Source of the DNA: Lentisphaerae bacterium WC36
GTDB lineage: Bacteria; Verrucomicrobiota; Lentisphaeria; Victivallales; SZUA-371
Length of the DNA: 64,000 nt
Assembly (NCBI GenBank): GCA_020683205.1
Contig: CP085689.1
Span: 434,001 to 498,000, forward strand
Reading direction: 5' to 3'
Shown: one piece after another, positions 1 through 64,000 of the stretch
Numbering within the stretch: the stretch's first letter is position 1
How the letters are laid out: each line of letters opens with the position of its first letter
Position numbers and translations under genes: made by a program
The notes under the pieces: generated by a model
Database searches by the model: none
What the model was told of the DNA's origin: nothing
What the model saw: the letters and a program-made list of their open reading frames with translations, nothing else

Positions 1-1
1 T

Positions 2-1018
2 AAAGCGTCGCATACGCAAACTGTTTCAGGCAATACTTTAACTCGTGATAGATATTTTCTAACAGAGTCAGGATTCACTGGTTATGACCAAATATTAGAG
101 GAAGCAACCACTTTAGGTGGAAGTCCAGTCAAATCGTATGTTTTAGGCGATGATGTCATCAGTCAAACGGTGAACGGGGTAACCAGTCATCTGTTGTACG
201 ACGGTCATGGTTCGACTAGACTGTTAACAGGCAATGACGGAGTTGTTAGCGACAGGTATGATTTTGATGCCTACGGCGTTATGCTTGGAGGAAATCCTGA
301 CATTACTAATCCTGCGGCAACTGACCTGTTATATAGTGGTGAACAGTTTGATTCAACGCTGCAGCAACAATATTTGCGTGCTAGGTATTATGACCAAAAT
401 AGTGGACGTTTTAACAGGCAAGATCCATTTGCAGGGAATAACGATGATCCGCAGTCATTACATAAGTATGCATATTGTCATAGTGACCCAATAAACGCAA
501 CCGACCCAAGCGGTGAAATGATTCTTGCCAATCTTTTAGGGTCTATGAAAAATTTAGGGATGAGATATGTTCAGTTTCAAAGAAGTTTAGTTCTACATCA
601 AAAAGCTCTTTTCTCATTGAGAATGACACTAGCTATTGCTACAGGAGTTGCTAGTGGATTCTCGAATCAACAGTTCGGACCTCAAGATATTTCTGACAGT
701 CAATTGTTTGTAATAGGTTTTTTAATAGGAGCAATTGGAGCATGGGTTTCATTTGAATATCCAACATTCTCAACTTTTATGCAAACTATAGCTTTGGACC
801 TTGCCAATACTTATGCTTCAAAAAAGAAAGTTTTTTCTTGGTCAGAATTCAAGGTCAAACTAATTGAAGCTGGTATTAGATCACTTATAGCTCTTGGTTT
901 CAGTCATCTTGAAAAGACAGACTTTTTTGGATTTATGCATGGTTGGGCTGCTTCAGTTTATGCAACTTATATAGTGGATGTAGGTCTTGCATATTTTGAA
1001 TATTTTACAAAAGATTAA
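2..1018 (+). CDS. Rhs/YD-repeat toxin, 3' portion with hydrophobic C-terminal tip (5' partial, cassette A1)
   Basis: The reading frame is already open at base 2, so this is the end of a longer Rhs (YD-repeat) protein; the GTG at 170 is not its start. The core ends in the usual Rhs signature: YDGHGSTRLL, RARYYDQNSGRF and HSDPINATDPSG. In Rhs proteins the core forms a cocoon around a variable toxin tip. The tip here (about 165 residues) has no nuclease motif I recognise; it has several hydrophobic, Gly/Ala-rich segments and resembles the tips of the 4492 and 7263 cassettes. This is the only cassette in the left array joined to a continuing core, so it should be the expressed one. A membrane toxin is inferred. 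Confidence 0.82.
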   Translation, partial: KASHTQTVSGNTLTRDRYFLTESGFTGYDQILEEATTLGGSPVKSYVLGDDVISQTVNGVTSHLLYDGHGSTRLLTGNDGVVSDRYDFDAYGVMLGGNPDITNPAATDLLYSGEQFDSTLQQQYLRARYYDQNSGRFNRQDPFAGNNDDPQSLHKYAYCHSDPINATDPSGEMILANLLGSMKNLGMRYVQFQRSLVLHQKALFSLRMTLAIATGVASGFSNQQFGPQDISDSQLFVIGFLIGAIGAWVSFEYPTFSTFMQTIALDLANTYASKKKVFSWSEFKVKLIEAGIRSLIALGFSHLEKTDFFGFMHGWAASVYATYIVDVGLAYFEYFTKD

Positions 1019-1038
1019 AAAAAATATATAGGTGAATA

Positions 1039-1605
1039 ATGAAATCAAAAAAAAATAAAAATCAACTGTGTGAAATTAGTTTTTGTCGTTCTTTGACTTT
1101 TTTGGGTAGGTATTTAAAGATGCTATTTTTTTTAGCAATTATAGTTTTTTTAACTTGTCTTATTAGTCAAATAATTCATGGTTATTATGTTTTTTTCTTC
1201 AAGTCTAATCTTTTTTTAGATAAGGGGATCTTAAAAGAATCTATGTTAACTAAGTTATTACATTCTTCAGTAATATTTATTCCAGTGTATATTGCTTGTA
1301 TTGGACTTTTAATATCTATAATTAGAAGAAAATATTTATTTTTAGAAAAGATTACTTGGAATGAAGATAAGATTATTTTTTGTAAAGATGACTCAACTAT
1401 TATTGAACATGATAATAATGCCAAACTCAAGTTTGGTAAAGTGGGAGTCTATATAATTTTTGATTCAAAAAATATCAAGTATTATCTCAGAAAAGGAGCT
1501 GTAAAGAAAATATTAGAACAAAATTTACACAATGAATATTTCAATAATTCTGAGATAAAAAAAGAACTTTTTGAATGGCAATCGAAGTTTCAATTTGAAC
1601 GATAA
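1039..1605 (+). CDS. Probable membrane immunity protein for A1
   Basis: 188 residues, 20 bases downstream of the Rhs tip with an AGGTG ribosome site. Two membrane helices are visible at about residues 22-50 and 70-92, followed by a charged cytosolic domain of about 95 residues. Position directly behind an Rhs tip is the classical place for the cognate immunity gene, and a membrane protein fits a membrane-acting tip. A broken close relative lies at 13179-13741, at the far end of the same array. The function is inferred from context; I recognise no named family, although the two-helix plus beta-rich layout resembles bacterial PH-like proteins. Confidence 0.65.
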   Translation: MKSKKNKNQLCEISFCRSLTFLGRYLKMLFFLAIIVFLTCLISQIIHGYYVFFFKSNLFLDKGILKESMLTKLLHSSVIFIPVYIACIGLLISIIRRKYLFLEKITWNEDKIIFCKDDSTIIEHDNNAKLKFGKVGVYIIFDSKNIKYYLRKGAVKKILEQNLHNEYFNNSEIKKELFEWQSKFQFER

Positions 1606-1646
1606 AGCAAATTTGAACTTTGTAATTTGTGTGATTGTTTCACGTT

Positions 1647-1717
1647 GTTGATTGAAAATTTTTGAAGTGAAGGCTTTAAGGTGTCGGGAGTTTAGCACTT
1701 AGGTAGTATCTAAGTGC
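1647..1717 (+). repeat. Cassette boundary element 1, hairpin type
   Basis: Conserved block starting GTTGATTGAAA, with GAAGTGAAGGCTTTAAGG and ending CGGG, followed by a perfect 8-bp inverted repeat (GCACTTAG, 7-base loop, CTAAGTGC at 1695-1717). The right arm is already Rhs core sequence. The same block sits between every immunity gene and the next core fragment in this array. Confidence 0.8.
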
Positions 1718-2492
1718 TCGTTATTATGACCAAAATAGCGGTAGATTTAATCGTTTAGATTCATTTGCTGGGAATAACGATGATCCGCAGTCATTACATA
1801 AGTATGCATATTGCCATTCTGACCCAGTCAACGCAATAGACCCAAGCGGTAATATGTCTCTAATGCAACTGCAATTTTCAATGGTAGCAATTAGTTCTTT
1901 AACTGTAGGGCTATTTAACGGCATAGCATCTTCAAGATTGGGAACAGGGTTTTGGAAAGGATTTTTATCTGGAACAATTGGGACCGCTGTAACAACCTCT
2001 TTAATTATTTTTGCAAAGTTATCCCCCAAATTCGCATTTGCTGCAGGAGGGGCTGTTTCTCAGATTATTGTTGAGGCTTTAAATGGAACTTTGTGGACTA
2101 AAGCTGGAGCTGGAAGAATTGCAATATCGACAGGAATAAGTTTTATTGCAGGATTAGCATTTGGCGCTAAAGCACTAGATGGGTTATCAGGGTTGGTACA
2201 ACCTATAAGCCAGTTGGCAAATTTATCTAAAGGCACTTTTTTAGAGCTAGTTAAAATTTTTAACAGAGATTTTTGGGGTAATTTTATGCTTAATACAGGT
2301 ATATTTCAAGCAACAAATATTTTACAACTTGCACAAGGCGTTATTATTGCAGTTAGAAACTTTTTTAAGTCTCTTCCTAAAAAACTTGAAAATTATAATA
2401 AACAAGGTGATGATAATTTAAGAGCAAAAGACTTGCAAACAATTAACGAACTTAAAGAACTTATAGAAAATGAAAAAGGAGATTTTGTATGA
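1707..2492 (+). CDS. Orphan Rhs core fragment plus hydrophobic tip (cassette A2)
   Basis: The frame opens just after a TAG and enters the core at Y-L-S-A-R-Y-Y-D, running through the conserved core end (HSDPVNAIDPSG) into a tip of about 212 residues. No ATG precedes the tip, so this is a displaced, probably silent cassette rather than a stand-alone gene. The tip is Gly/Ala-rich with several hydrophobic stretches and a charged helical tail. It overlaps the next gene by four bases. Displaced Rhs tips are known to act as a reservoir that can recombine back onto the full-length core; that role is inferred here. Confidence 0.72.
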   Translation, partial: YLSARYYDQNSGRFNRLDSFAGNNDDPQSLHKYAYCHSDPVNAIDPSGNMSLMQLQFSMVAISSLTVGLFNGIASSRLGTGFWKGFLSGTIGTAVTTSLIIFAKLSPKFAFAAGGAVSQIIVEALNGTLWTKAGAGRIAISTGISFIAGLAFGAKALDGLSGLVQPISQLANLSKGTFLELVKIFNRDFWGNFMLNTGIFQATNILQLAQGVIIAVRNFFKSLPKKLENYNKQGDDNLRAKDLQTINELKELIENEKGDFV

Positions 2493-2875
2493 AAAAGACT
2501 AAACCAGATAAAGATAATGTTATTCTTTTTTTTATTTTTCAGTCGTCGATATTTTTGGCTGGTGCTGAGATATCTATGACATTGCTTCTTGTATGGTATA
2601 TGATTAAATATTTCCTTAAGTTTTTACCATCTTTTATGAAAGAAAATTTATTTGATTTTGTTCAATATATATTTGAAGGAAATAACAAAATAGTACTAGC
2701 TATATTTTTATTCTCCTTATTTTTTGTTATTAATTTTTGGATTTTAAAGAAGATTTATAAAAAAATGAGAGAAAAAAATAACACTAATACACAATTTACT
2801 TTTGCCTCAATTGGATTAATTTCAATTTTGGCTACGGTTAGTTTAGTTCGAATAGTTGGAGTTTTACTAAAATAA
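2489..2875 (+). CDS. Probable membrane immunity protein for A2
   Basis: 128 residues with three predicted membrane helices (about residues 12-38, 70-90 and 104-126). The start overlaps the tip's stop codon (ATGA), with AAGGAG 8 bases upstream, which indicates translational coupling. Family not recognised; the immunity role is inferred from position and from pairing with a hydrophobic tip. Confidence 0.62.
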   Translation: MKKTKPDKDNVILFFIFQSSIFLAGAEISMTLLLVWYMIKYFLKFLPSFMKENLFDFVQYIFEGNNKIVLAIFLFSLFFVINFWILKKIYKKMREKNNTNTQFTFASIGLISILATVSLVRIVGVLLK

Positions 2876-2926
2876 TTTGTAAGTCGTGAGGTTTAGTCCT
2901 ATTTTTTATTAGTTTATTTCACGCGT

Positions 2927-2968
2927 GTTGATTGAAATTTTTTGAAATGAAGGCTTTAAGGTGACGGG
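2927..2968 (+). repeat. Cassette boundary element 2, no hairpin
   Basis: Same GTTGATTGAAA to ACGGG block as at 1647, but followed by CTGTTGTCGCATATGGGG and entry into the core at A-Y-G-x-M-L-G-G instead of the hairpin. Confidence 0.78.
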
Positions 2969-2988
2969 CTGTTGTCGCATATGGGGAG

Positions 2989-3882
2989 ATGTTGGGTGGA
3001 AATCATGACATTACGAACACTGCGGCGACTGACCTGTTATATAGTGGTGAACAGTTTGATTCAACGCTGCAGCAACAATATTTGCGTGCTAGGTATTATG
3101 ACCAAAATAGTGGACGTTTTAACAGGCTAGATCCATTTGCAGGGAATAACGATGATCCGCAGTCATTACATAAGTATGCATATTGTCATTCCGACCCAGT
3201 CAACGCAATCGACCCAACTGGCGAGTTCACTATTGTTAATATACTTTTTACAGCTTCAGTAGTAGGTGTTATGTCTGGAACATTTAATATGGCCGTGAAC
3301 AAAAAATTTTATACAAATGGAAATGCAGCGCAGGCATTTGTATCTGGCTTTATATCAGGATTTTTGTTTACAATTTTTATTGCCATAGGAATGCCCCCTT
3401 GGATTGTCGGAGGAATTTCTTCTGTAGTTGCTCAAATATATGAGGAGATTAATGAAGGTGGATTTACTGCCGAAAATTGGTGGGTCGCTGTACTCAGGAT
3501 TGTTCTTGTAGGAATAATTGGACTTATTGGGGGCGGTGTTTTGGGTAAATGGGGAATAGCAGAACCTGCAAATATGGTTAAATCAGTATCTACTGTTGCA
3601 CTAAAAGATTTTATAAAATCTTTTTCTACAAATTTAGGAAGTTCAATAATTTCAGGTCTACTGCTTGGCGTTGTTATAACTATTGCAACTAGTGCTGTAA
3701 AATTAATCGAAGGCATTATTAAATGGGCTTATAATTGGGGTGATATATATAGCAAAAGAATAATGAATTACACATGGTATGATATAAAGAAAGATTATAA
3801 AATAAAGGATGAGGAATTGAATGCGCTAATATCATTTGAACGAATACTTAATGAAATGAAGTCGAACGAACAACAATCTTAA
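2989..3882 (+). CDS. Orphan Rhs core fragment plus hydrophobic tip (cassette A3)
   Basis: Core homology begins just upstream of the first ATG (A-Y-G-E-M-L-G-G-N) and continues through LLYSGEQF, LRARYYDQNSG and IDPTGE. The tip (about 215 residues) starts FTIVNILF and alternates hydrophobic Gly-rich helices with short loops, ending in a charged helix. The ATG touches a purine-rich GGGGAG with no spacing, so translation from it is doubtful. The tip is repeated almost perfectly at 6005-6653. Toxin activity is inferred from Rhs architecture only. Confidence 0.72.
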   Translation: MLGGNHDITNTAATDLLYSGEQFDSTLQQQYLRARYYDQNSGRFNRLDPFAGNNDDPQSLHKYAYCHSDPVNAIDPTGEFTIVNILFTASVVGVMSGTFNMAVNKKFYTNGNAAQAFVSGFISGFLFTIFIAIGMPPWIVGGISSVVAQIYEEINEGGFTAENWWVAVLRIVLVGIIGLIGGGVLGKWGIAEPANMVKSVSTVALKDFIKSFSTNLGSSIISGLLLGVVITIATSAVKLIEGIIKWAYNWGDIYSKRIMNYTWYDIKKDYKIKDEELNALISFERILNEMKSNEQQS

Positions 3883-3904
3883 TCTAATAAAAGAGAATAG
3901 TTAT

Positions 3905-4369
3905 ATGGAAAAGATATTTAATAAAGCTGTTTTTGAATGGACCGAGCCTTTGATTATTTCAAGAGCAAGACAACGAACTTTTAAATTTTGGGGAGTTAGA
4001 ATTTTTTCAGCTATAGTATTTGTTATTTTTCAAATAGTTGTTTTTTCTGTAGTGGGTTATTTAGAAGAAAAACTCCATTATTTTCTTAATGCAATCCTAT
4101 TAAGTTTATTCACTGTTATTATATTTATAGTTGTTATTATTCGACTCTATAATAGTTCATCAAATATTGAAGTCACAAATAAAAAAATACATAATTATTA
4201 TGAGTTTAACATTTCTTTTAAAAAAATTGTTTCTGTTGATTTTATTAATGATAAGAATATAAAAATTATGTATTTATTATTGAAAAATGGAGTTAAATAT
4301 AAAATAGGAATTGATGACTCAATTGATGTAGAAGAGCTTAAAGCATGGTTTGCTGAGCGTATAAGTTGA
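3905..4369 (+). CDS. Probable membrane immunity protein for A3
   Basis: 154 residues with two hydrophobic helices (about 31-53 and 58-82) and a charged C-terminal domain containing a predicted beta-rich segment. It follows the A3 tip by 22 bases. An apparently identical protein is encoded at 6676-7140, so tip and partner were duplicated as a pair. The layout (two helices plus a small soluble domain) matches the partner proteins at 1039, 5249 and 8020. Confidence 0.62.
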   Translation: MEKIFNKAVFEWTEPLIISRARQRTFKFWGVRIFSAIVFVIFQIVVFSVVGYLEEKLHYFLNAILLSLFTVIIFIVVIIRLYNSSSNIEVTNKKIHNYYEFNISFKKIVSVDFINDKNIKIMYLLLKNGVKYKIGIDDSIDVEELKAWFAERIS

Positions 4370-4428
4370 TGATTGATGAATAAACAATTTGCTAGTAGAA
4401 TTGTTTTATATTAGTGTTTATGCACATT

Positions 4429-4471
4429 GTTGATTGAAATTTTTTTGAAGTGAATGCTTTAAGGTGACGGG
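4429..4471 (+). repeat. Cassette boundary element 3, no hairpin
   Basis: GTTGATTGAAA block ending ACGGG, followed by the CTGTTGTCGCATATGGGG leader and core entry at A-Y-G. Copied exactly with the duplication at 7200. Confidence 0.78.
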
Positions 4472-4491
4472 CTGTTGTCGCATATGGGGAG

Positions 4492-5238
4492 ATGTTGGGT
4501 GGAAATCATGACATTACGAACACTGCGGCTACTGACCTGCTATATTCAGGCGAACAATACGACAATACGCTACAGCAACAATATCTAAGGGCACGTTATT
4601 ACGACCAGAATTCGGGCAGATTCAATCGTTTAGATCCGTATAAAGGAAATAATTTCGACCCTCAGTCATTGCATAAATATGCATATTGTCATTCCGACCC
4701 AATAAACGCAACCGACCCAACAGGTATGTTTACCCTTGCAGGGATGATGTCAACAATGACAACTAGGATTACAAATGGAATAAAAGTAACTTCTGTAAAA
4801 GTTGCTGTGGCTTGGAAACAAGCTAATCTTATACAGCGCATATTCATGGTCACTAGTGCAATATCAAATGGATTTGTGAACATGTATACATCAGGGTTAA
4901 AATCTGATGGAAAAGCATTCACAATAGGATTTCTTGCAGGATTACTTGGAGGCTTAGTTTCATTTAGATCTCCAACAATTGGTGCAGGACTAATTAGTAG
5001 CTTAACAAGTAGCTTCAATGCTGCATTTAGTGATAAACCCATAACGAAAAAAGTTATTATTAATATATTAATTGATACTGTAGCTGCCTGTACGGTTGCT
5101 TTTGGTACAGGACTAGTAGCTAAGTTGATAGGAAAGACAGATATCATTGGAGAGTTATTATCTTTTTGTATTGGGTATGATGCTGGATTAGGTACTGGCG
5201 TCGCTATAAGTTATCTTAGAACCTTTGAATATATATAG
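4492..5238 (+). CDS. Orphan Rhs core fragment plus hydrophobic tip (cassette A4)
   Basis: 248 residues. The core is a slightly different allele (SGEQYDNTLQQQYLRARYYD, RLDPYKGNNFDPQ). The tip starts MFTLAGMM and contains a Gly-rich hydrophobic centre (GFLAGLLGGLVSF) related to the A1 tip. It differs from its sister at 7263 in two blocks, around residues 110-120 and the last 45 residues. A good ribosome site for the next gene overlaps its end. Membrane activity is inferred. Confidence 0.72.
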   Translation: MLGGNHDITNTAATDLLYSGEQYDNTLQQQYLRARYYDQNSGRFNRLDPYKGNNFDPQSLHKYAYCHSDPINATDPTGMFTLAGMMSTMTTRITNGIKVTSVKVAVAWKQANLIQRIFMVTSAISNGFVNMYTSGLKSDGKAFTIGFLAGLLGGLVSFRSPTIGAGLISSLTSSFNAAFSDKPITKKVIINILIDTVAACTVAFGTGLVAKLIGKTDIIGELLSFCIGYDAGLGTGVAISYLRTFEYI

Positions 5239-5248
5239 GAGTTATACT

Positions 5249-5782
5249 ATGAATAGTAAATACAATTGTAACAAGAGAAACGTTTTAAAGAATAAATTGA
5301 CCTTACTAATAACTATGTTAATATTTGGTAGTATGCCCATTTTGTTTGTTGTAGCAACTCTTAAGAAATATGATTATGATGCTTTTGGAGTTTCGGGAAC
5401 AATTATAACTATATTGTTATTAATTTTGCTAAGTTCAATGTTTTTTCTTTGGGGATTACCTGTTTTAGTAGAGTATAAAAGGCGTCCTCTCTTCAAGTTT
5501 TCAACTATAATATTAGATGATAGAAATATTACTTTTTTAAAGAGTGATTGTTGTAAATTAGTTATTTGCAATAATAAGATAAACTATATTTTAGTTGTAA
5601 AAAACAATAAATTTAATTGTTTAACGATAAAAACTCAGAAGCGTTTTTTGCATATCTCTGATAATGAATTAATTGATTTCGATTCATTTAAAATTGATTT
5701 GAAAAAATTTGCTGAATTTAATAACATAGAATTTAAAAATAAATTAACTGAAGAGGAACAAAAAGAACTTTATAAATTATAG
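5249..5782 (+). CDS. Probable membrane immunity protein for A4
   Basis: 177 residues from the ATG preceded by AGGAG at 7 bases; a longer in-frame TTG start inside the tip gene has no such site. Two membrane helices (about residues 17-40 and 50-75) and a soluble C-terminal domain ending in an acidic-basic helix. The last 50 residues are almost the same as in the sister at 8020, whereas the middle differs, as does the cognate tip. This parallel divergence is what a specific toxin-immunity pair would show. Confidence 0.65.
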   Translation: MNSKYNCNKRNVLKNKLTLLITMLIFGSMPILFVVATLKKYDYDAFGVSGTIITILLLILLSSMFFLWGLPVLVEYKRRPLFKFSTIILDDRNITFLKSDCCKLVICNNKINYILVVKNNKFNCLTIKTQKRFLHISDNELIDFDSFKIDLKKFAEFNNIEFKNKLTEEEQKELYKL

Positions 5783-5791
5783 GTTTGAATT

Positions 5792-5860
5792 GCTGATTGA
5801 AAATTAAAAGTGAATGCTTTAAGGTGTCGGGAGTTAAGCACTTAGGTGGTATCTAAGTGC
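5792..5860 (+). repeat. Cassette boundary element 4, hairpin type
   Basis: GCTGATTGAAA variant of the block ending TCGGG, then the GCACTTAG/CTAAGTGC inverted repeat (5838-5860). The loop is GTGGTAT here instead of GTAGTAT. Confidence 0.78.
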
Positions 5861-6653
5861 TCGTTATTATGACCAAAATAGTGGACGTTTTAACAGACTA
5901 GATCCATTTGCAGGGAATAACGATGATCCGCAGTCATTACATAAGTATGCATATTGTCATTCCGACCCAGTCAACGCAATCGACCCAACTGGCGAGTTCA
6001 CTATTGTTAATATACTTTTTACAGCTTCAGTAGTAGGTGTTATGTCTGGAACATTTAATATGGCCGTGAACAAAAAATTTTATACAAATGGAAATGCAGC
6101 GCAGGCATTTGTATCTGGCTTTATATCAGGATTTTTGTTTACAATTTTTATTGCCATAGGAATGCCCCCTTGGATTGTCGGAGGAATTTCTTCTGTAGTT
6201 GCTCAAATATATGAGGAGATTAATGAAGGTGGATTTACTGCCGAAAATTGGTGGGTCGCTGTACTCAGGATTGTTCTTGTAGGAATAATTGGACTTATTG
6301 GGGGCGGTGTTTTGGGTAAATGGGGAATAGCAGAACCTGCAAATATGGTTAAATCAGTATCTACTGTTGCACTAAAAGATTTTATAAAATCTTTTTCTAC
6401 AAATTTAGGAAGTTCAATAATTTCAGGTCTACTGCTTGGCGTTGTTATAACTATTGCAACTAGTGCTGTAAAATTAATCGAAGGCATTATTAAATGGGCT
6501 TATAATTGGGGTGATATATATAGCAAAAGAATAATGAATTACACATGGTATGATATAAAGAAAGATTATAAAATAAAGGATGAGGAATTGAATGCGCTAA
6601 TATCATTTGAACGAATACTTAATGAAATGAAGTCGAACGAACAACAATCTTAA
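5850..6653 (+). CDS. Orphan Rhs core fragment plus hydrophobic tip (cassette A5, copy of A3)
   Basis: Open from the hairpin's right arm (Y-L-S-A-R-Y-Y-D) through IDPTGE into a tip identical, as far as I can read, to that of A3. Because it uses the hairpin-type junction, its core is shorter than that of A3 and there is no usable ATG before the tip. It is therefore a displaced cassette created by duplication, with the junction type changed. Confidence 0.7.
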   Translation, partial: YLSARYYDQNSGRFNRLDPFAGNNDDPQSLHKYAYCHSDPVNAIDPTGEFTIVNILFTASVVGVMSGTFNMAVNKKFYTNGNAAQAFVSGFISGFLFTIFIAIGMPPWIVGGISSVVAQIYEEINEGGFTAENWWVAVLRIVLVGIIGLIGGGVLGKWGIAEPANMVKSVSTVALKDFIKSFSTNLGSSIISGLLLGVVITIATSAVKLIEGIIKWAYNWGDIYSKRIMNYTWYDIKKDYKIKDEELNALISFERILNEMKSNEQQS

Positions 6654-6675
6654 TCTAATAAAAGAGAATAGTTAT

Positions 6676-7140
6676 ATGGAAAAGATATTTAATAAAGCTG
6701 TTTTTGAATGGACCGAGCCTTTGATTATTTCAAGAGCAAGACAACGAACTTTTAAATTTTGGGGAGTTAGAATTTTTTCAGCTATAGTATTTGTTATTTT
6801 TCAAATAGTTGTTTTTTCTGTAGTGGGTTATTTAGAAGAAAAACTCCATTATTTTCTTAATGCAATCCTATTAAGTTTATTCACTGTTATTATATTTATA
6901 GTTGTTATTATTCGACTCTATAATAGTTCATCAAATATTGAAGTCACAAATAAAAAAATACATAATTATTATGAGTTTAACATTTCTTTTAAAAAAATTG
7001 TTTCTGTTGATTTTATTAATGATAAGAATATAAAAATTATGTATTTATTATTGAAAAATGGAGTTAAATATAAAATAGGAATTGATGACTCAATTGATGT
7101 AGAAGAGCTTAAAGCATGGTTTGCTGAGCGTATAAGTTGA
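6676..7140 (+). CDS. Probable membrane immunity protein for A5 (copy of the A3 partner)
   Basis: 154 residues, the same protein sequence as the one at 3905, with the same 22-base gap from its tip. Two membrane helices near the N-terminus and a charged C-terminal domain. Lack of differences between the copies indicates a recent duplication or gene conversion. Confidence 0.62.
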   Translation: MEKIFNKAVFEWTEPLIISRARQRTFKFWGVRIFSAIVFVIFQIVVFSVVGYLEEKLHYFLNAILLSLFTVIIFIVVIIRLYNSSSNIEVTNKKIHNYYEFNISFKKIVSVDFINDKNIKIMYLLLKNGVKYKIGIDDSIDVEELKAWFAERIS

Positions 7141-7199
7141 TGATTGATGAATAAACAATTTGCTAGTAGAATTGTTTTATATTAGTGTTTATGCACATT

Positions 7200-7242
7200 G
7201 TTGATTGAAATTTTTTTGAAGTGAATGCTTTAAGGTGACGGG
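7200..7242 (+). repeat. Cassette boundary element 5, no hairpin
   Basis: Duplicate of the element at 4429 with the same downstream leader and core entry. Confidence 0.78.
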
Positions 7243-7262
7243 CTGTTGTCGCATATGGGGAG

Positions 7263-8009
7263 ATGTTGGGTGGAAATCATGACATTACGAACACTGCGGC
7301 TACTGACCTGCTATATTCAGGCGAACAATACGACAATACGCTACAGCAACAATATCTAAGGGCACGTTATTACGACCAGAATTCGGGCAGATTCAATCGT
7401 TTAGATCCGTATAAAGGAAATAATTTCGACCCTCAGTCATTGCATAAATATGCATATTGTCATTCCGACCCAGTCAACGCAATCGACCCAACAGGTATGT
7501 TTACCCTTGCAGGGATGATGTCAACAATGACAACTAGGATTACAAATGGAATAAAAGTAACTTCTGTAAAAGTTGCTGTGGCTTGGAAACAAGCTGAGGC
7601 TTTACAGCGTATATTAATGGTTTATAGTGCATTCTCAAATGGTTTTGTAAATATGTACACATCAGGGTTAAAATCTGATGGAAAAGCGTTTACAATAGGA
7701 TTTCTTGCAGGATTACTTGGAGGTTTAGTTTCATTTAGATCTCCAACAATTGGTGCAGGACTAATTAGTAGCTTAACAAGTAGCTTTAATGCTGCATTTA
7801 GTGATAAACCCATAACGAAAAAAGTTATTATTAATATATTAATTGATACTGTAGCTGCTAGCGGAGTTGCTTTTATTGCGACAGGACTTGCTAAATGGTT
7901 TAAGGTTATAGGTGCCAAAGAAGAGTTAGAGTTATTTTTTATTGGTTATGACGCTAGTTTGCTTACTGGTGCTATTATTACCGGTTTACGAATTTTTGAA
8001 TATATATAG
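7263..8009 (+). CDS. Orphan Rhs core fragment plus hydrophobic tip (cassette A6)
   Basis: 248 residues, sister of A4. The core and first part of the tip are nearly identical; the block after AVAWKQA and the last 45 residues differ. Conserved Gly-rich centre, hydrophobic throughout. The end of the core has the PVNAIDPTG allele where A4 has PINATDPTG, so core alleles have been shuffled between cassettes. Confidence 0.72.
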   Translation: MLGGNHDITNTAATDLLYSGEQYDNTLQQQYLRARYYDQNSGRFNRLDPYKGNNFDPQSLHKYAYCHSDPVNAIDPTGMFTLAGMMSTMTTRITNGIKVTSVKVAVAWKQAEALQRILMVYSAFSNGFVNMYTSGLKSDGKAFTIGFLAGLLGGLVSFRSPTIGAGLISSLTSSFNAAFSDKPITKKVIINILIDTVAASGVAFIATGLAKWFKVIGAKEELELFFIGYDASLLTGAIITGLRIFEYI

Positions 8010-8019
8010 GAGTTATGTT

Positions 8020-8544
8020 ATGAACAACAAATATAATTGTAATAAGCGAAATATGTTAAAGATTAAATTATTTTTATTGATATCTATGTCCATATTTTAT
8101 GGTATACCAATTTTAACTATTATAGGTGTTATTAAGAAATATAATTATGATGCTTTTGGAGTTTCGGGAACAATTATAACTATATTGTTCTTAATTTTGC
8201 TGAGTTTATTACTTTTCTTTTTTGCATATTTTGGATTAAAGAGCTATATAAAACGTCCTTTAGTGATGTTTCCGATTGTGATATTAAACGATAATAATAT
8301 TACTTTTTTAAAGAATAATCATCGTAAATTAATTATTTATAGCAATGAAATAGATTATATTTTAGTTAGGGAAAATAATCATTCAACTATAAAAACTCAG
8401 AAGCAATTTTTGCATATCTCTGATAATGAATTAATTGATTTCGATTTATTTAAAATTGATTTGAAAAAATTTGCTGAATTTAATAACATAGAATTTAAAA
8501 ATAAATTAACTGAAGAGGAACAAAAAGAACTTTATAAATTATAG
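8020..8544 (+). CDS. Probable membrane immunity protein for A6
   Basis: 174 residues from the ATG with AGGAG upstream; an upstream in-frame GTG inside the tip is less likely. Two membrane helices near the N-terminus, then a soluble domain. The last 50 residues match the partner at 5249 almost exactly while the rest has many substitutions. Immunity is inferred from position and co-variation with the tip. Confidence 0.65.
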   Translation: MNNKYNCNKRNMLKIKLFLLISMSIFYGIPILTIIGVIKKYNYDAFGVSGTIITILFLILLSLLLFFFAYFGLKSYIKRPLVMFPIVILNDNNITFLKNNHRKLIIYSNEIDYILVRENNHSTIKTQKQFLHISDNELIDFDLFKIDLKKFAEFNNIEFKNKLTEEEQKELYKL

Positions 8545-8553
8545 GTTTGAATT

Positions 8554-8622
8554 GCTGATTGAAAATTAAAAGTGAATGCTTTAAGGTGTCGGGAGTTTAG
8601 CACTTAGGTAGTATCTAAGTGC
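8554..8622 (+). repeat. Cassette boundary element 6, hairpin type
   Basis: GCTGATTGAAA block ending TCGGG, then GCACTTAG, GTAGTAT loop, CTAAGTGC (8600-8622), the right arm leading into core. Confidence 0.8.
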
Positions 8623-9346
8623 TCGTTATTATGATCAAAATTGCGGTAGATTTAATCGTTTAGATCCATTTGCAGGGAATAACGATGATCCGCAGTCATT
8701 ACATAAGTATGCATATTGTCACAGCGACCCAATCAACGCAATAGACCCTACAGGGAAATTTACTCTTGCAGGGTTAATGACGACGACGGTTAAGGGTATT
8801 GGTATAGGCACTTCGATAGGAGCTGTGACAGGCTATGCTGTTACTGGTTCTATAAAAGGAACTTTATGGGGTGCTTTGGCTGGTGCTTCAATTGGTTTTA
8901 TTTATGCGACTGCACCACAAAAATTTTTAGTTGCAGTAAGTATTTCAATATTAAATGCAATTTTAGCTGTTATAAAAAATGGAGTAACTCCAAAAAGTAC
9001 ACTTTCAAATTCAGAAGCATTTTTTAAAGCATTTGCAACAACTATGTTTGGTGCTGCAATATCTATAGGAACTCCTGGATTTATTGAGCGTTTTGGGGTT
9101 AACAAAGCAATAATCACTGCGATGGTTTCAGCTATTAATGAAATACTTACAACGTGGAGTAAAGGTGAAAAGCTTACATGGAAAACATTAGTGAAAATTG
9201 GTGTTTCAACTGTTCTTTCAATGGTGTTTGTTGATGATAATGCTCAAGATGCTGCTGAGTCTTTATCAATTATAGTTGGTAACTGGACTTTTGGCAGAAT
9301 TTTTGACACTTCAATAGATATTATTGAATTTGTTAAAGGGTTTTAA
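8612..9346 (+). CDS. Orphan Rhs core fragment plus hydrophobic tip (cassette A7)
   Basis: Open from Y-L-S-A-R-Y-Y-D through HSDPINAIDPTG into a tip of about 195 residues starting FTLAGLMT. The tip shows repeated small-residue patterns (G-x-x-x-G spacing) over several hydrophobic segments and ends in a mixed helix. The prefix is shared with A4 and A6. No initiating ATG precedes the tip except within it. Confidence 0.7.
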   Translation, partial: YLSARYYDQNCGRFNRLDPFAGNNDDPQSLHKYAYCHSDPINAIDPTGKFTLAGLMTTTVKGIGIGTSIGAVTGYAVTGSIKGTLWGALAGASIGFIYATAPQKFLVAVSISILNAILAVIKNGVTPKSTLSNSEAFFKAFATTMFGAAISIGTPGFIERFGVNKAIITAMVSAINEILTTWSKGEKLTWKTLVKIGVSTVLSMVFVDDNAQDAAESLSIIVGNWTFGRIFDTSIDIIEFVKGF

Positions 9347-9383
9347 TATTAAATTTGCAACTAACTAAAAAGGAATAATAATA

Positions 9384-9890
9384 ATGAATGATATTAATAA
9401 TGTATCCCAAAAACGAGTTCTTGACCTTGAATATTCTGTGATAGCGGCATGCTCTTATAGTTTTATTTTAATTATATTCATTGTCTTTGGAGTTTTTGTT
9501 TTTAAATATCCTCAAATAATATTTGATTGTGGAAAAGAATACTTTGGCATGTCAACAACCTCTGTTCGAGATTTTATGGGTAGTGTTGTTGGTATATTAA
9601 TAGCAATACCAACAAATATGTTTATTGTTAAGACTTTAAATTTCATTGTTATGAATAGATTTTTTGGGAATAGTGCAAATGCTTTATTTTATATGTATCG
9701 TAAAAAGAAATGTTTTCCTCCTTTTCCTCGTTGTTTTTTATCTAATAATGTAAAGAAAAATATATTGGGAAAGAAATTTGACCAGTTTATAACTTTTATG
9801 GTTTTAAATGAAAGAAGGGCTAAAGCTAAAAAAGCTCAAGAGGAACAACAAAGGAAAAATTCTAAACCTGAACATAGAATTGATAAATAA
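9384..9890 (+). CDS. Probable membrane immunity protein for A7
   Basis: 168 residues behind AAGGA. Two long hydrophobic helices at about 17-45 and 62-90, then a strongly basic, charged C-terminal tail rich in Lys, Glu and Gln. No family recognised. It occupies the immunity position of the cassette. Confidence 0.58.
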   Translation: MNDINNVSQKRVLDLEYSVIAACSYSFILIIFIVFGVFVFKYPQIIFDCGKEYFGMSTTSVRDFMGSVVGILIAIPTNMFIVKTLNFIVMNRFFGNSANALFYMYRKKKCFPPFPRCFLSNNVKKNILGKKFDQFITFMVLNERRAKAKKAQEEQQRKNSKPEHRIDK

Positions 9891-9927
9891 TTTATAGTTT
9901 TTTGGAATCAGTGGTATTTTACACTGC

Positions 9928-9997
9928 GTTGATTGAAAATTAAAAGTGAAGGCTTTAAGGTGACGGGAGGTTTAGCACTTAGGTAGTATCTAAGTGC
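9928..9997 (+). repeat. Cassette boundary element 7, hairpin type
   Basis: GTTGATTGAAA block ending ACGGG, then the GCACTTAG/CTAAGTGC hairpin (9975-9997). It combines the ACGGG ending, elsewhere mostly seen at no-hairpin junctions, with the hairpin leader. Confidence 0.8.
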
Positions 9998-10691
9998 TCG
10001 TTATTATGATCAAAATTGCGGTAGATTTAATCGTTTAGACCCATATGCAGGCAATAATTACGACCCTCAGTCATTACATAAGTATGCATATTGTCATTCC
10101 GACCCAATAAACGCAATCGACCCAAGCGGTGAAATCACATTATTACAATTTCAAATTGGAATTACTATAGCATTTGGAATAGGAGGTATGATAATTGGAG
10201 CAGTTTTGGATGGTGTTAGAGGTGCTATCATTGGAACCGTCGTTGGATTAATAGTTGGAGCATTTATTGCAAAAACGTTTGGAGCTGTATTATTTTATTG
10301 GGCTTGTTCTGCATGGATGGCCATTCAAGAATTTATAAATCAAATTGGAACAAAAGGAACAAAATTTATACATGGATCTTTTGGTAGAGTTTCCATTCAA
10401 GAATTACAAAAAGTACATAATACACGAACAATTAAATTATTTTCAAGATTAAATGCCTCAACTATTGATACCACAAGAAAGCTTCATACTGCAACAACAG
10501 AACGTTTGGCAAGTGCTGGGCATCGAGCTAATTTAAAACTTTATAAGTTTGAAGTTCCTGAAGGAGTTATAGTTAAACTTGAAAAAATTGATGCAGTTAT
10601 AATAACTACAACCCAAGATGCAGGCAGGCAAGGACTTGAATATGCGTTTACCCCTGAGGGTGCTGCATATATATCGCAATTTATAAAATAA
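9987..10691 (+). CDS. Orphan Rhs core fragment plus tip with soluble C-terminal domain (cassette A8)
   Basis: Core entry at the hairpin arm, then DPINAIDPSGE. The tip differs from its neighbours: one Gly-rich hydrophobic hairpin (GAIIGTVVGLIVGAFI) is followed by about 115 polar residues with several Arg, Lys and Thr-rich helices and a closing FTPEGAAYISQF. This looks like a membrane-associated leader plus a soluble effector domain; I recognise no catalytic motif. The partner gene is cytosolic, which fits a soluble intracellular activity. Confidence 0.68.
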   Translation, partial: YLSARYYDQNCGRFNRLDPYAGNNYDPQSLHKYAYCHSDPINAIDPSGEITLLQFQIGITIAFGIGGMIIGAVLDGVRGAIIGTVVGLIVGAFIAKTFGAVLFYWACSAWMAIQEFINQIGTKGTKFIHGSFGRVSIQELQKVHNTRTIKLFSRLNASTIDTTRKLHTATTERLASAGHRANLKLYKFEVPEGVIVKLEKIDAVIITTTQDAGRQGLEYAFTPEGAAYISQFIK

Positions 10692-10704
10692 TTTGGAGAA
10701 AAAT

Positions 10705-11061
10705 ATGAAATTTTGCTGTGAAGGGTTTGAAAATCTTTATCAAAATAGTGACAAAAGAGGTTTTTCGGTTCAGTTCCATAGGGATTCTGATAAAAAAATG
10801 AAACTTATATTTTGGTTATGTTTAAGGTCAGTAGATTTTTCTGACGAAGGTAAATTTAAAGGGCAAGAAGATCTTGAGATTACGATAAGCACTAGACGAT
10901 CAATACGCTATTGTCCATTTTGTGGGAAAAATCTTAATAGATGGATGATGAATCCTAAGCGATGTAAAGAGGTTTGGGATGAGGTTTTGATAAATAAAAC
11001 AAATAAAGTTTGGGGCTCAAAGGGTTTTGAAATTGATAATTTTAATATAAATAATGAATAG
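10705..11061 (+). CDS. Probable cytosolic immunity protein with zinc-ribbon-like cysteines
   Basis: 118 residues from the ATG preceded by GGAG at 6 bases; an upstream TTG is unlikely. No membrane segment. It has an N-terminal FCCEGFENLY motif and a C-P-F-C-G-K-N-L knuckle near residue 75, so four cysteines could bind a metal. Soluble partner proteins with such knuckles occur beside Rhs and other polymorphic toxins. The family is not named here; the immunity role is inferred from position. Confidence 0.6.
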   Translation: MKFCCEGFENLYQNSDKRGFSVQFHRDSDKKMKLIFWLCLRSVDFSDEGKFKGQEDLEITISTRRSIRYCPFCGKNLNRWMMNPKRCKEVWDEVLINKTNKVWGSKGFEIDNFNINNE

Positions 11062-11139
11062 GTTTAAATGAAAGAATGGACTAAACATTAAATGAGAAAT
11101 AATTTGTAAGCTCTGTTGTTTTATGCTGTTTTGTGCTGT

Positions 11140-11179
11140 GTTGATTGAAAATTAAAAGTGAAGGCTTTAAGGTGACGGG
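11140..11179 (+). repeat. Cassette boundary element 8, no hairpin
   Basis: GTTGATTGAAA block ending ACGGG, followed by CTGTTGTCGTTTATGGGG and core entry at V-Y-G-V-M-L. Confidence 0.78.
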
Positions 11180-11199
11180 CTGTTGTCGTTTATGGGGTT

Positions 11200-12099
11200 A
11201 TGCTTGATGGGAATCCTGACATTACTAACCCTGCGGCAACTGACCTGTTATATAGTGGTGAACAGTTTGATTCAACGCTGCAGCAACAATATTTGCGTGC
11301 TAGGTATTATGACCAAAATAGTGGACGTTTTAACAGACTCGATCCATTTGCTGGAAATAACGATGATCCGCAGTCATTGCATAAGTATACCTATTGTCAT
11401 TCCGACCCAGTCAACGCAATCGACCCAAGTGATAATATGGCATTACTAGGACTGATGATGAAAACGATGGTTGTGGGGTTGGTGTCGTCAGCGACATTAG
11501 GTTCTCTTACTACAATTTGGACTAATGACAGTACTCTGGGGTGGAAAATGTTTGTTAGTATGTTAAAGCTTGTCGCGACTATTGAATTGCTTATTTTACA
11601 AAAAGGAGCATCTGTTGGCAAAGCTATTTTGGCTGGAACAATAAGTTTTATAACTAAAGTTATTAATTATGCAACTGATTACAATGCTACAAATGGCAAG
11701 AAAATGCTCATAGGTTGTATTGATGCACTTGTTACTTCTGCATTAACAACAACTTTAACTTTTGGACTACTTAGTAACGAATTGGGATTATTTAGAAATT
11801 TATGGAAAGAATCAGCAAGTAAGGTATTACAAGTCCTAAAACAACTAGTTGCTCCTGCTGCAGCTTCAGCATTCTATAATTTTGCAAGTCAAGTTGTTGA
11901 CATTGTAATAGTAAAAGACAAAGAAAATTTTGAAATATTACCTATAGTATTAAGTTTTTTTAGTACTCTTTTAGGCGCTGGTTTAGTAGGACATACTGAT
12001 AGTTTAGGAGCTTTACGTTTGTCATGGGCTTTGAGCACAATATCACAACAGACACCAAGAATTGTTAAGGAGGTGAAAAATGGTAAATCTAATCTATAA
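11200..12099 (+). CDS. Orphan Rhs core fragment plus long hydrophobic tip (cassette A9)
   Basis: 299 residues from the ATG of the V-M-L-D-G-N core segment. The core end carries IDPSDN in place of the usual DPSG. The tip is about 215 residues with at least five hydrophobic segments separated by short polar loops. It overlaps the next gene by 20 bases, and the downstream gene's AGGAGG site lies inside this frame. Confidence 0.7.
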   Translation: MLDGNPDITNPAATDLLYSGEQFDSTLQQQYLRARYYDQNSGRFNRLDPFAGNNDDPQSLHKYTYCHSDPVNAIDPSDNMALLGLMMKTMVVGLVSSATLGSLTTIWTNDSTLGWKMFVSMLKLVATIELLILQKGASVGKAILAGTISFITKVINYATDYNATNGKKMLIGCIDALVTSALTTTLTFGLLSNELGLFRNLWKESASKVLQVLKQLVAPAAASAFYNFASQVVDIVIVKDKENFEILPIVLSFFSTLLGAGLVGHTDSLGALRLSWALSTISQQTPRIVKEVKNGKSNL

Positions 12100-12835
12100 A
12101 AAGACCGATTCTATAACGTTTATGTTACTAACGTTTTTTGCAACTTGTATTTTATTTAGTGAGTATTATGTCTTTAAAAATTGCGGTAAAGAAATATTAC
12201 TGTATGGCTTTATTGGAGTGACTACAATGTGTTTAATTTTTAGCCTTACATTAAGTAAGTTTGTGCATAGTTCTCTAATTAAAGACAATTTACATCTTTT
12301 GAGCAATAGTTTAAATTTCTTGAACATTTATATTTTGTATTGTTATATAAATAAACTCAAAGTTTTTTTGGAGTCTGATAGTACTGTTTTTTTAATTATT
12401 TTTTTTGTTGTATTAATTCTTCAGTCAATTTTAATATGGCAACAAGTAGAACTGATTAATTATATAGTATCCTGTAGAGAACAAAAAACTTATAGTCAAT
12501 ATTGCTCATACCTTCAATGGGGTATTCCACCAATCGCATCTGCAGTCTTTTTATTTGTTATGTTTAATACGAATAATCAATTTTTATCGTTGTTGTTTTT
12601 ATTTTTTTGGGCAGTTGTGTATTTAGAACTTATTATTCGCATTTTAAACAAAACAAGACTCGTTATGATTTGGAAAATCCTTATAGCACATTGGATTGGT
12701 TGTTATTTTATATCATTAATAATTTATTTGACTCCTTTTATTTTGACTAAAAATTCTATTGATATAGTTATTCTTTGGACAATATGGTTTGTTGTTACTT
12801 GTATAAAAATGGTATTAATTAAAAAAAACGGTTAA
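12080..12835 (+). CDS. Polytopic membrane immunity candidate for A9
   Basis: 251 residues with about seven membrane helices spread along the whole protein and very short loops. The start is set by a strong AAGGAGGTG site 5-6 bases upstream. Largest partner protein of the array. Family not recognised; the role is inferred from overlap with the tip gene. Confidence 0.6.
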   Translation: MVNLIYKKTDSITFMLLTFFATCILFSEYYVFKNCGKEILLYGFIGVTTMCLIFSLTLSKFVHSSLIKDNLHLLSNSLNFLNIYILYCYINKLKVFLESDSTVFLIIFFVVLILQSILIWQQVELINYIVSCREQKTYSQYCSYLQWGIPPIASAVFLFVMFNTNNQFLSLLFLFFWAVVYLELIIRILNKTRLVMIWKILIAHWIGCYFISLIIYLTPFILTKNSIDIVILWTIWFVVTCIKMVLIKKNG

Positions 12836-12907
12836 TTTTAAAAAAGTTAACTAACTTGTAAGTGGTTAGATTTGACGGTAGTTTGCATTAGTGTATTTTT
12901 ACACGTT

Positions 12908-12975
12908 GTTGATTGAAATTTTTTGAAGTGAAGCCTTTAAGGTGATGGGAGGTTTAGCACTTAGGTAGTATCTAA
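12908..12975 (+). repeat. Cassette boundary element 9, truncated hairpin type
   Basis: GTTGATTGAAA block with two substitutions (AAGCCTTTAAGG, GATGGG), then GCACTTAG and only half of the right arm (CTAA). The core fragment that should follow is missing, so the junction has been deleted. Confidence 0.7.
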
Positions 12976-13159
12976 AAGAGGGTTAGAAAAATATCGTAGC
13001 AATATAGCTTTTGAATATGCAATTAGTGAATTTGAGCCTTTTCCCAACTTTGATCAGCTTCAAGCAGAATTACTAGATAAGGGTGAAAGCAATTTTTTAG
13101 TTCATATTTTTCAATGTCAGCATTGCAAAAAATACAAATTAATCTTTGATGCGGCTTAG
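12976..13159 (+). pseudogene. 3' remnant resembling a CbrC/UPF0167-type protein
   Basis: An open frame without a start fuses to the broken boundary element and ends at TAG. It reads about 60 residues, including FEYAISEFEPFPNFDQLQ and a Cys pair in FQCQHCKKYKL, which resembles the C-terminal end of the UPF0167/CbrC family. CbrC-type proteins raise tolerance to colicin E2 in Escherichia coli, so an immunity gene remnant would make sense. The assignment rests on memory of the family pattern and is tentative. Confidence 0.4.
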
Positions 13160-13178
13160 AGAAACATATAGGGGAATA

Positions 13179-13741
13179 ATGAAATTAAAAAAATAAAAAT
13201 AAGCGTTGTGAAATTAGTTTTTGTCGCCCTTTGACTTTTTTTTGCATGGGTTTAGATATACTAGTCTTTTTAGTAATTGTAGTTTTTTTAGCTTGTCTTA
13301 TTAGTAAAATTATTCATGGTTATTACGCTTTTTTCTTCAAGCCAAATATCTTTTTAGATAAGGGAATATCAAAAGAAATTATGTTAACTAAGTTATTACA
13401 TTCTTCAATAATATTTGGTCCATTATATTTAGGCTTTATGTGGCATTTAATATCTATAATTAAAAGGAAATATTTATTTTTAGAGAAAATTATTTGGAAT
13501 GAAGATAAGATTATTTTTTATAAAGAGGATTCAACTATTACTGAAAATGATAATAATGCTAAATTTAAGTGGTAGAGTGGGAGTATTTATAATTTTCGAC
13601 TCAAAAAATACCGACTATTATATCAGGAAAAGAAAGGTAAAGAAAATATTAGAACAAAATTTAAACAATGAATATTTTAATAATTCTGAGATAAAAAAAG
13701 AACTTGTTGAATGGCAATCAAAGTTCCAATTTGAAAGATAA
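13179..13741 (+). pseudogene. Frameshifted relative of the A1 immunity gene
   Basis: Aligns along its whole length with the gene at 1039, starting with the same GGGGAATAATG context. A two-base loss in the A-run after the sixth codon gives an early stop, and a second two-base loss near 13572 (AAGTGGTAG against AAGTTTGGTAAA) breaks it again. The 3' flank also matches that of the A1 partner. It is the last member of the array and carries no boundary element after it. Confidence 0.8.
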
Positions 13742-13841
13742 AGTAGATTTGAACTTTGTAATTGATAAAATTTGGAGGTATTTTGTCTTAGTGTGATGTT
13801 AATTTTGGTTTTGAAATATTTAATTTAAAAGAGGTGATTTT

Positions 13842-14339
13842 ATGTTAAAAGTTATAAGTTTGTTAATGCTTGTTTGCTTTGCAAACGGCGTCCTTGCAAA
13901 GTCTGAATTGAGCATAAAAAATTCTAATAAGCATTTAAAAACGCAATATTTGAGTATGCTTGACACTGCAAAAGTAATTAAAAATAAACTTGAAAAGAAT
14001 TTAGAATTCGATGCTGAGTTAAAAAAATTAAAAAATCTCCAAGAATCTTTTGATAAGAAAAAACTTTTAACAGTTATGGTGCTGGCTAAGAAGTATGCAC
14101 AATTAAAAGAAAAAGGTGCTAATGATAAAATTTTAGAGCAAATGAGTATTAGGCGTCGTCAGACAGTGCTAAGGTTTAATGAATTGTCTCGTTTGCTAAT
14201 CCAAATTGAAAAAAATTCTCAGACGGCATTGCTTAAGGAAAATATAAATGCATTAATTGAATTCTTTGAACCTTCTGATAATATAAGCCAAAAAGATTTA
14301 TCAAAACTAAAAAGGAGGGCTGTGAAGAAAGAAAATTAA
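13842..14339 (+). CDS. Secreted coiled-coil protein of unknown function
   Basis: 165 residues starting with a signal peptide (hydrophobic residues 5-15, cleavage likely after GVLA). The mature part is almost entirely helical, rich in Lys, Glu and Leu in a coiled-coil pattern, with no cysteines. AGAGGTG precedes the ATG. It is separated by 109 bases from the type II secretion operon, so it may be co-transcribed or independent. I recognise no family. Confidence 0.7.
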   Translation: MLKVISLLMLVCFANGVLAKSELSIKNSNKHLKTQYLSMLDTAKVIKNKLEKNLEFDAELKKLKNLQESFDKKKLLTVMVLAKKYAQLKEKGANDKILEQMSIRRRQTVLRFNELSRLLIQIEKNSQTALLKENINALIEFFEPSDNISQKDLSKLKRRAVKKEN

Positions 14340-14448
14340 TCAAAAAGATTATTAAAAAGCGACAAAAATATATTATTTTTATTGCAAAGCATCCAAAAGT
14401 GTGATATTAGTATGCTAATATAGTTAATGTTAATTTAAGGTAGTAACG

Positions 14449-15564
14449 ATGCGGGTGTGTGCGGTTTATCATAATAATGATGATGATTTTTCATTTACAG
14501 AGTATAATTTGAATGATAATAAAATAGTACAAGTAGATGAAGAGAACGCATTCAATCTTGTTTTTGACTATTATATATTTTGTGGTTTTTATAATTCTTG
14601 TATTGTTAGGGAGCTAACTATTCCACATCAAGTAAAACAGCGTGATATTCCAGACGTTGTTTTTCATGAATTTGTTAATAAACTTCCCATATCATCTGTA
14701 TATTGGCAATATCAAATATTATTTACTGCAACAAAAACACAAGACTATGTTGTAAGATGTTGTGCAATTAATAAGGATGTTTTTGCCCCATTATTGGAAA
14801 AGTTGACGAAAAATAAAATTAAACTTGATTCAGTTATTTTTACTCCATTGATGTTAACTGATAATATTTTTCCTGAAATTTCTTTATATGGTTCTCCAAC
14901 TTTAAAAAACTTTAAAAATTATATTCAAAAAAGTTGTTGTGAAGAGTTTAATAATTTTTGTAGTGAGCATTCTTTAAAAAAACTAACTGAAAATAAACAG
15001 TTAGTTTCGTTTGCGGCAATACGTTACTTAGCACATTCTAAAGATTGGCTTCAAGTGTATAATCCGCCAGAATTACTTTCCGAAAAAATGAAACCAACGC
15101 GATTTAGAACTTTGCGAAAAATTAATGTATTATTAATAATAATTACAATTTTTTTCATCAGTTTGATTGCCTATAATCAATACCAGTGTTCAAACAAGAA
15201 ATATTATAATATTCAGGGAAAAAACAATTTATTGAAAAATAAACTTAAAAAACTCCAATTAGAGCTTGGTAACATTAATAAAAAAGTCGAATTGCTGGAA
15301 AGTTATAATGAACTGAATGCTGGTAATATGAAGTTTGCGTTACCTTTGTGTGAACTTACTGACAAAATTCCTGTTCATATGTGGGCAAAATCTTTAAGAA
15401 TGGTAAATAATAATATTAATTTAACTTTAGAATCGACTAAAGATGATGTTAAATTTTATAGTGTAATGAAAGATGCTAAATATTATAAGCTTGTAAATTT
15501 AAGAAAAAGGCGTATTAAAGGTAAAGTAAATTATACTATTGAAGTTAAGGTTAAAACGCAATGA
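14449..15564 (+). CDS. gspL: GspL/PilM-like inner-membrane assembly protein of the type II secretion system
   Basis: 371 residues: a cytosolic N-terminal half of about 220 residues, one membrane helix (about 226-247) and a periplasmic part beginning with a coiled coil. This is the GspL (or PilM-N fusion) layout, which recruits the GspE ATPase to the inner membrane. Sequence motifs of the actin-like fold are weak, so the assignment leans on architecture and on being first in a gsp operon, followed by an M-like and a C-like gene. The ATGA overlap with the next gene supports operon structure. A possible promoter lies in the AT-rich 100 bases upstream. Confidence 0.68.
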   Translation: MRVCAVYHNNDDDFSFTEYNLNDNKIVQVDEENAFNLVFDYYIFCGFYNSCIVRELTIPHQVKQRDIPDVVFHEFVNKLPISSVYWQYQILFTATKTQDYVVRCCAINKDVFAPLLEKLTKNKIKLDSVIFTPLMLTDNIFPEISLYGSPTLKNFKNYIQKSCCEEFNNFCSEHSLKKLTENKQLVSFAAIRYLAHSKDWLQVYNPPELLSEKMKPTRFRTLRKINVLLIIITIFFISLIAYNQYQCSNKKYYNIQGKNNLLKNKLKKLQLELGNINKKVELLESYNELNAGNMKFALPLCELTDKIPVHMWAKSLRMVNNNINLTLESTKDDVKFYSVMKDAKYYKLVNLRKRRIKGKVNYTIEVKVKTQ

Positions 15565-16124
15565 GAGAGCAACATAAAAATATTTTAATTGTTTTGTTTC
15601 CTACAATATTGATGTTGTTGGCGTTGTTTTGTTATGTGTTGCAAAATTTAAATTTCCCAGTTTTGGGTAATATGATTACTAAGGCACAAAAAGAACAAAT
15701 CAAGTTGCAAAAGCAAATAGTTTTTCTTGAGCAAATAATAATGGAAAAAAATCCTCAGCTAGAACAATTAAATTTACTGCAAGAACATTCATTACCGGTA
15801 AGTGATGACGTAAGCGGACAATTTCGCAGTAGGGTTGAACAGGCATTTTATACCTCTGGTGCAAATGTACGTACTGTTGGCAGTCCACGTAAAGTTAAAG
15901 AAACTGATAAAATTGAATTGTATGAAATTAATATTACTGCAACTCTCAAAGCTAATGAATTATTGGCTGTTATAAAAAAATTAAGTGAAAAACCTGCGCT
16001 GTTATGGCGTGTTGTTACATTTAGACCTAACAATATGTTAAATCCAGAATTTATTAACGTGAATTTAACTATTGGTGGAATTATTTTTAAAGGGGAGGAG
16101 ACTAAAAATGAAGATTCAACCTAA
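15561..16124 (+). CDS. GspM/PilO-like inner-membrane protein
   Basis: 187 residues: a very short cytosolic start, one membrane helix at about residues 8-28, a coiled coil (30-70) and a small periplasmic alpha-beta domain. This is the GspM/PilO layout; it would pair with the preceding GspL-like protein in the inner-membrane platform. Overlaps both neighbours. The family is assigned from layout and order rather than a strict motif. Confidence 0.65.
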   Translation: MREQHKNILIVLFPTILMLLALFCYVLQNLNFPVLGNMITKAQKEQIKLQKQIVFLEQIIMEKNPQLEQLNLLQEHSLPVSDDVSGQFRSRVEQAFYTSGANVRTVGSPRKVKETDKIELYEINITATLKANELLAVIKKLSEKPALLWRVVTFRPNNMLNPEFINVNLTIGGIIFKGEETKNEDST

Positions 16125-16656
16125 AATCTGCAATATATATGGTATTATTTTTAGCTTGACATCATTGATTATTTTGTTGAGTTTATATTTATCAAGACCA
16201 ATTAGTAAATCAATTGAACAACAAATTGAAACTGTAAAAAGCTTACCAAAAAATATTGAAAAACAAGAGCAGTTAAAGCAAGACTATTCTGTGATTGCTA
16301 GTAAATATTTATTTCATCCACTTCGAGGAGTCAAGTCTGAAGTTAAAACTGAACAGAAACCAAAGCAACGTTCGACAAAATCATTGAAATTTGAGTTAAA
16401 AGGTGTTTATCGTTCTGATAATATATATGGTGCATTGATTCAATATAAAGGAATTAGAAGGCCTTCAAATAAAAACAGCTCTATTGAACTAAAACGTGCT
16501 GATTTTTCATTATATTACGTTAATAGTGAAATAGCAGAGGGTTATGTCTTGAAGAAAGTTAATAGTGATTCAGTGATAATAACACGAAATTCAGAGATAA
16601 TTGAGGTGAATTTACCAAAGTTAATGCCTCCAAGTAATAATATTGATAAAAATTAA
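16108..16656 (+). CDS. GspC-like periplasmic connector
   Basis: 182 residues from the ATG preceded by GGGGAGGAG; an upstream GTG would add 12 residues without a ribosome site. One N-terminal membrane helix (about 10-30), a Pro/Lys-rich linker, then a beta-rich domain (KFELKGVYRSDNIYGALIQ) typical of the GspC homology region, which contacts the N0 domain of the secretin. There is no PDZ domain, as in short GspC forms or PilP. The position just before gspD fits. Confidence 0.65.
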   Translation: MKIQPKICNIYGIIFSLTSLIILLSLYLSRPISKSIEQQIETVKSLPKNIEKQEQLKQDYSVIASKYLFHPLRGVKSEVKTEQKPKQRSTKSLKFELKGVYRSDNIYGALIQYKGIRRPSNKNSSIELKRADFSLYYVNSEIAEGYVLKKVNSDSVIITRNSEIIEVNLPKLMPPSNNIDKN

Positions 16657-16698
16657 AGAATAAATATATAAGTAGATATAAATTTAAGGAAGTTGATA

Positions 16699-18996
16699 AT
16701 GAAAGGTTTTAAGCAGAAGTTTTGTAACAAAACGCTAGTGGTTTTCTTTTTTTTAACACTTTGGGGGTGTCAATTACCTAAAACTGAAATAAGAGAAAAA
16801 ATCGAAAAAGTCGAAAAAATAGAAGAAGTAGGCTCTTTTTTTGAAAATCGTGGGGGAAGGTTAATCAAAAAAGAACTTGGAGCAATGAAGGATGAACAGA
16901 TTTATCCTGTTGAGTCAGCACAATATTTACGTGTAAAAAATTTAGCGACACCGAAATATCGCACAACTCCAGAACTTGAAGCTAATATTGGTTTAGCAAA
17001 ATTGCCATTTGAACTTAATGATGATGATAAAAAAAAGCGGATGTTTAATTTCAGTGAAGCTTCATTTGATCAGATCATTCCTCTTTTTGCCAAAGAACTT
17101 GGTTTTCAATATATTTTAGAGGAAAACATTAATGTTAAAACGACAATGTTTTGTGAAATGGATTTAACCTCACAGGAAGTTTGGGACATTTTTCAGCAAA
17201 TCATGGTTAATGCAAATTTGTATTACACAATTCAAAATGATTTATTAGTAATTCGTCCAATGATGGATGCAGGGAAAGCTAGTACTATTCAAGAAGAGTT
17301 AACTAATCTTGGTGTGCAGATCTTTTTTCTCAAATATGTTGATTCAAAAAATATGGCATCTCAGCTAGCTCCATTCATCTCAAAAGGGGTTAAGGTCATT
17401 GAACTTCCATCGCAAAATGCCATTATGTTAATGGACAATAAAGATGTAATTCAAAAAATTAAACGTATCATTTCTTATATTGATCAACCATCACAAAATA
17501 ATTGGTTTAAGACTGTAGTTAAATGCGATAATGTATCATCAAAGCGTATTGCTGAAGAATTAGGGCAGCTTTTGCCTGTATTGGGATTTCCAATTTCAAT
17601 TAATAACGCTAAAGATTCAGCAGAAAATATGAAGGTCACAAGTATCGATAGATTGCAAATATTAATTTTATCATCACCGACAGAGGGGGCGTTAAACGAA
17701 GCGATAAAATGGATCGAACATCTTGATTCTAATGATGCTAACGAGCTTGAACAAGTTTATGTTTACAATGTCATGAATTCGACTGCTGACAGTTTATCAG
17801 AAGTTTTATCTGTATTGTTCTCGTTACAAGGAACAGTGCGAACTCCAGATATCACAACAAGTGAAAACAGAAGTCAGGGAGGAATAATATCAAGTGTTAA
17901 ATCTATTTCAAGTAAGGCAGCATCTATTTTGCCAAGTGGCAAAGGTGCGGTATCGTCGAGCGATAAAGTAGCAAGTAGTGACAGTGGCTGTATATTCGAT
18001 AACCCTGTGAGAGTTTATGCAGATGGTGTCAATAACTCTTTAACAATTCGTACTAGACCACGAACTTATGCGATGATTAAGGCAATTTTAGACCGTCATG
18101 ATATTTTACCAAAACAGGTTCTTATTCAAGTTTTGGTAATAGAAGTTAATTTAACAGATAGTTTAAAATTCGGCGTTGAATTTTCTTTAATGGGTAATGG
18201 CAACCCTGAGTTAAGTGGAGGAACAAACTATAAAAATTTAAATCCTGGTGTGGCTAATGAGTATGGGGGCGATTTTTGGATTTACGACCCACAGGATCCT
18301 TCGCAACAGTATGGTTATGTTCAGGCTTTGAGTGGTATTACAGATGTTAAAGTACTATCAAGTCCTCAAATCTTAGTTGTTAGTCATTCACAAGCAAAAA
18401 TTGCGGTCGGTAACATGGTTCCGTTAGTAAATTCAGAAATCACTAACAGTCAATCTGCGGTATCTATACCAACTACAAATGATGATACTGCATCAACAAG
18501 TTTGGTACGAAATATTAATTATGAAGATACTGGAATAATTTTAAAAATTATTCCACAGGTAACACATTCAGGTAGAATAACCTTAATTATGGATCAAACG
18601 GTATCTGAAGCAATTGTGAATAGAACGTCAAATATTGATTCACCTGAAATTCAAAATCGTATTGTACAAACAACAATGCTGATTAAAGATGGGCAAACTG
18701 TACTTTGTGGAGGAATAATAAGAGAAAGAGCAACAGATAATCTTGATACGATTCCTTTTTTAGCTCAAATTCCATTTATTCGTCGTTTAGTTGGTGATAC
18801 AAATTATCAGAAAGAACGCTCAGAAATGTTGATATTAGTAACAGGCAGTATTATTACAGATAACAATAAATTACAGGATTTAGTTAATCAGTATAGACAA
18901 ACAATTAGTTCTTTACATGATTTTCATAATAAAAAAAGTATTTTGAAAGACGAAAATAATTTTAATACGGTTGACGGAACAAGAGAGCTAAGATGA
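16699..18996 (+). CDS. gspD: Type II secretion secretin GspD (lipoprotein form)
   Basis: 765 residues from the ATG with AAGGA upstream. The signal peptide ends in a lipobox (T-L-W-G-C, Cys 24). N-terminal N0-like domain (FNFSEASFDQIIPLFAKE), then N1 to N3 repeats and a Ser-rich insertion at about 395-430, then the secretin core: VLIQVLVIEVNL, VKVLSSPQILV, Y-E-D-T-G-I-I-L and the closing V-L-C-G-G-I-I with PFLAQIPFIRRL. It forms the outer-membrane channel. An intrinsic lipid anchor would remove the need for a separate pilotin. Confidence 0.95.
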   Translation: MKGFKQKFCNKTLVVFFFLTLWGCQLPKTEIREKIEKVEKIEEVGSFFENRGGRLIKKELGAMKDEQIYPVESAQYLRVKNLATPKYRTTPELEANIGLAKLPFELNDDDKKKRMFNFSEASFDQIIPLFAKELGFQYILEENINVKTTMFCEMDLTSQEVWDIFQQIMVNANLYYTIQNDLLVIRPMMDAGKASTIQEELTNLGVQIFFLKYVDSKNMASQLAPFISKGVKVIELPSQNAIMLMDNKDVIQKIKRIISYIDQPSQNNWFKTVVKCDNVSSKRIAEELGQLLPVLGFPISINNAKDSAENMKVTSIDRLQILILSSPTEGALNEAIKWIEHLDSNDANELEQVYVYNVMNSTADSLSEVLSVLFSLQGTVRTPDITTSENRSQGGIISSVKSISSKAASILPSGKGAVSSSDKVASSDSGCIFDNPVRVYADGVNNSLTIRTRPRTYAMIKAILDRHDILPKQVLIQVLVIEVNLTDSLKFGVEFSLMGNGNPELSGGTNYKNLNPGVANEYGGDFWIYDPQDPSQQYGYVQALSGITDVKVLSSPQILVVSHSQAKIAVGNMVPLVNSEITNSQSAVSIPTTNDDTASTSLVRNINYEDTGIILKIIPQVTHSGRITLIMDQTVSEAIVNRTSNIDSPEIQNRIVQTTMLIKDGQTVLCGGIIRERATDNLDTIPFLAQIPFIRRLVGDTNYQKERSEMLILVTGSIITDNNKLQDLVNQYRQTISSLHDFHNKKSILKDENNFNTVDGTRELR

Positions 18997-20597
18997 GTGA
19001 TTTAATTCGTTGGAACAATCAATTGACAGCTATTAGACAGCAGTTATTAAATGAGTTCTCAGAATATGAAAATTTGCTGGATAATTATCGATCACTTTCA
19101 AATGCTGATCGTGAATTAACATCACAAGGTTTGATTAGTGAACATGAATTATTGAAAGTTTATACTAGTTATTTGGATGTTGAAGTGCTTGATGAAGATG
19201 AACTTGAGTATCCAGATCAATTTGAAAGTATTTCTAAGCAATCAATGGATTTGCATGGTTATATACCTTATTCATGGGATGACAACCAGTTGACATGTTT
19301 ATTTTCTACTCCTTATGATATAACTCAAATTTGTTATGAGCTTGAAGAGTTTTTTCAGCGAAAAATTTGTTTTAAATTTGCTCGGCATAGTTTAATCGAA
19401 CGTTTAATTTCTCAGGTATATGATAATAATGAACAAGAAATAGATAGTGTCAATTTAGATGGAGATGAACAACAGTTACGAGCATTGGCTGGCGAGGCAA
19501 GAATTATTAAGTTAGTTAATGAAATGATCAAACAGGCGATTGAACAGGGTGCTAGTGATATTCATATTGAACCTAGTGAATTGGAATTAACGATCAGGTT
19601 TAGAATTGATGGTTTATTGCGTGAATATATGCAGTTACCATTGAGCGATTTTCCTGCAATCGCTTCAAGAGTAAAATTGATTGCAAAATTGAATATTGCT
19701 GAAAGTCGTCGACCACAAGACGGTAGAATTAATTTTAAAATTGGTCAGTATGATATTGATTTACGTTTTAGTACAATTCCTATTTTACGTGGTGAAAGTC
19801 TAGTAATGCGACTGCTACGTAAAGATGCTATGAATATTGATTTGCAAAAACTAGGTATTCCTGATGATGTCTTGAAATCTTTTGAAAAATTAATTAGTTT
19901 ACGGCAAGGTATGATATTGGTAGTTGGTCCGACTGGAAGCGGAAAAACTACTACTTTATATAGTGCAATGATGCGTTTAAATAACCCAGATATAAAGATT
20001 ATTACAGTTGAAGACCCTGTTGAATATCAATTACCTGGATTAAATCAAATGCAGATGAATCCGCAAATAGGATTAACTTTTGCCGATGGATTACGTCATA
20101 TTTTACGTCAAGATCCTGACATTATTTTGGTAGGTGAAATTCGTGATAAGGAAACTGCTGAAATTGCGATTCAGGCAGCTCAAACAGGGCATTTAGTTTT
20201 TAGTACTTTACATACTAATGATGCAGTGGGAGCAATAAGTCGTTTGCAAGATATGGGAGTTCCTAGTTTTTTGATTAATTCAGCTTTAGTTGGAGTATTG
20301 TCACAACGATTGGTGCGCTGTGTTTGTCCCGAATGTCAAGGAAAATCTCTGACAGGAATAAAATGTAAAAATTGCAGTTCAACAGGTTTTAAAGGTCGGA
20401 CTGGAATTTATGAGCTATTATCAGTTGATGAAAAAATAAGAGAGGCGGTTAAGCAAAATTGCTCCAATTCTGAAATTAATAAAATAGCTATCGATAATGG
20501 CATGATTTCACTTGTTGAATGTGGAATGAATCTCGTTAAAAAAGAAATAACAACAGAACATGAACTTGCACGTGTAGTTACAGCAACGGGAGGATAA
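18993..20597 (+). CDS. gspE: Type II secretion ATPase GspE
   Basis: 534 residues. N1E-like N-terminal domain, then the ATPase: Walker A GPTGSGKTTT (Lys 318), Asp box with VEDPVEYQLPG, Walker B D-P-D-I-I-L-V-G-E-I-R-D, His box STLHTNDA, and a four-cysteine zinc domain (C-V-C-P-E-C ... C-K-N-C). It is the cytosolic motor that drives pseudopilus assembly. The start overlaps the gspD stop (ATGA). Length and motifs are normal for the family. Confidence 0.96.
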   Translation: MSDLIRWNNQLTAIRQQLLNEFSEYENLLDNYRSLSNADRELTSQGLISEHELLKVYTSYLDVEVLDEDELEYPDQFESISKQSMDLHGYIPYSWDDNQLTCLFSTPYDITQICYELEEFFQRKICFKFARHSLIERLISQVYDNNEQEIDSVNLDGDEQQLRALAGEARIIKLVNEMIKQAIEQGASDIHIEPSELELTIRFRIDGLLREYMQLPLSDFPAIASRVKLIAKLNIAESRRPQDGRINFKIGQYDIDLRFSTIPILRGESLVMRLLRKDAMNIDLQKLGIPDDVLKSFEKLISLRQGMILVVGPTGSGKTTTLYSAMMRLNNPDIKIITVEDPVEYQLPGLNQMQMNPQIGLTFADGLRHILRQDPDIILVGEIRDKETAEIAIQAAQTGHLVFSTLHTNDAVGAISRLQDMGVPSFLINSALVGVLSQRLVRCVCPECQGKSLTGIKCKNCSSTGFKGRTGIYELLSVDEKIREAVKQNCSNSEINKIAIDNGMISLVECGMNLVKKEITTEHELARVVTATGG

Positions 20598-20600
20598 CAG

Positions 20601-21800
20601 ATGCCGTTTTTTCGATATAAAATTATCCTTGATGGCAAAAATCAGGAAAAAGTTGTTGAAGCCATAACTGAAAAAGAGGCATCACAAAAATTATGGCGGC
20701 AAAATGTGACAATAGTAAAGTTTTTAGGAGAAAGTAATACTCAGGATACTACAAAAAAATCATTATTTTTATTCAAAAAGCGACAACGATTTAATGTTTA
20801 CAAATTCACTGACCAGTTAGCACCGTTGTTACAGTCGGGGATTCCTTTGGAACAAGTTTTGGCAATCATTGAAGAAGGTATGGATGAAAAATCAGGTATT
20901 AGCGTTGTTCAACAATTAAGAAGGGGGTTACATGAGGGTAGAAGTTTTTCTGAATTGCTTAAAGAACGTGAGACGTATTTTCCGCCATTGTTTGCCATTT
21001 TAATTGAGACAGGCGAACAGACAGGGTGCCTGCCAGAAGTAGCGGACGAATTGCAACGATTTATGAAAGAGTCAAAGGAATTTAAAGAGTTTGTTATTAC
21101 TAGTTCGATTTATCCAGCAATTATTTTATTGGTAACAGTGACGATGATAACTTTATTGTTCACTTTTTTTATTCCACGTTTTTCAAAATTGTTTAAAGAT
21201 ACAGGTAAAGATTTACCATTTCTTACAGAAATTATGCTAAATACTGGAAATTTTATGAAGTCAATATGGTGGATATATCCAATATTGATTTTACTATTGA
21301 TTATCTTTTATAAAAAATCAAAAAGAGGCAAACTTAAAACGTTAAAAGACAAATCTTTTTTATGTTTGCCGATTATTGGAAAGATTGTTCAAGATACTCA
21401 ATTAAGCAGATTTTTTCGCACATTATCAATTATGGTAAAAAATAATGTACCAATTTTAAGAGCTGTTAATATTTCGTCACGAATTTTACAAAATTCGATA
21501 ATTGCTGAAAGTTTTTCGGAAGTGACTACTGATTTGAAGGCTGGTCATAATTTATCATTGGCTCTTAAAAGTAAATATATGATTTCCGGAACAAATTCAA
21601 TGCTGCGCATTTCTGAAGAATCAGGCGATGTAGCGTCAATGTTGACCAGTATTGCTGAAACCGGAGAACGTGAAGTAAAAGTACAGTTAAAGAGATTGTT
21701 AACTGCGCTTGAGCCAGCCATTATTATTATGCTTGCTTTGTTTATTGCTTTAGTAGTATTGGCGGTATTTCAGGCAATAATGCAAATGAATGCACTTTAA
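20601..21800 (+). CDS. gspF: Type II secretion platform protein GspF
   Basis: 399 residues with the two repeated T2SSF domains (about 65-190 and 265-390). Conserved features include PLLQSGIPLEQVL in the first and FFRTLSIMVKNNVPILRAV in the second, with three membrane helices (about 165-195, 215-235 and 365-390). It anchors the GspE motor in the inner membrane. Three bases separate it from gspE. Confidence 0.95.
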   Translation: MPFFRYKIILDGKNQEKVVEAITEKEASQKLWRQNVTIVKFLGESNTQDTTKKSLFLFKKRQRFNVYKFTDQLAPLLQSGIPLEQVLAIIEEGMDEKSGISVVQQLRRGLHEGRSFSELLKERETYFPPLFAILIETGEQTGCLPEVADELQRFMKESKEFKEFVITSSIYPAIILLVTVTMITLLFTFFIPRFSKLFKDTGKDLPFLTEIMLNTGNFMKSIWWIYPILILLLIIFYKKSKRGKLKTLKDKSFLCLPIIGKIVQDTQLSRFFRTLSIMVKNNVPILRAVNISSRILQNSIIAESFSEVTTDLKAGHNLSLALKSKYMISGTNSMLRISEESGDVASMLTSIAETGEREVKVQLKRLLTALEPAIIIMLALFIALVVLAVFQAIMQMNAL

Positions 21801-21836
21801 ATAACTTATTATATAAAAATTCAAGGAGCTTATATT

Positions 21837-22265
21837 ATGAAATCGAAAAAACATAAGAATTTCACCCTGGTGGAAATATTAATTGTTGTTGGTATTATTG
21901 CTTTAGTTACAAGTTTGGCATTGCCTACATACTTAAACCACATGAAAAATGCTCGAGTTTCTGCTGTCCAGGCTCAAACTACAGTACTTTATCAAGCAGT
22001 CACTTCGTTTTCAATGGATATGAAACGTTTACCTGACGTTAATATAGGGCTGGCCGAACTACTTGAAAATACTAGCAATAGCGCAAAATGGAAGGGGCCT
22101 TACCTCGAAGTTTATGAGTTACCGCTTGACCCATGGGATAATGATTACATTTATGTTGTTGAATCAAATGGGCGCTTTGAAATATTATCTTATGGAGCTG
22201 ATGGACAGCTTGGAGGTGAAGGTGAAAATGCAGATATTAGTAATCGCGGTATTAAAAAACAATAA
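21837..22265 (+). CDS. gspG: Major pseudopilin GspG
   Basis: 142 residues. Eight-residue basic leader, then F-T-L-V-E-I-L-I-V-V-G-I-I-A-L with the conserved Glu 5. The C-terminal part has the GspG hallmark GPYLE, PLDPWDNDYIYV and SYGADGQLGGEG (calcium-loop region). Position -1 of the cleavage site is Asn rather than the usual Gly. AAGGAGC precedes the start. Confidence 0.95.
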   Translation: MKSKKHKNFTLVEILIVVGIIALVTSLALPTYLNHMKNARVSAVQAQTTVLYQAVTSFSMDMKRLPDVNIGLAELLENTSNSAKWKGPYLEVYELPLDPWDNDYIYVVESNGRFEILSYGADGQLGGEGENADISNRGIKKQ

Positions 22266-22707
22266 AAAGAATTTTTTTTTAAATAGTTATACGCTTATTG
22301 AAATAATTGCTGTGATCATGATATTAACTTTAATTCTGGGGATGGCAATGACAGCATTGCGTTCGAGTCCAGTATTTTTAACTGTGAATGCTTTAGCCAA
22401 TGAGATTAGACAATTATGTTCAGATGCTAAACAGTCAGCTACCACTAAGGGAGAAAACGTTACTATTTATTTTGATCCAGAGAATAATAGTATTAGCTTT
22501 CAAGATGTCAGTATCAACATTGCAGATTCAATTAAACTATATATTGATGATCGCGATTTATCTCAGTTTCAAGAAAAAGAAAAATTGTTTTTATTTTATC
22601 CCGATGGTACAGGGGCTGAAAAAAAACTTACTATTGAGTATAACGGTGAAAGGGCAATATTATTTTTATCACCATTAACAGGACGAATATGTTTATATGA
22701 AAATTAA
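22228..22707 (+). CDS. gspH: Minor pseudopilin GspH
   Basis: 159 residues if it starts at the ATG inside the end of gspG, where GGAGGTGAAGGTG supplies a ribosome site; longer versions of this frame run through gspG and are unlikely. Leader of about 15 residues, then S|YTLIEIIAVIMIL with Glu 5, and a GspH-like beta-rich domain. Ser is at -1. The 38-base overlap with gspG suggests coupled translation. Confidence 0.82.
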   Translation: MQILVIAVLKNNKKNFFLNSYTLIEIIAVIMILTLILGMAMTALRSSPVFLTVNALANEIRQLCSDAKQSATTKGENVTIYFDPENNSISFQDVSINIADSIKLYIDDRDLSQFQEKEKLFLFYPDGTGAEKKLTIEYNGERAILFLSPLTGRICLYEN

Positions 22708-23089
22708 AAGGAATAATTTTACATTAATTGAAATACTAGCATCATTTTCAATTTTGGCAACTGCTGTAACTATAACGATGTATGTTCTGTCATCTTCAGC
22801 ACAGCGTATTAGACGTGCTGAACAGGCACGTAACAACAGTAATAGGTTAGCTAATGTAGTTGAATTTTTTATGCTAAATCCTCAACATACTCAACTTGAT
22901 AAAAAATTTTTCCCTTATGAAGACATGCAAGTTTTAGTAAAATATGAGGAAACCAAATTGCAGGAAAATTTTGAGCTCGAAATCAATAATCATAAATTAA
23001 CAACAATGATTATTGAACTAACAGATAGTTCAGGTTCGGTTGTTGATGTAATTAAGATGGATCGAATTGTTGAGGTTTATAGCGAATGA
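22697..23089 (+). CDS. gspI: Minor pseudopilin GspI
   Basis: 130 residues: leader MKIKRNN, then FTLIEILASFSILATAV with Glu 5, and a short globular domain. Length and position between gspH and gspJ are those of GspI, which starts the pseudopilus tip with GspJ and GspK. Asn at -1. Overlaps the gspH end by 11 bases. Confidence 0.85.
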   Translation: MKIKRNNFTLIEILASFSILATAVTITMYVLSSSAQRIRRAEQARNNSNRLANVVEFFMLNPQHTQLDKKFFPYEDMQVLVKYEETKLQENFELEINNHKLTTMIIELTDSSGSVVDVIKMDRIVEVYSE

Positions 23090-23730
23090 ATAAGAAATTT
23101 ACATTAGTTGAAGTTGTTTTTGCTCTTGGATTATTTACATTACTGGCAATTTTGTCAATTAGTATTTTACAAACTTCGCAACGGTTATGGGAAAGTATGA
23201 ATACAAAAAACAATAATCTCGATAATTTACAGAATATTGATAGAATTGCTAATTATTGCATTAAAAATATGATTCCGTTTACATGGCATGATTCTGAAAA
23301 TAAGGAACGAGAAATTTTTAAGGGTGATTCTGATGCAATAATTTTTGCGTATTTGCATCGAGCTTCTGGAAATAAACCTTCAGCAATTCGTTTTATCAAA
23401 TTAAATGTAAAGGATAAAAAACTTATTGCGAGTTATCGAAAAACTCCATTATTATATTGGCTTGGTGAACCTTTTGATGACGAAAATACTACAAATGAAA
23501 TTATCGCAGATGGTATTGAAAGTATAACTTTTGAGTATGCTGAGTGCGTGGATGATGCTATTATTTGGTATCAGACATGGAATGAAGATGATTTTCAACA
23601 AATTCCGTTAGCAGTATTCATAAAAATAGAGTTTATTGATGGGACTAAAGATGTTTGGATACGTCGTACTGCAGGAAATGGATTTTATACATCTTTAGGG
23701 AAAAGGGTGATAAATGGTAATGAGCAATAA
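23086..23730 (+). CDS. gspJ: Minor pseudopilin GspJ
   Basis: 214 residues: very short leader (MNKK), then FTLVEVVFALGLFTLLAI with Glu 5, and a larger beta-rich domain ending in W-I-R-R-T-A-G-N-G-F. Length is right for GspJ. Lys at -1. ATGA overlap with gspI. Confidence 0.86.
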   Translation: MNKKFTLVEVVFALGLFTLLAILSISILQTSQRLWESMNTKNNNLDNLQNIDRIANYCIKNMIPFTWHDSENKEREIFKGDSDAIIFAYLHRASGNKPSAIRFIKLNVKDKKLIASYRKTPLLYWLGEPFDDENTTNEIIADGIESITFEYAECVDDAIIWYQTWNEDDFQQIPLAVFIKIEFIDGTKDVWIRRTAGNGFYTSLGKRVINGNEQ

Positions 23731-24712
23731 AAATGAACGTGGTGCAGCTTTAATTATAACTCTTTGTATGCTAGCAGTCGTGATGTTATTAGCAGGCTCA
23801 GCGGTGGCAATATCACAGTATGCCGAACGTGATTCATATACTTATGCAGACCTTAGTCGTTCTCTATACCATGCGGAAAGTGCGGCTAACCGTGTATATT
23901 GGTTAATATTGAACGATAGAAAAAAATATCCTAATCGTAATATTGACTTTTATGACGAGAATATTGAACAAGAAAATGGAGAACGGTATTTTGCAGATGG
24001 GAAAAGGCGCATTTTTAAAAAATATGGAGGTGAATTTGATATAAAATATAAAATTCTTGACGCTGTAAACGGGCTGAATATTTCTGGGAACTCGCCTCAT
24101 CGTGATATTTTAATGCAAAATACGTCTAGTAATGAAGATTCTCATCATCATCAAATATTGGAGCAGTTAGCTTACAAAATGCAAGATTATGTCGATCCTG
24201 ATAATATTGTACGATTAAACAGCCTAGAAAAAAATGAATACATTCAAGCAGGATTGATTAATTTACCAAGAAATTCTTATTTGCAATATCGCGAAGAGTT
24301 ATTACTAATTCCTGGGAATTCAGCAATATGCATTCCCGATGACTCTGGAAGAATTGGCTCAATTAGGCTAATTGCTCCTAAAGGTTTAGCTGCAATTATA
24401 GGACGTCCAAATTTATATTCAACATCATTAAATCAAATTGCCGAACGTTGCAATTTAAATTCACAGGAAATTGGTACTTTGTCTTCAGCAATGAAAAAAT
24501 GGCAGCAAAATGGGACATCTTTAAATGATACTTTACCTAAAGGTTTTCTTCAACGCCTTGAAATGTATTATGGTACCAATGAATCAAGTTTTTATACTAT
24601 TTTAATCGATACTTCTGCATCAGAGCGCCCAGGTATCAGACTAGCAGTAACATTTCAATTACAGTTTAAAAATAACCCAAAAATTTACTTTTATGAATTT
24701 ATGTATTATTAA
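23714..24712 (+). CDS. gspK: Minor pseudopilin GspK
   Basis: 332 residues. N-terminus NERG|AALIITLCMLAVVMLL, followed by YHAESAANRVYW, the GspK signature helix; as in the family, the Glu 5 rule is relaxed. A large alpha domain is inserted between the pilin elements. It forms the pseudopilus tip with GspI and GspJ. Unlike the other four pseudopilins it does have Gly at -1. Two closely spaced ATGs are possible starts. Confidence 0.88.
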   Translation: MVMSNKNERGAALIITLCMLAVVMLLAGSAVAISQYAERDSYTYADLSRSLYHAESAANRVYWLILNDRKKYPNRNIDFYDENIEQENGERYFADGKRRIFKKYGGEFDIKYKILDAVNGLNISGNSPHRDILMQNTSSNEDSHHHQILEQLAYKMQDYVDPDNIVRLNSLEKNEYIQAGLINLPRNSYLQYREELLLIPGNSAICIPDDSGRIGSIRLIAPKGLAAIIGRPNLYSTSLNQIAERCNLNSQEIGTLSSAMKKWQQNGTSLNDTLPKGFLQRLEMYYGTNESSFYTILIDTSASERPGIRLAVTFQLQFKNNPKIYFYEFMYY

Positions 24713-25268
24713 TAACTTCTAAAAATACCAAATTTCTTAAAAAAATGTTTTTTTGTTTTATTTGAATAATTTTTAATATACAAGTATCTCATTGCTAAGG
24801 AGTTGTTTGGAAGTGGTTTTCTAAAATAGCAACTGATATCAAAAGCTATTTTTATAAATGCTCATGAGTCTATAAATGATTTACTTTTGTGCTGTTTGTT
24901 ATATTAAGGAGATTTAGTGCTCAGCCTTGAAATTAATTTTTTGAACTATGATTGGTTAATACCATAGTTAATATGTAAAACAGGGCAAACAATTAAACAT
25001 TTTATAGTGACTATTTCAAAAATATTTTTGTCTTTTGCAATACATATCTAGCGATTATAGCTATCTTGCAGTGAAGTTCTAACATAATAGTCAAAGTCAG
25101 CAAGAGCTTTGAGAAAAACAACAACGTTTGGAATAAAAGTGAAAAAATTTACTTCACTTCAGAAGTTTTTGTGTACTAATTAAGCAAAAAATCCTGTTTA
25201 CAAAGGAAGTATTTGCAAATAGGGTTATAATATTTAAATAACTGCAAAAAAGTTATTTTTAGTGTTTA
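24713..25268. other. Non-coding stretch after the gsp operon
   Basis: I see no convincing gene, RNA or terminator here; only AT-rich sequence with short A and T runs. Confidence 0.5.
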
Positions 25269-25740
25269 TTATTTATTAATTAGAATAATAATCTCGGTAA
25301 GTAAATTTTTGCTTTTTATTGCTAGAAAACTAATTACTTTAGGATATTTTTCTTTTATAAAAGCAGCAAAATCATTCCATTGCAGTTTTTTTGAGTTAAA
25401 AAAAACGAGTGTTAATTTTTTTCTACGCGGTTTCAACATTGTCTTATCAAAAGCATCTTTAATAAGAATAAGATTTTTACGTTCCATTTTTTCTGCTTTT
25501 TCATGTGCGGTAATCAAGGCATTATGAGCCTGTTCACGACGTTGAACTTCATAAGGAGCAACGATGATATCAGAGGCTTTGCGCGCTTTTCTATAGGGTT
25601 GCCATCTTAGTTTTAAGTGTTACTACTATTTGTTTACCTTTCAAATAATACTGCAAACAATAATTCCTTTTGCCTTTTCGTTGGAATATATTACCTTTAG
25701 TTGTTCTAGCAATGTTTACTACTTGATATTTGATGTTACG
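25269..25740 (-). pseudogene. Fossil N-terminus of a tyrosine integrase
   Basis: Reading the minus strand gives KGNIFQRKGKRNYCLQYY, LKGKQIVVTLKTK, then after a frameshift YRKARKASDIIVAPYEVQRR and EQAHNALITAHEKAEKM. This matches the N-terminal arm-binding start of phage-type integrases, including the living one at 25995 (G-T-I-Y-K-K ... RYQINGQRKAVSLKTKNKKEA). The catalytic half is absent and the frame is broken. It lies outside the left attachment repeat, so it belongs to an older insertion. Confidence 0.6.
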
Positions 25741-25806
25741 TAATATTACTGCTATAAGACATTTATAATGAATAACAACAACATTGCAACAATAATTTGC
25801 TAAATA

Positions 25807-25869
25807 TGAGGTTAAATTGGACTACTCATAATCCTCTGGTCGTGGGTTCAAGTCACTCAGGATCCACCA
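25807..25869 (+). other. tRNA 3'-end-like fragment
   Basis: Contains an anticodon-stem-like CTCATAATCC, a T-loop GGGTTCAAGTC and a terminal GGATCCACCA. No matching 5' acceptor strand exists within 75 bases upstream and the T-stem is imperfect, so it is a fragment, not a working tRNA. Such 3' ends are typical integration targets. Confidence 0.5.
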
Positions 25870-25873
25870 TTTT
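25854..25873 (+). repeat. Left attachment repeat of the integrated element
   Basis: CACTCAGGATCCACCATTTT; recurs with one change (GATT for GATC) at 45807-45826. It overlaps the tRNA-like 3' end and lies about 120 bases from the integrase start. Confidence 0.72.
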
Positions 25874-25897
25874 CCTCCTCAAAATAGCCAAAAAGGT

Positions 25898-25910
25898 GCC
25901 ATTTGGTACC
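25898..25910 (+). repeat. Left sub-terminal 13-bp repeat
   Basis: GCCATTTGGTACC, just inside the left attachment repeat; the same 13 bases occur in the same orientation inside the right end at 45654. Possibly an integrase arm site. Confidence 0.45.
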
Positions 25911-25994
25911 GTTTCTAACTTTTAATGTTCTAAAATTGTTCTATATTAGCTAAATTAGATATTTTTAACAAATGTTTAAATTTGGAGATTTTCC

Positions 25995-27302
25995 ATGGCT
26001 AAAAATTCGAGTAGTATTAAATTAGATATCGGGACTATTTATAAAAAAACTGAAAATGGTAATTACTTTTTTCGTTATCAAATAAATGGTCAACGCAAAG
26101 CAGTTAGTCTAAAAACTAAAAATAAAAAAGAAGCGATAGCCAAAGCTCAAGATGTTGTTCCGATTACAAAGGCTACAACTACTGAAGTAATTTCAGCACA
26201 CGTCCAACAGGCTAGAAACTTGACGACTCAGAAGCAGAGTCTGCTACTTTCAATGGCGTGGGATAAATATAGCATTCATCCAGACCGAGCAACTCCAGCG
26301 ACTGCACATGAAAGAAATTCATATCGTTCGACTTTTCGTGAGTTTGTAACTTTTGTTAATGATAAAAATTTAACGATGAACGATATAAAACTAAGAATGA
26401 CATCAGATTTTGCTGATTACATGAAAAAGCAACAACTAGCTGTAGACACTCATAATCGTAAAATAAAAAGACTGATTAAAATTTTTAATGTATTGAGTGA
26501 TTATTATGCTGGAGACAATCCGTTTACTTCTAAAACACTGCGACGCAAAGTTCGTGAGGAACAAGAGCATGTCGTGAAAAGAATAGCGTTTACTCGTAGC
26601 CAAGAGGCAGATATTAGAAGTGTTTTAAACGATGATAAATACACTGTGTTAAACAAACCTGAGATTAAAGTTATTTATTATATTGGAATGTATACAGGGC
26701 AACGGATGAAAGACTGTGTATTGCTTCGTTGGGATCGCATTGATATGGAAAGAAAAAGGTTATGGGTAAAGCAGTTTAAAACTGGTAAAGAGGTAACATT
26801 GCCAATAGCAAAACCTCTTTATGATATTTTAATGGAAGCTAAAGAGTGGCAAATAGATCAATATGTTTGTCCAAATGTTGCCAAACGCTACAATCGAGTT
26901 GATAAAGAAGGTAAAAACATAGGTAATAATTTAGTTAACAAAGACATGTTGCGAGTAATTAAATGGACAGGATTAGAACCATCTGTAGAAGTGCCTGGGA
27001 GAAAGCGTAAAATGACAGTCTATGGATTTCATTCACTGCGACACAGTTTTGCATCTCACTGTGCTGAAGCTGGAGTTGCAAAAGCAGTAGTGCAGTCAAT
27101 TATTGGATCGAATTCAGACATTATTGATAAATACTACACTCATATTGGAGATGAGGCTCAAGTTAAGGCAATTGAAGTAGTCAGTGGTGGTTATGACAAT
27201 ATTTTGCCACAAGAAAAAATTAACCAAGTCCTAGAATATATTTCAAAAAATAATCTTGACGACGAGCATCATTGTGCTATCAAAAATATCTTGAAATCTT
27301 AA
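25995..27302 (+). CDS. Tyrosine recombinase / integrase
   Basis: 435 residues. N-terminal arm-binding domain (G-T-I-Y-K-K ... RYQINGQRKAVSLKTK), SAM-like core-binding domain (about 80-185), then the catalytic domain: Arg 237 (TGQR), Lys in the KTGKEVTLPI hairpin, H-S-L-R-H (346-350) and the nucleophile Tyr 381 (KYYTH). All key residues are present. It is placed just inside the left attachment repeat and reads into the element, as integrases of genomic islands do. It should catalyse integration and excision of the 20-kb element. Confidence 0.92.
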   Translation: MAKNSSSIKLDIGTIYKKTENGNYFFRYQINGQRKAVSLKTKNKKEAIAKAQDVVPITKATTTEVISAHVQQARNLTTQKQSLLLSMAWDKYSIHPDRATPATAHERNSYRSTFREFVTFVNDKNLTMNDIKLRMTSDFADYMKKQQLAVDTHNRKIKRLIKIFNVLSDYYAGDNPFTSKTLRRKVREEQEHVVKRIAFTRSQEADIRSVLNDDKYTVLNKPEIKVIYYIGMYTGQRMKDCVLLRWDRIDMERKRLWVKQFKTGKEVTLPIAKPLYDILMEAKEWQIDQYVCPNVAKRYNRVDKEGKNIGNNLVNKDMLRVIKWTGLEPSVEVPGRKRKMTVYGFHSLRHSFASHCAEAGVAKAVVQSIIGSNSDIIDKYYTHIGDEAQVKAIEVVSGGYDNILPQEKINQVLEYISKNNLDDEHHCAIKNILKS

Positions 27303-27789
27303 TTTTATAACCTTTTCTTAAGTGTTTTATTTTTGTATTTGTTATATTTAAATTTTAAAGCATTTTAAGGATAGGTTTTCTTTTTCTTATAACACTTCAT
27401 TTCTTTAGAGAATCGCTCAGTATAGTGGTTTAAAAATCCTTTTTTTGTGTAACATTAAAAGGAATATTTTTTATCTCCAATTTTTTTATTTTTAAAAGGG
27501 CTTCCTGACTTGTAATATTTGGTCAAGTTTACAACTCGCTAATTGTTTTAACAGAATATTCATTCTTCATATTCTGTATCTCAGTCATTATTTCAAAAAA
27601 AATTTACCACTAGTATAGACTAATCTTTAGTAATTATACCATATTTTGGTTTTAGAATAATAGTATAAATATTGTTTTTAAAACCATATATTACTTAATA
27701 TATGGTTTTAATATAATTGAAAAATGCCATATATACGGTATATTTATTATATATTTATTTAACTACAAGCTCAAATTTAAGGAGTATCT
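27303..27789. other. Non-coding region before the replication genes
   Basis: AT-rich; the clear structure is the long palindrome at 27678-27711. It is followed by an AT-rich tract with a second weak dyad around ATATACGGTATAT. No gene seen. It is a candidate promoter, operator or origin region for the primase-helicase gene. Confidence 0.5.
27678..27711. promoter_or_regulatory. Perfect 16-bp-arm palindrome
   Basis: TTAAAACCATATATTA and its exact reverse complement are separated by CT, about 80 bases upstream of the primase-helicase start. It could be an operator, an origin hairpin, or a terminator for the integrase transcript. The sequence supports the dyad itself, not which role it plays. Confidence 0.6.
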
Positions 27790-29994
27790 ATGTTTAACTA
27801 TAAAAAACAAAAGTCTATAATGACTGAATATGAATTAAAAAAATTCTTATTTAGTTACTTTAAAAATGAAGAATATACCATCCCAAGTTATATTGAAGAC
27901 TTCATAATTAAAATAAAAAAAGTAGAAGAAGATTTAGCAAAACTCGACAAGAAAAATTGGTATAGAATTTTTGACGCTGAAAAACATGAGCGTCTTTTAA
28001 AGAATAGAAATCAAGAATTTTTGAGAGGAGATAATTTAAAAGAGCAAATCATTAAAGACTCTGGAGGTAATCGTTTTTTTATCTATGTCAATGCATTAAA
28101 AAGTAATCCTGATGCGTGTAAATTTTCTCAACTAACGATAGCTTTAAAACAATTATATTATAAATTATATGAAGAAAAATTAGATTTGGAAAATGTCAAA
28201 AAGTGTTTAAATAGGGATAAAAAAGTTGGGCCTTTCTTCATAAATAAATTTTTTCACGATCATGGAAAGTATAGCAGTTCTATTTGTTATAATCTATATA
28301 AAGAAATAAAGACAAATTTTTTAATTGACGAAGATGAAAGATATTTTACGGAGAATCCTCAATCTCCAGTTTTTGTGATTAATAACCTTAAAATTGCTAA
28401 AGAAAAACGCATTAAGGAACTTGAAAATTATAGTGAAAAAAAATTTAACGAATTCTTTAATTATTTAGATTATTATAAAGATATTTTTAGTAGCGTAAAC
28501 AATGAGGATTTTTATAGATTTGATAATAAGCTAACAGACACTATTTACATTGATCAACTGAAAGAAAATATTGAAAAGTTATTTATAAAAAAAGGTTATG
28601 GAAGTTTTATTGCTAAGTTACCTAAACGAATTGAAAAAGAATTATTTTTGAATAAAATTCATAAATTAAATGGTGAATATAATTTCAAAAGTAATGTAAT
28701 CTGGTTGGGGTGGCATGGAGGAGTGAATAACCTAGATAGGATAAACTTGAATTTATTAAATGAAAGAGATATTCTTTGGATAGAAAAAGATGATATGAAT
28801 CGTGACGATGTAATTAAAAATTTCATTAAAGTTATAGAAACTTTGAGTCAAAATGGAATTGTAATTGGCAAATTAAGGTTTGCTCATGTTCCTCATATTG
28901 ACGATCAATTAAATCATTCCCAAGCGAATATTTCAATTTGGACGAAAGAAGAATTGCTTCAAGAAGCATATAATTGTAACATACCTTTGCCAAAATTGTT
29001 AAAAAAAGAGTTAGCAGATACCTATAAAGATTATAAAAAAATAGCGAATCGCCAACTTTATATTGTTGATAATGTAATCAGAAAAAATTCATTCCATCTA
29101 TTGACAGCTAGGCAAGGTCAAGGGAAAAGCTATTTTTCAATGTTTTTGGCTCAGGCTATTGCTCAAAAAGGAAAGCTATTTGCAGACTGGAAAGTTAAAA
29201 AATCAGTTAAAATATTATATGTTTTAGACGATGAAGTTGACCGATATGAACTAGAACAGCGTCGAGATAATATTGGAAAAATGTTTCCAAAATCTGATAA
29301 ATTAAAGGAAATTAGCTATCTTTCTGTTTCAAATTTTAATTTATTGGAAGAAAAATTTCAAAATAAAGTTGAAGATGCTTTAGTAGAGGCTCAACTTAAT
29401 AAAGAACCAAAAACAGAAAAAGTGCAACTATTAATATTAGATCACTTAACTAAGTTAGCTCCTACAACCACAAATGAGCGCAATTGGCAGAAATTGCGCC
29501 CTTGGATACATAAATTGACAAAAGAAATGAACATCGCAGTCATTTTACTCCATCATGAAAATAAAGGTAATACTACTTTTGGTACATCACAAATAGAAAA
29601 TGATATTGATATCAAAATTAAACTTGAGAGAAAACCTGTTGATGATTTTGTGATAAACCTCACAGTTCCTAAAAATCGCCAGGCTCCTGTTCAAATTGAA
29701 AATCCACATCAAATACAGTTTCATTTAAATGGTAAACCACGCATGGCTTATTTGAATAATTTAAGTAATGAGAATATAAAATGGCGTAAAAGATCGATAG
29801 AAAATAAATTGCACTACTATTTTGCTTTGAAAAATTCCCAAAAAACTATGCAAGAAATCGCTGATTATTTTGGCATAGCTAAGCCTACGATTGAAAAATT
29901 TGCAAAAGAAAATGAATTAACTAATGATCGCTATAAAGAGCATGACGATTATCATAATCAGGCTTTAGAAGATTTGCCAAACGAAGATCATTAA
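27790..29994 (+). CDS. Primase-helicase (RepA-type AAA_25 ATPase) of the mobile element
   Basis: 734 residues. The C-terminal half is a RecA-fold helicase of the RepA/AAA_25 type: Walker A A-R-Q-G-Q-G-K-S (Lys 446), VLDDEVDRYELEQR, Walker B L-L-I-L-D-H-L-T-K, and a typical TTFGTSQIENDIDI sensor loop. A helix-turn-helix follows (MQEIADYFGIAKPTIEKFA). Residues 300-390 (IWLGWHGGVNNLDRINLN, ILWIEKDDMN) resemble a degenerate TOPRIM primase domain. The first 300 residues are helical and unrecognised. It likely starts replication of the excised element. Good GGAG ribosome site. Confidence 0.8.
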   Translation: MFNYKKQKSIMTEYELKKFLFSYFKNEEYTIPSYIEDFIIKIKKVEEDLAKLDKKNWYRIFDAEKHERLLKNRNQEFLRGDNLKEQIIKDSGGNRFFIYVNALKSNPDACKFSQLTIALKQLYYKLYEEKLDLENVKKCLNRDKKVGPFFINKFFHDHGKYSSSICYNLYKEIKTNFLIDEDERYFTENPQSPVFVINNLKIAKEKRIKELENYSEKKFNEFFNYLDYYKDIFSSVNNEDFYRFDNKLTDTIYIDQLKENIEKLFIKKGYGSFIAKLPKRIEKELFLNKIHKLNGEYNFKSNVIWLGWHGGVNNLDRINLNLLNERDILWIEKDDMNRDDVIKNFIKVIETLSQNGIVIGKLRFAHVPHIDDQLNHSQANISIWTKEELLQEAYNCNIPLPKLLKKELADTYKDYKKIANRQLYIVDNVIRKNSFHLLTARQGQGKSYFSMFLAQAIAQKGKLFADWKVKKSVKILYVLDDEVDRYELEQRRDNIGKMFPKSDKLKEISYLSVSNFNLLEEKFQNKVEDALVEAQLNKEPKTEKVQLLILDHLTKLAPTTTNERNWQKLRPWIHKLTKEMNIAVILLHHENKGNTTFGTSQIENDIDIKIKLERKPVDDFVINLTVPKNRQAPVQIENPHQIQFHLNGKPRMAYLNNLSNENIKWRKRSIENKLHYYFALKNSQKTMQEIADYFGIAKPTIEKFAKENELTNDRYKEHDDYHNQALEDLPNEDH

Positions 29995-29999
29995 CCATT

Positions 30000-30344
30000 T
30001 TAATCATCTAAGGTTAAGATATAAGTTATAATATCGGTGTTACGGTATCTAACTGCCGAGCCAACCAATTTGCGTTTGAAGGGGAACGCATTTTCTTTTT
30101 CTAATTTTTTGAAATTGCTATGACTGAGTCCAAGCATTTCAGCGGCTTCTTTTTGGTCGATTAGCTTTGGTTTTACTGCAGGCATTAATGAGCCGTTATT
30201 AGCTAAATGCCTTAAGTTCGCAATGACGCATTGTTCTTCTGTCACCGAAATAACGCCTTCTTCAGTGAATGGTTTAATTAAGCGGGTTACTAATTTTACA
30301 ACTTTAGGGCGAATGTTTTCATTTAAAAATTTTGAAGTTTTCAT
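30000..30344 (-). CDS. AlpA/excisionase-like DNA-binding regulator
   Basis: 114 residues. The C-terminal half has a MerR/AlpA-type winged helix: DQKEAAEMLGLSHSNFKKLE, then F-P-x-K-R-K-L-V-G-S-A-V-R-Y-R. Such proteins regulate integrase genes or act as excisionases in satellite elements. It converges with the primase-helicase gene (5 bases apart) and is divergent from the Rep gene. The first 50 residues are unfamiliar. Confidence 0.75.
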   Translation of the reverse strand: MKTSKFLNENIRPKVVKLVTRLIKPFTEEGVISVTEEQCVIANLRHLANNGSLMPAVKPKLIDQKEAAEMLGLSHSNFKKLEKENAFPFKRKLVGSAVRYRNTDIITYILTLDD

Positions 30345-30695
30345 TGTTGTTTTTCCTGTGCGTTAATTTTTGTTTGCACAGGATGGTGAGCAATATTTAT
30401 TTTTGTTATCATTACTCTTTTATTAACAATTACTTAAAAAACTTGCACTATATTATACGAGACTTAACCCCGACATTCATAAACTCTATTTTTAATACTT
30501 TACTTAAGCTCAAAAGTTTTATTATCTCATAAAAATATGAGGTTCTTTTTGGTAGGTTATTTGTAGTAATAAATAATTATTAAATATAAATAATATTAGA
30601 AAGATATAAGCTATTAAAAAAAGTTATAAGATTAACTATGATATAGATTTAACTAAGTAAAAAACAATGATAATCTAACAACAAGGAATTAAAAA
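30345..30695. other. Divergent intergenic region between the AlpA-like gene and the Rep gene
   Basis: AT-rich, no convincing gene; presumably holds both promoters. I could not define -35/-10 pairs with confidence. Confidence 0.45.
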
Positions 30696-31265
30696 ATGAA
30701 AAGATTTAACAACGAAAATAGTAATAGACCAAACAACAATGATAATTATGAATTAAACAAAGATTACTCAAGCAAAATAAAGAGATTACTTTATAGCTGT
30801 ATTAATCAACATAATAAAGTATTTTTAGTCAGGTTTGATGTTAGATATCCTACAAGTTATGCTAACATAAATATTGAAAGTAATAGTTTGATTTGTAATT
30901 TTAATGAAAGCTTAAATCGTTACTTAAAGCGTAATAACTATGATCCTAGATGCATATGGGTAAGAGAACAGCATGAAAGTAGTAATCCTCATTATCATTT
31001 TGCTATTCTGTTAAATGGAAATAAGATACAACGTCCTCACAAGGTAATTTCTAAGGCAGAGTCTTTATGGAATAGACAGTTAGGCTTAGATTTTGATAAT
31101 AAGGGTTTAATTGAATATTGTAATAAGGTTAGTTGTGGAATGATGATTTATAGGGATAGAGAAGAAACTCATCGTAATGCTTTGAATTGGGTTAGTTATT
31201 TAGCTAAAGTTTATAGTAAGAATATTAATACTAGGTTTCGTTCTATTGGTATGAGTAGAATTTAA
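30696..31265 (+). CDS. Inovirus Gp2/YagK-YfjJ-like replication protein
   Basis: 189 residues with CIWVREQHESSNPHYHFAIL, then an N-G-N-K region and WNRQLGL, and a later Y-R-D-R. The REQ-x6-PHYHF motif is the HUH-like His cluster seen in YagK/YfjJ C-terminal and inovirus Gp2 proteins of satellite elements, where it is linked to rolling-circle-type initiation. A catalytic Tyr is not certain. AAGGAA precedes the start. Role in element replication inferred from family. Confidence 0.75.
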   Translation: MKRFNNENSNRPNNNDNYELNKDYSSKIKRLLYSCINQHNKVFLVRFDVRYPTSYANINIESNSLICNFNESLNRYLKRNNYDPRCIWVREQHESSNPHYHFAILLNGNKIQRPHKVISKAESLWNRQLGLDFDNKGLIEYCNKVSCGMMIYRDREETHRNALNWVSYLAKVYSKNINTRFRSIGMSRI

Positions 31266-31554
31266 TATTATTCTTGTGATAGGGAGTGGTAAAGATTTTT
31301 TAGTAAGACAATAAAGAAAAAGCGGTTAAAGATTCAGCTTAGCTGCTTTTATTATTAAGAGAGTAATTATTTGATTTTATATTACTACTAGCTAAGAATG
31401 TGTCAAATATAGGAATTTTTTTTACTATGGACTGTTTAAGAAAAATTTAATATTAGGTGTCAGTTGTAAAATTTTAAAAATGTTATTTCCAAACTAATCT
31501 TATAATCGATAAAAAAAATTATAAAATTAGAAAAAAATTAAAGGAAATAATAAA
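31266..31554. other. Intergenic region before the PIF1-like gene
   Basis: Contains the weak hairpin at 31318-31350; otherwise AT-rich with no gene that I can support. Confidence 0.4.
31318..31350 (+). terminator. Weak candidate terminator after the Rep gene
   Basis: AAAAGCGG pairs with CTGCTTTT (one G-U) around a 17-base loop, followed by ATTATT rather than a full U-tract. Confidence 0.3.
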
Positions 31555-33009
31555 ATGAACCATGAATTATTTAAAGAAAAATATTACAATGATATTGATA
31601 AAGTTAGCACTAAAAATGAGGAAGAGCCAGCCTATCAAAATAACAAGGATTATCAGAGCTTAAATTCTGAGCAGTTAAACGCCTTTAAGCTTATGAACTC
31701 AACTGAAGGGAATATTTTTCTAACTGGCAATGCTGGTACTGGTAAAAGCTATGTGGTTAAAATGTTCTTAAAATATACGAATTATAAAGTCGCTCGTTTA
31801 GCTCCAACTGGGCTAGCCGCTGAACATATTGACGGCAAAACTATCCATAATTTTTTAAGACTACAAACAGACTGTACAAATGAAGATTTAATTCTTAAAG
31901 ATATGGATTTTTTTATTTTACGCAAATTACGAACAAAAGACATTATTTTAATCGATGAAATTTCAATGGTTTCAAGCTTTGTTCTTACTATTTTAAGTAA
32001 AGCTATGAAAAAGACCATGAAAAATAATAAACCTTTTGGTGGCAAAAAAGTGATTGTGGTTGGAGACTTTTCACAATTACCTCCAGTTGTAAGTGAAAGG
32101 CGTATAATTGAAAAATTTAAGGCTAAATACAAAGGCGTATACTCTTTTGCTAGCTATGAATGGGAAAAAGCCAATTTTAAGTATATTTCGCTAAAAAAAG
32201 TTCAACGTCAATCTGATGAGAAGTTCATAAAAATGCTTAATCATTTGCGTTATGGGCAGTTAGTTAGTGGTGATATCTATAGCTATGATTTAATTGGAAT
32301 GGTTGAACCAATTAGTCCAAAATATTTAAAAGATAATGTTGAAGAATTTATGAATACGACATTTTTGACTCCTAGCAATGAAAAAGCTAAAGAAATCAAC
32401 AATTTGATATTCAATCGAATAAAAGCTGAAGCAGTTTCATTTGATAGTAACAATTTAGACTATAAAGGAAAAGTACCAGCTCCTAAAAAAGTTACTGTTA
32501 AAAAAGGGCAAAAAGTAATGATAACCAAAAATATCTATAAAGAAAAAGAACTATATTTGCAAAATGGTACTATTGGTTTTGTTCATAAAATTAGGCGCGG
32601 CAAGTGGGTTAAAGTCCGAATTCCAAGTCGCGGTGATGAAATCGTAAAAATTGAGCGTGTTAGTTGGACTAACAAAAAATCCTTTCCAGAAAAATTCAAA
32701 TCAAAAAATGGGAAGGAATATAGCAAAGTTAGAAAAGAAGTTATCGGTGAATATCAACAACTACCTTTAAAGTCAGCCTATGCGATGACCATACATAAAT
32801 CTCAAGGTTTAACGCTTGATAAGGTACATGTTTTTAACGAGAAGCTATTTGCTCCGAGCCAGCTCTATGTTGCGTTAAGTCGAGTTAAGAGTATTAACGA
32901 TGTGACGTTGCAAGTAGATATAAAAAATGGGCAGAAAATGATTAAACCAGAAGTGTATGACTTCTACAAAACGCATAACCTTTTCCCAAAAGAATTGACT
33001 AGTAATTAA
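31555..33009 (+). CDS. PIF1-like superfamily 1B DNA helicase
   Basis: 484 residues with the whole PIF1/RecD motif series: N-S-E-Q-L-N-A-F (Q-like), Walker A G-N-A-G-T-G-K-S, A-P-T-G-L-A-A, Walker B I-I-L-I-D-E-I-S-M-V, GDFSQLPPV, the SH3-like insertion, M-T-I-H-K-S-Q-G-L-T-L and L-Y-V-A-L-S-R-V. It is a 5'-3' helicase by family. In a mobile element it may help replication or integration. AAGGAAA precedes the start. Length normal for compact bacterial PIF1. Confidence 0.9.
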   Translation: MNHELFKEKYYNDIDKVSTKNEEEPAYQNNKDYQSLNSEQLNAFKLMNSTEGNIFLTGNAGTGKSYVVKMFLKYTNYKVARLAPTGLAAEHIDGKTIHNFLRLQTDCTNEDLILKDMDFFILRKLRTKDIILIDEISMVSSFVLTILSKAMKKTMKNNKPFGGKKVIVVGDFSQLPPVVSERRIIEKFKAKYKGVYSFASYEWEKANFKYISLKKVQRQSDEKFIKMLNHLRYGQLVSGDIYSYDLIGMVEPISPKYLKDNVEEFMNTTFLTPSNEKAKEINNLIFNRIKAEAVSFDSNNLDYKGKVPAPKKVTVKKGQKVMITKNIYKEKELYLQNGTIGFVHKIRRGKWVKVRIPSRGDEIVKIERVSWTNKKSFPEKFKSKNGKEYSKVRKEVIGEYQQLPLKSAYAMTIHKSQGLTLDKVHVFNEKLFAPSQLYVALSRVKSINDVTLQVDIKNGQKMIKPEVYDFYKTHNLFPKELTSN

Positions 33010-33018
33010 TATAAATAA

Positions 33019-33050
33019 GGGTAGCTTTTACAGCTACTCATATTTTTTTA
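33019..33050 (+). terminator. Rho-independent terminator after the PIF1-like gene
   Basis: GTAGCT, 5-base loop, AGCTAC, then ATATTTTTTTA. The stem sits 12 bases after the stop codon. Confidence 0.7.
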
Positions 33051-33194
33051 TTTAATAGAATTTAATGAGAATAACGATTCTTTAATATCTTTTCAGATTG
33101 TTTGAGTTTAGATTCCCAATACTTAGTGTTTTTATCGTCTTCTAATTCCTTAAAAGCATCTCTAATGGCCTTAATTTTTTTATATTCATGACTT

Positions 33195-33476
33195 TTGACT
33201 TTAGAGTTGAAAAAGAAAAAAACTTCTTCAAAAAAAGATAATAACTGTAAAAGCAAAACTAATTGGAATGAAAGAAGGCTTAAAAATATTGATAATATTG
33301 ATAAGAAACGAATAGTTAGAGAAGTTTTTTCAACTCGTGTAGATAAAGAGTGCATTGCTCTTTTAAGAAAAATAAAATTGACTCAAGAAATAAATCATAG
33401 TATAAAAAAATCTTATGGCGAATTGCTGGAGGATGCTATTAGATTATTATATGAAAATACTTTTAAAAATATGTAA
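33195..33476 (+). CDS. Small ribbon-helix-helix-like protein
   Basis: About 93 residues if started at a TTG; no ATG is available, so the true start is unclear. Lys-rich N-terminus, then FSTRVDKECIALLRKIK and SYGELLEDAIRLLYEN, which resembles a plasmid-type ribbon-helix-helix DNA-binding fold (a strand with alternating residues, then two helices). It could be a regulator or accessory protein of the element. On the opposite strand there is an overlapping frame of doubtful reality. Confidence 0.5.
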   Translation: MTLELKKKKTSSKKDNNCKSKTNWNERRLKNIDNIDKKRIVREVFSTRVDKECIALLRKIKLTQEINHSIKKSYGELLEDAIRLLYENTFKNM

Positions 33477-33684
33477 GATTGTAATATTTCTTACATGTGA
33501 TAGTTATTATGAAAAGTAGTGTATGGAAAATTAAATCAAAGTTTATGTTTTTTTAATGAGGCTATTAAAATTTACTATATTACTAAAAATACATTGAATA
33601 TTTTAAAAATATATACTATTTTATCTACATTATACTAATTTAATCTTAATTTAGACTATAAAATTTAAAAAGGATTTTAATCAA

Positions 33685-34176
33685 ATGAAAAATAAATTAT
33701 CTCTTATGATAGGCTCTTTTAGTTTAATCTTGGCTACTGGATTTATTGGTTGTTCTAAGGGGAAAAAATTGCCACGCGTTAGTGAAGGTAATCCTTGGAA
33801 AGTTAAAGCTGAAAGTTTGCAAGAAGGAATGATTCTTACGAAAGATAAGCATGGAAAACTACCAATGGATTATTATAAAGAGTTTATTGCCGCTCTTAAA
33901 AGCCATGATGAAAGTAAAGTAAAAACTTTAACAACTGAGGCTGGATTTAAATATTTACAAAAAAATACGCATATTATTAAAAATTATGAAAAATATGATA
34001 GCTTTGATATTATCCTAGATCAGTGTCAATTTTGGAAGAATACGCCTAAAGGTATTTTTTCAGTTAGTTCACAGCATATTCCTCTAGACAATAATGACCC
34101 GAAATTTATGGATGATCAAAAATTTAAAAAAGTAAAAGACGAATGGAAGCTTGTTTTTTTCCCAAAATATGACTAG
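33685..34176 (+). CDS. Lipoprotein of unknown function
   Basis: 163 residues. Signal peptide ending in F-I-G-C (Cys 23), so lipid-anchored. The mature part contains MDYYKEFIAALKSHDESKV and a C-terminal FKKVKDEWKLVFFPK, reminiscent of NTF2-like or DUF4878-type small domains. The ATG follows AAAGGA. Cargo of the element; function unknown. Confidence 0.7.
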   Translation: MKNKLSLMIGSFSLILATGFIGCSKGKKLPRVSEGNPWKVKAESLQEGMILTKDKHGKLPMDYYKEFIAALKSHDESKVKTLTTEAGFKYLQKNTHIIKNYEKYDSFDIILDQCQFWKNTPKGIFSVSSQHIPLDNNDPKFMDDQKFKKVKDEWKLVFFPKYD

Positions 34177-34190
34177 TTTCTTTATAAATT

Positions 34191-34221
34191 CCTTTAGTTG
34201 ATATTATATATCGACTAAAGG
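34191..34221. terminator. Bidirectional terminator between convergent genes
   Basis: CCTTTAGTTGATA pairs with TATCGACTAAAGG (one G-T) around a 5-base loop. It lies exactly between the convergent lipoprotein and DUF1573 genes. Confidence 0.65.
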
Positions 34222-34226
34222 TTGTA

Positions 34227-34877
34227 TTAAATTTTAACTTTAATAAATTCAAAACTTTCCTTTTTAGACTCAATATCTTTTACTAAAATATATATCCTAG
34301 AATTTATACGCTTCTTTGTTGATTTAGGAGCTAATTCTAAAATATAGCCTTCATTCGTATGTTTTAAATTAATTTCAAAATTATTTCCTGCAGAATCTAC
34401 CTGTACTATTCTTTTATTTTTATCTTTTAAATTTAAAATACTTTCTTTTTCGATAGTTTTTAAAGGTAATTTCCATTCTATTAAATCAGGTTTATTCTTA
34501 AATAGAGATGCTATGTTAATCTCCATTTTAAGGTCATAATATTTTGTATTAGTTGTAACTAATCTCACTACTCTTATAAAATCGCCTGATTCATTATTTA
34601 TTTTATAAATTACTTTTATAATGAAAAATTCTTGAGGTAAAATATATTTTTTGGGATATATTATTTCCAAACAAGAATTACATGATTTTAAAACGTTACT
34701 AATTTTAAAAGGCTTATTAGTTTTATTTTGTAACAGAAAATGACCCTCTACAAAGTCATTTTCTGTACTAGATTGAACTTTAATGATATTATTTACTTTT
34801 TGCTGGTTATAAAAATTAGCTGGGCTAAAATTTGAAATAAAAGCCAAAGAAAATAAAGGAAAGAACATATTACTCAT
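34227..34877 (-). CDS. Secreted DUF1573-family protein
   Basis: 216 residues if started at the ATG that overlaps the end of the upstream gene (TATGAGTAA), giving a hydrophobic signal-like N-terminus. The DUF1573 (ASH-like) domain follows: FLLQNKTNKPFKISNVLKSC, a second Cys, I-L-P-Q-E-F, then V-R-L-V-T-T-N-T. DUF1573 domains are immunoglobulin-like and common in Bacteroidota and PVC surface proteins. A C-terminal extension of about 80 residues is unrecognised. It is translationally coupled to the FN3-like protein. Confidence 0.75.
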   Translation of the reverse strand: MSNMFFPLFSLAFISNFSPANFYNQQKVNNIIKVQSSTENDFVEGHFLLQNKTNKPFKISNVLKSCNSCLEIIYPKKYILPQEFFIIKVIYKINNESGDFIRVVRLVTTNTKYYDLKMEINIASLFKNKPDLIEWKLPLKTIEKESILNLKDKNKRIVQVDSAGNNFEINLKHTNEGYILELAPKSTKKRINSRIYILVKDIESKKESFEFIKVKI

Positions 34878-37035
34878 AAATAGTAACATCCTCTTGTTCC
34901 CAAGGACCATATTTATAAACTCGTGGATCACCGTTACTGTTTTTTATCAGTTTCTTACGAACAGCTTGAATTCTGAAAAATAATATACCTTGTTTAAAAT
35001 CATCTGGAATTTTATATTTATAACTAGTTGCTTTTGATTCATCATAGCCATGAGTAACATCTTTCCAACTCAAATAACTATATGAATTTACATTTTCTTT
35101 ATAACGAGCAACTTGTAGACGATAACCGCAAAGATTTTTTTTCTCTAAATCTTTTATTTCATGCCATTTTATTTCAATATATTTTTTACCTTTAGTCTCT
35201 ATTTTTTCTGCATTAATGTAATCTATCTTTGGGATTCTTTTATCAACTAATTCATCAAGAGAAAAACCTTTATTAATAGATTTTATATCTGATGCAACAT
35301 ATGGAGTTATTGCCTTGATGCCAAATCTATATTTATGGTAACGTTTATCGCTAAGAGTCGTATTGTTTTTAATGATGATTGAGCGAGTTTTTGGATTAAT
35401 CAATTTTTTATATTTTTCCCCATTGAAATATAACTGGAAAGCTTTAATTGAATTCATGTCTGATTCTTTGTCTAAATAATAATCCCAGCAGAATAAAAAA
35501 TTACCATTTTTAGTTAAATTTATTTTTAAATTTTCAAATCCATCAATATATATAGTTGGAAGTTTTACTGTAACATAATTCACGCCACTACCTATACCAT
35601 CTTTATCTAAAGCTTCTATTCCATATTTGAATACTCCACCACTTTCAATTGGTTCTTCATATTTGAATAAATTTTCTTTTATTAAGGGAAGACTTGACTC
35701 ATAACATGGTGATTCATTATTATATCCGCGGTAAAAAATATAACCTTTGGCTTTAGCTACTTTATCCCAAGAAAGCTTTAAGTGAAAATGTCCATCTTTG
35801 AAGTGTTTAACAACTTTAAGATTTTTTACTTTGCCAATAAGTTTTACTGGTTTGATATAATTTACAATTTTACTACTTGAATATAGTTTTTTCCCATTAT
35901 GAAGTATAGTTATAACCTTATAGCTTAAACTGCAAGTTTCTCTTAAAGGAATACTATCAACAAAATGCAATTTGCCATCTTTTAAAGTTGAAGAACGATA
36001 AACTATTTTTTCTTCGTCTCCTAACCATCTTTCAATATAACAAGATTTTATCAAATCCAAGTTTTTAATATCAGTTGAAGCATCAATAACCATTTTATTG
36101 CTATTTTTAATTTGAGTAACATTATCTATCTTAACTCCAATTCCTTTTTCATAATATTTAGGGTTATAAGTCACTATAGTTTTAATATAATCACCCCCAA
36201 AAACGCTATTTGCAGCAATACCATATTGGTAGCTTTCCTTTAAAGAAATATTCTTATCATAAAATTTAAAATTCTTAAATCCTTTTTTAGTTGGAACTGT
36301 TAACTTTGGATAAATTAATTTCCATTGGTGATTTGGCGATTTACGGCGATAGATATTAAAACCCAATAAATTAAATCGCTTGTAAAGTTCAGCCGAATAA
36401 GTCCAATCTAATACTAGCTCTGAATAAAATGGACCTACTTTTAAATTATTCACTTTTAGTAATAGGGATTCTTTGTCAATAACTTCACTCTTATATGTGC
36501 CTAATGGTTTTTCAGCTTCTAAATTATCTTTATCAACGGAAAATAGACCATACTCATAATTATTATTTTTATCAAAAGTATGATCAATATAACCAAAACC
36601 TAAAATCACAGATAATTTAAAATCTCCTATTAATCGTATTCTGTCACCTGACCTCATACCACTCTTTGCCAACATTTTAGCAAAATCTTCTTTTGATACT
36701 AATTTTAAATTTTTCGTGTCAAGTTTCTGTTGAAGATAATTTTGATATTGGTCAGCTTCATCTTCAGATAATCCAGAAGCCTGCCAATCTCTACTAAAAC
36801 TAATTTCTGGATAAATTGCTGTTGAATTTAATGGTTTCCAATTAATTGAGCCAACCAAACGACGTTTAACTTTAAAACCAACAGTATTTTCAGGCCAACC
36901 ATTTATTAACCATAGTAATTTTACGTCCTTTTCATTTGCAACTCCATACAATCTAACTGTTGCCGTTTTTGCAAACATACTACACGTTAATAATAACGTG
37001 ATAAATGCTAAATAAACTTTCATTAAATATTTCAT
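34870..37035 (-). CDS. Large secreted fibronectin-III-like protein
   Basis: 721 residues with a signal peptide ending S-M-F-A. The rest is built of about six fibronectin-III-like units recognised by W-containing strands and by phrases such as LDWTYSAELYKRFNLLGFNI, YRRKSPNHQWK and ISWDK/LSWDK with Y-x-F-Y-R-G. No enzymatic domain is visible. Such proteins act in adhesion or binding. AGGAGT precedes the start by 5 bases. The same-strand DUF1573 gene overlaps its end. Confidence 0.75.
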   Translation of the reverse strand: MKYLMKVYLAFITLLLTCSMFAKTATVRLYGVANEKDVKLLWLINGWPENTVGFKVKRRLVGSINWKPLNSTAIYPEISFSRDWQASGLSEDEADQYQNYLQQKLDTKNLKLVSKEDFAKMLAKSGMRSGDRIRLIGDFKLSVILGFGYIDHTFDKNNNYEYGLFSVDKDNLEAEKPLGTYKSEVIDKESLLLKVNNLKVGPFYSELVLDWTYSAELYKRFNLLGFNIYRRKSPNHQWKLIYPKLTVPTKKGFKNFKFYDKNISLKESYQYGIAANSVFGGDYIKTIVTYNPKYYEKGIGVKIDNVTQIKNSNKMVIDASTDIKNLDLIKSCYIERWLGDEEKIVYRSSTLKDGKLHFVDSIPLRETCSLSYKVITILHNGKKLYSSSKIVNYIKPVKLIGKVKNLKVVKHFKDGHFHLKLSWDKVAKAKGYIFYRGYNNESPCYESSLPLIKENLFKYEEPIESGGVFKYGIEALDKDGIGSGVNYVTVKLPTIYIDGFENLKINLTKNGNFLFCWDYYLDKESDMNSIKAFQLYFNGEKYKKLINPKTRSIIIKNNTTLSDKRYHKYRFGIKAITPYVASDIKSINKGFSLDELVDKRIPKIDYINAEKIETKGKKYIEIKWHEIKDLEKKNLCGYRLQVARYKENVNSYSYLSWKDVTHGYDESKATSYKYKIPDDFKQGILFFRIQAVRKKLIKNSNGDPRVYKYGPWEQEDVTIYE

Positions 37036-37054
37036 TTTTACTCCTAAAATTATA

Positions 37055-39987
37055 TTAAATTGCTACGTCAAAATCTGCACTTTCTTTATGAATCTCTCCA
37101 TTTTCATCTTGATAAGTGCAAGTTAAATTAGCACCTAATTGCATTGTGTCTACTTTTTTTGCCATTTTAACATTTCCAGTAACATTACAATTATATTGGT
37201 GAACAGTTTGGTTCGGATTATCTTCCCAAAAATTCCAATTTGGCCATAATACTTTTAAGTCTGCTTGTGTATTTACTGATGCTGATATTTCTCCTTTTAC
37301 TCCATTACTATCTAGTAATGCAGATGCTTGTGTATTAACATTTATATCTATCTTTCCATCGACTCCAAAACCAAAAGTTGCCGTTTGACTAGCTGTGGTG
37401 TAAGAAGATGAATTGAAATTTTCAGGATATTTAAAAGAAATTTGCTTATCCCATTTTATTTGTCCGCTCATACCTCCACTATGCATTTCTCCTGTAAATG
37501 GTTTTGTAAACGCAAAATTTCCATTAAAATCTATCTGTGAAAATACTTGTCCTTTTATATTTGAACCATTTACCTTTATCCCTTCGCATTGAATTGTTAA
37601 ATTTACTTCTGAATTACTTACTTTAAAACAGGAACCTGATCCAGCGGGAAAGTTGATTATTGTATTTAGCTTTGCTTGGACATCTGTTTGTCCAATAATG
37701 TAATTTATTTTAGCATTGCTAGAAAGATAATAAGGCGATGATGCAGGGATATTTATAGCACCATTTAATTCTAACGCCGTATTTTCTCCTAAATAAACAG
37801 TTATATCATTTGTGAATTCTGCAAATCCCGCCGTATCACTAATACCAAATCCTGCACCTAAAACATATAACCCTTGAGCTGGGGCAGGTATTCTTGGATC
37901 ATAATTATAGCCAGCTTTTCCTGATAGTTTTGTCAAATTCAGACCAGTATTTCCCAATGGTAGCTTTCCAGTAACTGCTAACTTTACATAACAATAATTA
38001 AAGGCTTCATTTGCTCCAAATACAAATTCTGATTGGAACCCTGCTTTATTAGCTAAACTAACGTCAACATTTCCACTAAATTCATTTGTTTTAAATGTAG
38101 CAGTTCCATTTAATTTTAAAGGGGGCCTTTTCTATACTAACACTTATAGATTCTATGCTAATTTTTCCAGAAGTTTGATTTATATTAAAATTTTTAACTT
38201 CAAATTCGTTATTACTATCTATTTTACATTTAGCTGATAAACTGAGTTTTTTGCCTGCCTCATATGTTGAATCACTCAAAGTAAAAGCTATTCCTTCATA
38301 CTTTAATTCTGCCTTATTTAATTTAAAAGACTGTAGTTGTCCAGAAGATATTTCGAATTTTTTAACATCTACCTCAACATCAAATTTAGGGTGTTTATAT
38401 TTTAGACTTTTACCAATGATATTTTCTAATTCAAACTGATAGTCAAATGTTATAGACATTTCTTTTCCAGTCAATTTTCCTCCGAAAAGTTCTATATCTG
38501 CTGCTTTAACGACTCCAGTGATATTTTCTTCTGTAAAACTCAAAGACATTTTTAAATCCTTATTGAGTCCCTCTGGAGCCTTTATAATAAACTTGCCTAA
38601 TCCACTTTTTGGTGTAACATCAAGTGGATAAAGTTTTGCATCGAGAGTTAAATTTGACTCTGTAAGTTTTACGCTATAACCATTAGAAGAAAATTCAACA
38701 TCAGGCTTAGCTTTGACCTTTAAATTCTTAATAGTCCCATCTACCTCTATTGAAGCTGCTGCTGCTTCTGCAAATATTTTACTCCCTTTTTTAAATTCAA
38801 CTTTGAATTTATTTAGCCCGCTTAAATCCCAAAAACGTTTTTGTTCATTAGTTGCAGAGTCGTACTCAAACTTATAAGAGACGGAACCATTTAAGCCTTT
38901 TTTCAAAATTGCAACTGGAATTTTTTCAAGACTTAAATCTTGATTTAATTCTCCATAAAATTTAATACCACCAGATATTTTAACTTTATTATCATCTTCA
39001 CTATCTTGAGAAACAGAAATATTTATTTCTTTCAACTTTCCAGATAAAAATCCTAATTTACCAATATCTTTATCTCCTATCCAAGAAATACCACCAGATA
39101 TTATATTGCCGTCTTTTACTGTCCAACTTATATCTACTCCATCAATATCCTTACTTACAGAAAAAGTACCTGCTAAGCTTAAATTCATTTTTGCCTTTGT
39201 ACTATAAGAGCATGATTGATTAGTAGCATCATACACCCCATTAACAGGACTGCCTAATTGGAAGTTAAACCCTGCAATATTTACACTACCTTCATAAGGT
39301 TCACATGGAGCTTTAACAGTTATAGTTACAGAATCTTCTAGTGTGCCACATTTCTCACAGTAATATTTATATATGATTTTATAATCACCTGGACTACCAA
39401 AACTAAAATCGCTTAAGCCATTTCCATTAGAATTTGAGAAAAGTTCATCTCCATTCATATTTGTTACTTTAGGATAACCATCAACTGCTTGTAAGCTATG
39501 AGGTGTTTCTAATTTATCAATATACCCACAATTATCACATGGTTCAGCATTTGGGTCTTCTTCTTCAGTATCTTTTCCCGCTTCTGCATTAACCTCAATA
39601 TTTGGAGATTCTCCTACCTTAATTGTAGTATTTTCACAAGTAACGTCTAAAGAACAGTCAGAAGGCAAGTTATCACTATGATCACAGTGCTCTCCTCCAG
39701 AACATTCTTTATTACAAGTGAATACAGTACATGTTGAGCTACCACAGCTTTGGCCATTTACAATATGTTCTGTTGTCTTTTCATGTTTTTCACCAGGTTT
39801 CCAAATAGTTTTTTTACATGCTTCACACGTTCCTTCATCAGTATATTCTCTACCAGTATCATCTACAGTACATGAAGTGATCATGATTACATGCAGGCAG
39901 ATTAGGTGATGGAGGGTCTTCTGCAAAAACTAAAAAACTAAGACTCCACAACCCTAAAACAACTAAAATTAATCTCAACAACTTCAT
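37055..39987 (-). pseudogene. Large Cys-rich secreted protein split by two frameshifts
   Basis: Three consecutive frames form one protein. A true start with GAGGAG and a signal peptide (MKLLRLILVVLGLW, ending V-F-A) is at 39987. It shifts near 39875 into a frame running to 38091 (C-rich part with C-E-A-C, C-D-N-C and C-E-K-C pairs, then long beta-rich repeats). That shifts at a run of five C's near 38119 into the frame ending at 37055. Homology of style is continuous across both shifts. The whole would be about 975 residues: Cys-rich head, then a stalk rich in Lys, Asp, Ser and Gly beta repeats. It could be a decayed gene, phase variation or an assembly error. Confidence 0.7.
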
Positions 39988-40183
39988 TATTTTCTCCTCT
40001 AAATCATTTTGTATTTCTTAAATCAATATTAATATCACTGTGACTATTCCATTAAATAAACTGCAAAATATTTCTCCTTGAAGAATTTTAATATACCTCT
40101 ACCTGAATGGCATTTCAAATATAATAGTCTAATACTTTAATTAGTTAGATTTGCAAATATGAGACTGTTAAACTTCATAGAAG

Positions 40184-40223
40184 AGTGCCATTCCTTTTGT
40201 TAAATTTTTTGGCACTTTTTTTT
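40184..40223. terminator. Hairpin with T-tract facing the plus strand
   Basis: AGTGCCA and TGGCACT around a 19-base loop, followed by eight T's on the plus strand. The neighbouring genes are on the minus strand, so it does not terminate them in the usual way; it may shield them from antisense reading. Confidence 0.45.
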
Positions 40224-40243
40224 GTGTCTACATGAAATGGTGT

Positions 40244-41053
40244 TCAAAATAACCGAACTTTATATTTAGCAGTGAAAATAGGATTATTTGGGTTATATTT
40301 AGGACTGCCTGCACCAAAATTTGTCAATCTTTCACATTTTGGAATTGAATCATTAATAAAAACTATAAAGTCATAAACTCCATATTTTTGCCAATAGAGC
40401 GGGAAAACAGCTAGAGAATAATTTTCAAACTCATAAACTCTAGCGTTTTCATATTCATGGCAAATCACAGTTTGTTCATCATCAGTTAATGATAAATTCC
40501 CATTATTTTCAATAAAGAATTCATTTAATGCCAATAAATCTTCCTCAAAAGTAGGAGGTTGCCCAATATCATCATCATAAATATCAATTCCCCAGTAACC
40601 CAAGCTCCAGTCTAATAGTTCCCCAGGATTAAAGCCAAGATATAAACCACCAAGAGGAGTTCCAAATCCAGTATCAAATTGAGTGTAATAATTAGCAACA
40701 TTTTGATTTAAAGGTTCAGCATAACTTATTCCATAAATTGAGACTGCTTTATAATTTTTATTCCTAGCCCAGTTAATTTTTTCATATAAATATTTTTCTT
40801 CAGAACCTACACCAGCTGAAATTACTTTAATCTTTCTTTCAGTAAAATGAGTCAGCAAAATTCCTAAACTTAGGTTGATAGGTCCAGTTTGAATTTTTCC
40901 TCCTGCTCCCAACATAACGGCAGTATGAAAAATATCATTAAAATCTCGTTTTCTATCAACTGCATAATTTGAATCGTTCTCATTAATTGACATACAGCCA
41001 GAAATAAGAATTACTTCCACAAGTACTACTAGAATACTGAAAAATCTTTTCAT
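40244..41053 (-). CDS. Lipoprotein paralogue 3 (candidate immunity lipoprotein)
   Basis: 269 residues, third of three tandem paralogues. Lipobox I-S-G-C (Cys 20), then MSINENDSNYAVDRKRDFND shared with its sisters, and the central block LGFNPGELLDWSLGYWGIDI. After YGVYDF it diverges and ends early; it lacks the last 120 residues of the other two. Probably on the outer or inner membrane facing the periplasm. Role as an immunity protein for the upstream phospholipase-like protein is inferred from order and duplication. Confidence 0.7.
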   Translation of the reverse strand: MKRFFSILVVLVEVILISGCMSINENDSNYAVDRKRDFNDIFHTAVMLGAGGKIQTGPINLSLGILLTHFTERKIKVISAGVGSEEKYLYEKINWARNKNYKAVSIYGISYAEPLNQNVANYYTQFDTGFGTPLGGLYLGFNPGELLDWSLGYWGIDIYDDDIGQPPTFEEDLLALNEFFIENNGNLSLTDDEQTVICHEYENARVYEFENYSLAVFPLYWQKYGVYDFIVFINDSIPKCERLTNFGAGSPKYNPNNPIFTAKYKVRLF

Positions 41054-41062
41054 ATAAAACCA

Positions 41063-42202
41063 TTATTTGGTTTTGTTGTGTTTGTGTTTGAGTTTGTGGT
41101 TTATTGGTAACGTTATTTTGATTGATTTTGAATCAATTAGCTCTCCATATTCAAAACCACGATCTGTCATATGAAAATCATCTTTATTTTTTAAAATTTT
41201 ATTTGTTCCATTCTTTTTCTCTATAAACCCCATGAAACGATATCTTACAAGCTCTTTAGAATTTTTATTATCAATAGTAGTAAACTCATTATTATTAAAA
41301 AATTCTTCTTTCTTTGTTCCTGCAATTTTTTCCAAATAATCCCAGTTGGTAGTTAAAGCAATCATTTCACAATATTTTTCACCCAAGAAATAGTTATTGA
41401 AGCCAATTAATGGGTGTGTTTTATAGAATTTTAAAAAATTTGAACAATTGTCTTGCTTAAAGGATATTAAAAAACCTTGTTTCTTGTAGTTATCAGAATT
41501 AATGGACAATACAAAATCATAAACGCCATATTTTTGCCAATAGAGCGGGAATACTGCTAGAGAATAACTTTCAAATTCGTAAACTCTAGCTTTTTCATAC
41601 TCATGGCAAATCACAGTTTGTTCATCATCAGTTGATGATAAATTACCATTATGCTCTGCAAAAAATTTATTTAATGCCAACAAATCCTTCTCAAAAGTTG
41701 GCGGTAATCCAATATCATCACCATAAATATCAATACCCCAGTAACCTAAGCTCCAATCCAATAATTCCCCTGGATTGAAACCTAAATAAGGACCAGGAAT
41801 TAGAAATCCAGCGCCAAATTCAACTTGTGAATAGTAGTTAATTGCATTTATGTTATATGGAGTAGCGTAGCTTAATCCTAATGCAATAGCTTCATATTGT
41901 TTATTTCTAGCCCAAGCTATTTTGTTGTATGCCGATTTTTCTCCATAGAATCCACTAAAAGCACTCCTAAATCCTATTTTATTAATAAAATCATAGCATC
42001 CTCCCCAAGCAAACGGAGCTATGCCATAATTAACAGGACCAGCTTGAAATTTTGTTGAATTAGTAATTCCCAGTTTAAAAACATCGTTAAAATCCCGTTT
42101 TCTATCAACAGTATAATCTGAATCATTTTCATTTATTGACATACATCCTATAGAAAACATAACCATGCAAAACACTAAAAAAATATTTAAAAACCTCTTC
42201 AT
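41063..42202 (-). CDS. Lipoprotein paralogue 2 (candidate immunity lipoprotein)
   Basis: 379 residues. Lipobox S-I-G-C at Cys 20; conserved head (DRKRDFNDVF), the LGFNPGELLDWSLGYW block, YSLAVFPLYWQKYGVYDFVL and a C-terminal region (FYKTHPLIGFNNYFLGEKYC) nearly identical to paralogue 1. The region from about residue 45 to 130 is the variable part. Nine bases separate it from its neighbours, so the three form one operon. Confidence 0.72.
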   Translation of the reverse strand: MKRFLNIFLVFCMVMFSIGCMSINENDSDYTVDRKRDFNDVFKLGITNSTKFQAGPVNYGIAPFAWGGCYDFINKIGFRSAFSGFYGEKSAYNKIAWARNKQYEAIALGLSYATPYNINAINYYSQVEFGAGFLIPGPYLGFNPGELLDWSLGYWGIDIYGDDIGLPPTFEKDLLALNKFFAEHNGNLSSTDDEQTVICHEYEKARVYEFESYSLAVFPLYWQKYGVYDFVLSINSDNYKKQGFLISFKQDNCSNFLKFYKTHPLIGFNNYFLGEKYCEMIALTTNWDYLEKIAGTKKEEFFNNNEFTTIDNKNSKELVRYRFMGFIEKKNGTNKILKNKDDFHMTDRGFEYGELIDSKSIKITLPINHKLKHKHNKTK

Positions 42203-42211
42203 ATAAAACTC

Positions 42212-43324
42212 TTATTTGGTTTTGTTGAGCTTGAGTTTATGATTAATTGGCAATTTTATTTTGATTGATTTTGAATCAATTAGCTCTCCATACTCAAAAC
42301 CACGATCTGGGTTATAAAAATAATCTCTGTTTTTAAAGACTTTATTCGTTCCATTCTTTTTCTCTATAAAACCCATGAAACGATATCTTACAAGCTCTTT
42401 AGAATTTTTATTATCAATAGTAGTAAACTCATTATTATTAAAAAATTCTCCTTCTTTTGTTCCTGTAATTTTTTCTAAATAATTCCAGTTTTTAGTTAAG
42501 GCAATCATTTCACAATATTTTTCACCCAAGAAATAGTTATTGAAGCCAATTAATGGGTGTGTTTTATAGAATCTTAAAAAATTTGAACAATTGTCTTGCT
42601 TAAAGGATATTAAAAAACCTTGTTTCTTGTAGTTATCAGAATTAATGGACAATACAAAATCATAAATACCATATTTTTGCCAATAGAGTGGGAAAACTGC
42701 TAGAGAATAATTTTTAAAGTTATAAACTCGGCAACGCTCATACTCATGGCAAATCACAGTTTGTTCTTCATTAGTTGATGATAAATTACCATCATGCTCG
42801 GCAAAAAATTTATTTAAAACCAACAAATCCTCTTCGAAAGTAGGAGCTAAGCCAATATCATCGTCATATATATCAATACCCCAGTAACCTAAGCCCCAAT
42901 CCAATAATTCCCCTGGATTGAATCCTAAATAGGGGATTAATGGTAAAATAAAACCTACTCCAATTTCAAATTGAGTATAATAGCTAGTAACAAATTGATT
43001 ATCAGCGGTTGGATAATAAAAGAACATTCCAGTTGATTGATATTGTTTATTTCTAGCCCAAGCTATTGGATTATAAACACATTTTTCAGAGTAAAAGTTC
43101 GCTTGCACTTTTTTATTTCCCCTCAACGTTTCAAAAACTGGAATGACTGCATAAAAGGGACCTGCTTGTCCTTTTATACCTGCACCTATACCATAAGTAA
43201 AAATATCATTAAAATCACGTTTTCTATCAACTGTATAATCTGAATCGTTCTCATTAATAGACATACATCCAGGGAAGAGAGCTATCATAAATAACATCAC
43301 AAAGATATCTAAAAATCTTTTCAT
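42212..43324 (-). CDS. Lipoprotein paralogue 1 (candidate immunity lipoprotein)
   Basis: 370 residues. Lipobox F-P-G-C at Cys 20. Shares head, central block and long C-terminal region with paralogue 2, differing mainly around residues 45-130. It comes first after the phospholipase A2-like gene with a 62-base gap on the same strand. Tandem copies with one variable segment are what is seen for immunity lipoproteins of secreted lipases, but the specific pairing is my inference. Confidence 0.72.
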   Translation of the reverse strand: MKRFLDIFVMLFMIALFPGCMSINENDSDYTVDRKRDFNDIFTYGIGAGIKGQAGPFYAVIPVFETLRGNKKVQANFYSEKCVYNPIAWARNKQYQSTGMFFYYPTADNQFVTSYYTQFEIGVGFILPLIPYLGFNPGELLDWGLGYWGIDIYDDDIGLAPTFEEDLLVLNKFFAEHDGNLSSTNEEQTVICHEYERCRVYNFKNYSLAVFPLYWQKYGIYDFVLSINSDNYKKQGFLISFKQDNCSNFLRFYKTHPLIGFNNYFLGEKYCEMIALTKNWNYLEKITGTKEGEFFNNNEFTTIDNKNSKELVRYRFMGFIEKKNGTNKVFKNRDYFYNPDRGFEYGELIDSKSIKIKLPINHKLKLNKTK

Positions 43325-43386
43325 ATAAAAACCTTATTTTTATTCGCTTAAAATTATAAAGTAGCATTAATTATAAGTTATTTCAA

Positions 43387-45162
43387 TTAAGATAAAGTGG
43401 ATATTTCTTGCCAACGTGTAATATTATTAGCAGCCCATTTACGCCATCCTGGGTTGGTGTCTTGCTGACATGGAGTTAGCCTGTCACTTTTCAAACTATT
43501 TTGATATTTTTTGTCAAGATTTTGATAAGGAATCATCAAGTAGTCTTGTGGTTTGTCAAGACCTGTGTCTTTTATGACATTTTTAAATTTATCATTGGTT
43601 ACAAATTCAGTAGGAGAACTTCCACTAAACAAAATATTAGCAACCCATATTGCTAAACTTTGAGCAAAATTTTTAGTAATATTATTTGCCATTACATTAA
43701 ATATATAATCACATTTGGCTTTTCTTGAAATAGTATACTTGTCAATGAAAGCAAATAAAACAGAAGTAGGGAAAAATTTAACGTCGTTAATATGATAGCC
43801 AAAATCGTGAATTTTAGCAGTTAAATCTACGATATTTTGGGGACGTTGTTTTGCTGTACCTGTCCAACCAGGTCCTGGAAAACTCCCAATTTCAGGAGCA
43901 ACAGCTCCTTCACCACTTATTAGACTAAGCCCAAGGGGCTGCCAAGAAGAACTAGCTGTTTCATCTGGCTTAGGTAATTCTATATTCTTTAAAGATGCGT
44001 TGCCATTTGCTAAAGCTCCTTGAATAGGAAGTAATGTCATATTTTTAACCCATCCAATGCCACTTGTTAATAAATCACCAACGATTGTCATATTAGTTTC
44101 GATTCGACCTGCTAAATTAACAACCGCGTCTAAGGCCACAAGACCCAATAAAGGATTTTTTTCTAGCAAGTAACGATCTTGCTCTTTTTTTGTTATTGCT
44201 TTAAAAGGTCTAAATACCATATCAAAAGGCACACTTGCATCCAAACTATAGGAAATAACAGGTACTGCTTCAAAAGCAACATCTGTAAAAGGAATTTTAA
44301 CTAAGAAGTATTTCTTTTCAATTTTCCAAGCTTTCAACTTTAAACCAGCAATTGTTATTGACCCCGAAATATTTCCTGTTTTTGAATCAAAAGAAACTCC
44401 AGCTAAAGGTTTACTAAAAATTTTTATTAAATCTGTGCACAATGTAACAATTCCACCAAATGATAAATCGCTATTTTTCCAAGTATGTACCGCTAATCTA
44501 AAAGTTTTTACATATTGCTGCTGTAATACTTCATTGTTAACTCCTTTGATAATTGCTTGTACACATAAATTAAGAAACAAGCCTGTGCTGTCAATTATCT
44601 TAGTAGAAGCGTTTTTAGTTGCTTTAACAGTTGCATTAAACACTTTACATGTCGAATCCCATGTCCATGTTGCCGCGTCTGCAACGGCATCACCAAGATA
44701 TTCGGCTAAATCTGCAGTACTATCCCAAAGCCATTCAGCTCCTTTAACAGTGCCTCCCCATATAGACTCCAGCCAATTTTCATCAGATTTTACTGCTTCA
44801 TTGACAACCATATACATATTAATTGAATTGCTTTTAGATAGGTCGTCAAATGCAGTCAATGCCAACATTATTTGCATACCTGCTTGATAACTTTCAGTTC
44901 TTTTACTTGGGTTCTTTTCATGCCATTTGTCAAAAATTGCATAAAATGAAAACTTCAGATGTAAATGTTTAGGAAAGTGGTCATCTGCAATTCTATCAAA
45001 AAGCTGTCTTTCATTGGGCTTGTTTGCATTTGTTGATTTTTTGCTTGTTGATTGAGATGTGGTTTTCTTTACATTAGCTCTGTTCTTCGTTGGTCTCTTG
45101 CCATTTACTTTATATGCTGGTTTTGACCATTTCCCAGCACTCCTTGTTCCTGTTTGTTTCAT
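43387..45162 (-). CDS. Phospholipase A2-like effector candidate
   Basis: 591 residues, no signal peptide, Lys/Thr-rich start (residues 1-50). The middle is helical with amphipathic stretches (residues 125-200, W-x-W-D-S-T repeats). At about 428-457 there is G-P-G-W-T-G and, 20 residues later, D-L-T-A-K-I-H-D-F-G-Y: the calcium loop (GxG) and catalytic H-D-x-x-Y of the parvovirus VP1-type phospholipase A2 family. Asp near 483 (K-C-D-Y-I-F) would be the second catalytic acid. The family hydrolyses phospholipids. It precedes three lipoprotein paralogues in one operon. Delivery route is unknown. Confidence 0.7.
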   Translation of the reverse strand: MKQTGTRSAGKWSKPAYKVNGKRPTKNRANVKKTTSQSTSKKSTNANKPNERQLFDRIADDHFPKHLHLKFSFYAIFDKWHEKNPSKRTESYQAGMQIMLALTAFDDLSKSNSINMYMVVNEAVKSDENWLESIWGGTVKGAEWLWDSTADLAEYLGDAVADAATWTWDSTCKVFNATVKATKNASTKIIDSTGLFLNLCVQAIIKGVNNEVLQQQYVKTFRLAVHTWKNSDLSFGGIVTLCTDLIKIFSKPLAGVSFDSKTGNISGSITIAGLKLKAWKIEKKYFLVKIPFTDVAFEAVPVISYSLDASVPFDMVFRPFKAITKKEQDRYLLEKNPLLGLVALDAVVNLAGRIETNMTIVGDLLTSGIGWVKNMTLLPIQGALANGNASLKNIELPKPDETASSSWQPLGLSLISGEGAVAPEIGSFPGPGWTGTAKQRPQNIVDLTAKIHDFGYHINDVKFFPTSVLFAFIDKYTISRKAKCDYIFNVMANNITKNFAQSLAIWVANILFSGSSPTEFVTNDKFKNVIKDTGLDKPQDYLMIPYQNLDKKYQNSLKSDRLTPCQQDTNPGWRKWAANNITRWQEISTLS

Positions 45163-45281
45163 AAATTGAGTTCCTTGTAGTTAATATTAGATGATTTATG
45201 ATAATATTAAATATAATCTACAAATGTATAATTGCAAGTTTAAATAAAGATTTTATACTAATATTAATAAATCTTAAGCAG

Positions 45282-45520
45282 CTAATTTTTTAACACAGAT
45301 AATAATTCTTCAACTTTATCAAGTTCTAATGTATCGATGATTTGCTTTAATTGAGTACGTTTTCTTGGAGGAGTTTGTCTTCTTTTGTTTGAGTGTTACC
45401 AAAGTTCACATTCATATCCTTGAACGCATTTTTAATATCTTGCTGATTGGCGTGCATTGAATAATGTTTTGTCATTTCGGGTGAAAATACTTCATGTACT
45501 ATAAAATATTTTTGCATTTG
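45282..45520 (-). pseudogene. Fossil C-terminus of a tyrosine integrase
   Basis: The minus strand reads EVFSPEMTKHYSMHANQQ with D-I-K-N-A-F-K, then after a frameshift PPRKRTQLKQIID and VEELLSVLKN with a stop. T-K-H-Y-S-M-H is the nucleophile region of integrases and the tail resembles those of related elements. The catalytic Arg and His boxes are gone. It lies inside the right end of the element. Confidence 0.55.
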
Positions 45521-45653
45521 TAGCTATAGGTTTCTAAAATTATATTTAATAACAAAGTATCTTGAAATCTATTGATTTGGTGGTAATTTAAACGATTGAA
45601 ATTATCATGATAAAATGGGGTTTTTTGTATAAGAAATGGCTCAAAAAATCGTA

Positions 45654-45666
45654 GCCATTTGGTACC
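45654..45666 (+). repeat. Right sub-terminal 13-bp repeat
   Basis: GCCATTTGGTACC, identical to and in the same orientation as 25898-25910. Lies 140 bases inside the right attachment repeat. Confidence 0.45.
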
Positions 45667-45806
45667 ATTTTGAGACTTAAAAGTGCCAAAAAGTACCGTT
45701 TTTTGATGATTTTATTTTTCGTATTAATTTAGCCAAATTAGACATTTTAAGTTCAAAAAATGAAAGTTAAATAAAATTTTGAGGTGGATGTTTTTTGCTC
45801 CTCGTA

Positions 45807-45826
45807 CACTCAGGATTCACCATTTT
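45807..45826 (+). repeat. Right attachment repeat of the integrated element
   Basis: CACTCAGGATTCACCATTTT, 19 of 20 bases as at 25854-25873, in direct orientation, marking the other end of the 20-kb element. No T-loop-like sequence precedes it here. Confidence 0.72.
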
Positions 45827-46150
45827 TTTTGCCCTCAAATTTGACTTTTAAGCTCAAATTGTCAAAGTTACACCAATTCAAAGCAAAAATCAGTGATACG
45901 TGTTGTTACCTATCATTACCCCATGAGAAGGAAAATAACACGCACAAAACACGCACAATTTTTTGCACAGTTTTAAGCACAAATTAATCCCTATATATAG
46001 TTTTTATAAAATCAAATAAAAGCACAAATCTAAAAAACTTCCTAAAATATTTCACTTTTTGTAAATTATTGAATTTTCTTAAGTATATTTTTAGTTATTT
46101 TAAAAAAAATATGATATATTAAAAAATAAACTTAATAAAGAGGAATATAT

Positions 46151-46654
46151 ATGGAAATTATTATTTCATTAACATCTTTGGCGATTGCTTTAATAGCATT
46201 GATTACTTCAATTTATTTTTATTGCAAACAATTTCGTCCTATTCTTTCAGTAATGGTAAAAACATATAAAGATGGCAATAAGGCAAGAGCTTATAACCTT
46301 GAAATAATCAATTGTGGTTCTTTACCTGCTATAAATATTAAGCTATCGTGTAATGATGAAGATTTACAAAAAGCTATTAGTGAAAATGCAATTCCTGATG
46401 ATAAAAAACGATTTTTGGAATGTTTTAGCGAACAAACAGAAATATTAAGACTTCACAATGGTAGTACTACATCATGTAGTTTTGGAATGACGAGAGAAGT
46501 AAATACATTTTGGAATTATATGGCGATTATTCCTGTCACAATTAGCTATCAGCATCCTTATAGTAAGAAAAAACGATATACTGATAATATCAATATTCAA
46601 ATTAGAGACTCTAATTCTTTTACATATGGTTGCTGGGATTCTAAAAAAAATTAG
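46151..46654 (+). CDS. Membrane-anchored protein of unknown function
   Basis: 167 residues: one N-terminal membrane helix (about 3-25), then a soluble domain with beta-sandwich character (YNLEIINCGSLPAINIKL, an N-x-G-x-x-P-A pattern) that is common in uncharacterised membrane-anchored bacterial proteins. AGAGGAA precedes the start. It is 9 bases from the following lipoprotein gene, so probably co-transcribed. Confidence 0.65.
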   Translation: MEIIISLTSLAIALIALITSIYFYCKQFRPILSVMVKTYKDGNKARAYNLEIINCGSLPAINIKLSCNDEDLQKAISENAIPDDKKRFLECFSEQTEILRLHNGSTTSCSFGMTREVNTFWNYMAIIPVTISYQHPYSKKKRYTDNINIQIRDSNSFTYGCWDSKKN

Positions 46655-46663
46655 AGAAATATT

Positions 46664-47536
46664 ATGATTAGAATTAAAAGAATTTTATTGATAGGGTTAA
46701 TGGCTTTAATTGGTGGTTGTTCACAGGAGCAATCGCCTAAAGATGTTGGCAAGGAGCAGAAGTTAGTTAACGAGAAAATTACTCTTTTGGAAAACATTAC
46801 TCCACGAGCTTTTGAATTAATAAGTAGTGGTATTGCAGATGTTGAACCATATATAGAAGCAGTTGATTTCAAAAATTTGGCAAAAGAATATAGTTCAACA
46901 ATGGAATTGAGGACTAGTGGCAAAATATTACGAGTTGATTATGGAAATAGTCGTGGCGTTATGCTCAAAACTGATGTTCGTGGCAAACTTTCAGATTCAA
47001 AAGGTTATTTAGTTATTTTGTATGATAATGGCGGTGGTTCATCAACTTTTTCTTATGACTTGATTGTTGATATTATGAAACGCAAATTTATTGAGGGTGA
47101 GTATGCTTTAGATCGCTTATATTTGGAACGTGTTCGCAAAAATAAAACAATTGACATTAAGCCAGAAATTAACAAACTTCATCCATACGCTATTTACGCA
47201 ATGCTTGATGAATTTAATCATGGTTTTGGAACAATCAATGAAATAAGTTATTTGGCTTTAAATCATGCCGAAGTTTTAGCTGATTTTGAACAGAAAAAAA
47301 ATAGTGGCTGGTTTGAATTATACGATACTAAAGATAAACAAAATAAGTTGATTTTTAAATATAAAATCAACAGCATAAAAAATGGTCTCTTTGAATTAAC
47401 AACTTCAGTTTTAACAGCCCCTCAGAACGAATGGAGTACCACAACAGCATGGTTTCAATTCTTTAAAACTGATGACAAAAAAGTTAAAACCATTCGCTGT
47501 CTCGGCTGGAAATTAATCAACCAAAACAGCAAATAA
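46664..47536 (+). CDS. Lipoprotein of unknown function
   Basis: 290 residues with lipobox I-G-G-C (Cys 19). The mature part has no motif I recognise; helices alternate with beta segments and it ends in T-I-R-C-L-G-W-K-L. It follows the membrane protein directly. Not visibly linked to either Rhs array. Confidence 0.68.
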   Translation: MIRIKRILLIGLMALIGGCSQEQSPKDVGKEQKLVNEKITLLENITPRAFELISSGIADVEPYIEAVDFKNLAKEYSSTMELRTSGKILRVDYGNSRGVMLKTDVRGKLSDSKGYLVILYDNGGGSSTFSYDLIVDIMKRKFIEGEYALDRLYLERVRKNKTIDIKPEINKLHPYAIYAMLDEFNHGFGTINEISYLALNHAEVLADFEQKKNSGWFELYDTKDKQNKLIFKYKINSIKNGLFELTTSVLTAPQNEWSTTTAWFQFFKTDDKKVKTIRCLGWKLINQNSK

Positions 47537-48202
47537 ATCTAAATCGCTCAAGGATTTAAATTAAGCCAATCTCAGAGTAATTTTATTTGAGGAATTAATG
47601 TCTTAAAACGTCATTTTTAGTTTCTTGAAATTGGCTTAAAATTAGCTATATTCTTTGATTTTATTATTCGTGTCGATTACTAAATACACCTAATTATTTT
47701 TGTTAATTTATTTGTATATTAAGTTGATATGAAATATTTTTTTATCATTATATTTGATAATTTAAAATACTTTTATCTCATCATTAATTCCTCTTTTTTG
47801 CATCATTTAAAAACTGGAATTTATACTATTTAACATGGAAACAACTCTAGTCTAAAAGGGGGAAATATAGGCTTAAATGGAGAAAAGTAGGTGAAAAACT
47901 GAATTTTGAGGATAAAATTAGAATTCCGGTTTTAAAAATTAAAAATCTACCCCCTATATTGAACTAGTGGCATTTTTCATTAATCTAATTATAATGGCCT
48001 TTGATTAACTATCTTTTTTATTAGATGTGTTAATCAAAAATATATTATAAATCAATAAATATACTTTTAATATTTTTACTAAATATTAATACATTAATTT
48101 TAGTTTTAAAAAAATAATTTATAAAAACATTTTTTTATAATATGAATTTATTTCAATCGGAAAATTATTTTTTAAGAGAAAATACGACTTGTTATTTGAT
48201 GA
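47537..48202. other. Non-coding AT-rich stretch before the second Rhs array
   Basis: Very AT-rich with no supportable gene; a TATAAT lies near 48135 but without a clear partner, so I do not call a promoter. Confidence 0.45.
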
Positions 48203-49426
48203 GTAAACGGCAGTGCGGCAGTTGAGTTAGAGGGCAAAGTTGAAGTTATTGACGGTAAAAAGTTGATTGTTTTAGCAGAAGATTCAACTGGTAAAAAATC
48301 ATCAGTTGTTAAAGATATTCCAAATTCAGAAAGTTATGTTTATGATGTTAATGGTAACTTAAAGAATGATGGTAATTACAATTATTACTGGAATTGCGAA
48401 AATCGTTTAGTTAAAATGTTAAACACTACTCAAAAGTTAGAGTTTAAATACGATTACATGGGTCGTCGTCGTGAAAAGAAAGTTTTCGAAAAAGAAAACA
48501 ACGAATGGGTGCTAAAATCACATAAATCATTTATCTATAACAAATATAAGCTAATAAAAACCGTTGATGAGTTGAATAATGGCTCAATAAGTGATAGATT
48601 TGTATGGTTAGGTGATAATTTATTGGCATTAGAAAAAGATGGTGTGGTATTTAATTACATCGCTGATGGCAATAAAAATATTACGCAGTTGATTGATATG
48701 AGTTCGGGTTCAATAGCGAATCGTTATGATTATTCGCCATTCGGTCAGTTATCGTTAGATAACGAGACCGTGGCGAATCCATTCAAATTTTCAAGCGAAT
48801 ATGCCGAAAAAGAAACAGGTCTAGTTTACTATAATTACCGTTATTACAACCCAAGCACAGGCAAATGGCTCAGCAGAGACCCAATCCAAGAAGCTGGCGG
48901 AGTAAATGTATATGGATTTATAAAAAATAGTACAATAAATTACTATGATTTACTTGGGCTACATTGTCGTAATTGTGGTGTAGAATTAAAAGATTGCATA
49001 AAAAATGCATTGGAATCTTTTGCTAAAAATATGGAAAGATTGGCTAACGAACTTGTAGATTTAGAGTTTAAATTGTTTCAAGAAGCTTTCAAGCAATTTA
49101 CTGATGCAATGAACGCATCCCAAAGAGCTTATGAGAATAGAATTGAGTATTGCGAAAGTTTACCAAGGAAGAGTATACTTGATAAAATTTCATATATGAG
49201 TTGTAAAGCGGGGGCGGCTACTGCTCATGCGGTTGCAACAGGTGTAGCGGCAGCATCTTATGCTAAGGCAACATTGGCGATAGGTGCTATTATTGCTGCA
49301 TATAAGGCTGGAGAAATGGCCTTTTATAAGGCACAATTAAAGCTTGAGTTTGACGAGTGTATAGTTAACTTTGGTTCTTGTAGAGCGGGCTATGGAAAAG
49401 ATAAAAATGGGTGTCCATGTGATTAA
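48203..49426 (+). CDS. Orphan Rhs core fragment plus tip (cassette B1)
   Basis: The frame opens after a TGA and runs through the longest core piece of the second array: A-V-E-L-E-G-K-V-E-V-I-D-G, YDVNGNLKNDGNYNYYWNC, F-K-Y-D-Y-M-G-R-R-R, VWLGDNLLALEKDG, RYDYSPFGQLS, YYNYRYYNPSTGKWLSRDPI. It has no initiating ATG. The tip (about 155 residues) has a coiled helical part, an Ala-rich hydrophobic segment (AAATAHAVATGVAAASYAKA-type) and eight or more cysteines, including C-R-N-C-G and C-P-C-D at its ends. Toxin type not recognised. Confidence 0.72.
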   Translation, partial: VNGSAAVELEGKVEVIDGKKLIVLAEDSTGKKSSVVKDIPNSESYVYDVNGNLKNDGNYNYYWNCENRLVKMLNTTQKLEFKYDYMGRRREKKVFEKENNEWVLKSHKSFIYNKYKLIKTVDELNNGSISDRFVWLGDNLLALEKDGVVFNYIADGNKNITQLIDMSSGSIANRYDYSPFGQLSLDNETVANPFKFSSEYAEKETGLVYYNYRYYNPSTGKWLSRDPIQEAGGVNVYGFIKNSTINYYDLLGLHCRNCGVELKDCIKNALESFAKNMERLANELVDLEFKLFQEAFKQFTDAMNASQRAYENRIEYCESLPRKSILDKISYMSCKAGAATAHAVATGVAAASYAKATLAIGAIIAAYKAGEMAFYKAQLKLEFDECIVNFGSCRAGYGKDKNGCPCD

Positions 49427-49444
49427 AACGGAGTATAATAGAAT

Positions 49445-49624
49445 ATGAAAACAAATATATTGCTTAATGTTTTTGCATTATTTGGTTTTTTGTTGATGCT
49501 TATTGGAATGGGAAATTTATATTATGAGTATGGGGATAAAATTGTATCGCTACCATTAAACACAATCGGTGGAATGATTTTTTTATTTTGTGCTATATAT
49601 CAATCTAAAAATAAAATAAAATAA
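49445..49624 (+). CDS. Small membrane immunity candidate for B1
   Basis: 59 residues from an ATG with CGGAG 9 bases upstream, 18 bases after the tip stop. Two membrane helices (about 5-25 and 38-54) joined by a short acidic loop (YYEYGDK). Its position in the cassette makes it the candidate partner; short two-helix partners also occur at 51727. Confidence 0.55.
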   Translation: MKTNILLNVFALFGFLLMLIGMGNLYYEYGDKIVSLPLNTIGGMIFLFCAIYQSKNKIK

Positions 49625-49670
49625 TATGTATTTTCAACGATATGAAAATTTAAAATTGCAGTATTAGTAA

Positions 49671-50531
49671 TTTATTGTAGGTGGCAATAAAAATATCACG
49701 CAGTTGATTGATATGAGTTCGGGTTCGGTTGCGAATCGTTATGATTATTCGCCTTTTGGTCAGCTAATTGCGGACGTAGAAACGGTTGAAAATCCATTCA
49801 AATTTTCAAGCGAATACGCTGAAAAAGAAACAGGCTTAATTTATTACAATTACCGTTATTATAACCCAAAAGATGGAAAATGGTTATCCCGCGATCCAAT
49901 TGAAGAAAAAGGCGGAATAAATGTTTACGGTTTCGTTGACAATGATACTATAAAAAATATAGATAGTTTAGGCTTAAAAAAAGTGGAAAGTGATTTAGAA
50001 TTTTATGTTGAGGATTCGTGGGAAACTTTTAAATATGGTAATAAAGATGGTTATAATGGAACAAATGGTGCAAACCTGGCTTCTTCGATAAAAAATGTTA
50101 AAATATCCTGTGATAAGTCGTGTGGAGAAAAAGGATCAAACCCTAAAAAAATAGGGAACGGTAAAAACCTTGAATTATATACTTTAATAGACAAAGGCAT
50201 TGAAGTAAAATATGTTACAGAATCTTCTACATGGTTTAAGATAACAACAGTTAAAGCTTATAGATTAACAATCAAATATAGAAGATATAAAGTTGAAAAT
50301 TATAAAAGTGAAGAGTGGGATTGCAATTGTTGTGATAAAGGTTTTTTGTCTTGGAATAAACCTAAAGTTTTACTTGTAGGACAAAAAAGGTTCGAATTTA
50401 CTGCAAAGATATATTTCGTAAAAAACAAAGAACTTATTACTACTCTTAAAATGCGAAAAATAGAGTGGGACGAGATTAAAAAAGACGTATTGAAAAAATT
50501 GATTGGAGTTGCGACAAAAAAGGTATTGTAG
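49671..50531 (+). CDS. Orphan Rhs core fragment plus tip (cassette B2)
   Basis: Core enters at G-N-K-N-I-T-Q-L-I-D and continues through RYDYSPFGQLI and RYYNPKDGKWLSRDPIEE; a TTG at 49704 is the only start-like codon. The tip (about 185 residues) begins after D-S-L-G-L and is mixed alpha-beta, rich in Lys and aromatic residues with C-N-C-C-D in the middle. Not hydrophobic. No catalytic motif recognised. Confidence 0.7.
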   Translation, partial: FIVGGNKNITQLIDMSSGSVANRYDYSPFGQLIADVETVENPFKFSSEYAEKETGLIYYNYRYYNPKDGKWLSRDPIEEKGGINVYGFVDNDTIKNIDSLGLKKVESDLEFYVEDSWETFKYGNKDGYNGTNGANLASSIKNVKISCDKSCGEKGSNPKKIGNGKNLELYTLIDKGIEVKYVTESSTWFKITTVKAYRLTIKYRRYKVENYKSEEWDCNCCDKGFLSWNKPKVLLVGQKRFEFTAKIYFVKNKELITTLKMRKIEWDEIKKDVLKKLIGVATKKVL

Positions 50532-50543
50532 AGGTAAATCACT

Positions 50544-50954
50544 ATGGGAAAATATATAAATATATCAATTGTTTTTTTGACCATTTTAGTTATTTTATTT
50601 TTCATTATATATACAATAAAGAAGGAGGAATTTATTGTTAAAAGATTAATTTCTACTAATCTTTCAACATATACAAATTATGGGGCACAGAAAATAGTTT
50701 GTTCTATAAATCTTAATAAGATAGGAAAAAAACAAAATTCTTTTGTTAAAGATATATTGAATAGAGAAGAAAAAATACAATTATCTGATCATTATTACTT
50801 GAAGAAGATAAGTGATAATGAGACAAAATATATTTATGCTATTTTTGACTATAGAGATAATAAAATAAACGAATTTTGTTCAATAAAAATAGATAGTAAT
50901 TATTTAATATTTTTTTTTAATAAGGATGCTTTGAAACTACTTCATTTGTTTTAA
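50544..50954 (+). CDS. Membrane-anchored immunity candidate for B2
   Basis: 136 residues: membrane helix at about 5-24, then a soluble domain of about 110 residues. GAGGT lies 8 bases before the ATG, 12 bases after the tip. No family recognised. Confidence 0.58.
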   Translation: MGKYINISIVFLTILVILFFIIYTIKKEEFIVKRLISTNLSTYTNYGAQKIVCSINLNKIGKKQNSFVKDILNREEKIQLSDHYYLKKISDNETKYIYAIFDYRDNKINEFCSIKIDSNYLIFFFNKDALKLLHLF

Positions 50955-51051
50955 ATATAAAATTCTTTTTTTCTATTTTATTGATTTTATGAATATAGCA
51001 AACATAAACATTTTGAATTATAGTATAACAGTTTTTTGTAAATAAAATGTT

Positions 51052-51694
51052 ACGCAGTTAGTTAATTAGGCAAATGGAGAAGTCGTTAAAAAATGACTAC
51101 ACTCCGTTTGGACAATTAGCAAAAACAGATGAGAATGTTGAAAACGTATTCAAATTCAGTTCTGAATATGCTGAAAAAGAAACAGGTTTAATCTATTACA
51201 ATTACCGTTATTATAATCCAAGCACAGGAAAATGGCTATCCCGCGACCCAATCGAAGAAGACGGAGGTGAAAACATTTATGGTATAGTTGACAATAAACC
51301 TTTAAATAATATTGACAAATTAGGACAAAAAACGTCTACTGCTGCCGTTAATCCTCAACTTGTTGAAAAAATAATAAGAGCTATATTAGCTGGTGGAGCT
51401 GCAGTTTATAGTTGGCTTATTGCTGTAGCATGTGATGTTGGGGAAACAATTATTGACGAATACGAAGCCAGATGCAGTAAATATTGTACTAATGGGTGTA
51501 GGTATTGGAGGGTCACTGGAACACAAAAAATTAAAAAAACATATAAGTGTGTTTCTGTTTGGTGGATTCCTGGACACAAAAAAGGATGGACTAAGCTTCG
51601 TAAAACTGAAAAAACACCTTGTGAGGCAGAATGTGGTAATCCTCCTCGTAAAGAAAGCCCTATATATAGTCCAAATAGTGGTCCTTTTACTTAA
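51052..51694 (+). pseudogene. Orphan Rhs fragment with frameshifted core and intact tip (cassette B3)
   Basis: Core enters at T-Q-L-V-N but a TAG follows and two bases are missing at AAAAAATGAC (compare AAATATGAC at 52017), so the core frame is broken. After the shift it reads DYTPFGQLAKTDENVEN to IDKLGQ without interruption, then a tip of about 120 residues with a hydrophobic helix and nine cysteines (C-S-K-Y-C-T-N-G-C) and a Trp-rich middle. Probably a stored, untranslated tip. Confidence 0.68.
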
Positions 51695-51726
51695 TTTTTT
51701 GTAAAATAATCTTAGGAGAAAATATT

Positions 51727-51978
51727 ATGCTAGAAAAAATATTTTATTTTTGTTGTTATTTAACATTTGGTTCTTTTTTGGCTATTTATGGTATTATGAT
51801 TAATCATATATTTATCAGCAAAGTAGGGTTTAGTATTTTTACTAAATTTATAAATCAAAAAACTTTTTATGTTGCTACTTCAATATTAAGTTTAAATTCC
51901 TTGATTATAGCAGTTATAGGAATTTATTTTTTAAAAAATCTAACAAAGCTTAAAAAAGTAAATATTGAAGATTCATAA
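51727..51978 (+). CDS. Small membrane immunity candidate for B3
   Basis: 83 residues with two membrane helices (about 5-28 and 48-70). AGGAG 9 bases before the ATG. The gene ends 4 bases before the next core fragment begins. Confidence 0.57.
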   Translation: MLEKIFYFCCYLTFGSFLAIYGIMINHIFISKVGFSIFTKFINQKTFYVATSILSLNSLIIAVIGIYFLKNLTKLKKVNIEDS

Positions 51979-51982
51979 ATGA

Positions 51983-52759
51983 CATATTAATTTGACAAAT
52001 GGAGAAGTCATTAAGAAATATGACTACACTCCATTTGGACAATTAGCAAAAACAGATGAGAATGTTGAAAACGTATTCAAATTCAGTTCTGAATATGCTG
52101 AAAAAGAAACAGGCTTAATTTATTACAATTACCGTTATTATAACCCAACAACAGGCAAATGGATAAAGCGTGACCCAATTGGCGAAGACGGTGGAGCAGG
52201 TTTGTATGTAATGATTGATAATGATTGTGTCAATTATATTGATAATTTAGGATTAAGTAATAAGAAACGTAAACAAAAAAAGCGTGATAGAAATAAAAGA
52301 CAGAATGAGAAAAAGAGAAAAGAAGGAAATAGAAACAAAAATAAAAGAAAAAAGCCTAAAGGAAAGCGTAAACCAAAGCGTAAAGGAAGTAAAACAAATA
52401 TTTCCGCTACTGGATTAGCAGAAGCTGCTATAAATTATAAGAAATGTTTAGATGACGCAGAAAAAGATTTTGATTGGCGTTTAGGGCGGTGTTCTTGTCC
52501 TTGGACTGAACCAAAAGACCAAGGGCAATGTATTGATGACGCCGTGGATCTTTTCGTAATAGAAGCAAAGATTTGTGCGGTACAATATGCAATAGATAGT
52601 GCAAAATCAATAGTGCCTGAAGAGGCTGGAGATGCAGGCGATACTATCGGCGAAATAATAAAAAATTATCCTAAAAAAGAACAAGGACCTCCAGTATTTC
52701 AGCCTGCACCTCCGTTTTTAGCTCCAATAAATGAAAATAAATATCCAGATTTTGCGTAA
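51983..52759 (+). CDS. Orphan Rhs core fragment plus Lys/Arg-rich tip (cassette B4)
   Basis: Core enters at I-N-L-T-N-G-E-V and ends at I-D-N-L-G-L. The tip then has about 45 residues made almost only of Lys, Arg, Asn and Gln (K-K-R-K-Q-K-K-R-D-R), a short helical domain with six cysteines (C-S-C-P-W-T) and a Pro-rich tail. The basic run could bind nucleic acid or membrane phospholipid. The first start-like codon is TTG at 51992. Confidence 0.68.
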   Translation, partial: HINLTNGEVIKKYDYTPFGQLAKTDENVENVFKFSSEYAEKETGLIYYNYRYYNPTTGKWIKRDPIGEDGGAGLYVMIDNDCVNYIDNLGLSNKKRKQKKRDRNKRQNEKKRKEGNRNKNKRKKPKGKRKPKRKGSKTNISATGLAEAAINYKKCLDDAEKDFDWRLGRCSCPWTEPKDQGQCIDDAVDLFVIEAKICAVQYAIDSAKSIVPEEAGDAGDTIGEIIKNYPKKEQGPPVFQPAPPFLAPINENKYPDFA

Positions 52760-52775
52760 AAAAAGGAATCATAAA

Positions 52776-53795
52776 ATGAAAAAATTATTGAACATAGTGT
52801 TTATTGTATTTGTAACATTTACTTCTTTTGCTTCAAATGAAAAAATAATTAAAGTAACAAATGGGAAAATTAAGTTTTCAATTCAAACGACGGGGGATGA
52901 AAATTATTATATCAAAAAGGCAAATAATTATAGTGAATCCCGAAAAAAAACATCAAAAGATTTTCTTACTTTATTTATATATAATAGAAATAACGATAAA
53001 GTAATGAGTATCTCGCTTGATAATTTAAGAGAAAAAATATCATCAGAGAAGCTAGAAAATTATATTAAAGTTGATAGAAAAAAAATATATCATTCCATAA
53101 TTAAACAAGGATTGTTACAAAATAAAGATTTTAAAGGATATTATATCTTGGGTGAAAACAAATATTCCTATAACAAAAGAAAAACACAAGGAGAAAAAAT
53201 AGAATATACATTGGATTCAATGTTTAATTATGGAGATTATGTTGTAGATGTCAGATGTTATCTTAAAAATACTTCCATGTCAAATAAATTGATAAAAATG
53301 TTGGAATCTATTAAAATAACAAAAAGCGAAACAAAAACTATAAAAAATAAAGATTCAAAATTGACTAATAAACTTTGCTTTTATGGAAAGAACATCTTAA
53401 AGGTTCAAATTAAATTACGATCAATTGATAAATTAAAAAAGATAATGGTTTTCGATGTACTAAAAAACAATAAAAATGTAGGAAATATAAATGTATCAAG
53501 TTTAGATATGATGTTTTTAAACAAAGATTTTTTCTTAAAATATGTAAAAACTATAAAAAATACAATGTGTCAAAATAGTAGTAAAATTAAAGAAATAAAA
53601 TATGAGAAGTTTAATGGTTTTTACTTTACGGGAGAATTAAAAAATATTAAAGTAAAACAAAATACACCCAAATTATGGATAATCGCATGTTGTCAAAATC
53701 AGTTGCTTATATTTACATTAAGTTATGACTCCAATGAGGACATTGATAAATATTTAAATTATTTTAAAACAGTAAATTTTAAGATGAGCAAGTAA
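52776..53795 (+). CDS. Secreted immunity candidate for B4
   Basis: 339 residues from the ATG with AAGGAA upstream, giving a signal peptide (MKKLLNIVFIVFVTFTSFA); a longer in-frame start overlapping the tip is less likely. The mature part looks like two similar halves, each with a Y-K-V-D/Y-V-K-T region and a G-Y-Y-I-L-G-E or G-F-Y-F-T-G-E strand. A periplasmic partner implies a tip that acts in or crosses the envelope. Confidence 0.62.
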   Translation: MKKLLNIVFIVFVTFTSFASNEKIIKVTNGKIKFSIQTTGDENYYIKKANNYSESRKKTSKDFLTLFIYNRNNDKVMSISLDNLREKISSEKLENYIKVDRKKIYHSIIKQGLLQNKDFKGYYILGENKYSYNKRKTQGEKIEYTLDSMFNYGDYVVDVRCYLKNTSMSNKLIKMLESIKITKSETKTIKNKDSKLTNKLCFYGKNILKVQIKLRSIDKLKKIMVFDVLKNNKNVGNINVSSLDMMFLNKDFFLKYVKTIKNTMCQNSSKIKEIKYEKFNGFYFTGELKNIKVKQNTPKLWIIACCQNQLLIFTLSYDSNEDIDKYLNYFKTVNFKMSK

Positions 53796-53802
53796 AATTA
53801 TA

Positions 53803-54816
53803 GATGAGTTGAATAATGGCTCAATTAGTGATAGATTTGTTTGGTTAGGTGATAATTTATTGGCATTAGAAAAAGATGGTGTGGTATTTAATTACATCGC
53901 TGATGGCAATAAAAATATTACGCAGTTGATTGATATGAGTTCGGGTTCAATAGCGAATCGTTATGATTATTCGCCATTCGGTCAGTTATCAAAAAATACC
54001 GAAACTGTGGCGAATGTATTCAAATTTTCAAGCGAATACGCTGAAAAAGAAAGCGGCTTAGTTTATTATAATTATAGATATTACAACCCAACTAACGGCA
54101 AATGGCTCAGCAGAGACCCCGTTAGAGAACATGGTGGTAAAAATATTTATGGGTTCGTCGCTAATAATTCTATTGATTTTGTTGATGTATTAGGACTTGC
54201 TTTTACAGAAGAGGGTAAATTATGTAAAAGTAATAATTATAGGGTTAGTTTTGATATTTCAGAATATTTAGGAAAAAAGGCTAGAAAAATTGGAATTTAT
54301 GCTTTAAAACTCAATATAAGTGCAAGTTTTAAAAATTGTTGCGTAATTTGCCCAAATATGAAGAAGGGAAAAAAGAATTCTTTAAATGTTTCGGTTTCTT
54401 TAATTGGTGAACTAGGAAGTAAAGAACATGATTTATGGATCTTGAAGGTAAGAGCAGGATGGTATGGAAGACTTTCTGCTTCGGGTAGTATTGGGAAATC
54501 TTATAATAGTTGTAAAGGCTCTGGAGCTGATACGGGAAGTGTTGGTTTTAAAGCAGAGGTTGGATTAATTCTTGAGTTTATAGCAGAATTACCCAAAGAC
54601 ATTATTACACTTACAGCTGGGGCTCGTGGAGGCGTAAGTATTTCTGGACGATTATCTGCATCCTGCAGCAGTGCAGGATGTAGATATACTGTAAAAACCT
54701 GTATAGCAGCCAATGTTCGTTGGTGGGTACAAGGAAAAAGGAGTTTTGGTAGAAAAAAATCTTTTAATTATTTTCAGGAATTTTCTGCAGTTGGGTGTAA
54801 AAATTATACATTTTAA
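53803..54816 (+). CDS. Orphan Rhs core fragment plus Gly/Ser-rich tip (cassette B5)
   Basis: Core enters at D-E-L-N-N-G-S-I-S-D-R-F and is intact to VDVLGL. The tip (about 205 residues) is beta-rich with Gly/Ser repeats (YGRLSASGSIGKS, ISGRLSASCSS) and scattered Cys pairs, resembling an amphipathic beta-barrel more than an enzyme. A similar composition is seen in the tip at 57470-58021. Activity unknown. Confidence 0.68.
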   Translation, partial: DELNNGSISDRFVWLGDNLLALEKDGVVFNYIADGNKNITQLIDMSSGSIANRYDYSPFGQLSKNTETVANVFKFSSEYAEKESGLVYYNYRYYNPTNGKWLSRDPVREHGGKNIYGFVANNSIDFVDVLGLAFTEEGKLCKSNNYRVSFDISEYLGKKARKIGIYALKLNISASFKNCCVICPNMKKGKKNSLNVSVSLIGELGSKEHDLWILKVRAGWYGRLSASGSIGKSYNSCKGSGADTGSVGFKAEVGLILEFIAELPKDIITLTAGARGGVSISGRLSASCSSAGCRYTVKTCIAANVRWWVQGKRSFGRKKSFNYFQEFSAVGCKNYTF

Positions 54817-54829
54817 ATGAGACTTTATT

Positions 54830-55564
54830 ATGACGAAAATTGAAAATTTTATATCGAATAAACTTAAAGAGAAATCAAAAAATGAAAAATTTTATAATTT
54901 TGACTCATTAAATGATTTGATATTTGGATATTTCTATAATGTTTATGATGCGAACGGGTTAATTGGTAAAATTTACGAACTTCAAGCTAGGAGTATTAAT
55001 GAATCTTTAGTAGGAATTGCTATCGGAGTTCGTGATAATTACTCTAATAAAAATGAACTTAATCGATTTGCTTATATATCATTACCAAGCAAAAAAAATG
55101 AGTATGAAATTTTTTCATTTAAAAATACTCCATATAAATTTAATATTAAAAAAAATAAGCAGCTAATTGGCTTTATTAAGGGAGTAAAGCCGAATAGTAA
55201 ATTTTCTAAATTTTTGTTTGAAAAGTGGGGATATATAGGAGCTGTTCCGAAATGGGATCTTTACGATAATAATAATAAAATTATAGCTTCTTTAAGGTGT
55301 AAATTAATTAGAAATAATTCTTTTATAGAACTAAATAATGGAGCTGAGTATAAAATTGATTTTGTAGCACCTCAAAAATTTATGGGATGTTTATTATTTT
55401 TTGCAAACTATTTTAGAAATAATTTAAATTATAAAAAAGATTATGTTATTAAGCCTAAAGATAAATTTAGTGTTTGTGAAAAAGAGAATTCAGAGTATTT
55501 GTTTATTTTTTTACTTTTTTTTAGACTGATAGTGTTTGACTTTGAACCTCAATTTAGTTGCTAA
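54830..55564 (+). CDS. Immunity candidate for B5
   Basis: 244 residues, 13 bases after the tip. No signal peptide. The middle (WDLYDNNNKIIASLRCKL) has the strand pattern of LURP-one/scramblase-like beta barrels, and a hydrophobic segment is near the C-terminus (LFIFLLFFRLIVF). The resemblance is weak. Role inferred from position. Confidence 0.5.
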   Translation: MTKIENFISNKLKEKSKNEKFYNFDSLNDLIFGYFYNVYDANGLIGKIYELQARSINESLVGIAIGVRDNYSNKNELNRFAYISLPSKKNEYEIFSFKNTPYKFNIKKNKQLIGFIKGVKPNSKFSKFLFEKWGYIGAVPKWDLYDNNNKIIASLRCKLIRNNSFIELNNGAEYKIDFVAPQKFMGCLLFFANYFRNNLNYKKDYVIKPKDKFSVCEKENSEYLFIFLLFFRLIVFDFEPQFSC

Positions 55565-55573
55565 TGTTACTAA

Positions 55574-56359
55574 AATATCACGCAGTTAATTAATTTAACA
55601 ACAGGAGAAATCGCTAATAAATACGATTATAGCCCATTTGGACAATTAGCAAAAACAGATGAGAATGTTGAAAACGTATTCAAATTCAGTAGTGAATATG
55701 CTGAAAAAGAAACAGGCTTAATTTATTACAATTACCGTTATTATAACCCAAGCACAGGCAAATGGCTCAGCAGAGACCCAATCCAAGAAAAAGGCGGTAA
55801 AAATTTATATGGCTTTGTTTTTAATGATAGCATTAACAATCAAGATTACAATGGATTGGAGACTAAAGAAGGTCAAAAATTCTTTTACGATGGTTATGAA
55901 AAAATTGTGACAATGCCACGTTCAGCCCCTGGTTCAGATATAGGGGTAAGATGGAGACGAGTTTTGCGTGCCTTAGAGTACACTATAACAGCAGATAAAA
56001 GATGCAAAGGAGAAAGAAAGCTGATAGCTGATATAGGACTAAGAGAGGCAAAATTTAATGTTGTAAATTATATAGATGAAGTGAATATAGGAATTGGAGC
56101 AGTAAGCTTTGGGGTTAAATTTAAGTCCATTAATACTGTTAATTCAGAATCTATATTATCGCCATGTCCAGCTGGTCAGGAAGGTACTGGTACTAAATTA
56201 ATTGTGCATGTTGCTTTATTTAAAATTATTGAAGGATCAGCAACTCCTTCTATAGGTCCATTTTCTGCTGACAATGGTTATTCAGAAGAGATGGGTAAAA
56301 CATTAATGCTTTATTTCAAAGTTGAGTTTGAACAACGATGCTGTTGTCCTAAAAAATAA
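55574..56359 (+). CDS. Orphan Rhs core fragment plus tip (cassette B6)
   Basis: Frame open from N-I-T-Q-L-I-N-L-T-T-G through YDYSPFGQLAKTDENVE and WLSRDPIQEKGG to D-Y-N-G-L. The tip (about 165 residues) is mixed alpha-beta with late cysteines (C-P-A-G-Q-E and a final C-C-C-P). No start codon before the tip except a TTG at its first residue. The following gene is a lipoprotein. Confidence 0.68.
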   Translation, partial: NITQLINLTTGEIANKYDYSPFGQLAKTDENVENVFKFSSEYAEKETGLIYYNYRYYNPSTGKWLSRDPIQEKGGKNLYGFVFNDSINNQDYNGLETKEGQKFFYDGYEKIVTMPRSAPGSDIGVRWRRVLRALEYTITADKRCKGERKLIADIGLREAKFNVVNYIDEVNIGIGAVSFGVKFKSINTVNSESILSPCPAGQEGTGTKLIVHVALFKIIEGSATPSIGPFSADNGYSEEMGKTLMLYFKVEFEQRCCCPKK

Positions 56360-56371
56360 AGGAGTAAAAAT

Positions 56372-56839
56372 ATGAAGTGTAATATAATTGTTTTAATTAT
56401 TTCAATGTTATTTTTTAACGTTAGCTGTGATATTTGTAAGAAAAAAAATGATGGGCGTAAAAACCAAAACAAAGCAGTGGACGATAAAAAAATTGATATG
56501 TCAAAACTAACTTTTTTTTCTCGAGTAAAGGGAGTTAACCAACCAAATATCTTAATTTCAGGCTATTATAATAAGCAAAATCTTTACGCAGCTATTATTT
56601 ACGACGAGAAAAATATTTACTTTTATTATGACGAGGCGTCAAAAAAATATTGTGTTACAAAAATTGGTAAGCAAGGATTTAAAGAACCATTGCAAAAAAA
56701 TCATATTTATTACTATGACGGTAAAGTTGTGCATAAATGTAAAATAAAACAATTAGATGAAGCAGAGTTTGATTCAGCTTTGTCCAAGCTTAACCAAATA
56801 AATAACTTTGAAGATATAAAATCTATTTTCAAAAATTAG
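56372..56839 (+). CDS. Lipoprotein immunity candidate for B6
   Basis: 155 residues with a signal peptide and lipobox N-V-S-C (Cys 19), followed by a Lys/Asn linker and a compact beta-rich domain (YYNKQNLYAAIIYDEKNIYF). AAGGAG is 8 bases from the ATG. A periplasmic lipid-anchored partner suggests protection on the periplasmic side. Confidence 0.62.
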   Translation: MKCNIIVLIISMLFFNVSCDICKKKNDGRKNQNKAVDDKKIDMSKLTFFSRVKGVNQPNILISGYYNKQNLYAAIIYDEKNIYFYYDEASKKYCVTKIGKQGFKEPLQKNHIYYYDGKVVHKCKIKQLDEAEFDSALSKLNQINNFEDIKSIFKN

Positions 56840-56856
56840 AAATTAATATATAATGA

Positions 56857-56879
56857 CATGCCTGTCTAAGATAGGCATG
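56857..56879 (+). terminator. Stem-loop after the B6 lipoprotein gene
   Basis: CATGCCTGTCT against AGATAGGCATG, one mismatch, 17 bases after the stop. It lacks a U-tract, so termination is uncertain. Confidence 0.35.
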
Positions 56880-57021
56880 ACTTGGAATGAAAATAGCCAT
56901 CCATAATTTTTACGAAATTATTTTTTTTACAAGACCAATAACATGGTATGTTATTTTGTATATTCATATTTTTAATTTTATTTTATCAAAAATTTCTAAT
57001 TTAGAACGGTGATAAAACTTT

Positions 57022-57060
57022 AAACACCATAGTTGAAAAATTGTGGTGTTTTTTATTTTT
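57022..57060 (+). terminator. Rho-independent terminator upstream of cassette B7
   Basis: AACACCATAGTT, short loop, AATTGTGGTGTT, then TTTTATTTTT. It separates B6 from B7, so B7 should receive little read-through. Confidence 0.7.
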
Positions 57061-57154
57061 ATTGATTTGTTTTGGTGAGTTAGTTAAGATATATTACTTT
57101 GTATCGAATAACTTTCGGAAGGTGAAAATGTTAAATGAATGTTTAAAATTAGAT

Positions 57155-58021
57155 TGGTTAGGTGATAATTTATTGGCATTAGAAAAAAATGGTGTGGTAT
57201 TTAATTACATCGCAAATGGCAATAAAAATATCACGTAGTTGATTGATATGAGTTTAGGTTCGATAGCGAATCTTTATGATTATTCGCCTTTTGGAAAGCT
57301 AGTACTAAATACTGAAAGCGTGGCGAATGTTTTCAAATTCAGTAGCGAATACGCTGAAAAAGAAACAGGCTTAATCTATTACAATTACCGTTATTACAAC
57401 CCAAGCACAGGAAAATGGCTCAGCAGAGACCCAATCCAAGAAAACGGAGGAATAAATTTATATGCTTTAGTTAATAATGATGTTGCAAATTACTGGGATT
57501 TACTCGGAAAAAAATGTGTGCCAAAACTTGTAACAGGATCTTTCACAGCAATCGGGAAAAACTATGCGAAAGAAAAAGGGTGGTGGTTTGATGAATTTTC
57601 TTACTCAGGTTGGGTTAATCCTAGTGATTCTGGACTAACAATTTCTGTATCAGCTTACGGATATTCCTTTCTATATATGCGAGAAGGGTATGCTATAGCA
57701 AAAGATCTTTCCGTTTCAGTTAGTTGTTACTGTAATAAAAATGACGGGAAATGTTATGCTTCAATTAGCAGCACAGGTGATGGAAATGATACGGATTACC
57801 CTGTTTCAGTAACAGTTGTTGCTGGTATTTCTAGCTCAGGAGATAGCGCTACTGCTAGAGTTAGTGGTGGAGCTGCATTCTTAGCTAAAGGAAAAGGAAA
57901 AATTGGCGGAAGCGTTGGAGGTAAAGTAGGAGCTGTTAATGCTGAGATTGAATTTGAGTCAACTAAGCATCAAAGATCATTTCAATTGGGCTCTTATACT
58001 TGGGTTTGTGAGAAACAATAA
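57155..58021 (+). pseudogene. Orphan Rhs fragment with amber stop in the core and intact tip (cassette B7)
   Basis: Core enters at W-L-G-D-N-L-L-A-L-E-K. At 57236 the CAG codon of the usual T-Q-L-I-D motif is TAG, one base change that stops the core. The frame then continues LIDMSLGSIANLYDYSPFG to D-L-L-G-K. The tip (about 180 residues) is Gly/Ser-rich and beta-like (GGAAFLAKGKGKIGGSVGG), with C-Y-C and a Trp-rich start. Probably stored and silent. Confidence 0.72.
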
Positions 58022-58045
58022 CATTTTTAAATAAGGATAAAAAAT

Positions 58046-58381
58046 ATGATTAAAGATAAAAATACAAACATAAAAACTGTTACAATTATTTATTGGACAT
58101 CTTTTTTAATGACTGGATTACTTATTCCATTATACATATGGCCAATTATTTCAATATTTCCTTTTCTTTGTTTATTGATTTATTCTTGCATTATTTTTAA
58201 TGTTGTTTCAAAAAAAAACAGAATATATAAATGTTTGTATTTTTATTCAATTATTATTATTATTTTAGGCTGGTTGTTAATTGGTTTGAGACTTTATCAG
58301 TTTTATAAAAAAAGAGAACATATTAAGGCCAACATGCAAAATATGTTCGAAATGATTGAACAAAAATCACTCAATAAGTGA
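58046..58381 (+). CDS. Membrane immunity candidate for B7
   Basis: 111 residues with three membrane helices (about 8-30, 33-52 and 62-85). AAGGA precedes the ATG. Its last codons and stop are provided by the next core fragment (S-L-N-K read in another frame from TCACTCAATAAG), so the native 3' end was replaced when the B8 cassette joined. Confidence 0.58.
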   Translation: MIKDKNTNIKTVTIIYWTSFLMTGLLIPLYIWPIISIFPFLCLLIYSCIIFNVVSKKNRIYKCLYFYSIIIIILGWLLIGLRLYQFYKKREHIKANMQNMFEMIEQKSLNK

Positions 58382-59399
58382 TAGATTTGTTTGGTTAGGT
58401 GATAATTTATTGGCATTAGAAAAAGATGGTGTGGTATTTAATTACATCGCAGATGGCAATAAAAATATTACGCAGTTGATTAATTTAACAACAGGAGAAA
58501 TCGATAATAAATACGATTATAGCCCATTTGGACAATTAGCAAAAACAGATGAGAATGTTGAAAACGTATTCAAATTCAGTTCTGAATATTATGAGAAAGA
58601 AAGTGGTTTAGTATATTATAATTACCGTTATTATAACCCAAGCACAGGTAAATGGATCAACAGAGACCCAATCCAAGAGTATGGTGGGTTAAATACTTAT
58701 GGTTTTGTTAATAACAATTCAATAAGCTATATAGATTGGCTAGGATTATCATTAGATATTCCTCATATGACTATTCCTGATGGAGGCGGTGGTAGCGGAG
58801 ATGATATTGATGATAAAAAGAAAGAATGTAATAAAAATGAATGTTCTCAAGAACTTATAGATCAATGTAATAAAGCCTATGAAAAAATTAAGAAAAATGC
58901 TAATAATTTACGTAATGAATGGGAAAAATATGATCCTGTAAAAGACGCAACTGGTGGTTATAAAGGAAAAGGAGTAAAACTAACTGTACCTGGTGGACAT
59001 TATATAGAAATGATCAATAATATAAATGGTATTAATAAGGCTCTTAAAACAATATCTAAATGTCTAAGATGTAAAAATTTTCCAGATCATAAAAAAAAGC
59101 TCCCCAAATGGATAAGAGATTTAGCTAGTAAACCAATACCTAAACCTAAAGGAGTTGAAGGTCTTCCAGAACAACCAGAGGTGGAGCCTGATCCAGTTAG
59201 ACCAAACTACCCTAAACCTAGTCCAGCGCCTGAATCTACTCCAGTTCCTCCAGTTGTTCCTGTCCCTATAGGAGGTAGATTAGGAGGAAGAGTGCCAAGA
59301 CATTCAAATTTTGGAATAGTTCCTGGAGGATTAGGTGGTGGACCATGCTTACTACCAGGTAGTGGTGGAGGGCCAATTAATCGAAGAAGAAAATATTGA
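58356..59399 (+). CDS. Orphan Rhs core fragment plus Pro/Gly-rich tip (cassette B8)
   Basis: Core enters at H-S-I-S-D-R-F and is complete to I-D-W-L-G-L. The tip (about 220 residues) has an acidic Gly linker, a helical Cys-containing domain (E-C-N-K-N-E-C; GGHYIEMINNINGINKALK; C-L-R-C) and a Pro-rich tail (PKPSPAPESTPVPPVVPVP) ending in Gly-rich sequence. The helical domain is the likely effector. The candidate partner gene is cytosolic. Confidence 0.68.
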   Translation: MNKNHSISDRFVWLGDNLLALEKDGVVFNYIADGNKNITQLINLTTGEIDNKYDYSPFGQLAKTDENVENVFKFSSEYYEKESGLVYYNYRYYNPSTGKWINRDPIQEYGGLNTYGFVNNNSISYIDWLGLSLDIPHMTIPDGGGGSGDDIDDKKKECNKNECSQELIDQCNKAYEKIKKNANNLRNEWEKYDPVKDATGGYKGKGVKLTVPGGHYIEMINNINGINKALKTISKCLRCKNFPDHKKKLPKWIRDLASKPIPKPKGVEGLPEQPEVEPDPVRPNYPKPSPAPESTPVPPVVPVPIGGRLGGRVPRHSNFGIVPGGLGGGPCLLPGSGGGPINRRRKY

Positions 59400-59442
59400 C
59401 AAATTATGCCTAAAAAAATAACTTTAATGGAATATTCTATTT

Positions 59443-60087
59443 ATGATGAAATATAAATATTTTACAAAAGAAAAAATAGCAGAGTTAAAGAAATTAAGTC
59501 AGCTAAATTTAGCTGACTTAAGGAAAATTTCTAATGAACAATTAATTAACTTAATCGTTTATTACTACAAATTTCCTATGAGTAATGAATATATTGTAAG
59601 AAATGATGAGAATTTTAATGAAAATGCATGCCATGCTGTTAGATATCACTTTAAATTTAAAATTCAATATGTTATTGGCTGCATATTTTACTTGTTAGAA
59701 AATATTGGAAAAGACAAAGATTGTTCTTTTGGAGTCGAACATTTGATGTTTATATTATACCCTTGGGCATATCCCATTCATTTTTGTTCTATTAAAGACC
59801 ATTTGGAAGCAAGTCATAAATATAATCCTTTCGACTTAAAGAAAGATAGTGAGTTTATAAAATTTACAGAAATAAAATGTAAACTTATATTCACTGTTAT
59901 AGAAAGAATATTCCAAGATGAAATTTTTGCCATACCATATGTCGACCGTTATGCAATTGCATATTTCTGGTTTCATCTGTCAAAGGATAAAAGTATTAAT
60001 AAAATAAATATTGGTGAAAGTATTTGGGATGGCGATTTTGACGAAATAGAAGAATTTCTTATTTTTTATAATTTATCTAAATTATAG
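59443..60087 (+). CDS. Cytosolic immunity candidate for B8
   Basis: 214 residues, no signal peptide; mostly helical with aromatic-rich segments (HFKFKIQYVIGCIFYLLENI). Two adjacent ATGs can start it. No family recognised. Being soluble, it should meet its tip in the cytosol. Confidence 0.55.
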   Translation: MMKYKYFTKEKIAELKKLSQLNLADLRKISNEQLINLIVYYYKFPMSNEYIVRNDENFNENACHAVRYHFKFKIQYVIGCIFYLLENIGKDKDCSFGVEHLMFILYPWAYPIHFCSIKDHLEASHKYNPFDLKKDSEFIKFTEIKCKLIFTVIERIFQDEIFAIPYVDRYAIAYFWFHLSKDKSINKINIGESIWDGDFDEIEEFLIFYNLSKL

Positions 60088-60100
60088 CTATATTGTATCT

Positions 60101-60955
60101 GGTAATAAAAATATTACACAGTTGATTGATATGAATTCGGGTTCAATAGCGAATCGTTATGATTATTCGCCATTCGGTCAGTTATCAAAAAATAACGAAA
60201 CCGTGGCGAATCCATTCAAATTTAGTAGTGAATACGCCGAAAAAGAAACAGGTCTAATCTATTACAATTATAGATATTATAATCCTGTAAACGGCAAATG
60301 GCTAAAACGTGACCCAATCGGTGAAAGAGGCGGAATGAATGTTTACGGTTTTGTTAATAATAACCCAATTTATGAGCAGGATTATTTAGGACTATTTAGC
60401 TATGACATGCCAATTGATACAGGACGTATTGAGTTTGGACTTTTTTGGGTTAGGCTAAAAATTAACATTCACTGGGAAATAAATGTTGAAGCTAATTCTA
60501 GTAAGGAGAACTGTCCTACAAAATTACCAAATGGGATTAGGGATGTCAGCGGTGTTACACAACTAAGTGATGGATTAGGTTGGGATTATAAAATTGGTGT
60601 TGAGGGTGATAATTATAAGGCTATAGTTGGATTCAAAATGGGAATTACAACTTCGGGTGATAATGCATTAATGCAATTTATAAATCTAGAAAGGCATTTT
60701 AGCTCATACCAAGAATTTGAAGGTGAAGCTCAAGTTTTTGTGCCGAGCTTTAATTATAAAGGAATAAAAACACCTTGTGCATGTATTAAGGGTAAAATGT
60801 CTGCTGATTTTGAATTTAGCTATGGTCAATATGATACAAGGGTTTTGATTGCTGCTGGAATATTAATTGCGTTGGCTGAGCCTACTCCAGCTGGTGAACT
60901 TACACTTGCCGCTGCTGGGTTAACATTATTTGTTTTACCACCATTTTTTGAATAA
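60101..60955 (+). CDS. Orphan Rhs core fragment plus tip (cassette B9)
   Basis: Core enters at G-N-K-N-I-T-Q-L-I-D and is intact to D-Y-L-G-L. The tip (about 190 residues) is beta-rich with W-V-R-L-K-I-N-I-H-W, a C-A-C-I pair and a C-terminal hydrophobic hairpin (VLIAAGILIALAEPTPAG, then AAAGLTLFVLPPFF), which could insert into membrane. The only start-like codon is TTG at 60122. Confidence 0.66.
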   Translation, partial: GNKNITQLIDMNSGSIANRYDYSPFGQLSKNNETVANPFKFSSEYAEKETGLIYYNYRYYNPVNGKWLKRDPIGERGGMNVYGFVNNNPIYEQDYLGLFSYDMPIDTGRIEFGLFWVRLKINIHWEINVEANSSKENCPTKLPNGIRDVSGVTQLSDGLGWDYKIGVEGDNYKAIVGFKMGITTSGDNALMQFINLERHFSSYQEFEGEAQVFVPSFNYKGIKTPCACIKGKMSADFEFSYGQYDTRVLIAAGILIALAEPTPAGELTLAAAGLTLFVLPPFFE

Positions 60956-60976
60956 TTATAATTTAATAGGAATTTT

Positions 60977-61318
60977 ATGAATAATCTATATAAAAAAAAA
61001 GTAATTGGTCCGTTTAAAAGAAGCTTTTTAAAATGTTTAATATTGTTTGTTATAGCATCCATTATTGAATCAAAACATAATATTAAATTTTGTCAATTTT
61101 GGTTAGGAGGGACACTGGTTACAATAGGTTATTATTATTACCGTATTTATACATCTAAACCAGTTGTTGCAAAATTTGATAAAAATAGTGAAGCAAATAC
61201 TTACTCTATAAAATCTGATGATGGCATAGAAATTATTTTGCCCATTAACCACGAAAAGCTAACTGAAGAAAATGGTGAAATTATTTTAAAACTAGGAGTA
61301 GTCTGTAGTAGAAAATAA
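60977..61318 (+). CDS. Membrane immunity candidate for B9
   Basis: 113 residues: basic N-terminus, two hydrophobic segments (about 15-30 and 38-55) and a soluble end. AGGAA precedes the ATG. Fits the pattern of a membrane partner for a tip with a hydrophobic hairpin. Confidence 0.55.
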   Translation: MNNLYKKKVIGPFKRSFLKCLILFVIASIIESKHNIKFCQFWLGGTLVTIGYYYYRIYTSKPVVAKFDKNSEANTYSIKSDDGIEIILPINHEKLTEENGEIILKLGVVCSRK

Positions 61319-61338
61319 ATTAAAACTCAATTGTTTAA

Positions 61339-61689
61339 GATGAGTTGAATAATGGCTCAATAAGTGATAGATTTGTATGGTTAGGTGATAATTTATTGGC
61401 ATTAGAAAAAGATGGCGTAGCATATAATTACATCGCAGATGGCAATAAAAATATCACGCAGTTAGTTAATTTAACAACAGGAGAAATCGCTAATAAATAC
61501 GATTATAGCCCGTTTGGACAGTTAGCAAAAACTGATGAGAATGTTGAAAACGTATTCAAATTCAGTAGCGAATACGCCGAGGCTGAAACAGGACTAATGT
61601 TATTACAACCCAAGCACAGGAAAATGGATCAGCAGAGACCCAATCGAAGAATATGGAAGCTGGAATATTTACAACTTTGCCTTCAGTGA
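61339..61689 (+). pseudogene. Frameshifted Rhs core of cassette B10
   Basis: Core enters at D-E-L-N-N-G-S-I-S-D-R-F and reads correctly to E-A-E-T-G-L. There about 14 bases (usual CTATTACAATTACC) are missing, shifting the frame, so the following Y-Y-N-P-S-T-G-K-W is read in another frame and this one ends 30 codons later. Confidence 0.75.
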
Positions 61690-62413
61690 TCCAGTAAATT
61701 ATTTCGATCACTTAGGATTAGAACTTGGGGGAAATATGACATTGGGACCTGGTACAACATGGAAAGATACTCCTAAACCAAGAATTAGATTTGATATAGA
61801 TAAGCAAAATTGTGTTATAACTTATAAAGTTTTAGTACAACTTCTTTTTAAAGGTAAATGGACAGAGGCTAGAAAAATTGCGTTTAGAAATAAATTGAAA
61901 ATTGCTATTGAAAGTACATTCAATAGTACAAATTTTAAAATAAAACCTAAGAATAAAAAGGATAAAGATGGCAACTGTTGTCCTTGCCCAAATGGTTTTA
62001 GCCCAAAAGTCAAAATCAGTTTTGTTCCAGATGGGCAGTGGAGTACAGATGAAGATTGGGAAGCTGATGTACACGCAAACCCTACAAAAAAACCTATGCA
62101 ATCATCTAATTTAGGAAAATGGGCTGACCTTGACGAAGATGATTTAAGACCACAACCAAAACCATCTTCAGCACCAGGAGTAACACAATTGCCAGCTGTA
62201 CATGAATTTGGACACTTTATTGGACTTGATCATCCAGGAGTAGGAGTCGCAGGTGATGAATATAAACATAAAGGAAAAGATAGAAATGGAAATGACGTTG
62301 ATGGAGGACATGATTTGATGGGAGGAGGTAATCAAGTTAGACCCTTTTATTTTGATAAATGGAAAAATAAGCTAAATAGTAAAAACTCAGGATGTAGCTA
62401 TGAAACAAAGTAA
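61598..62413 (+). CDS. Metzincin-type metalloprotease tip (cassette B10)
   Basis: Continues the core in the shifted frame (Y-Y-N-P-S-T-G-K-W-I-S-R-D-P-I-E) into the tip; the first ATG is at 61736. Counting from that ATG, the tip has H156-E-F-G-H160-F-I-G-L-D-H166, the HExxHxxGxxH zinc site of metzincins, and a downstream D-L-M-G-G-G (Met 195) as Met-turn, with D-K-W typical after it. Two C-C-P-C cysteines lie earlier. It should cleave proteins in a target cell. Intact as a domain although its core is broken. Confidence 0.8.
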   Translation, partial: CYYNPSTGKWISRDPIEEYGSWNIYNFAFSDPVNYFDHLGLELGGNMTLGPGTTWKDTPKPRIRFDIDKQNCVITYKVLVQLLFKGKWTEARKIAFRNKLKIAIESTFNSTNFKIKPKNKKDKDGNCCPCPNGFSPKVKISFVPDGQWSTDEDWEADVHANPTKKPMQSSNLGKWADLDEDDLRPQPKPSSAPGVTQLPAVHEFGHFIGLDHPGVGVAGDEYKHKGKDRNGNDVDGGHDLMGGGNQVRPFYFDKWKNKLNSKNSGCSYETK

Positions 62414-62768
62414 AAAAAAAGTTTTTATGAGTTTATTTTTTATAATTTGTTGTTTGATTTTTATCTTTAATTACTTTTTTTTCAAAAGTTCTATTAGGTC
62501 TAATATAAATTTTTTTATAATAAAATATAAACTGACAACGATTTCAAATATTAAAAATGAAAAAGAAACATTTAAAGAAATTAATAATCTTATGATACGC
62601 ACACATTTATGGCTCAGTTTTTATGATAAGAATGGACAAATTGTGAAACCCCAAATATGTGGTCATTGGAATAGAGTTAAGTCAGTTGCTTTTTGCTTAG
62701 AAGGCAAAAATGATATATTTTATGAATTGAAATCTAATCAAAACCTTGGTCAATTATTGGGGGAGTAA
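62400..62768 (+). CDS. Membrane-anchored immunity candidate for the metalloprotease tip
   Basis: 122 residues overlapping the end of the protease gene by 14 bases. Lys-rich start, one membrane helix (about 8-30), then a soluble domain of about 90 residues with two cysteines. The topology would place the soluble part in the periplasm. No known inhibitor family recognised. Confidence 0.58.
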   Translation: MKQSKKKVFMSLFFIICCLIFIFNYFFFKSSIRSNINFFIIKYKLTTISNIKNEKETFKEINNLMIRTHLWLSFYDKNGQIVKPQICGHWNRVKSVAFCLEGKNDIFYELKSNQNLGQLLGE

Positions 62769-62786
62769 CACTGAGAATGATTTTAA

Positions 62787-63842
62787 TTAATTTATAACAA
62801 ATATAAGCTAATAAAAACCGTTAATGAATTGAATAATGGCTCAATTAGTGATAGATTTGTTTGGTTAGGTGATAATTTATTGGCATTAGAAAAAGATGGC
62901 GTGGCATTTAATTACATCGCAGATGGCAATAAAAATATCACGCAGTTAATTAATTTAACAACAGGAGAAATCGCTAATAAATACGATTATAGCCCATTTG
63001 GACAATTAGCAAAAACAGATGAGAATGTTGAAAACGTATTCAAATTCAGTTCTGAATATGCTGAAAAAGAAACAGGTTTAATCTATTACAATTACCGTTA
63101 TTATAACCCAACAACTGGCAAATGGCTCAGCCGCGACCCAATCGGTGAAAGAGGCGGAATGAATGTTTACGGTTTTGTTAATAATAATGTTATAAATTAC
63201 TCTGATAGCTATGGATTAAAAAAAGAATATTGTTGTAAAGAAAAAGATATAAATAAAATTGCAGCACAAAAATCGTTACAAGCTTTTAATGAAGCGAAGA
63301 AAAAAATGCATAGAGCCAAACAGCATAGGGAAAAGGAAAAGCAACAAAATGGACATCCAAAAAAAATATATATTATTACTCAATATCCAGAGAAATGTGG
63401 TCAAATTTGTTGTAGTAAAAAAGGGAACGTAAGTGCAACGGGACCTAAGTCAACACATAAGCAAATTAATATCAAATACCTAGGAACTGACAAGAAAACT
63501 AAAAGTAAAATCTACCTAGTGGAAGTGAAGCCAATGTGCAAGACTACGCATCACAAATTAAAGTGCCCTAAAGGAACTAAAACTGTTGCTGATTATCACT
63601 CTCATAGCGCATCACCAAACTTTAGTCGAGATGATTTAGCCATTGCAAATAGACTTGGTAGACCTATTTATTTAGGATATGATGGTACTGTAAAAAAAGG
63701 AACTCCTAAAGGAAATAAAGAATATGAACTTAATGATGGAAGTGGAACAGCAAAAGGTCCAGTTTTTGATGAACATGAAATAGACCCTAAAACAGGTGAA
63801 CAATCATTAATTAGAGAAGATGTTGGGCTTGCTAATTTATAA
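62787..63842 (+). CDS. Orphan Rhs core fragment plus JAMM/DUF4329-like tip (cassette B11)
   Basis: Core enters at I-Y-N-K-Y-K-L-I-K-T, intact to D-S-Y-G-L; TTG at 62829 is a possible start. The tip has a Lys-rich helical start with four cysteines, then V-A-D-Y-H-S-H-S-A-S-P-N-F-S-R-D-D (His 257, His 259, Ser 266, Asp 269 from the TTG) followed by R-P-I-Y-L-G-Y-D-G. The H-x-H-x6-S-x2-D pattern is that of DUF4329 and JAMM-like metallopeptidases in polymorphic toxins. The ending E-D-V-G-L-A-N-L is polar. Confidence 0.74.
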   Translation, partial: LIYNKYKLIKTVNELNNGSISDRFVWLGDNLLALEKDGVAFNYIADGNKNITQLINLTTGEIANKYDYSPFGQLAKTDENVENVFKFSSEYAEKETGLIYYNYRYYNPTTGKWLSRDPIGERGGMNVYGFVNNNVINYSDSYGLKKEYCCKEKDINKIAAQKSLQAFNEAKKKMHRAKQHREKEKQQNGHPKKIYIITQYPEKCGQICCSKKGNVSATGPKSTHKQINIKYLGTDKKTKSKIYLVEVKPMCKTTHHKLKCPKGTKTVADYHSHSASPNFSRDDLAIANRLGRPIYLGYDGTVKKGTPKGNKEYELNDGSGTAKGPVFDEHEIDPKTGEQSLIREDVGLANL

Positions 63843-63856
63843 GAAAAGGTTATAAT

Positions 63857-64000
63857 ATGAAAAAAATATTTATTACATTATTTTATTTATTAATTTTAAG
63901 CTATGTGAATTTAAATGCTAAAAGTAATGATAAATTTATTTTTAATTTAGAATACATCTTGATGAAAGGAAGTTATAAAAATCATTCTCTCAAAAAAATA
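63857..64000 (+). CDS. Secreted immunity candidate for B11 (3' partial)
   Basis: Starts 14 bases after the B11 tip with AAGG upstream. The 48 visible residues hold a signal peptide (MKKIFITLFYLLILSYVNLN, then A) and a short mature start. The gene runs past the window edge. Confidence 0.6.
   Translation, partial: MKKIFITLFYLLILSYVNLNAKSNDKFIFNLEYILMKGSYKNHSLKKI

What the first reader, a model, noticed from the sequence alone, without database searches (positions are those of the whole stretch)
61736..62768. Metzincin-like protease tip with a membrane-anchored partner
HExxHxxGxxH and a Met-turn are clearly present. Protease tips are less common than nucleases in Rhs loci, and the partner's single helix with a soluble part suggests inhibition at the membrane or in the periplasm.
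Basis: partly seen in the sequence, partly recalled or inferred. Interest (0 to 1): 0.55.

Follow-up and report, generated by a model that had tools for sequence, protein, structure and literature searches.

The report
Orphan protease toxin with anchored partner
A gut-type bacterium carries, inside a long row of spare toxin tips, a zinc protease tip paired with a membrane-anchored partner that is probably its antidote; the kind is known, but this protease family appears not to have been described, and this copy is cut off from its delivery protein.

Summary
ORF 61736-62413 has HEFGHFIGLDH and a Met-turn (LMG). Eight related tips keep all zinc ligands, the Met-turn Met and three Cys; a profile of them finds serralysins and other metzincins in the PDB. 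The partner (62400-62768) overlaps the tip by 14 nt and has one N-terminal membrane helix. A second, unbroken copy in the same genome (46-48% identical) has a related partner in the same arrangement; those two places are the partner's only homologues in the genome.
Corrections: (1) the unit is a silent orphan cassette, one of 33 Rhs-core copies in 49 kb, and its core remnant is 14 nt shorter than its siblings, so the tip is out of frame with it. (2) The anchored partner is not special to this tip: 53 of 60 distinct Rhs partners in the genome look exported or anchored, against 20 of 71 control ORFs. Parent Rhs genes carry a signal-like start and no PAAR match.
Best reading: a spare, envelope-acting metzincin toxin with an envelope-anchored immunity protein, working like Tpe-Tpi (VgrG2b), which is instead a gluzincin on a T6SS spike. 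Full-length Rhs with this tip exist in Akkermansia relatives. Activity is untested.

The parts
61345..61582 (+). Rhs-core remnant, first part (ORF 61345-61689 runs on in a different frame from the tip)
   Evidence: weak TIGR03696 match
61583..61720 (+). Rhs-core remnant, last part (profile positions 31-76), in frame with the tip after a 14-nt gap relative to sibling cassettes
   Evidence: (G000:C1:495583-495720, 44.8 bits)
61721..62413 (+). metzincin-like tip (ORF from ATG 61736, 225 aa; open in its own frame from the last part of the core remnant on)
62201..62233 (+). zinc-binding motif HEFGHFIGLDH (residues 156-166)
62315..62323 (+). Met-turn LMG (residues 194-196)
62400..62768 (+). partner, 122 aa, overlaps the tip gene by 14 nt; proposed immunity protein
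62418..62486 (+). approximate N-terminal membrane helix of the partner (about residues 7-29, read from the sequence)
   Evidence: (hydropathy 3.14)

Best explanation
An orphan Rhs toxin-immunity cassette. The tip is a metzincin-type zinc endopeptidase of a small, sporadic Rhs-tip family. When it sits at the end of a full-length Rhs protein it would be exported and would cleave proteins of the cell envelope (periplasm or surface) of neighbouring cells. The partner, held in the inner membrane by one helix with its soluble part outside the cytoplasm, would bind the tip and protect the owner. In the window the cassette is silent or decaying: it has no export part, and its core remnant is out of frame with the tip. 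Shown here by sequence: motif, family, tip-partner linkage, predicted anchored partner, orphan array, frame break. Inferred: zinc binding, proteolysis, envelope target, immunity, delivery to other cells.
For: Zinc ligands and Met-turn in 8 of 8 aligned tips. Their profile hits serralysins (best E 3.4e-5) and other metzincin families in the PDB; all 8 tips match Peptidase_M10 weakly. Three Cys are invariant (8 of 8), and the genome's Rhs tips have 2.9% Cys (369 of 12,553 residues) against a mean of 1.5% in control ORFs, which fits an oxidising place of action. The tip-partner link recurs with the same 14-nt overlap in the second copy, and a whole-genome search with the partner finds only those two places. 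Partners in 5 Akkermansia-group carriers are unrelated to these two but also begin with export-like segments. Full-length Rhs carriers exist: open frames of 1931 and 2350 aa.
Against: No activity or immunity data. The tip model is weak (mean pLDDT 57, residues 170-225 with the Met-turn below 50), and Foldseek finds nothing at E <= 0.001. Export-like partners are the rule in this genome, so that feature does not point to a protease. One carrier (G432) has no co-directional partner, and in G260 the following export-like segment is fused in frame to the tip. Full-length carriers G117 and G260 show no obvious signal peptide, so the export route is not uniform.
Confidence: 0.68

Rival explanations
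1. A decayed relic: the tip no longer has any role and only the partner is kept, as immunity against relatives that still deploy this tip.
For: The core remnant is out of frame with the tip; 2 of 33 core copies in this array have stops inside, this being one. The partner has its own ATG and ORF.
Against: The catalytic ORF is intact over 225 aa with all motifs, and a second copy in the genome is in frame with its core.
Confidence: 0.4
2. A secreted protease for host or mucus proteins carried on a surface Rhs scaffold, the partner being an accessory or chaperone rather than immunity.
For: Two carriers named here are animal-gut MAGs (rabbit and goat); the nearest solved relatives are secreted proteases.
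Against: Partners change completely between carriers while the tip is kept, as for immunity proteins; the cassette sits among dozens of unrelated tip-partner pairs.
Confidence: 0.15
3. A self-processing peptidase that releases something else rather than a toxin.
For: Peptidases that release toxins are common in polymorphic toxins (PMC3482391, passages seen).
Against: The domain is at the very C-terminus, where a releasing peptidase has nothing left to release; a linked partner follows.
Confidence: 0.07

Closest known systems
Tpe-Tpi family: VgrG2b C-terminal metallopeptidase with PA0261 (PMC6899460, passages seen)
   Same: Metallopeptidase toxin domain at the end of a large delivery protein; small downstream gene; immunity protein reaches the envelope as a periplasmic protein, a lipoprotein or an N-terminal membrane-helix protein.
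   Different: VgrG2b is a gluzincin (third ligand Glu) on a T6SS spike; here HExxHxxGxxH and a Met-turn on an Rhs core, with no PAAR match.
Tox-MPTase1-5 and other zincin tips of Rhs toxins (PMC3482391, passages seen)
   Same: HExxH peptidase domains at the C-terminus of Rhs toxins.
   Different: The table passage seen lists no immunity protein for MPTase1-5 and only HExxH-type motifs; no Tox-MPTase model was among the Pfam matches of the 8 tips.
Orphan rhs-CT/rhsI modules (PMC3967940 and PMC3150448, abstract and passages seen)
   Same: Displaced tip with a piece of core and a linked immunity gene, lacking start and export signals.
   Different: Here 33 core copies stand in one 49-kb array, and nearly all partners look exported or anchored.
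Serralysin / matrixin (M10)
   Same: HExxHxxGxxH, Met-turn, weak profile match.
   Different: Below Pfam's gathering score (20.1 against 24 bits); own insertions and conserved Cys.

Membership tests
Metzincin clan MA(M) | HExxHxxGxxH (or D) zinc motif | tested here: met
   8 of 8 aligned tips; the definition is recalled
Metzincin clan MA(M) | Met-turn after the third His | tested here: met
   LMG in 8 of 8, 19-43 residues after the third His
Metzincin clan MA(M) | metzincin fold | tested here: inconclusive
   Weak model (pLDDT 57); top matches are mostly metzincins with Z up to 6.0, mixed with Argonaute chains; Foldseek best E 0.17
Metzincin clan MA(M) | zinc-dependent proteolysis | not testable with these tools
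   needs an assay
Pfam Peptidase_M10 | gathering score | tested here: not met
   20.1 bits against 24
Rhs polymorphic toxin | variable tip directly after the conserved Rhs-associated core | tested here: met
   core profile match next to the tip; second copy in frame with core; relatives on full-length Rhs
Rhs polymorphic toxin | linked gene that protects against the tip | tested here: inconclusive
   linked gene seen twice; protection not testable here
Orphan rhs module | core fragment without export signal, downstream of or apart from a main rhs gene | tested here: met
T6SS PAAR-Rhs effector | PAAR or VgrG part on the parent Rhs | tested here: not met
   only RHS_repeat, plus one sub-threshold ZinT match, in 4 full-length Rhs scanned; the own genome has a VipB gene, so a T6SS may exist
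Tpe-Tpi (VgrG2b) | gluzincin third ligand Glu | tested here: not met
   the third-ligand position of the motif is His in 8 of 8
Tox-MPTase1-5 | match to the family's model | tested here: inconclusive
   none among Pfam matches of the 8 tips; that the Pfam copy holds these models was not checked

The most novel reading that the evidence does not exclude
This Verrucomicrobiota lineage runs a whole Rhs arsenal aimed outside the cytoplasm: Sec-type exported Rhs proteins without PAAR, Cys-rich tips, almost all immunity proteins anchored in or exported to the envelope, and dozens of spare cassettes, of which the metzincin tip is one of the few whose chemistry can be read.
Probability: 0.4. Interest if true: 0.6.

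Novelty: new member of a known kind. Interest (0 to 1): 0.42.

Why it matters
If the tip is an active protease, Rhs toxins gain a metzincin branch with an envelope-anchored antidote: a third His ligand where the known periplasmic T6SS protease toxin uses Glu. More broadly, a genome in which about nine in ten Rhs partners look exported or anchored suggests that Rhs weapons here work in the envelope. That would make it testable how Gram-negative cells deliver Rhs proteins that start with a signal peptide instead of a PAAR spike.

Tried and rejected
No relatives on plasmids or phages (tblastn; a second tip as query, plasmids only), nor in viral contigs (207 pattern matches, 0 confirmed). First genome-contig scan with two tips: 105 pattern matches, 0 confirmed. 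Second scan: 121 pattern matches, 5 called relatives. I rejected two of these: L057 is an ordinary secreted metalloprotease, and L058 shares little more than HETGHM.

Weak hits rejected: G228 in the phylum sample is an ordinary matrixin-type protein outside Rhs. The roughly 640-aa hits in 9 genomes of the Akkermansia-group search match only around the zinc motif and were not followed. G033 and G160 in the class sample are non-Rhs metalloproteases. G315 was not resolved: its locus shows no HExxHxxGxxH.

I first read an ORF near the G432 tip as its partner; it is on the opposite strand, so G432 has none.

Controls against me: with the same export test, 15 of 26 ORFs in the window's own non-Rhs stretch also pass, a higher background than the 20 of 71 ORFs of 120-350 aa (36 of 119 of all sizes) in eight other 20-kb stretches of the genome. 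A cruder first pass gave 49 of 66 next ORFs. Of 30 Rhs loci of carrier genomes, 23 could be scored and 12 of these passed by hydropathy alone, without a lipobox rule.

Viral structure library: nothing at E <= 0.001. PHROGs: one match at E 0.018 to a family of unknown function for the partner, none for the tip. PADLOC: none. Paper searches for a metzincin Rhs effector gave nothing on point. In PMC4885058 the motif belongs to serralysins (passages).

Full report
What is there. ORF 61736-62413(+) encodes 225 aa with HEFGHFIGLDH at residues 156-166 and LMG at 194-196. The zinc motif is the only such match in six frames of the window and did not arise in 200,000 shuffles of the tip. The partner ORF 62400-62768 overlaps the tip gene by 14 nt and starts with a strongly hydrophobic stretch. 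A single-sequence model gives one long N-terminal helix and a small soluble part, at low confidence.

Where it sits. The window is bases 434001-498000 of a 3.66-Mb single-contig genome. Its phylum is Verrucomicrobiota by inference: carriers scored as 'same phylum' match named Akkermansia MAG contigs (lineage). The genome has 70 places that match the Rhs-associated core, 33 of them between 482,731 and 531,371, and the finding is one of these. None of those 33 lies in an open frame longer than 407 aa, so no full-length Rhs gene was seen in that array. Full-length genes with closely similar cores lie elsewhere: 1925 aa (106 of 125 core residues identical) and 1962 aa (100 of 126). Both begin with the same signal-peptide-like sequence. 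Of four full-length Rhs scanned (two from this genome, one of them the 1925-aa gene, and two from Akkermansia-group genomes), all match RHS_repeat and none matches PAAR.

The break. The core remnant of this cassette is 14 nt shorter than four sibling copies, so the first part of the remnant and the tip are in different frames. It is one of 2 core copies in the 33-copy array with stops inside. Intact copies of the tip exist: the second copy in the same genome is in frame with its core remnant, and relatives are on full-length Rhs.

The family. With the window tip as query, 100 genomes (relatives, the own one included) gave a match only in the own genome. A two-tip profile over 387 genomes of the phylum hit 5: the own genome, three of one genus, and one unrelated matrixin. 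In 260 genomes of that genus's family 15 had hits, of which I accept 7, one of them a fragment. In 197 genomes of the own class 4 had hits: the own genome, two with other metalloproteases, and one unresolved. Three carriers match named contigs: an Akkermansiaceae MAG, a rabbit Akkermansia MAG and a goat Akkermansia MAG with a truncated tip. In the 8 aligned tips C26, C84, D107, the three His, the Glu, Y176, L194, M195, G196 and C220 are invariant, among others.

What kind of enzyme. The tip alone is weak against Pfam: Peptidase_M10 at E 6.2e-4 and 20.1 bits, below the 24-bit cut-off, with 8 of 8 tips matching it at E <= 0.1. The profile of 8 finds serralysins at E 3.4e-5, then matrix metalloproteases and snake-venom metalloproteases. 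The AlphaFold model (3 sequences, pLDDT 57) has the order expected of a metzincin (recalled): strand, helix, strands, active-site helix. Fold searches are inconclusive: best Foldseek E 0.17 to ADAM10, best VIA Z 6.0. I take clan metzincin as well supported by sequence and not yet by structure.

The partner. The second copy's partner is related (BLASTP E 3e-5 for the pair), and the whole-genome search with the window partner returns only these two places, the second at E 0.006. Partners of five Akkermansia-group carriers show no meaningful match to these; two of the five resemble each other; all five begin with export-like segments. In one further carrier the export-like segment follows the tip in the same frame, and one carrier has no co-directional partner. 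A conserved toxin with quickly changing, envelope-targeted partners is what was reported for VgrG2b and PA0261 (PMC6899460, passages seen).

The wider pattern. Of 69 Rhs-core places examined (one of the 70 left out because its downstream side is masked), 63 had a co-directional next ORF, 60 of them distinct. Of the distinct ones 53 look exported or anchored, and 58 of the 63 start within 30 nt of the tip's stop or overlap it. With the same rule 20 of 71 ORFs of 120-350 aa in eight other stretches of the genome do (Fisher p 1.3e-12); a neighbouring non-Rhs stretch gave 15 of 26. The rule is crude (hydropathy or lipobox) and starts were not curated. Tips are also Cys-rich: 2.9% against 1.5%. Of 67 tips scanned (of 70 places; 3 too short or cut off), ten Pfam families were matched at E <= 0.001, none of them a nuclease family; two NCBIfam families were matched. 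I read this as an arsenal that acts largely outside the cytoplasm; this is inference.

Mechanism. Most likely a full-length Rhs protein exposes or delivers the tip to neighbours, the tip folds with its disulfides outside the cytoplasm and cuts envelope proteins, and the membrane-held partner blocks it. Export is unclear: parents in this genome start with a signal-like sequence, two full-length carriers from Akkermansia-group genomes do not, and a VipB gene (T6SS) is present in the own genome and in one of six other carriers searched.

Known or new. Orphan Rhs modules are known to become active by recombination with a main rhs gene (PMC3967940, abstract and passages), and zincin tips on Rhs proteins are known (PMC3482391, passages). 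I found no paper in the searched library on a metzincin Rhs tip (listings and the passages named above); subscription papers are mostly not held. So this is a new tip family of a known kind, in an unusually anchored arsenal.

Noticed in passing
G000:C1:482731-531371 (window 48731-64000 and beyond): 33 Rhs-core copies in 49 kb, mostly with different tips and partners, and no full-length Rhs gene in the array.
   Followed up: partly
genome-wide Rhs cassettes of G000: 53 of 60 distinct partners look exported or membrane-anchored (control 20 of 71), and tips are Cys-rich (2.9% against 1.5%).
   Followed up: partly
window 62829-63842: The next cassette's tip resembles DUF4329 / Prok-JAB (sub-threshold), a second possible metallopeptidase tip.
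   Followed up: no
window 1-12100: A second Rhs array behind a 3007-aa Rhs open frame, with hydrophobic tips and repeated cassettes (same tip ends and partner start at 436980 and 439847).
   Followed up: no
L004 (G260): Tip and the following export-like protein form one open frame, either a natural fusion or an assembly error.
   Followed up: no
L066 1506-2825 (G000:C1:1050506-1058482): Tail of a 2659-aa Rhs that reads like a HINT-type stretch; its partner is one of the few that look cytoplasmic.
   Followed up: no
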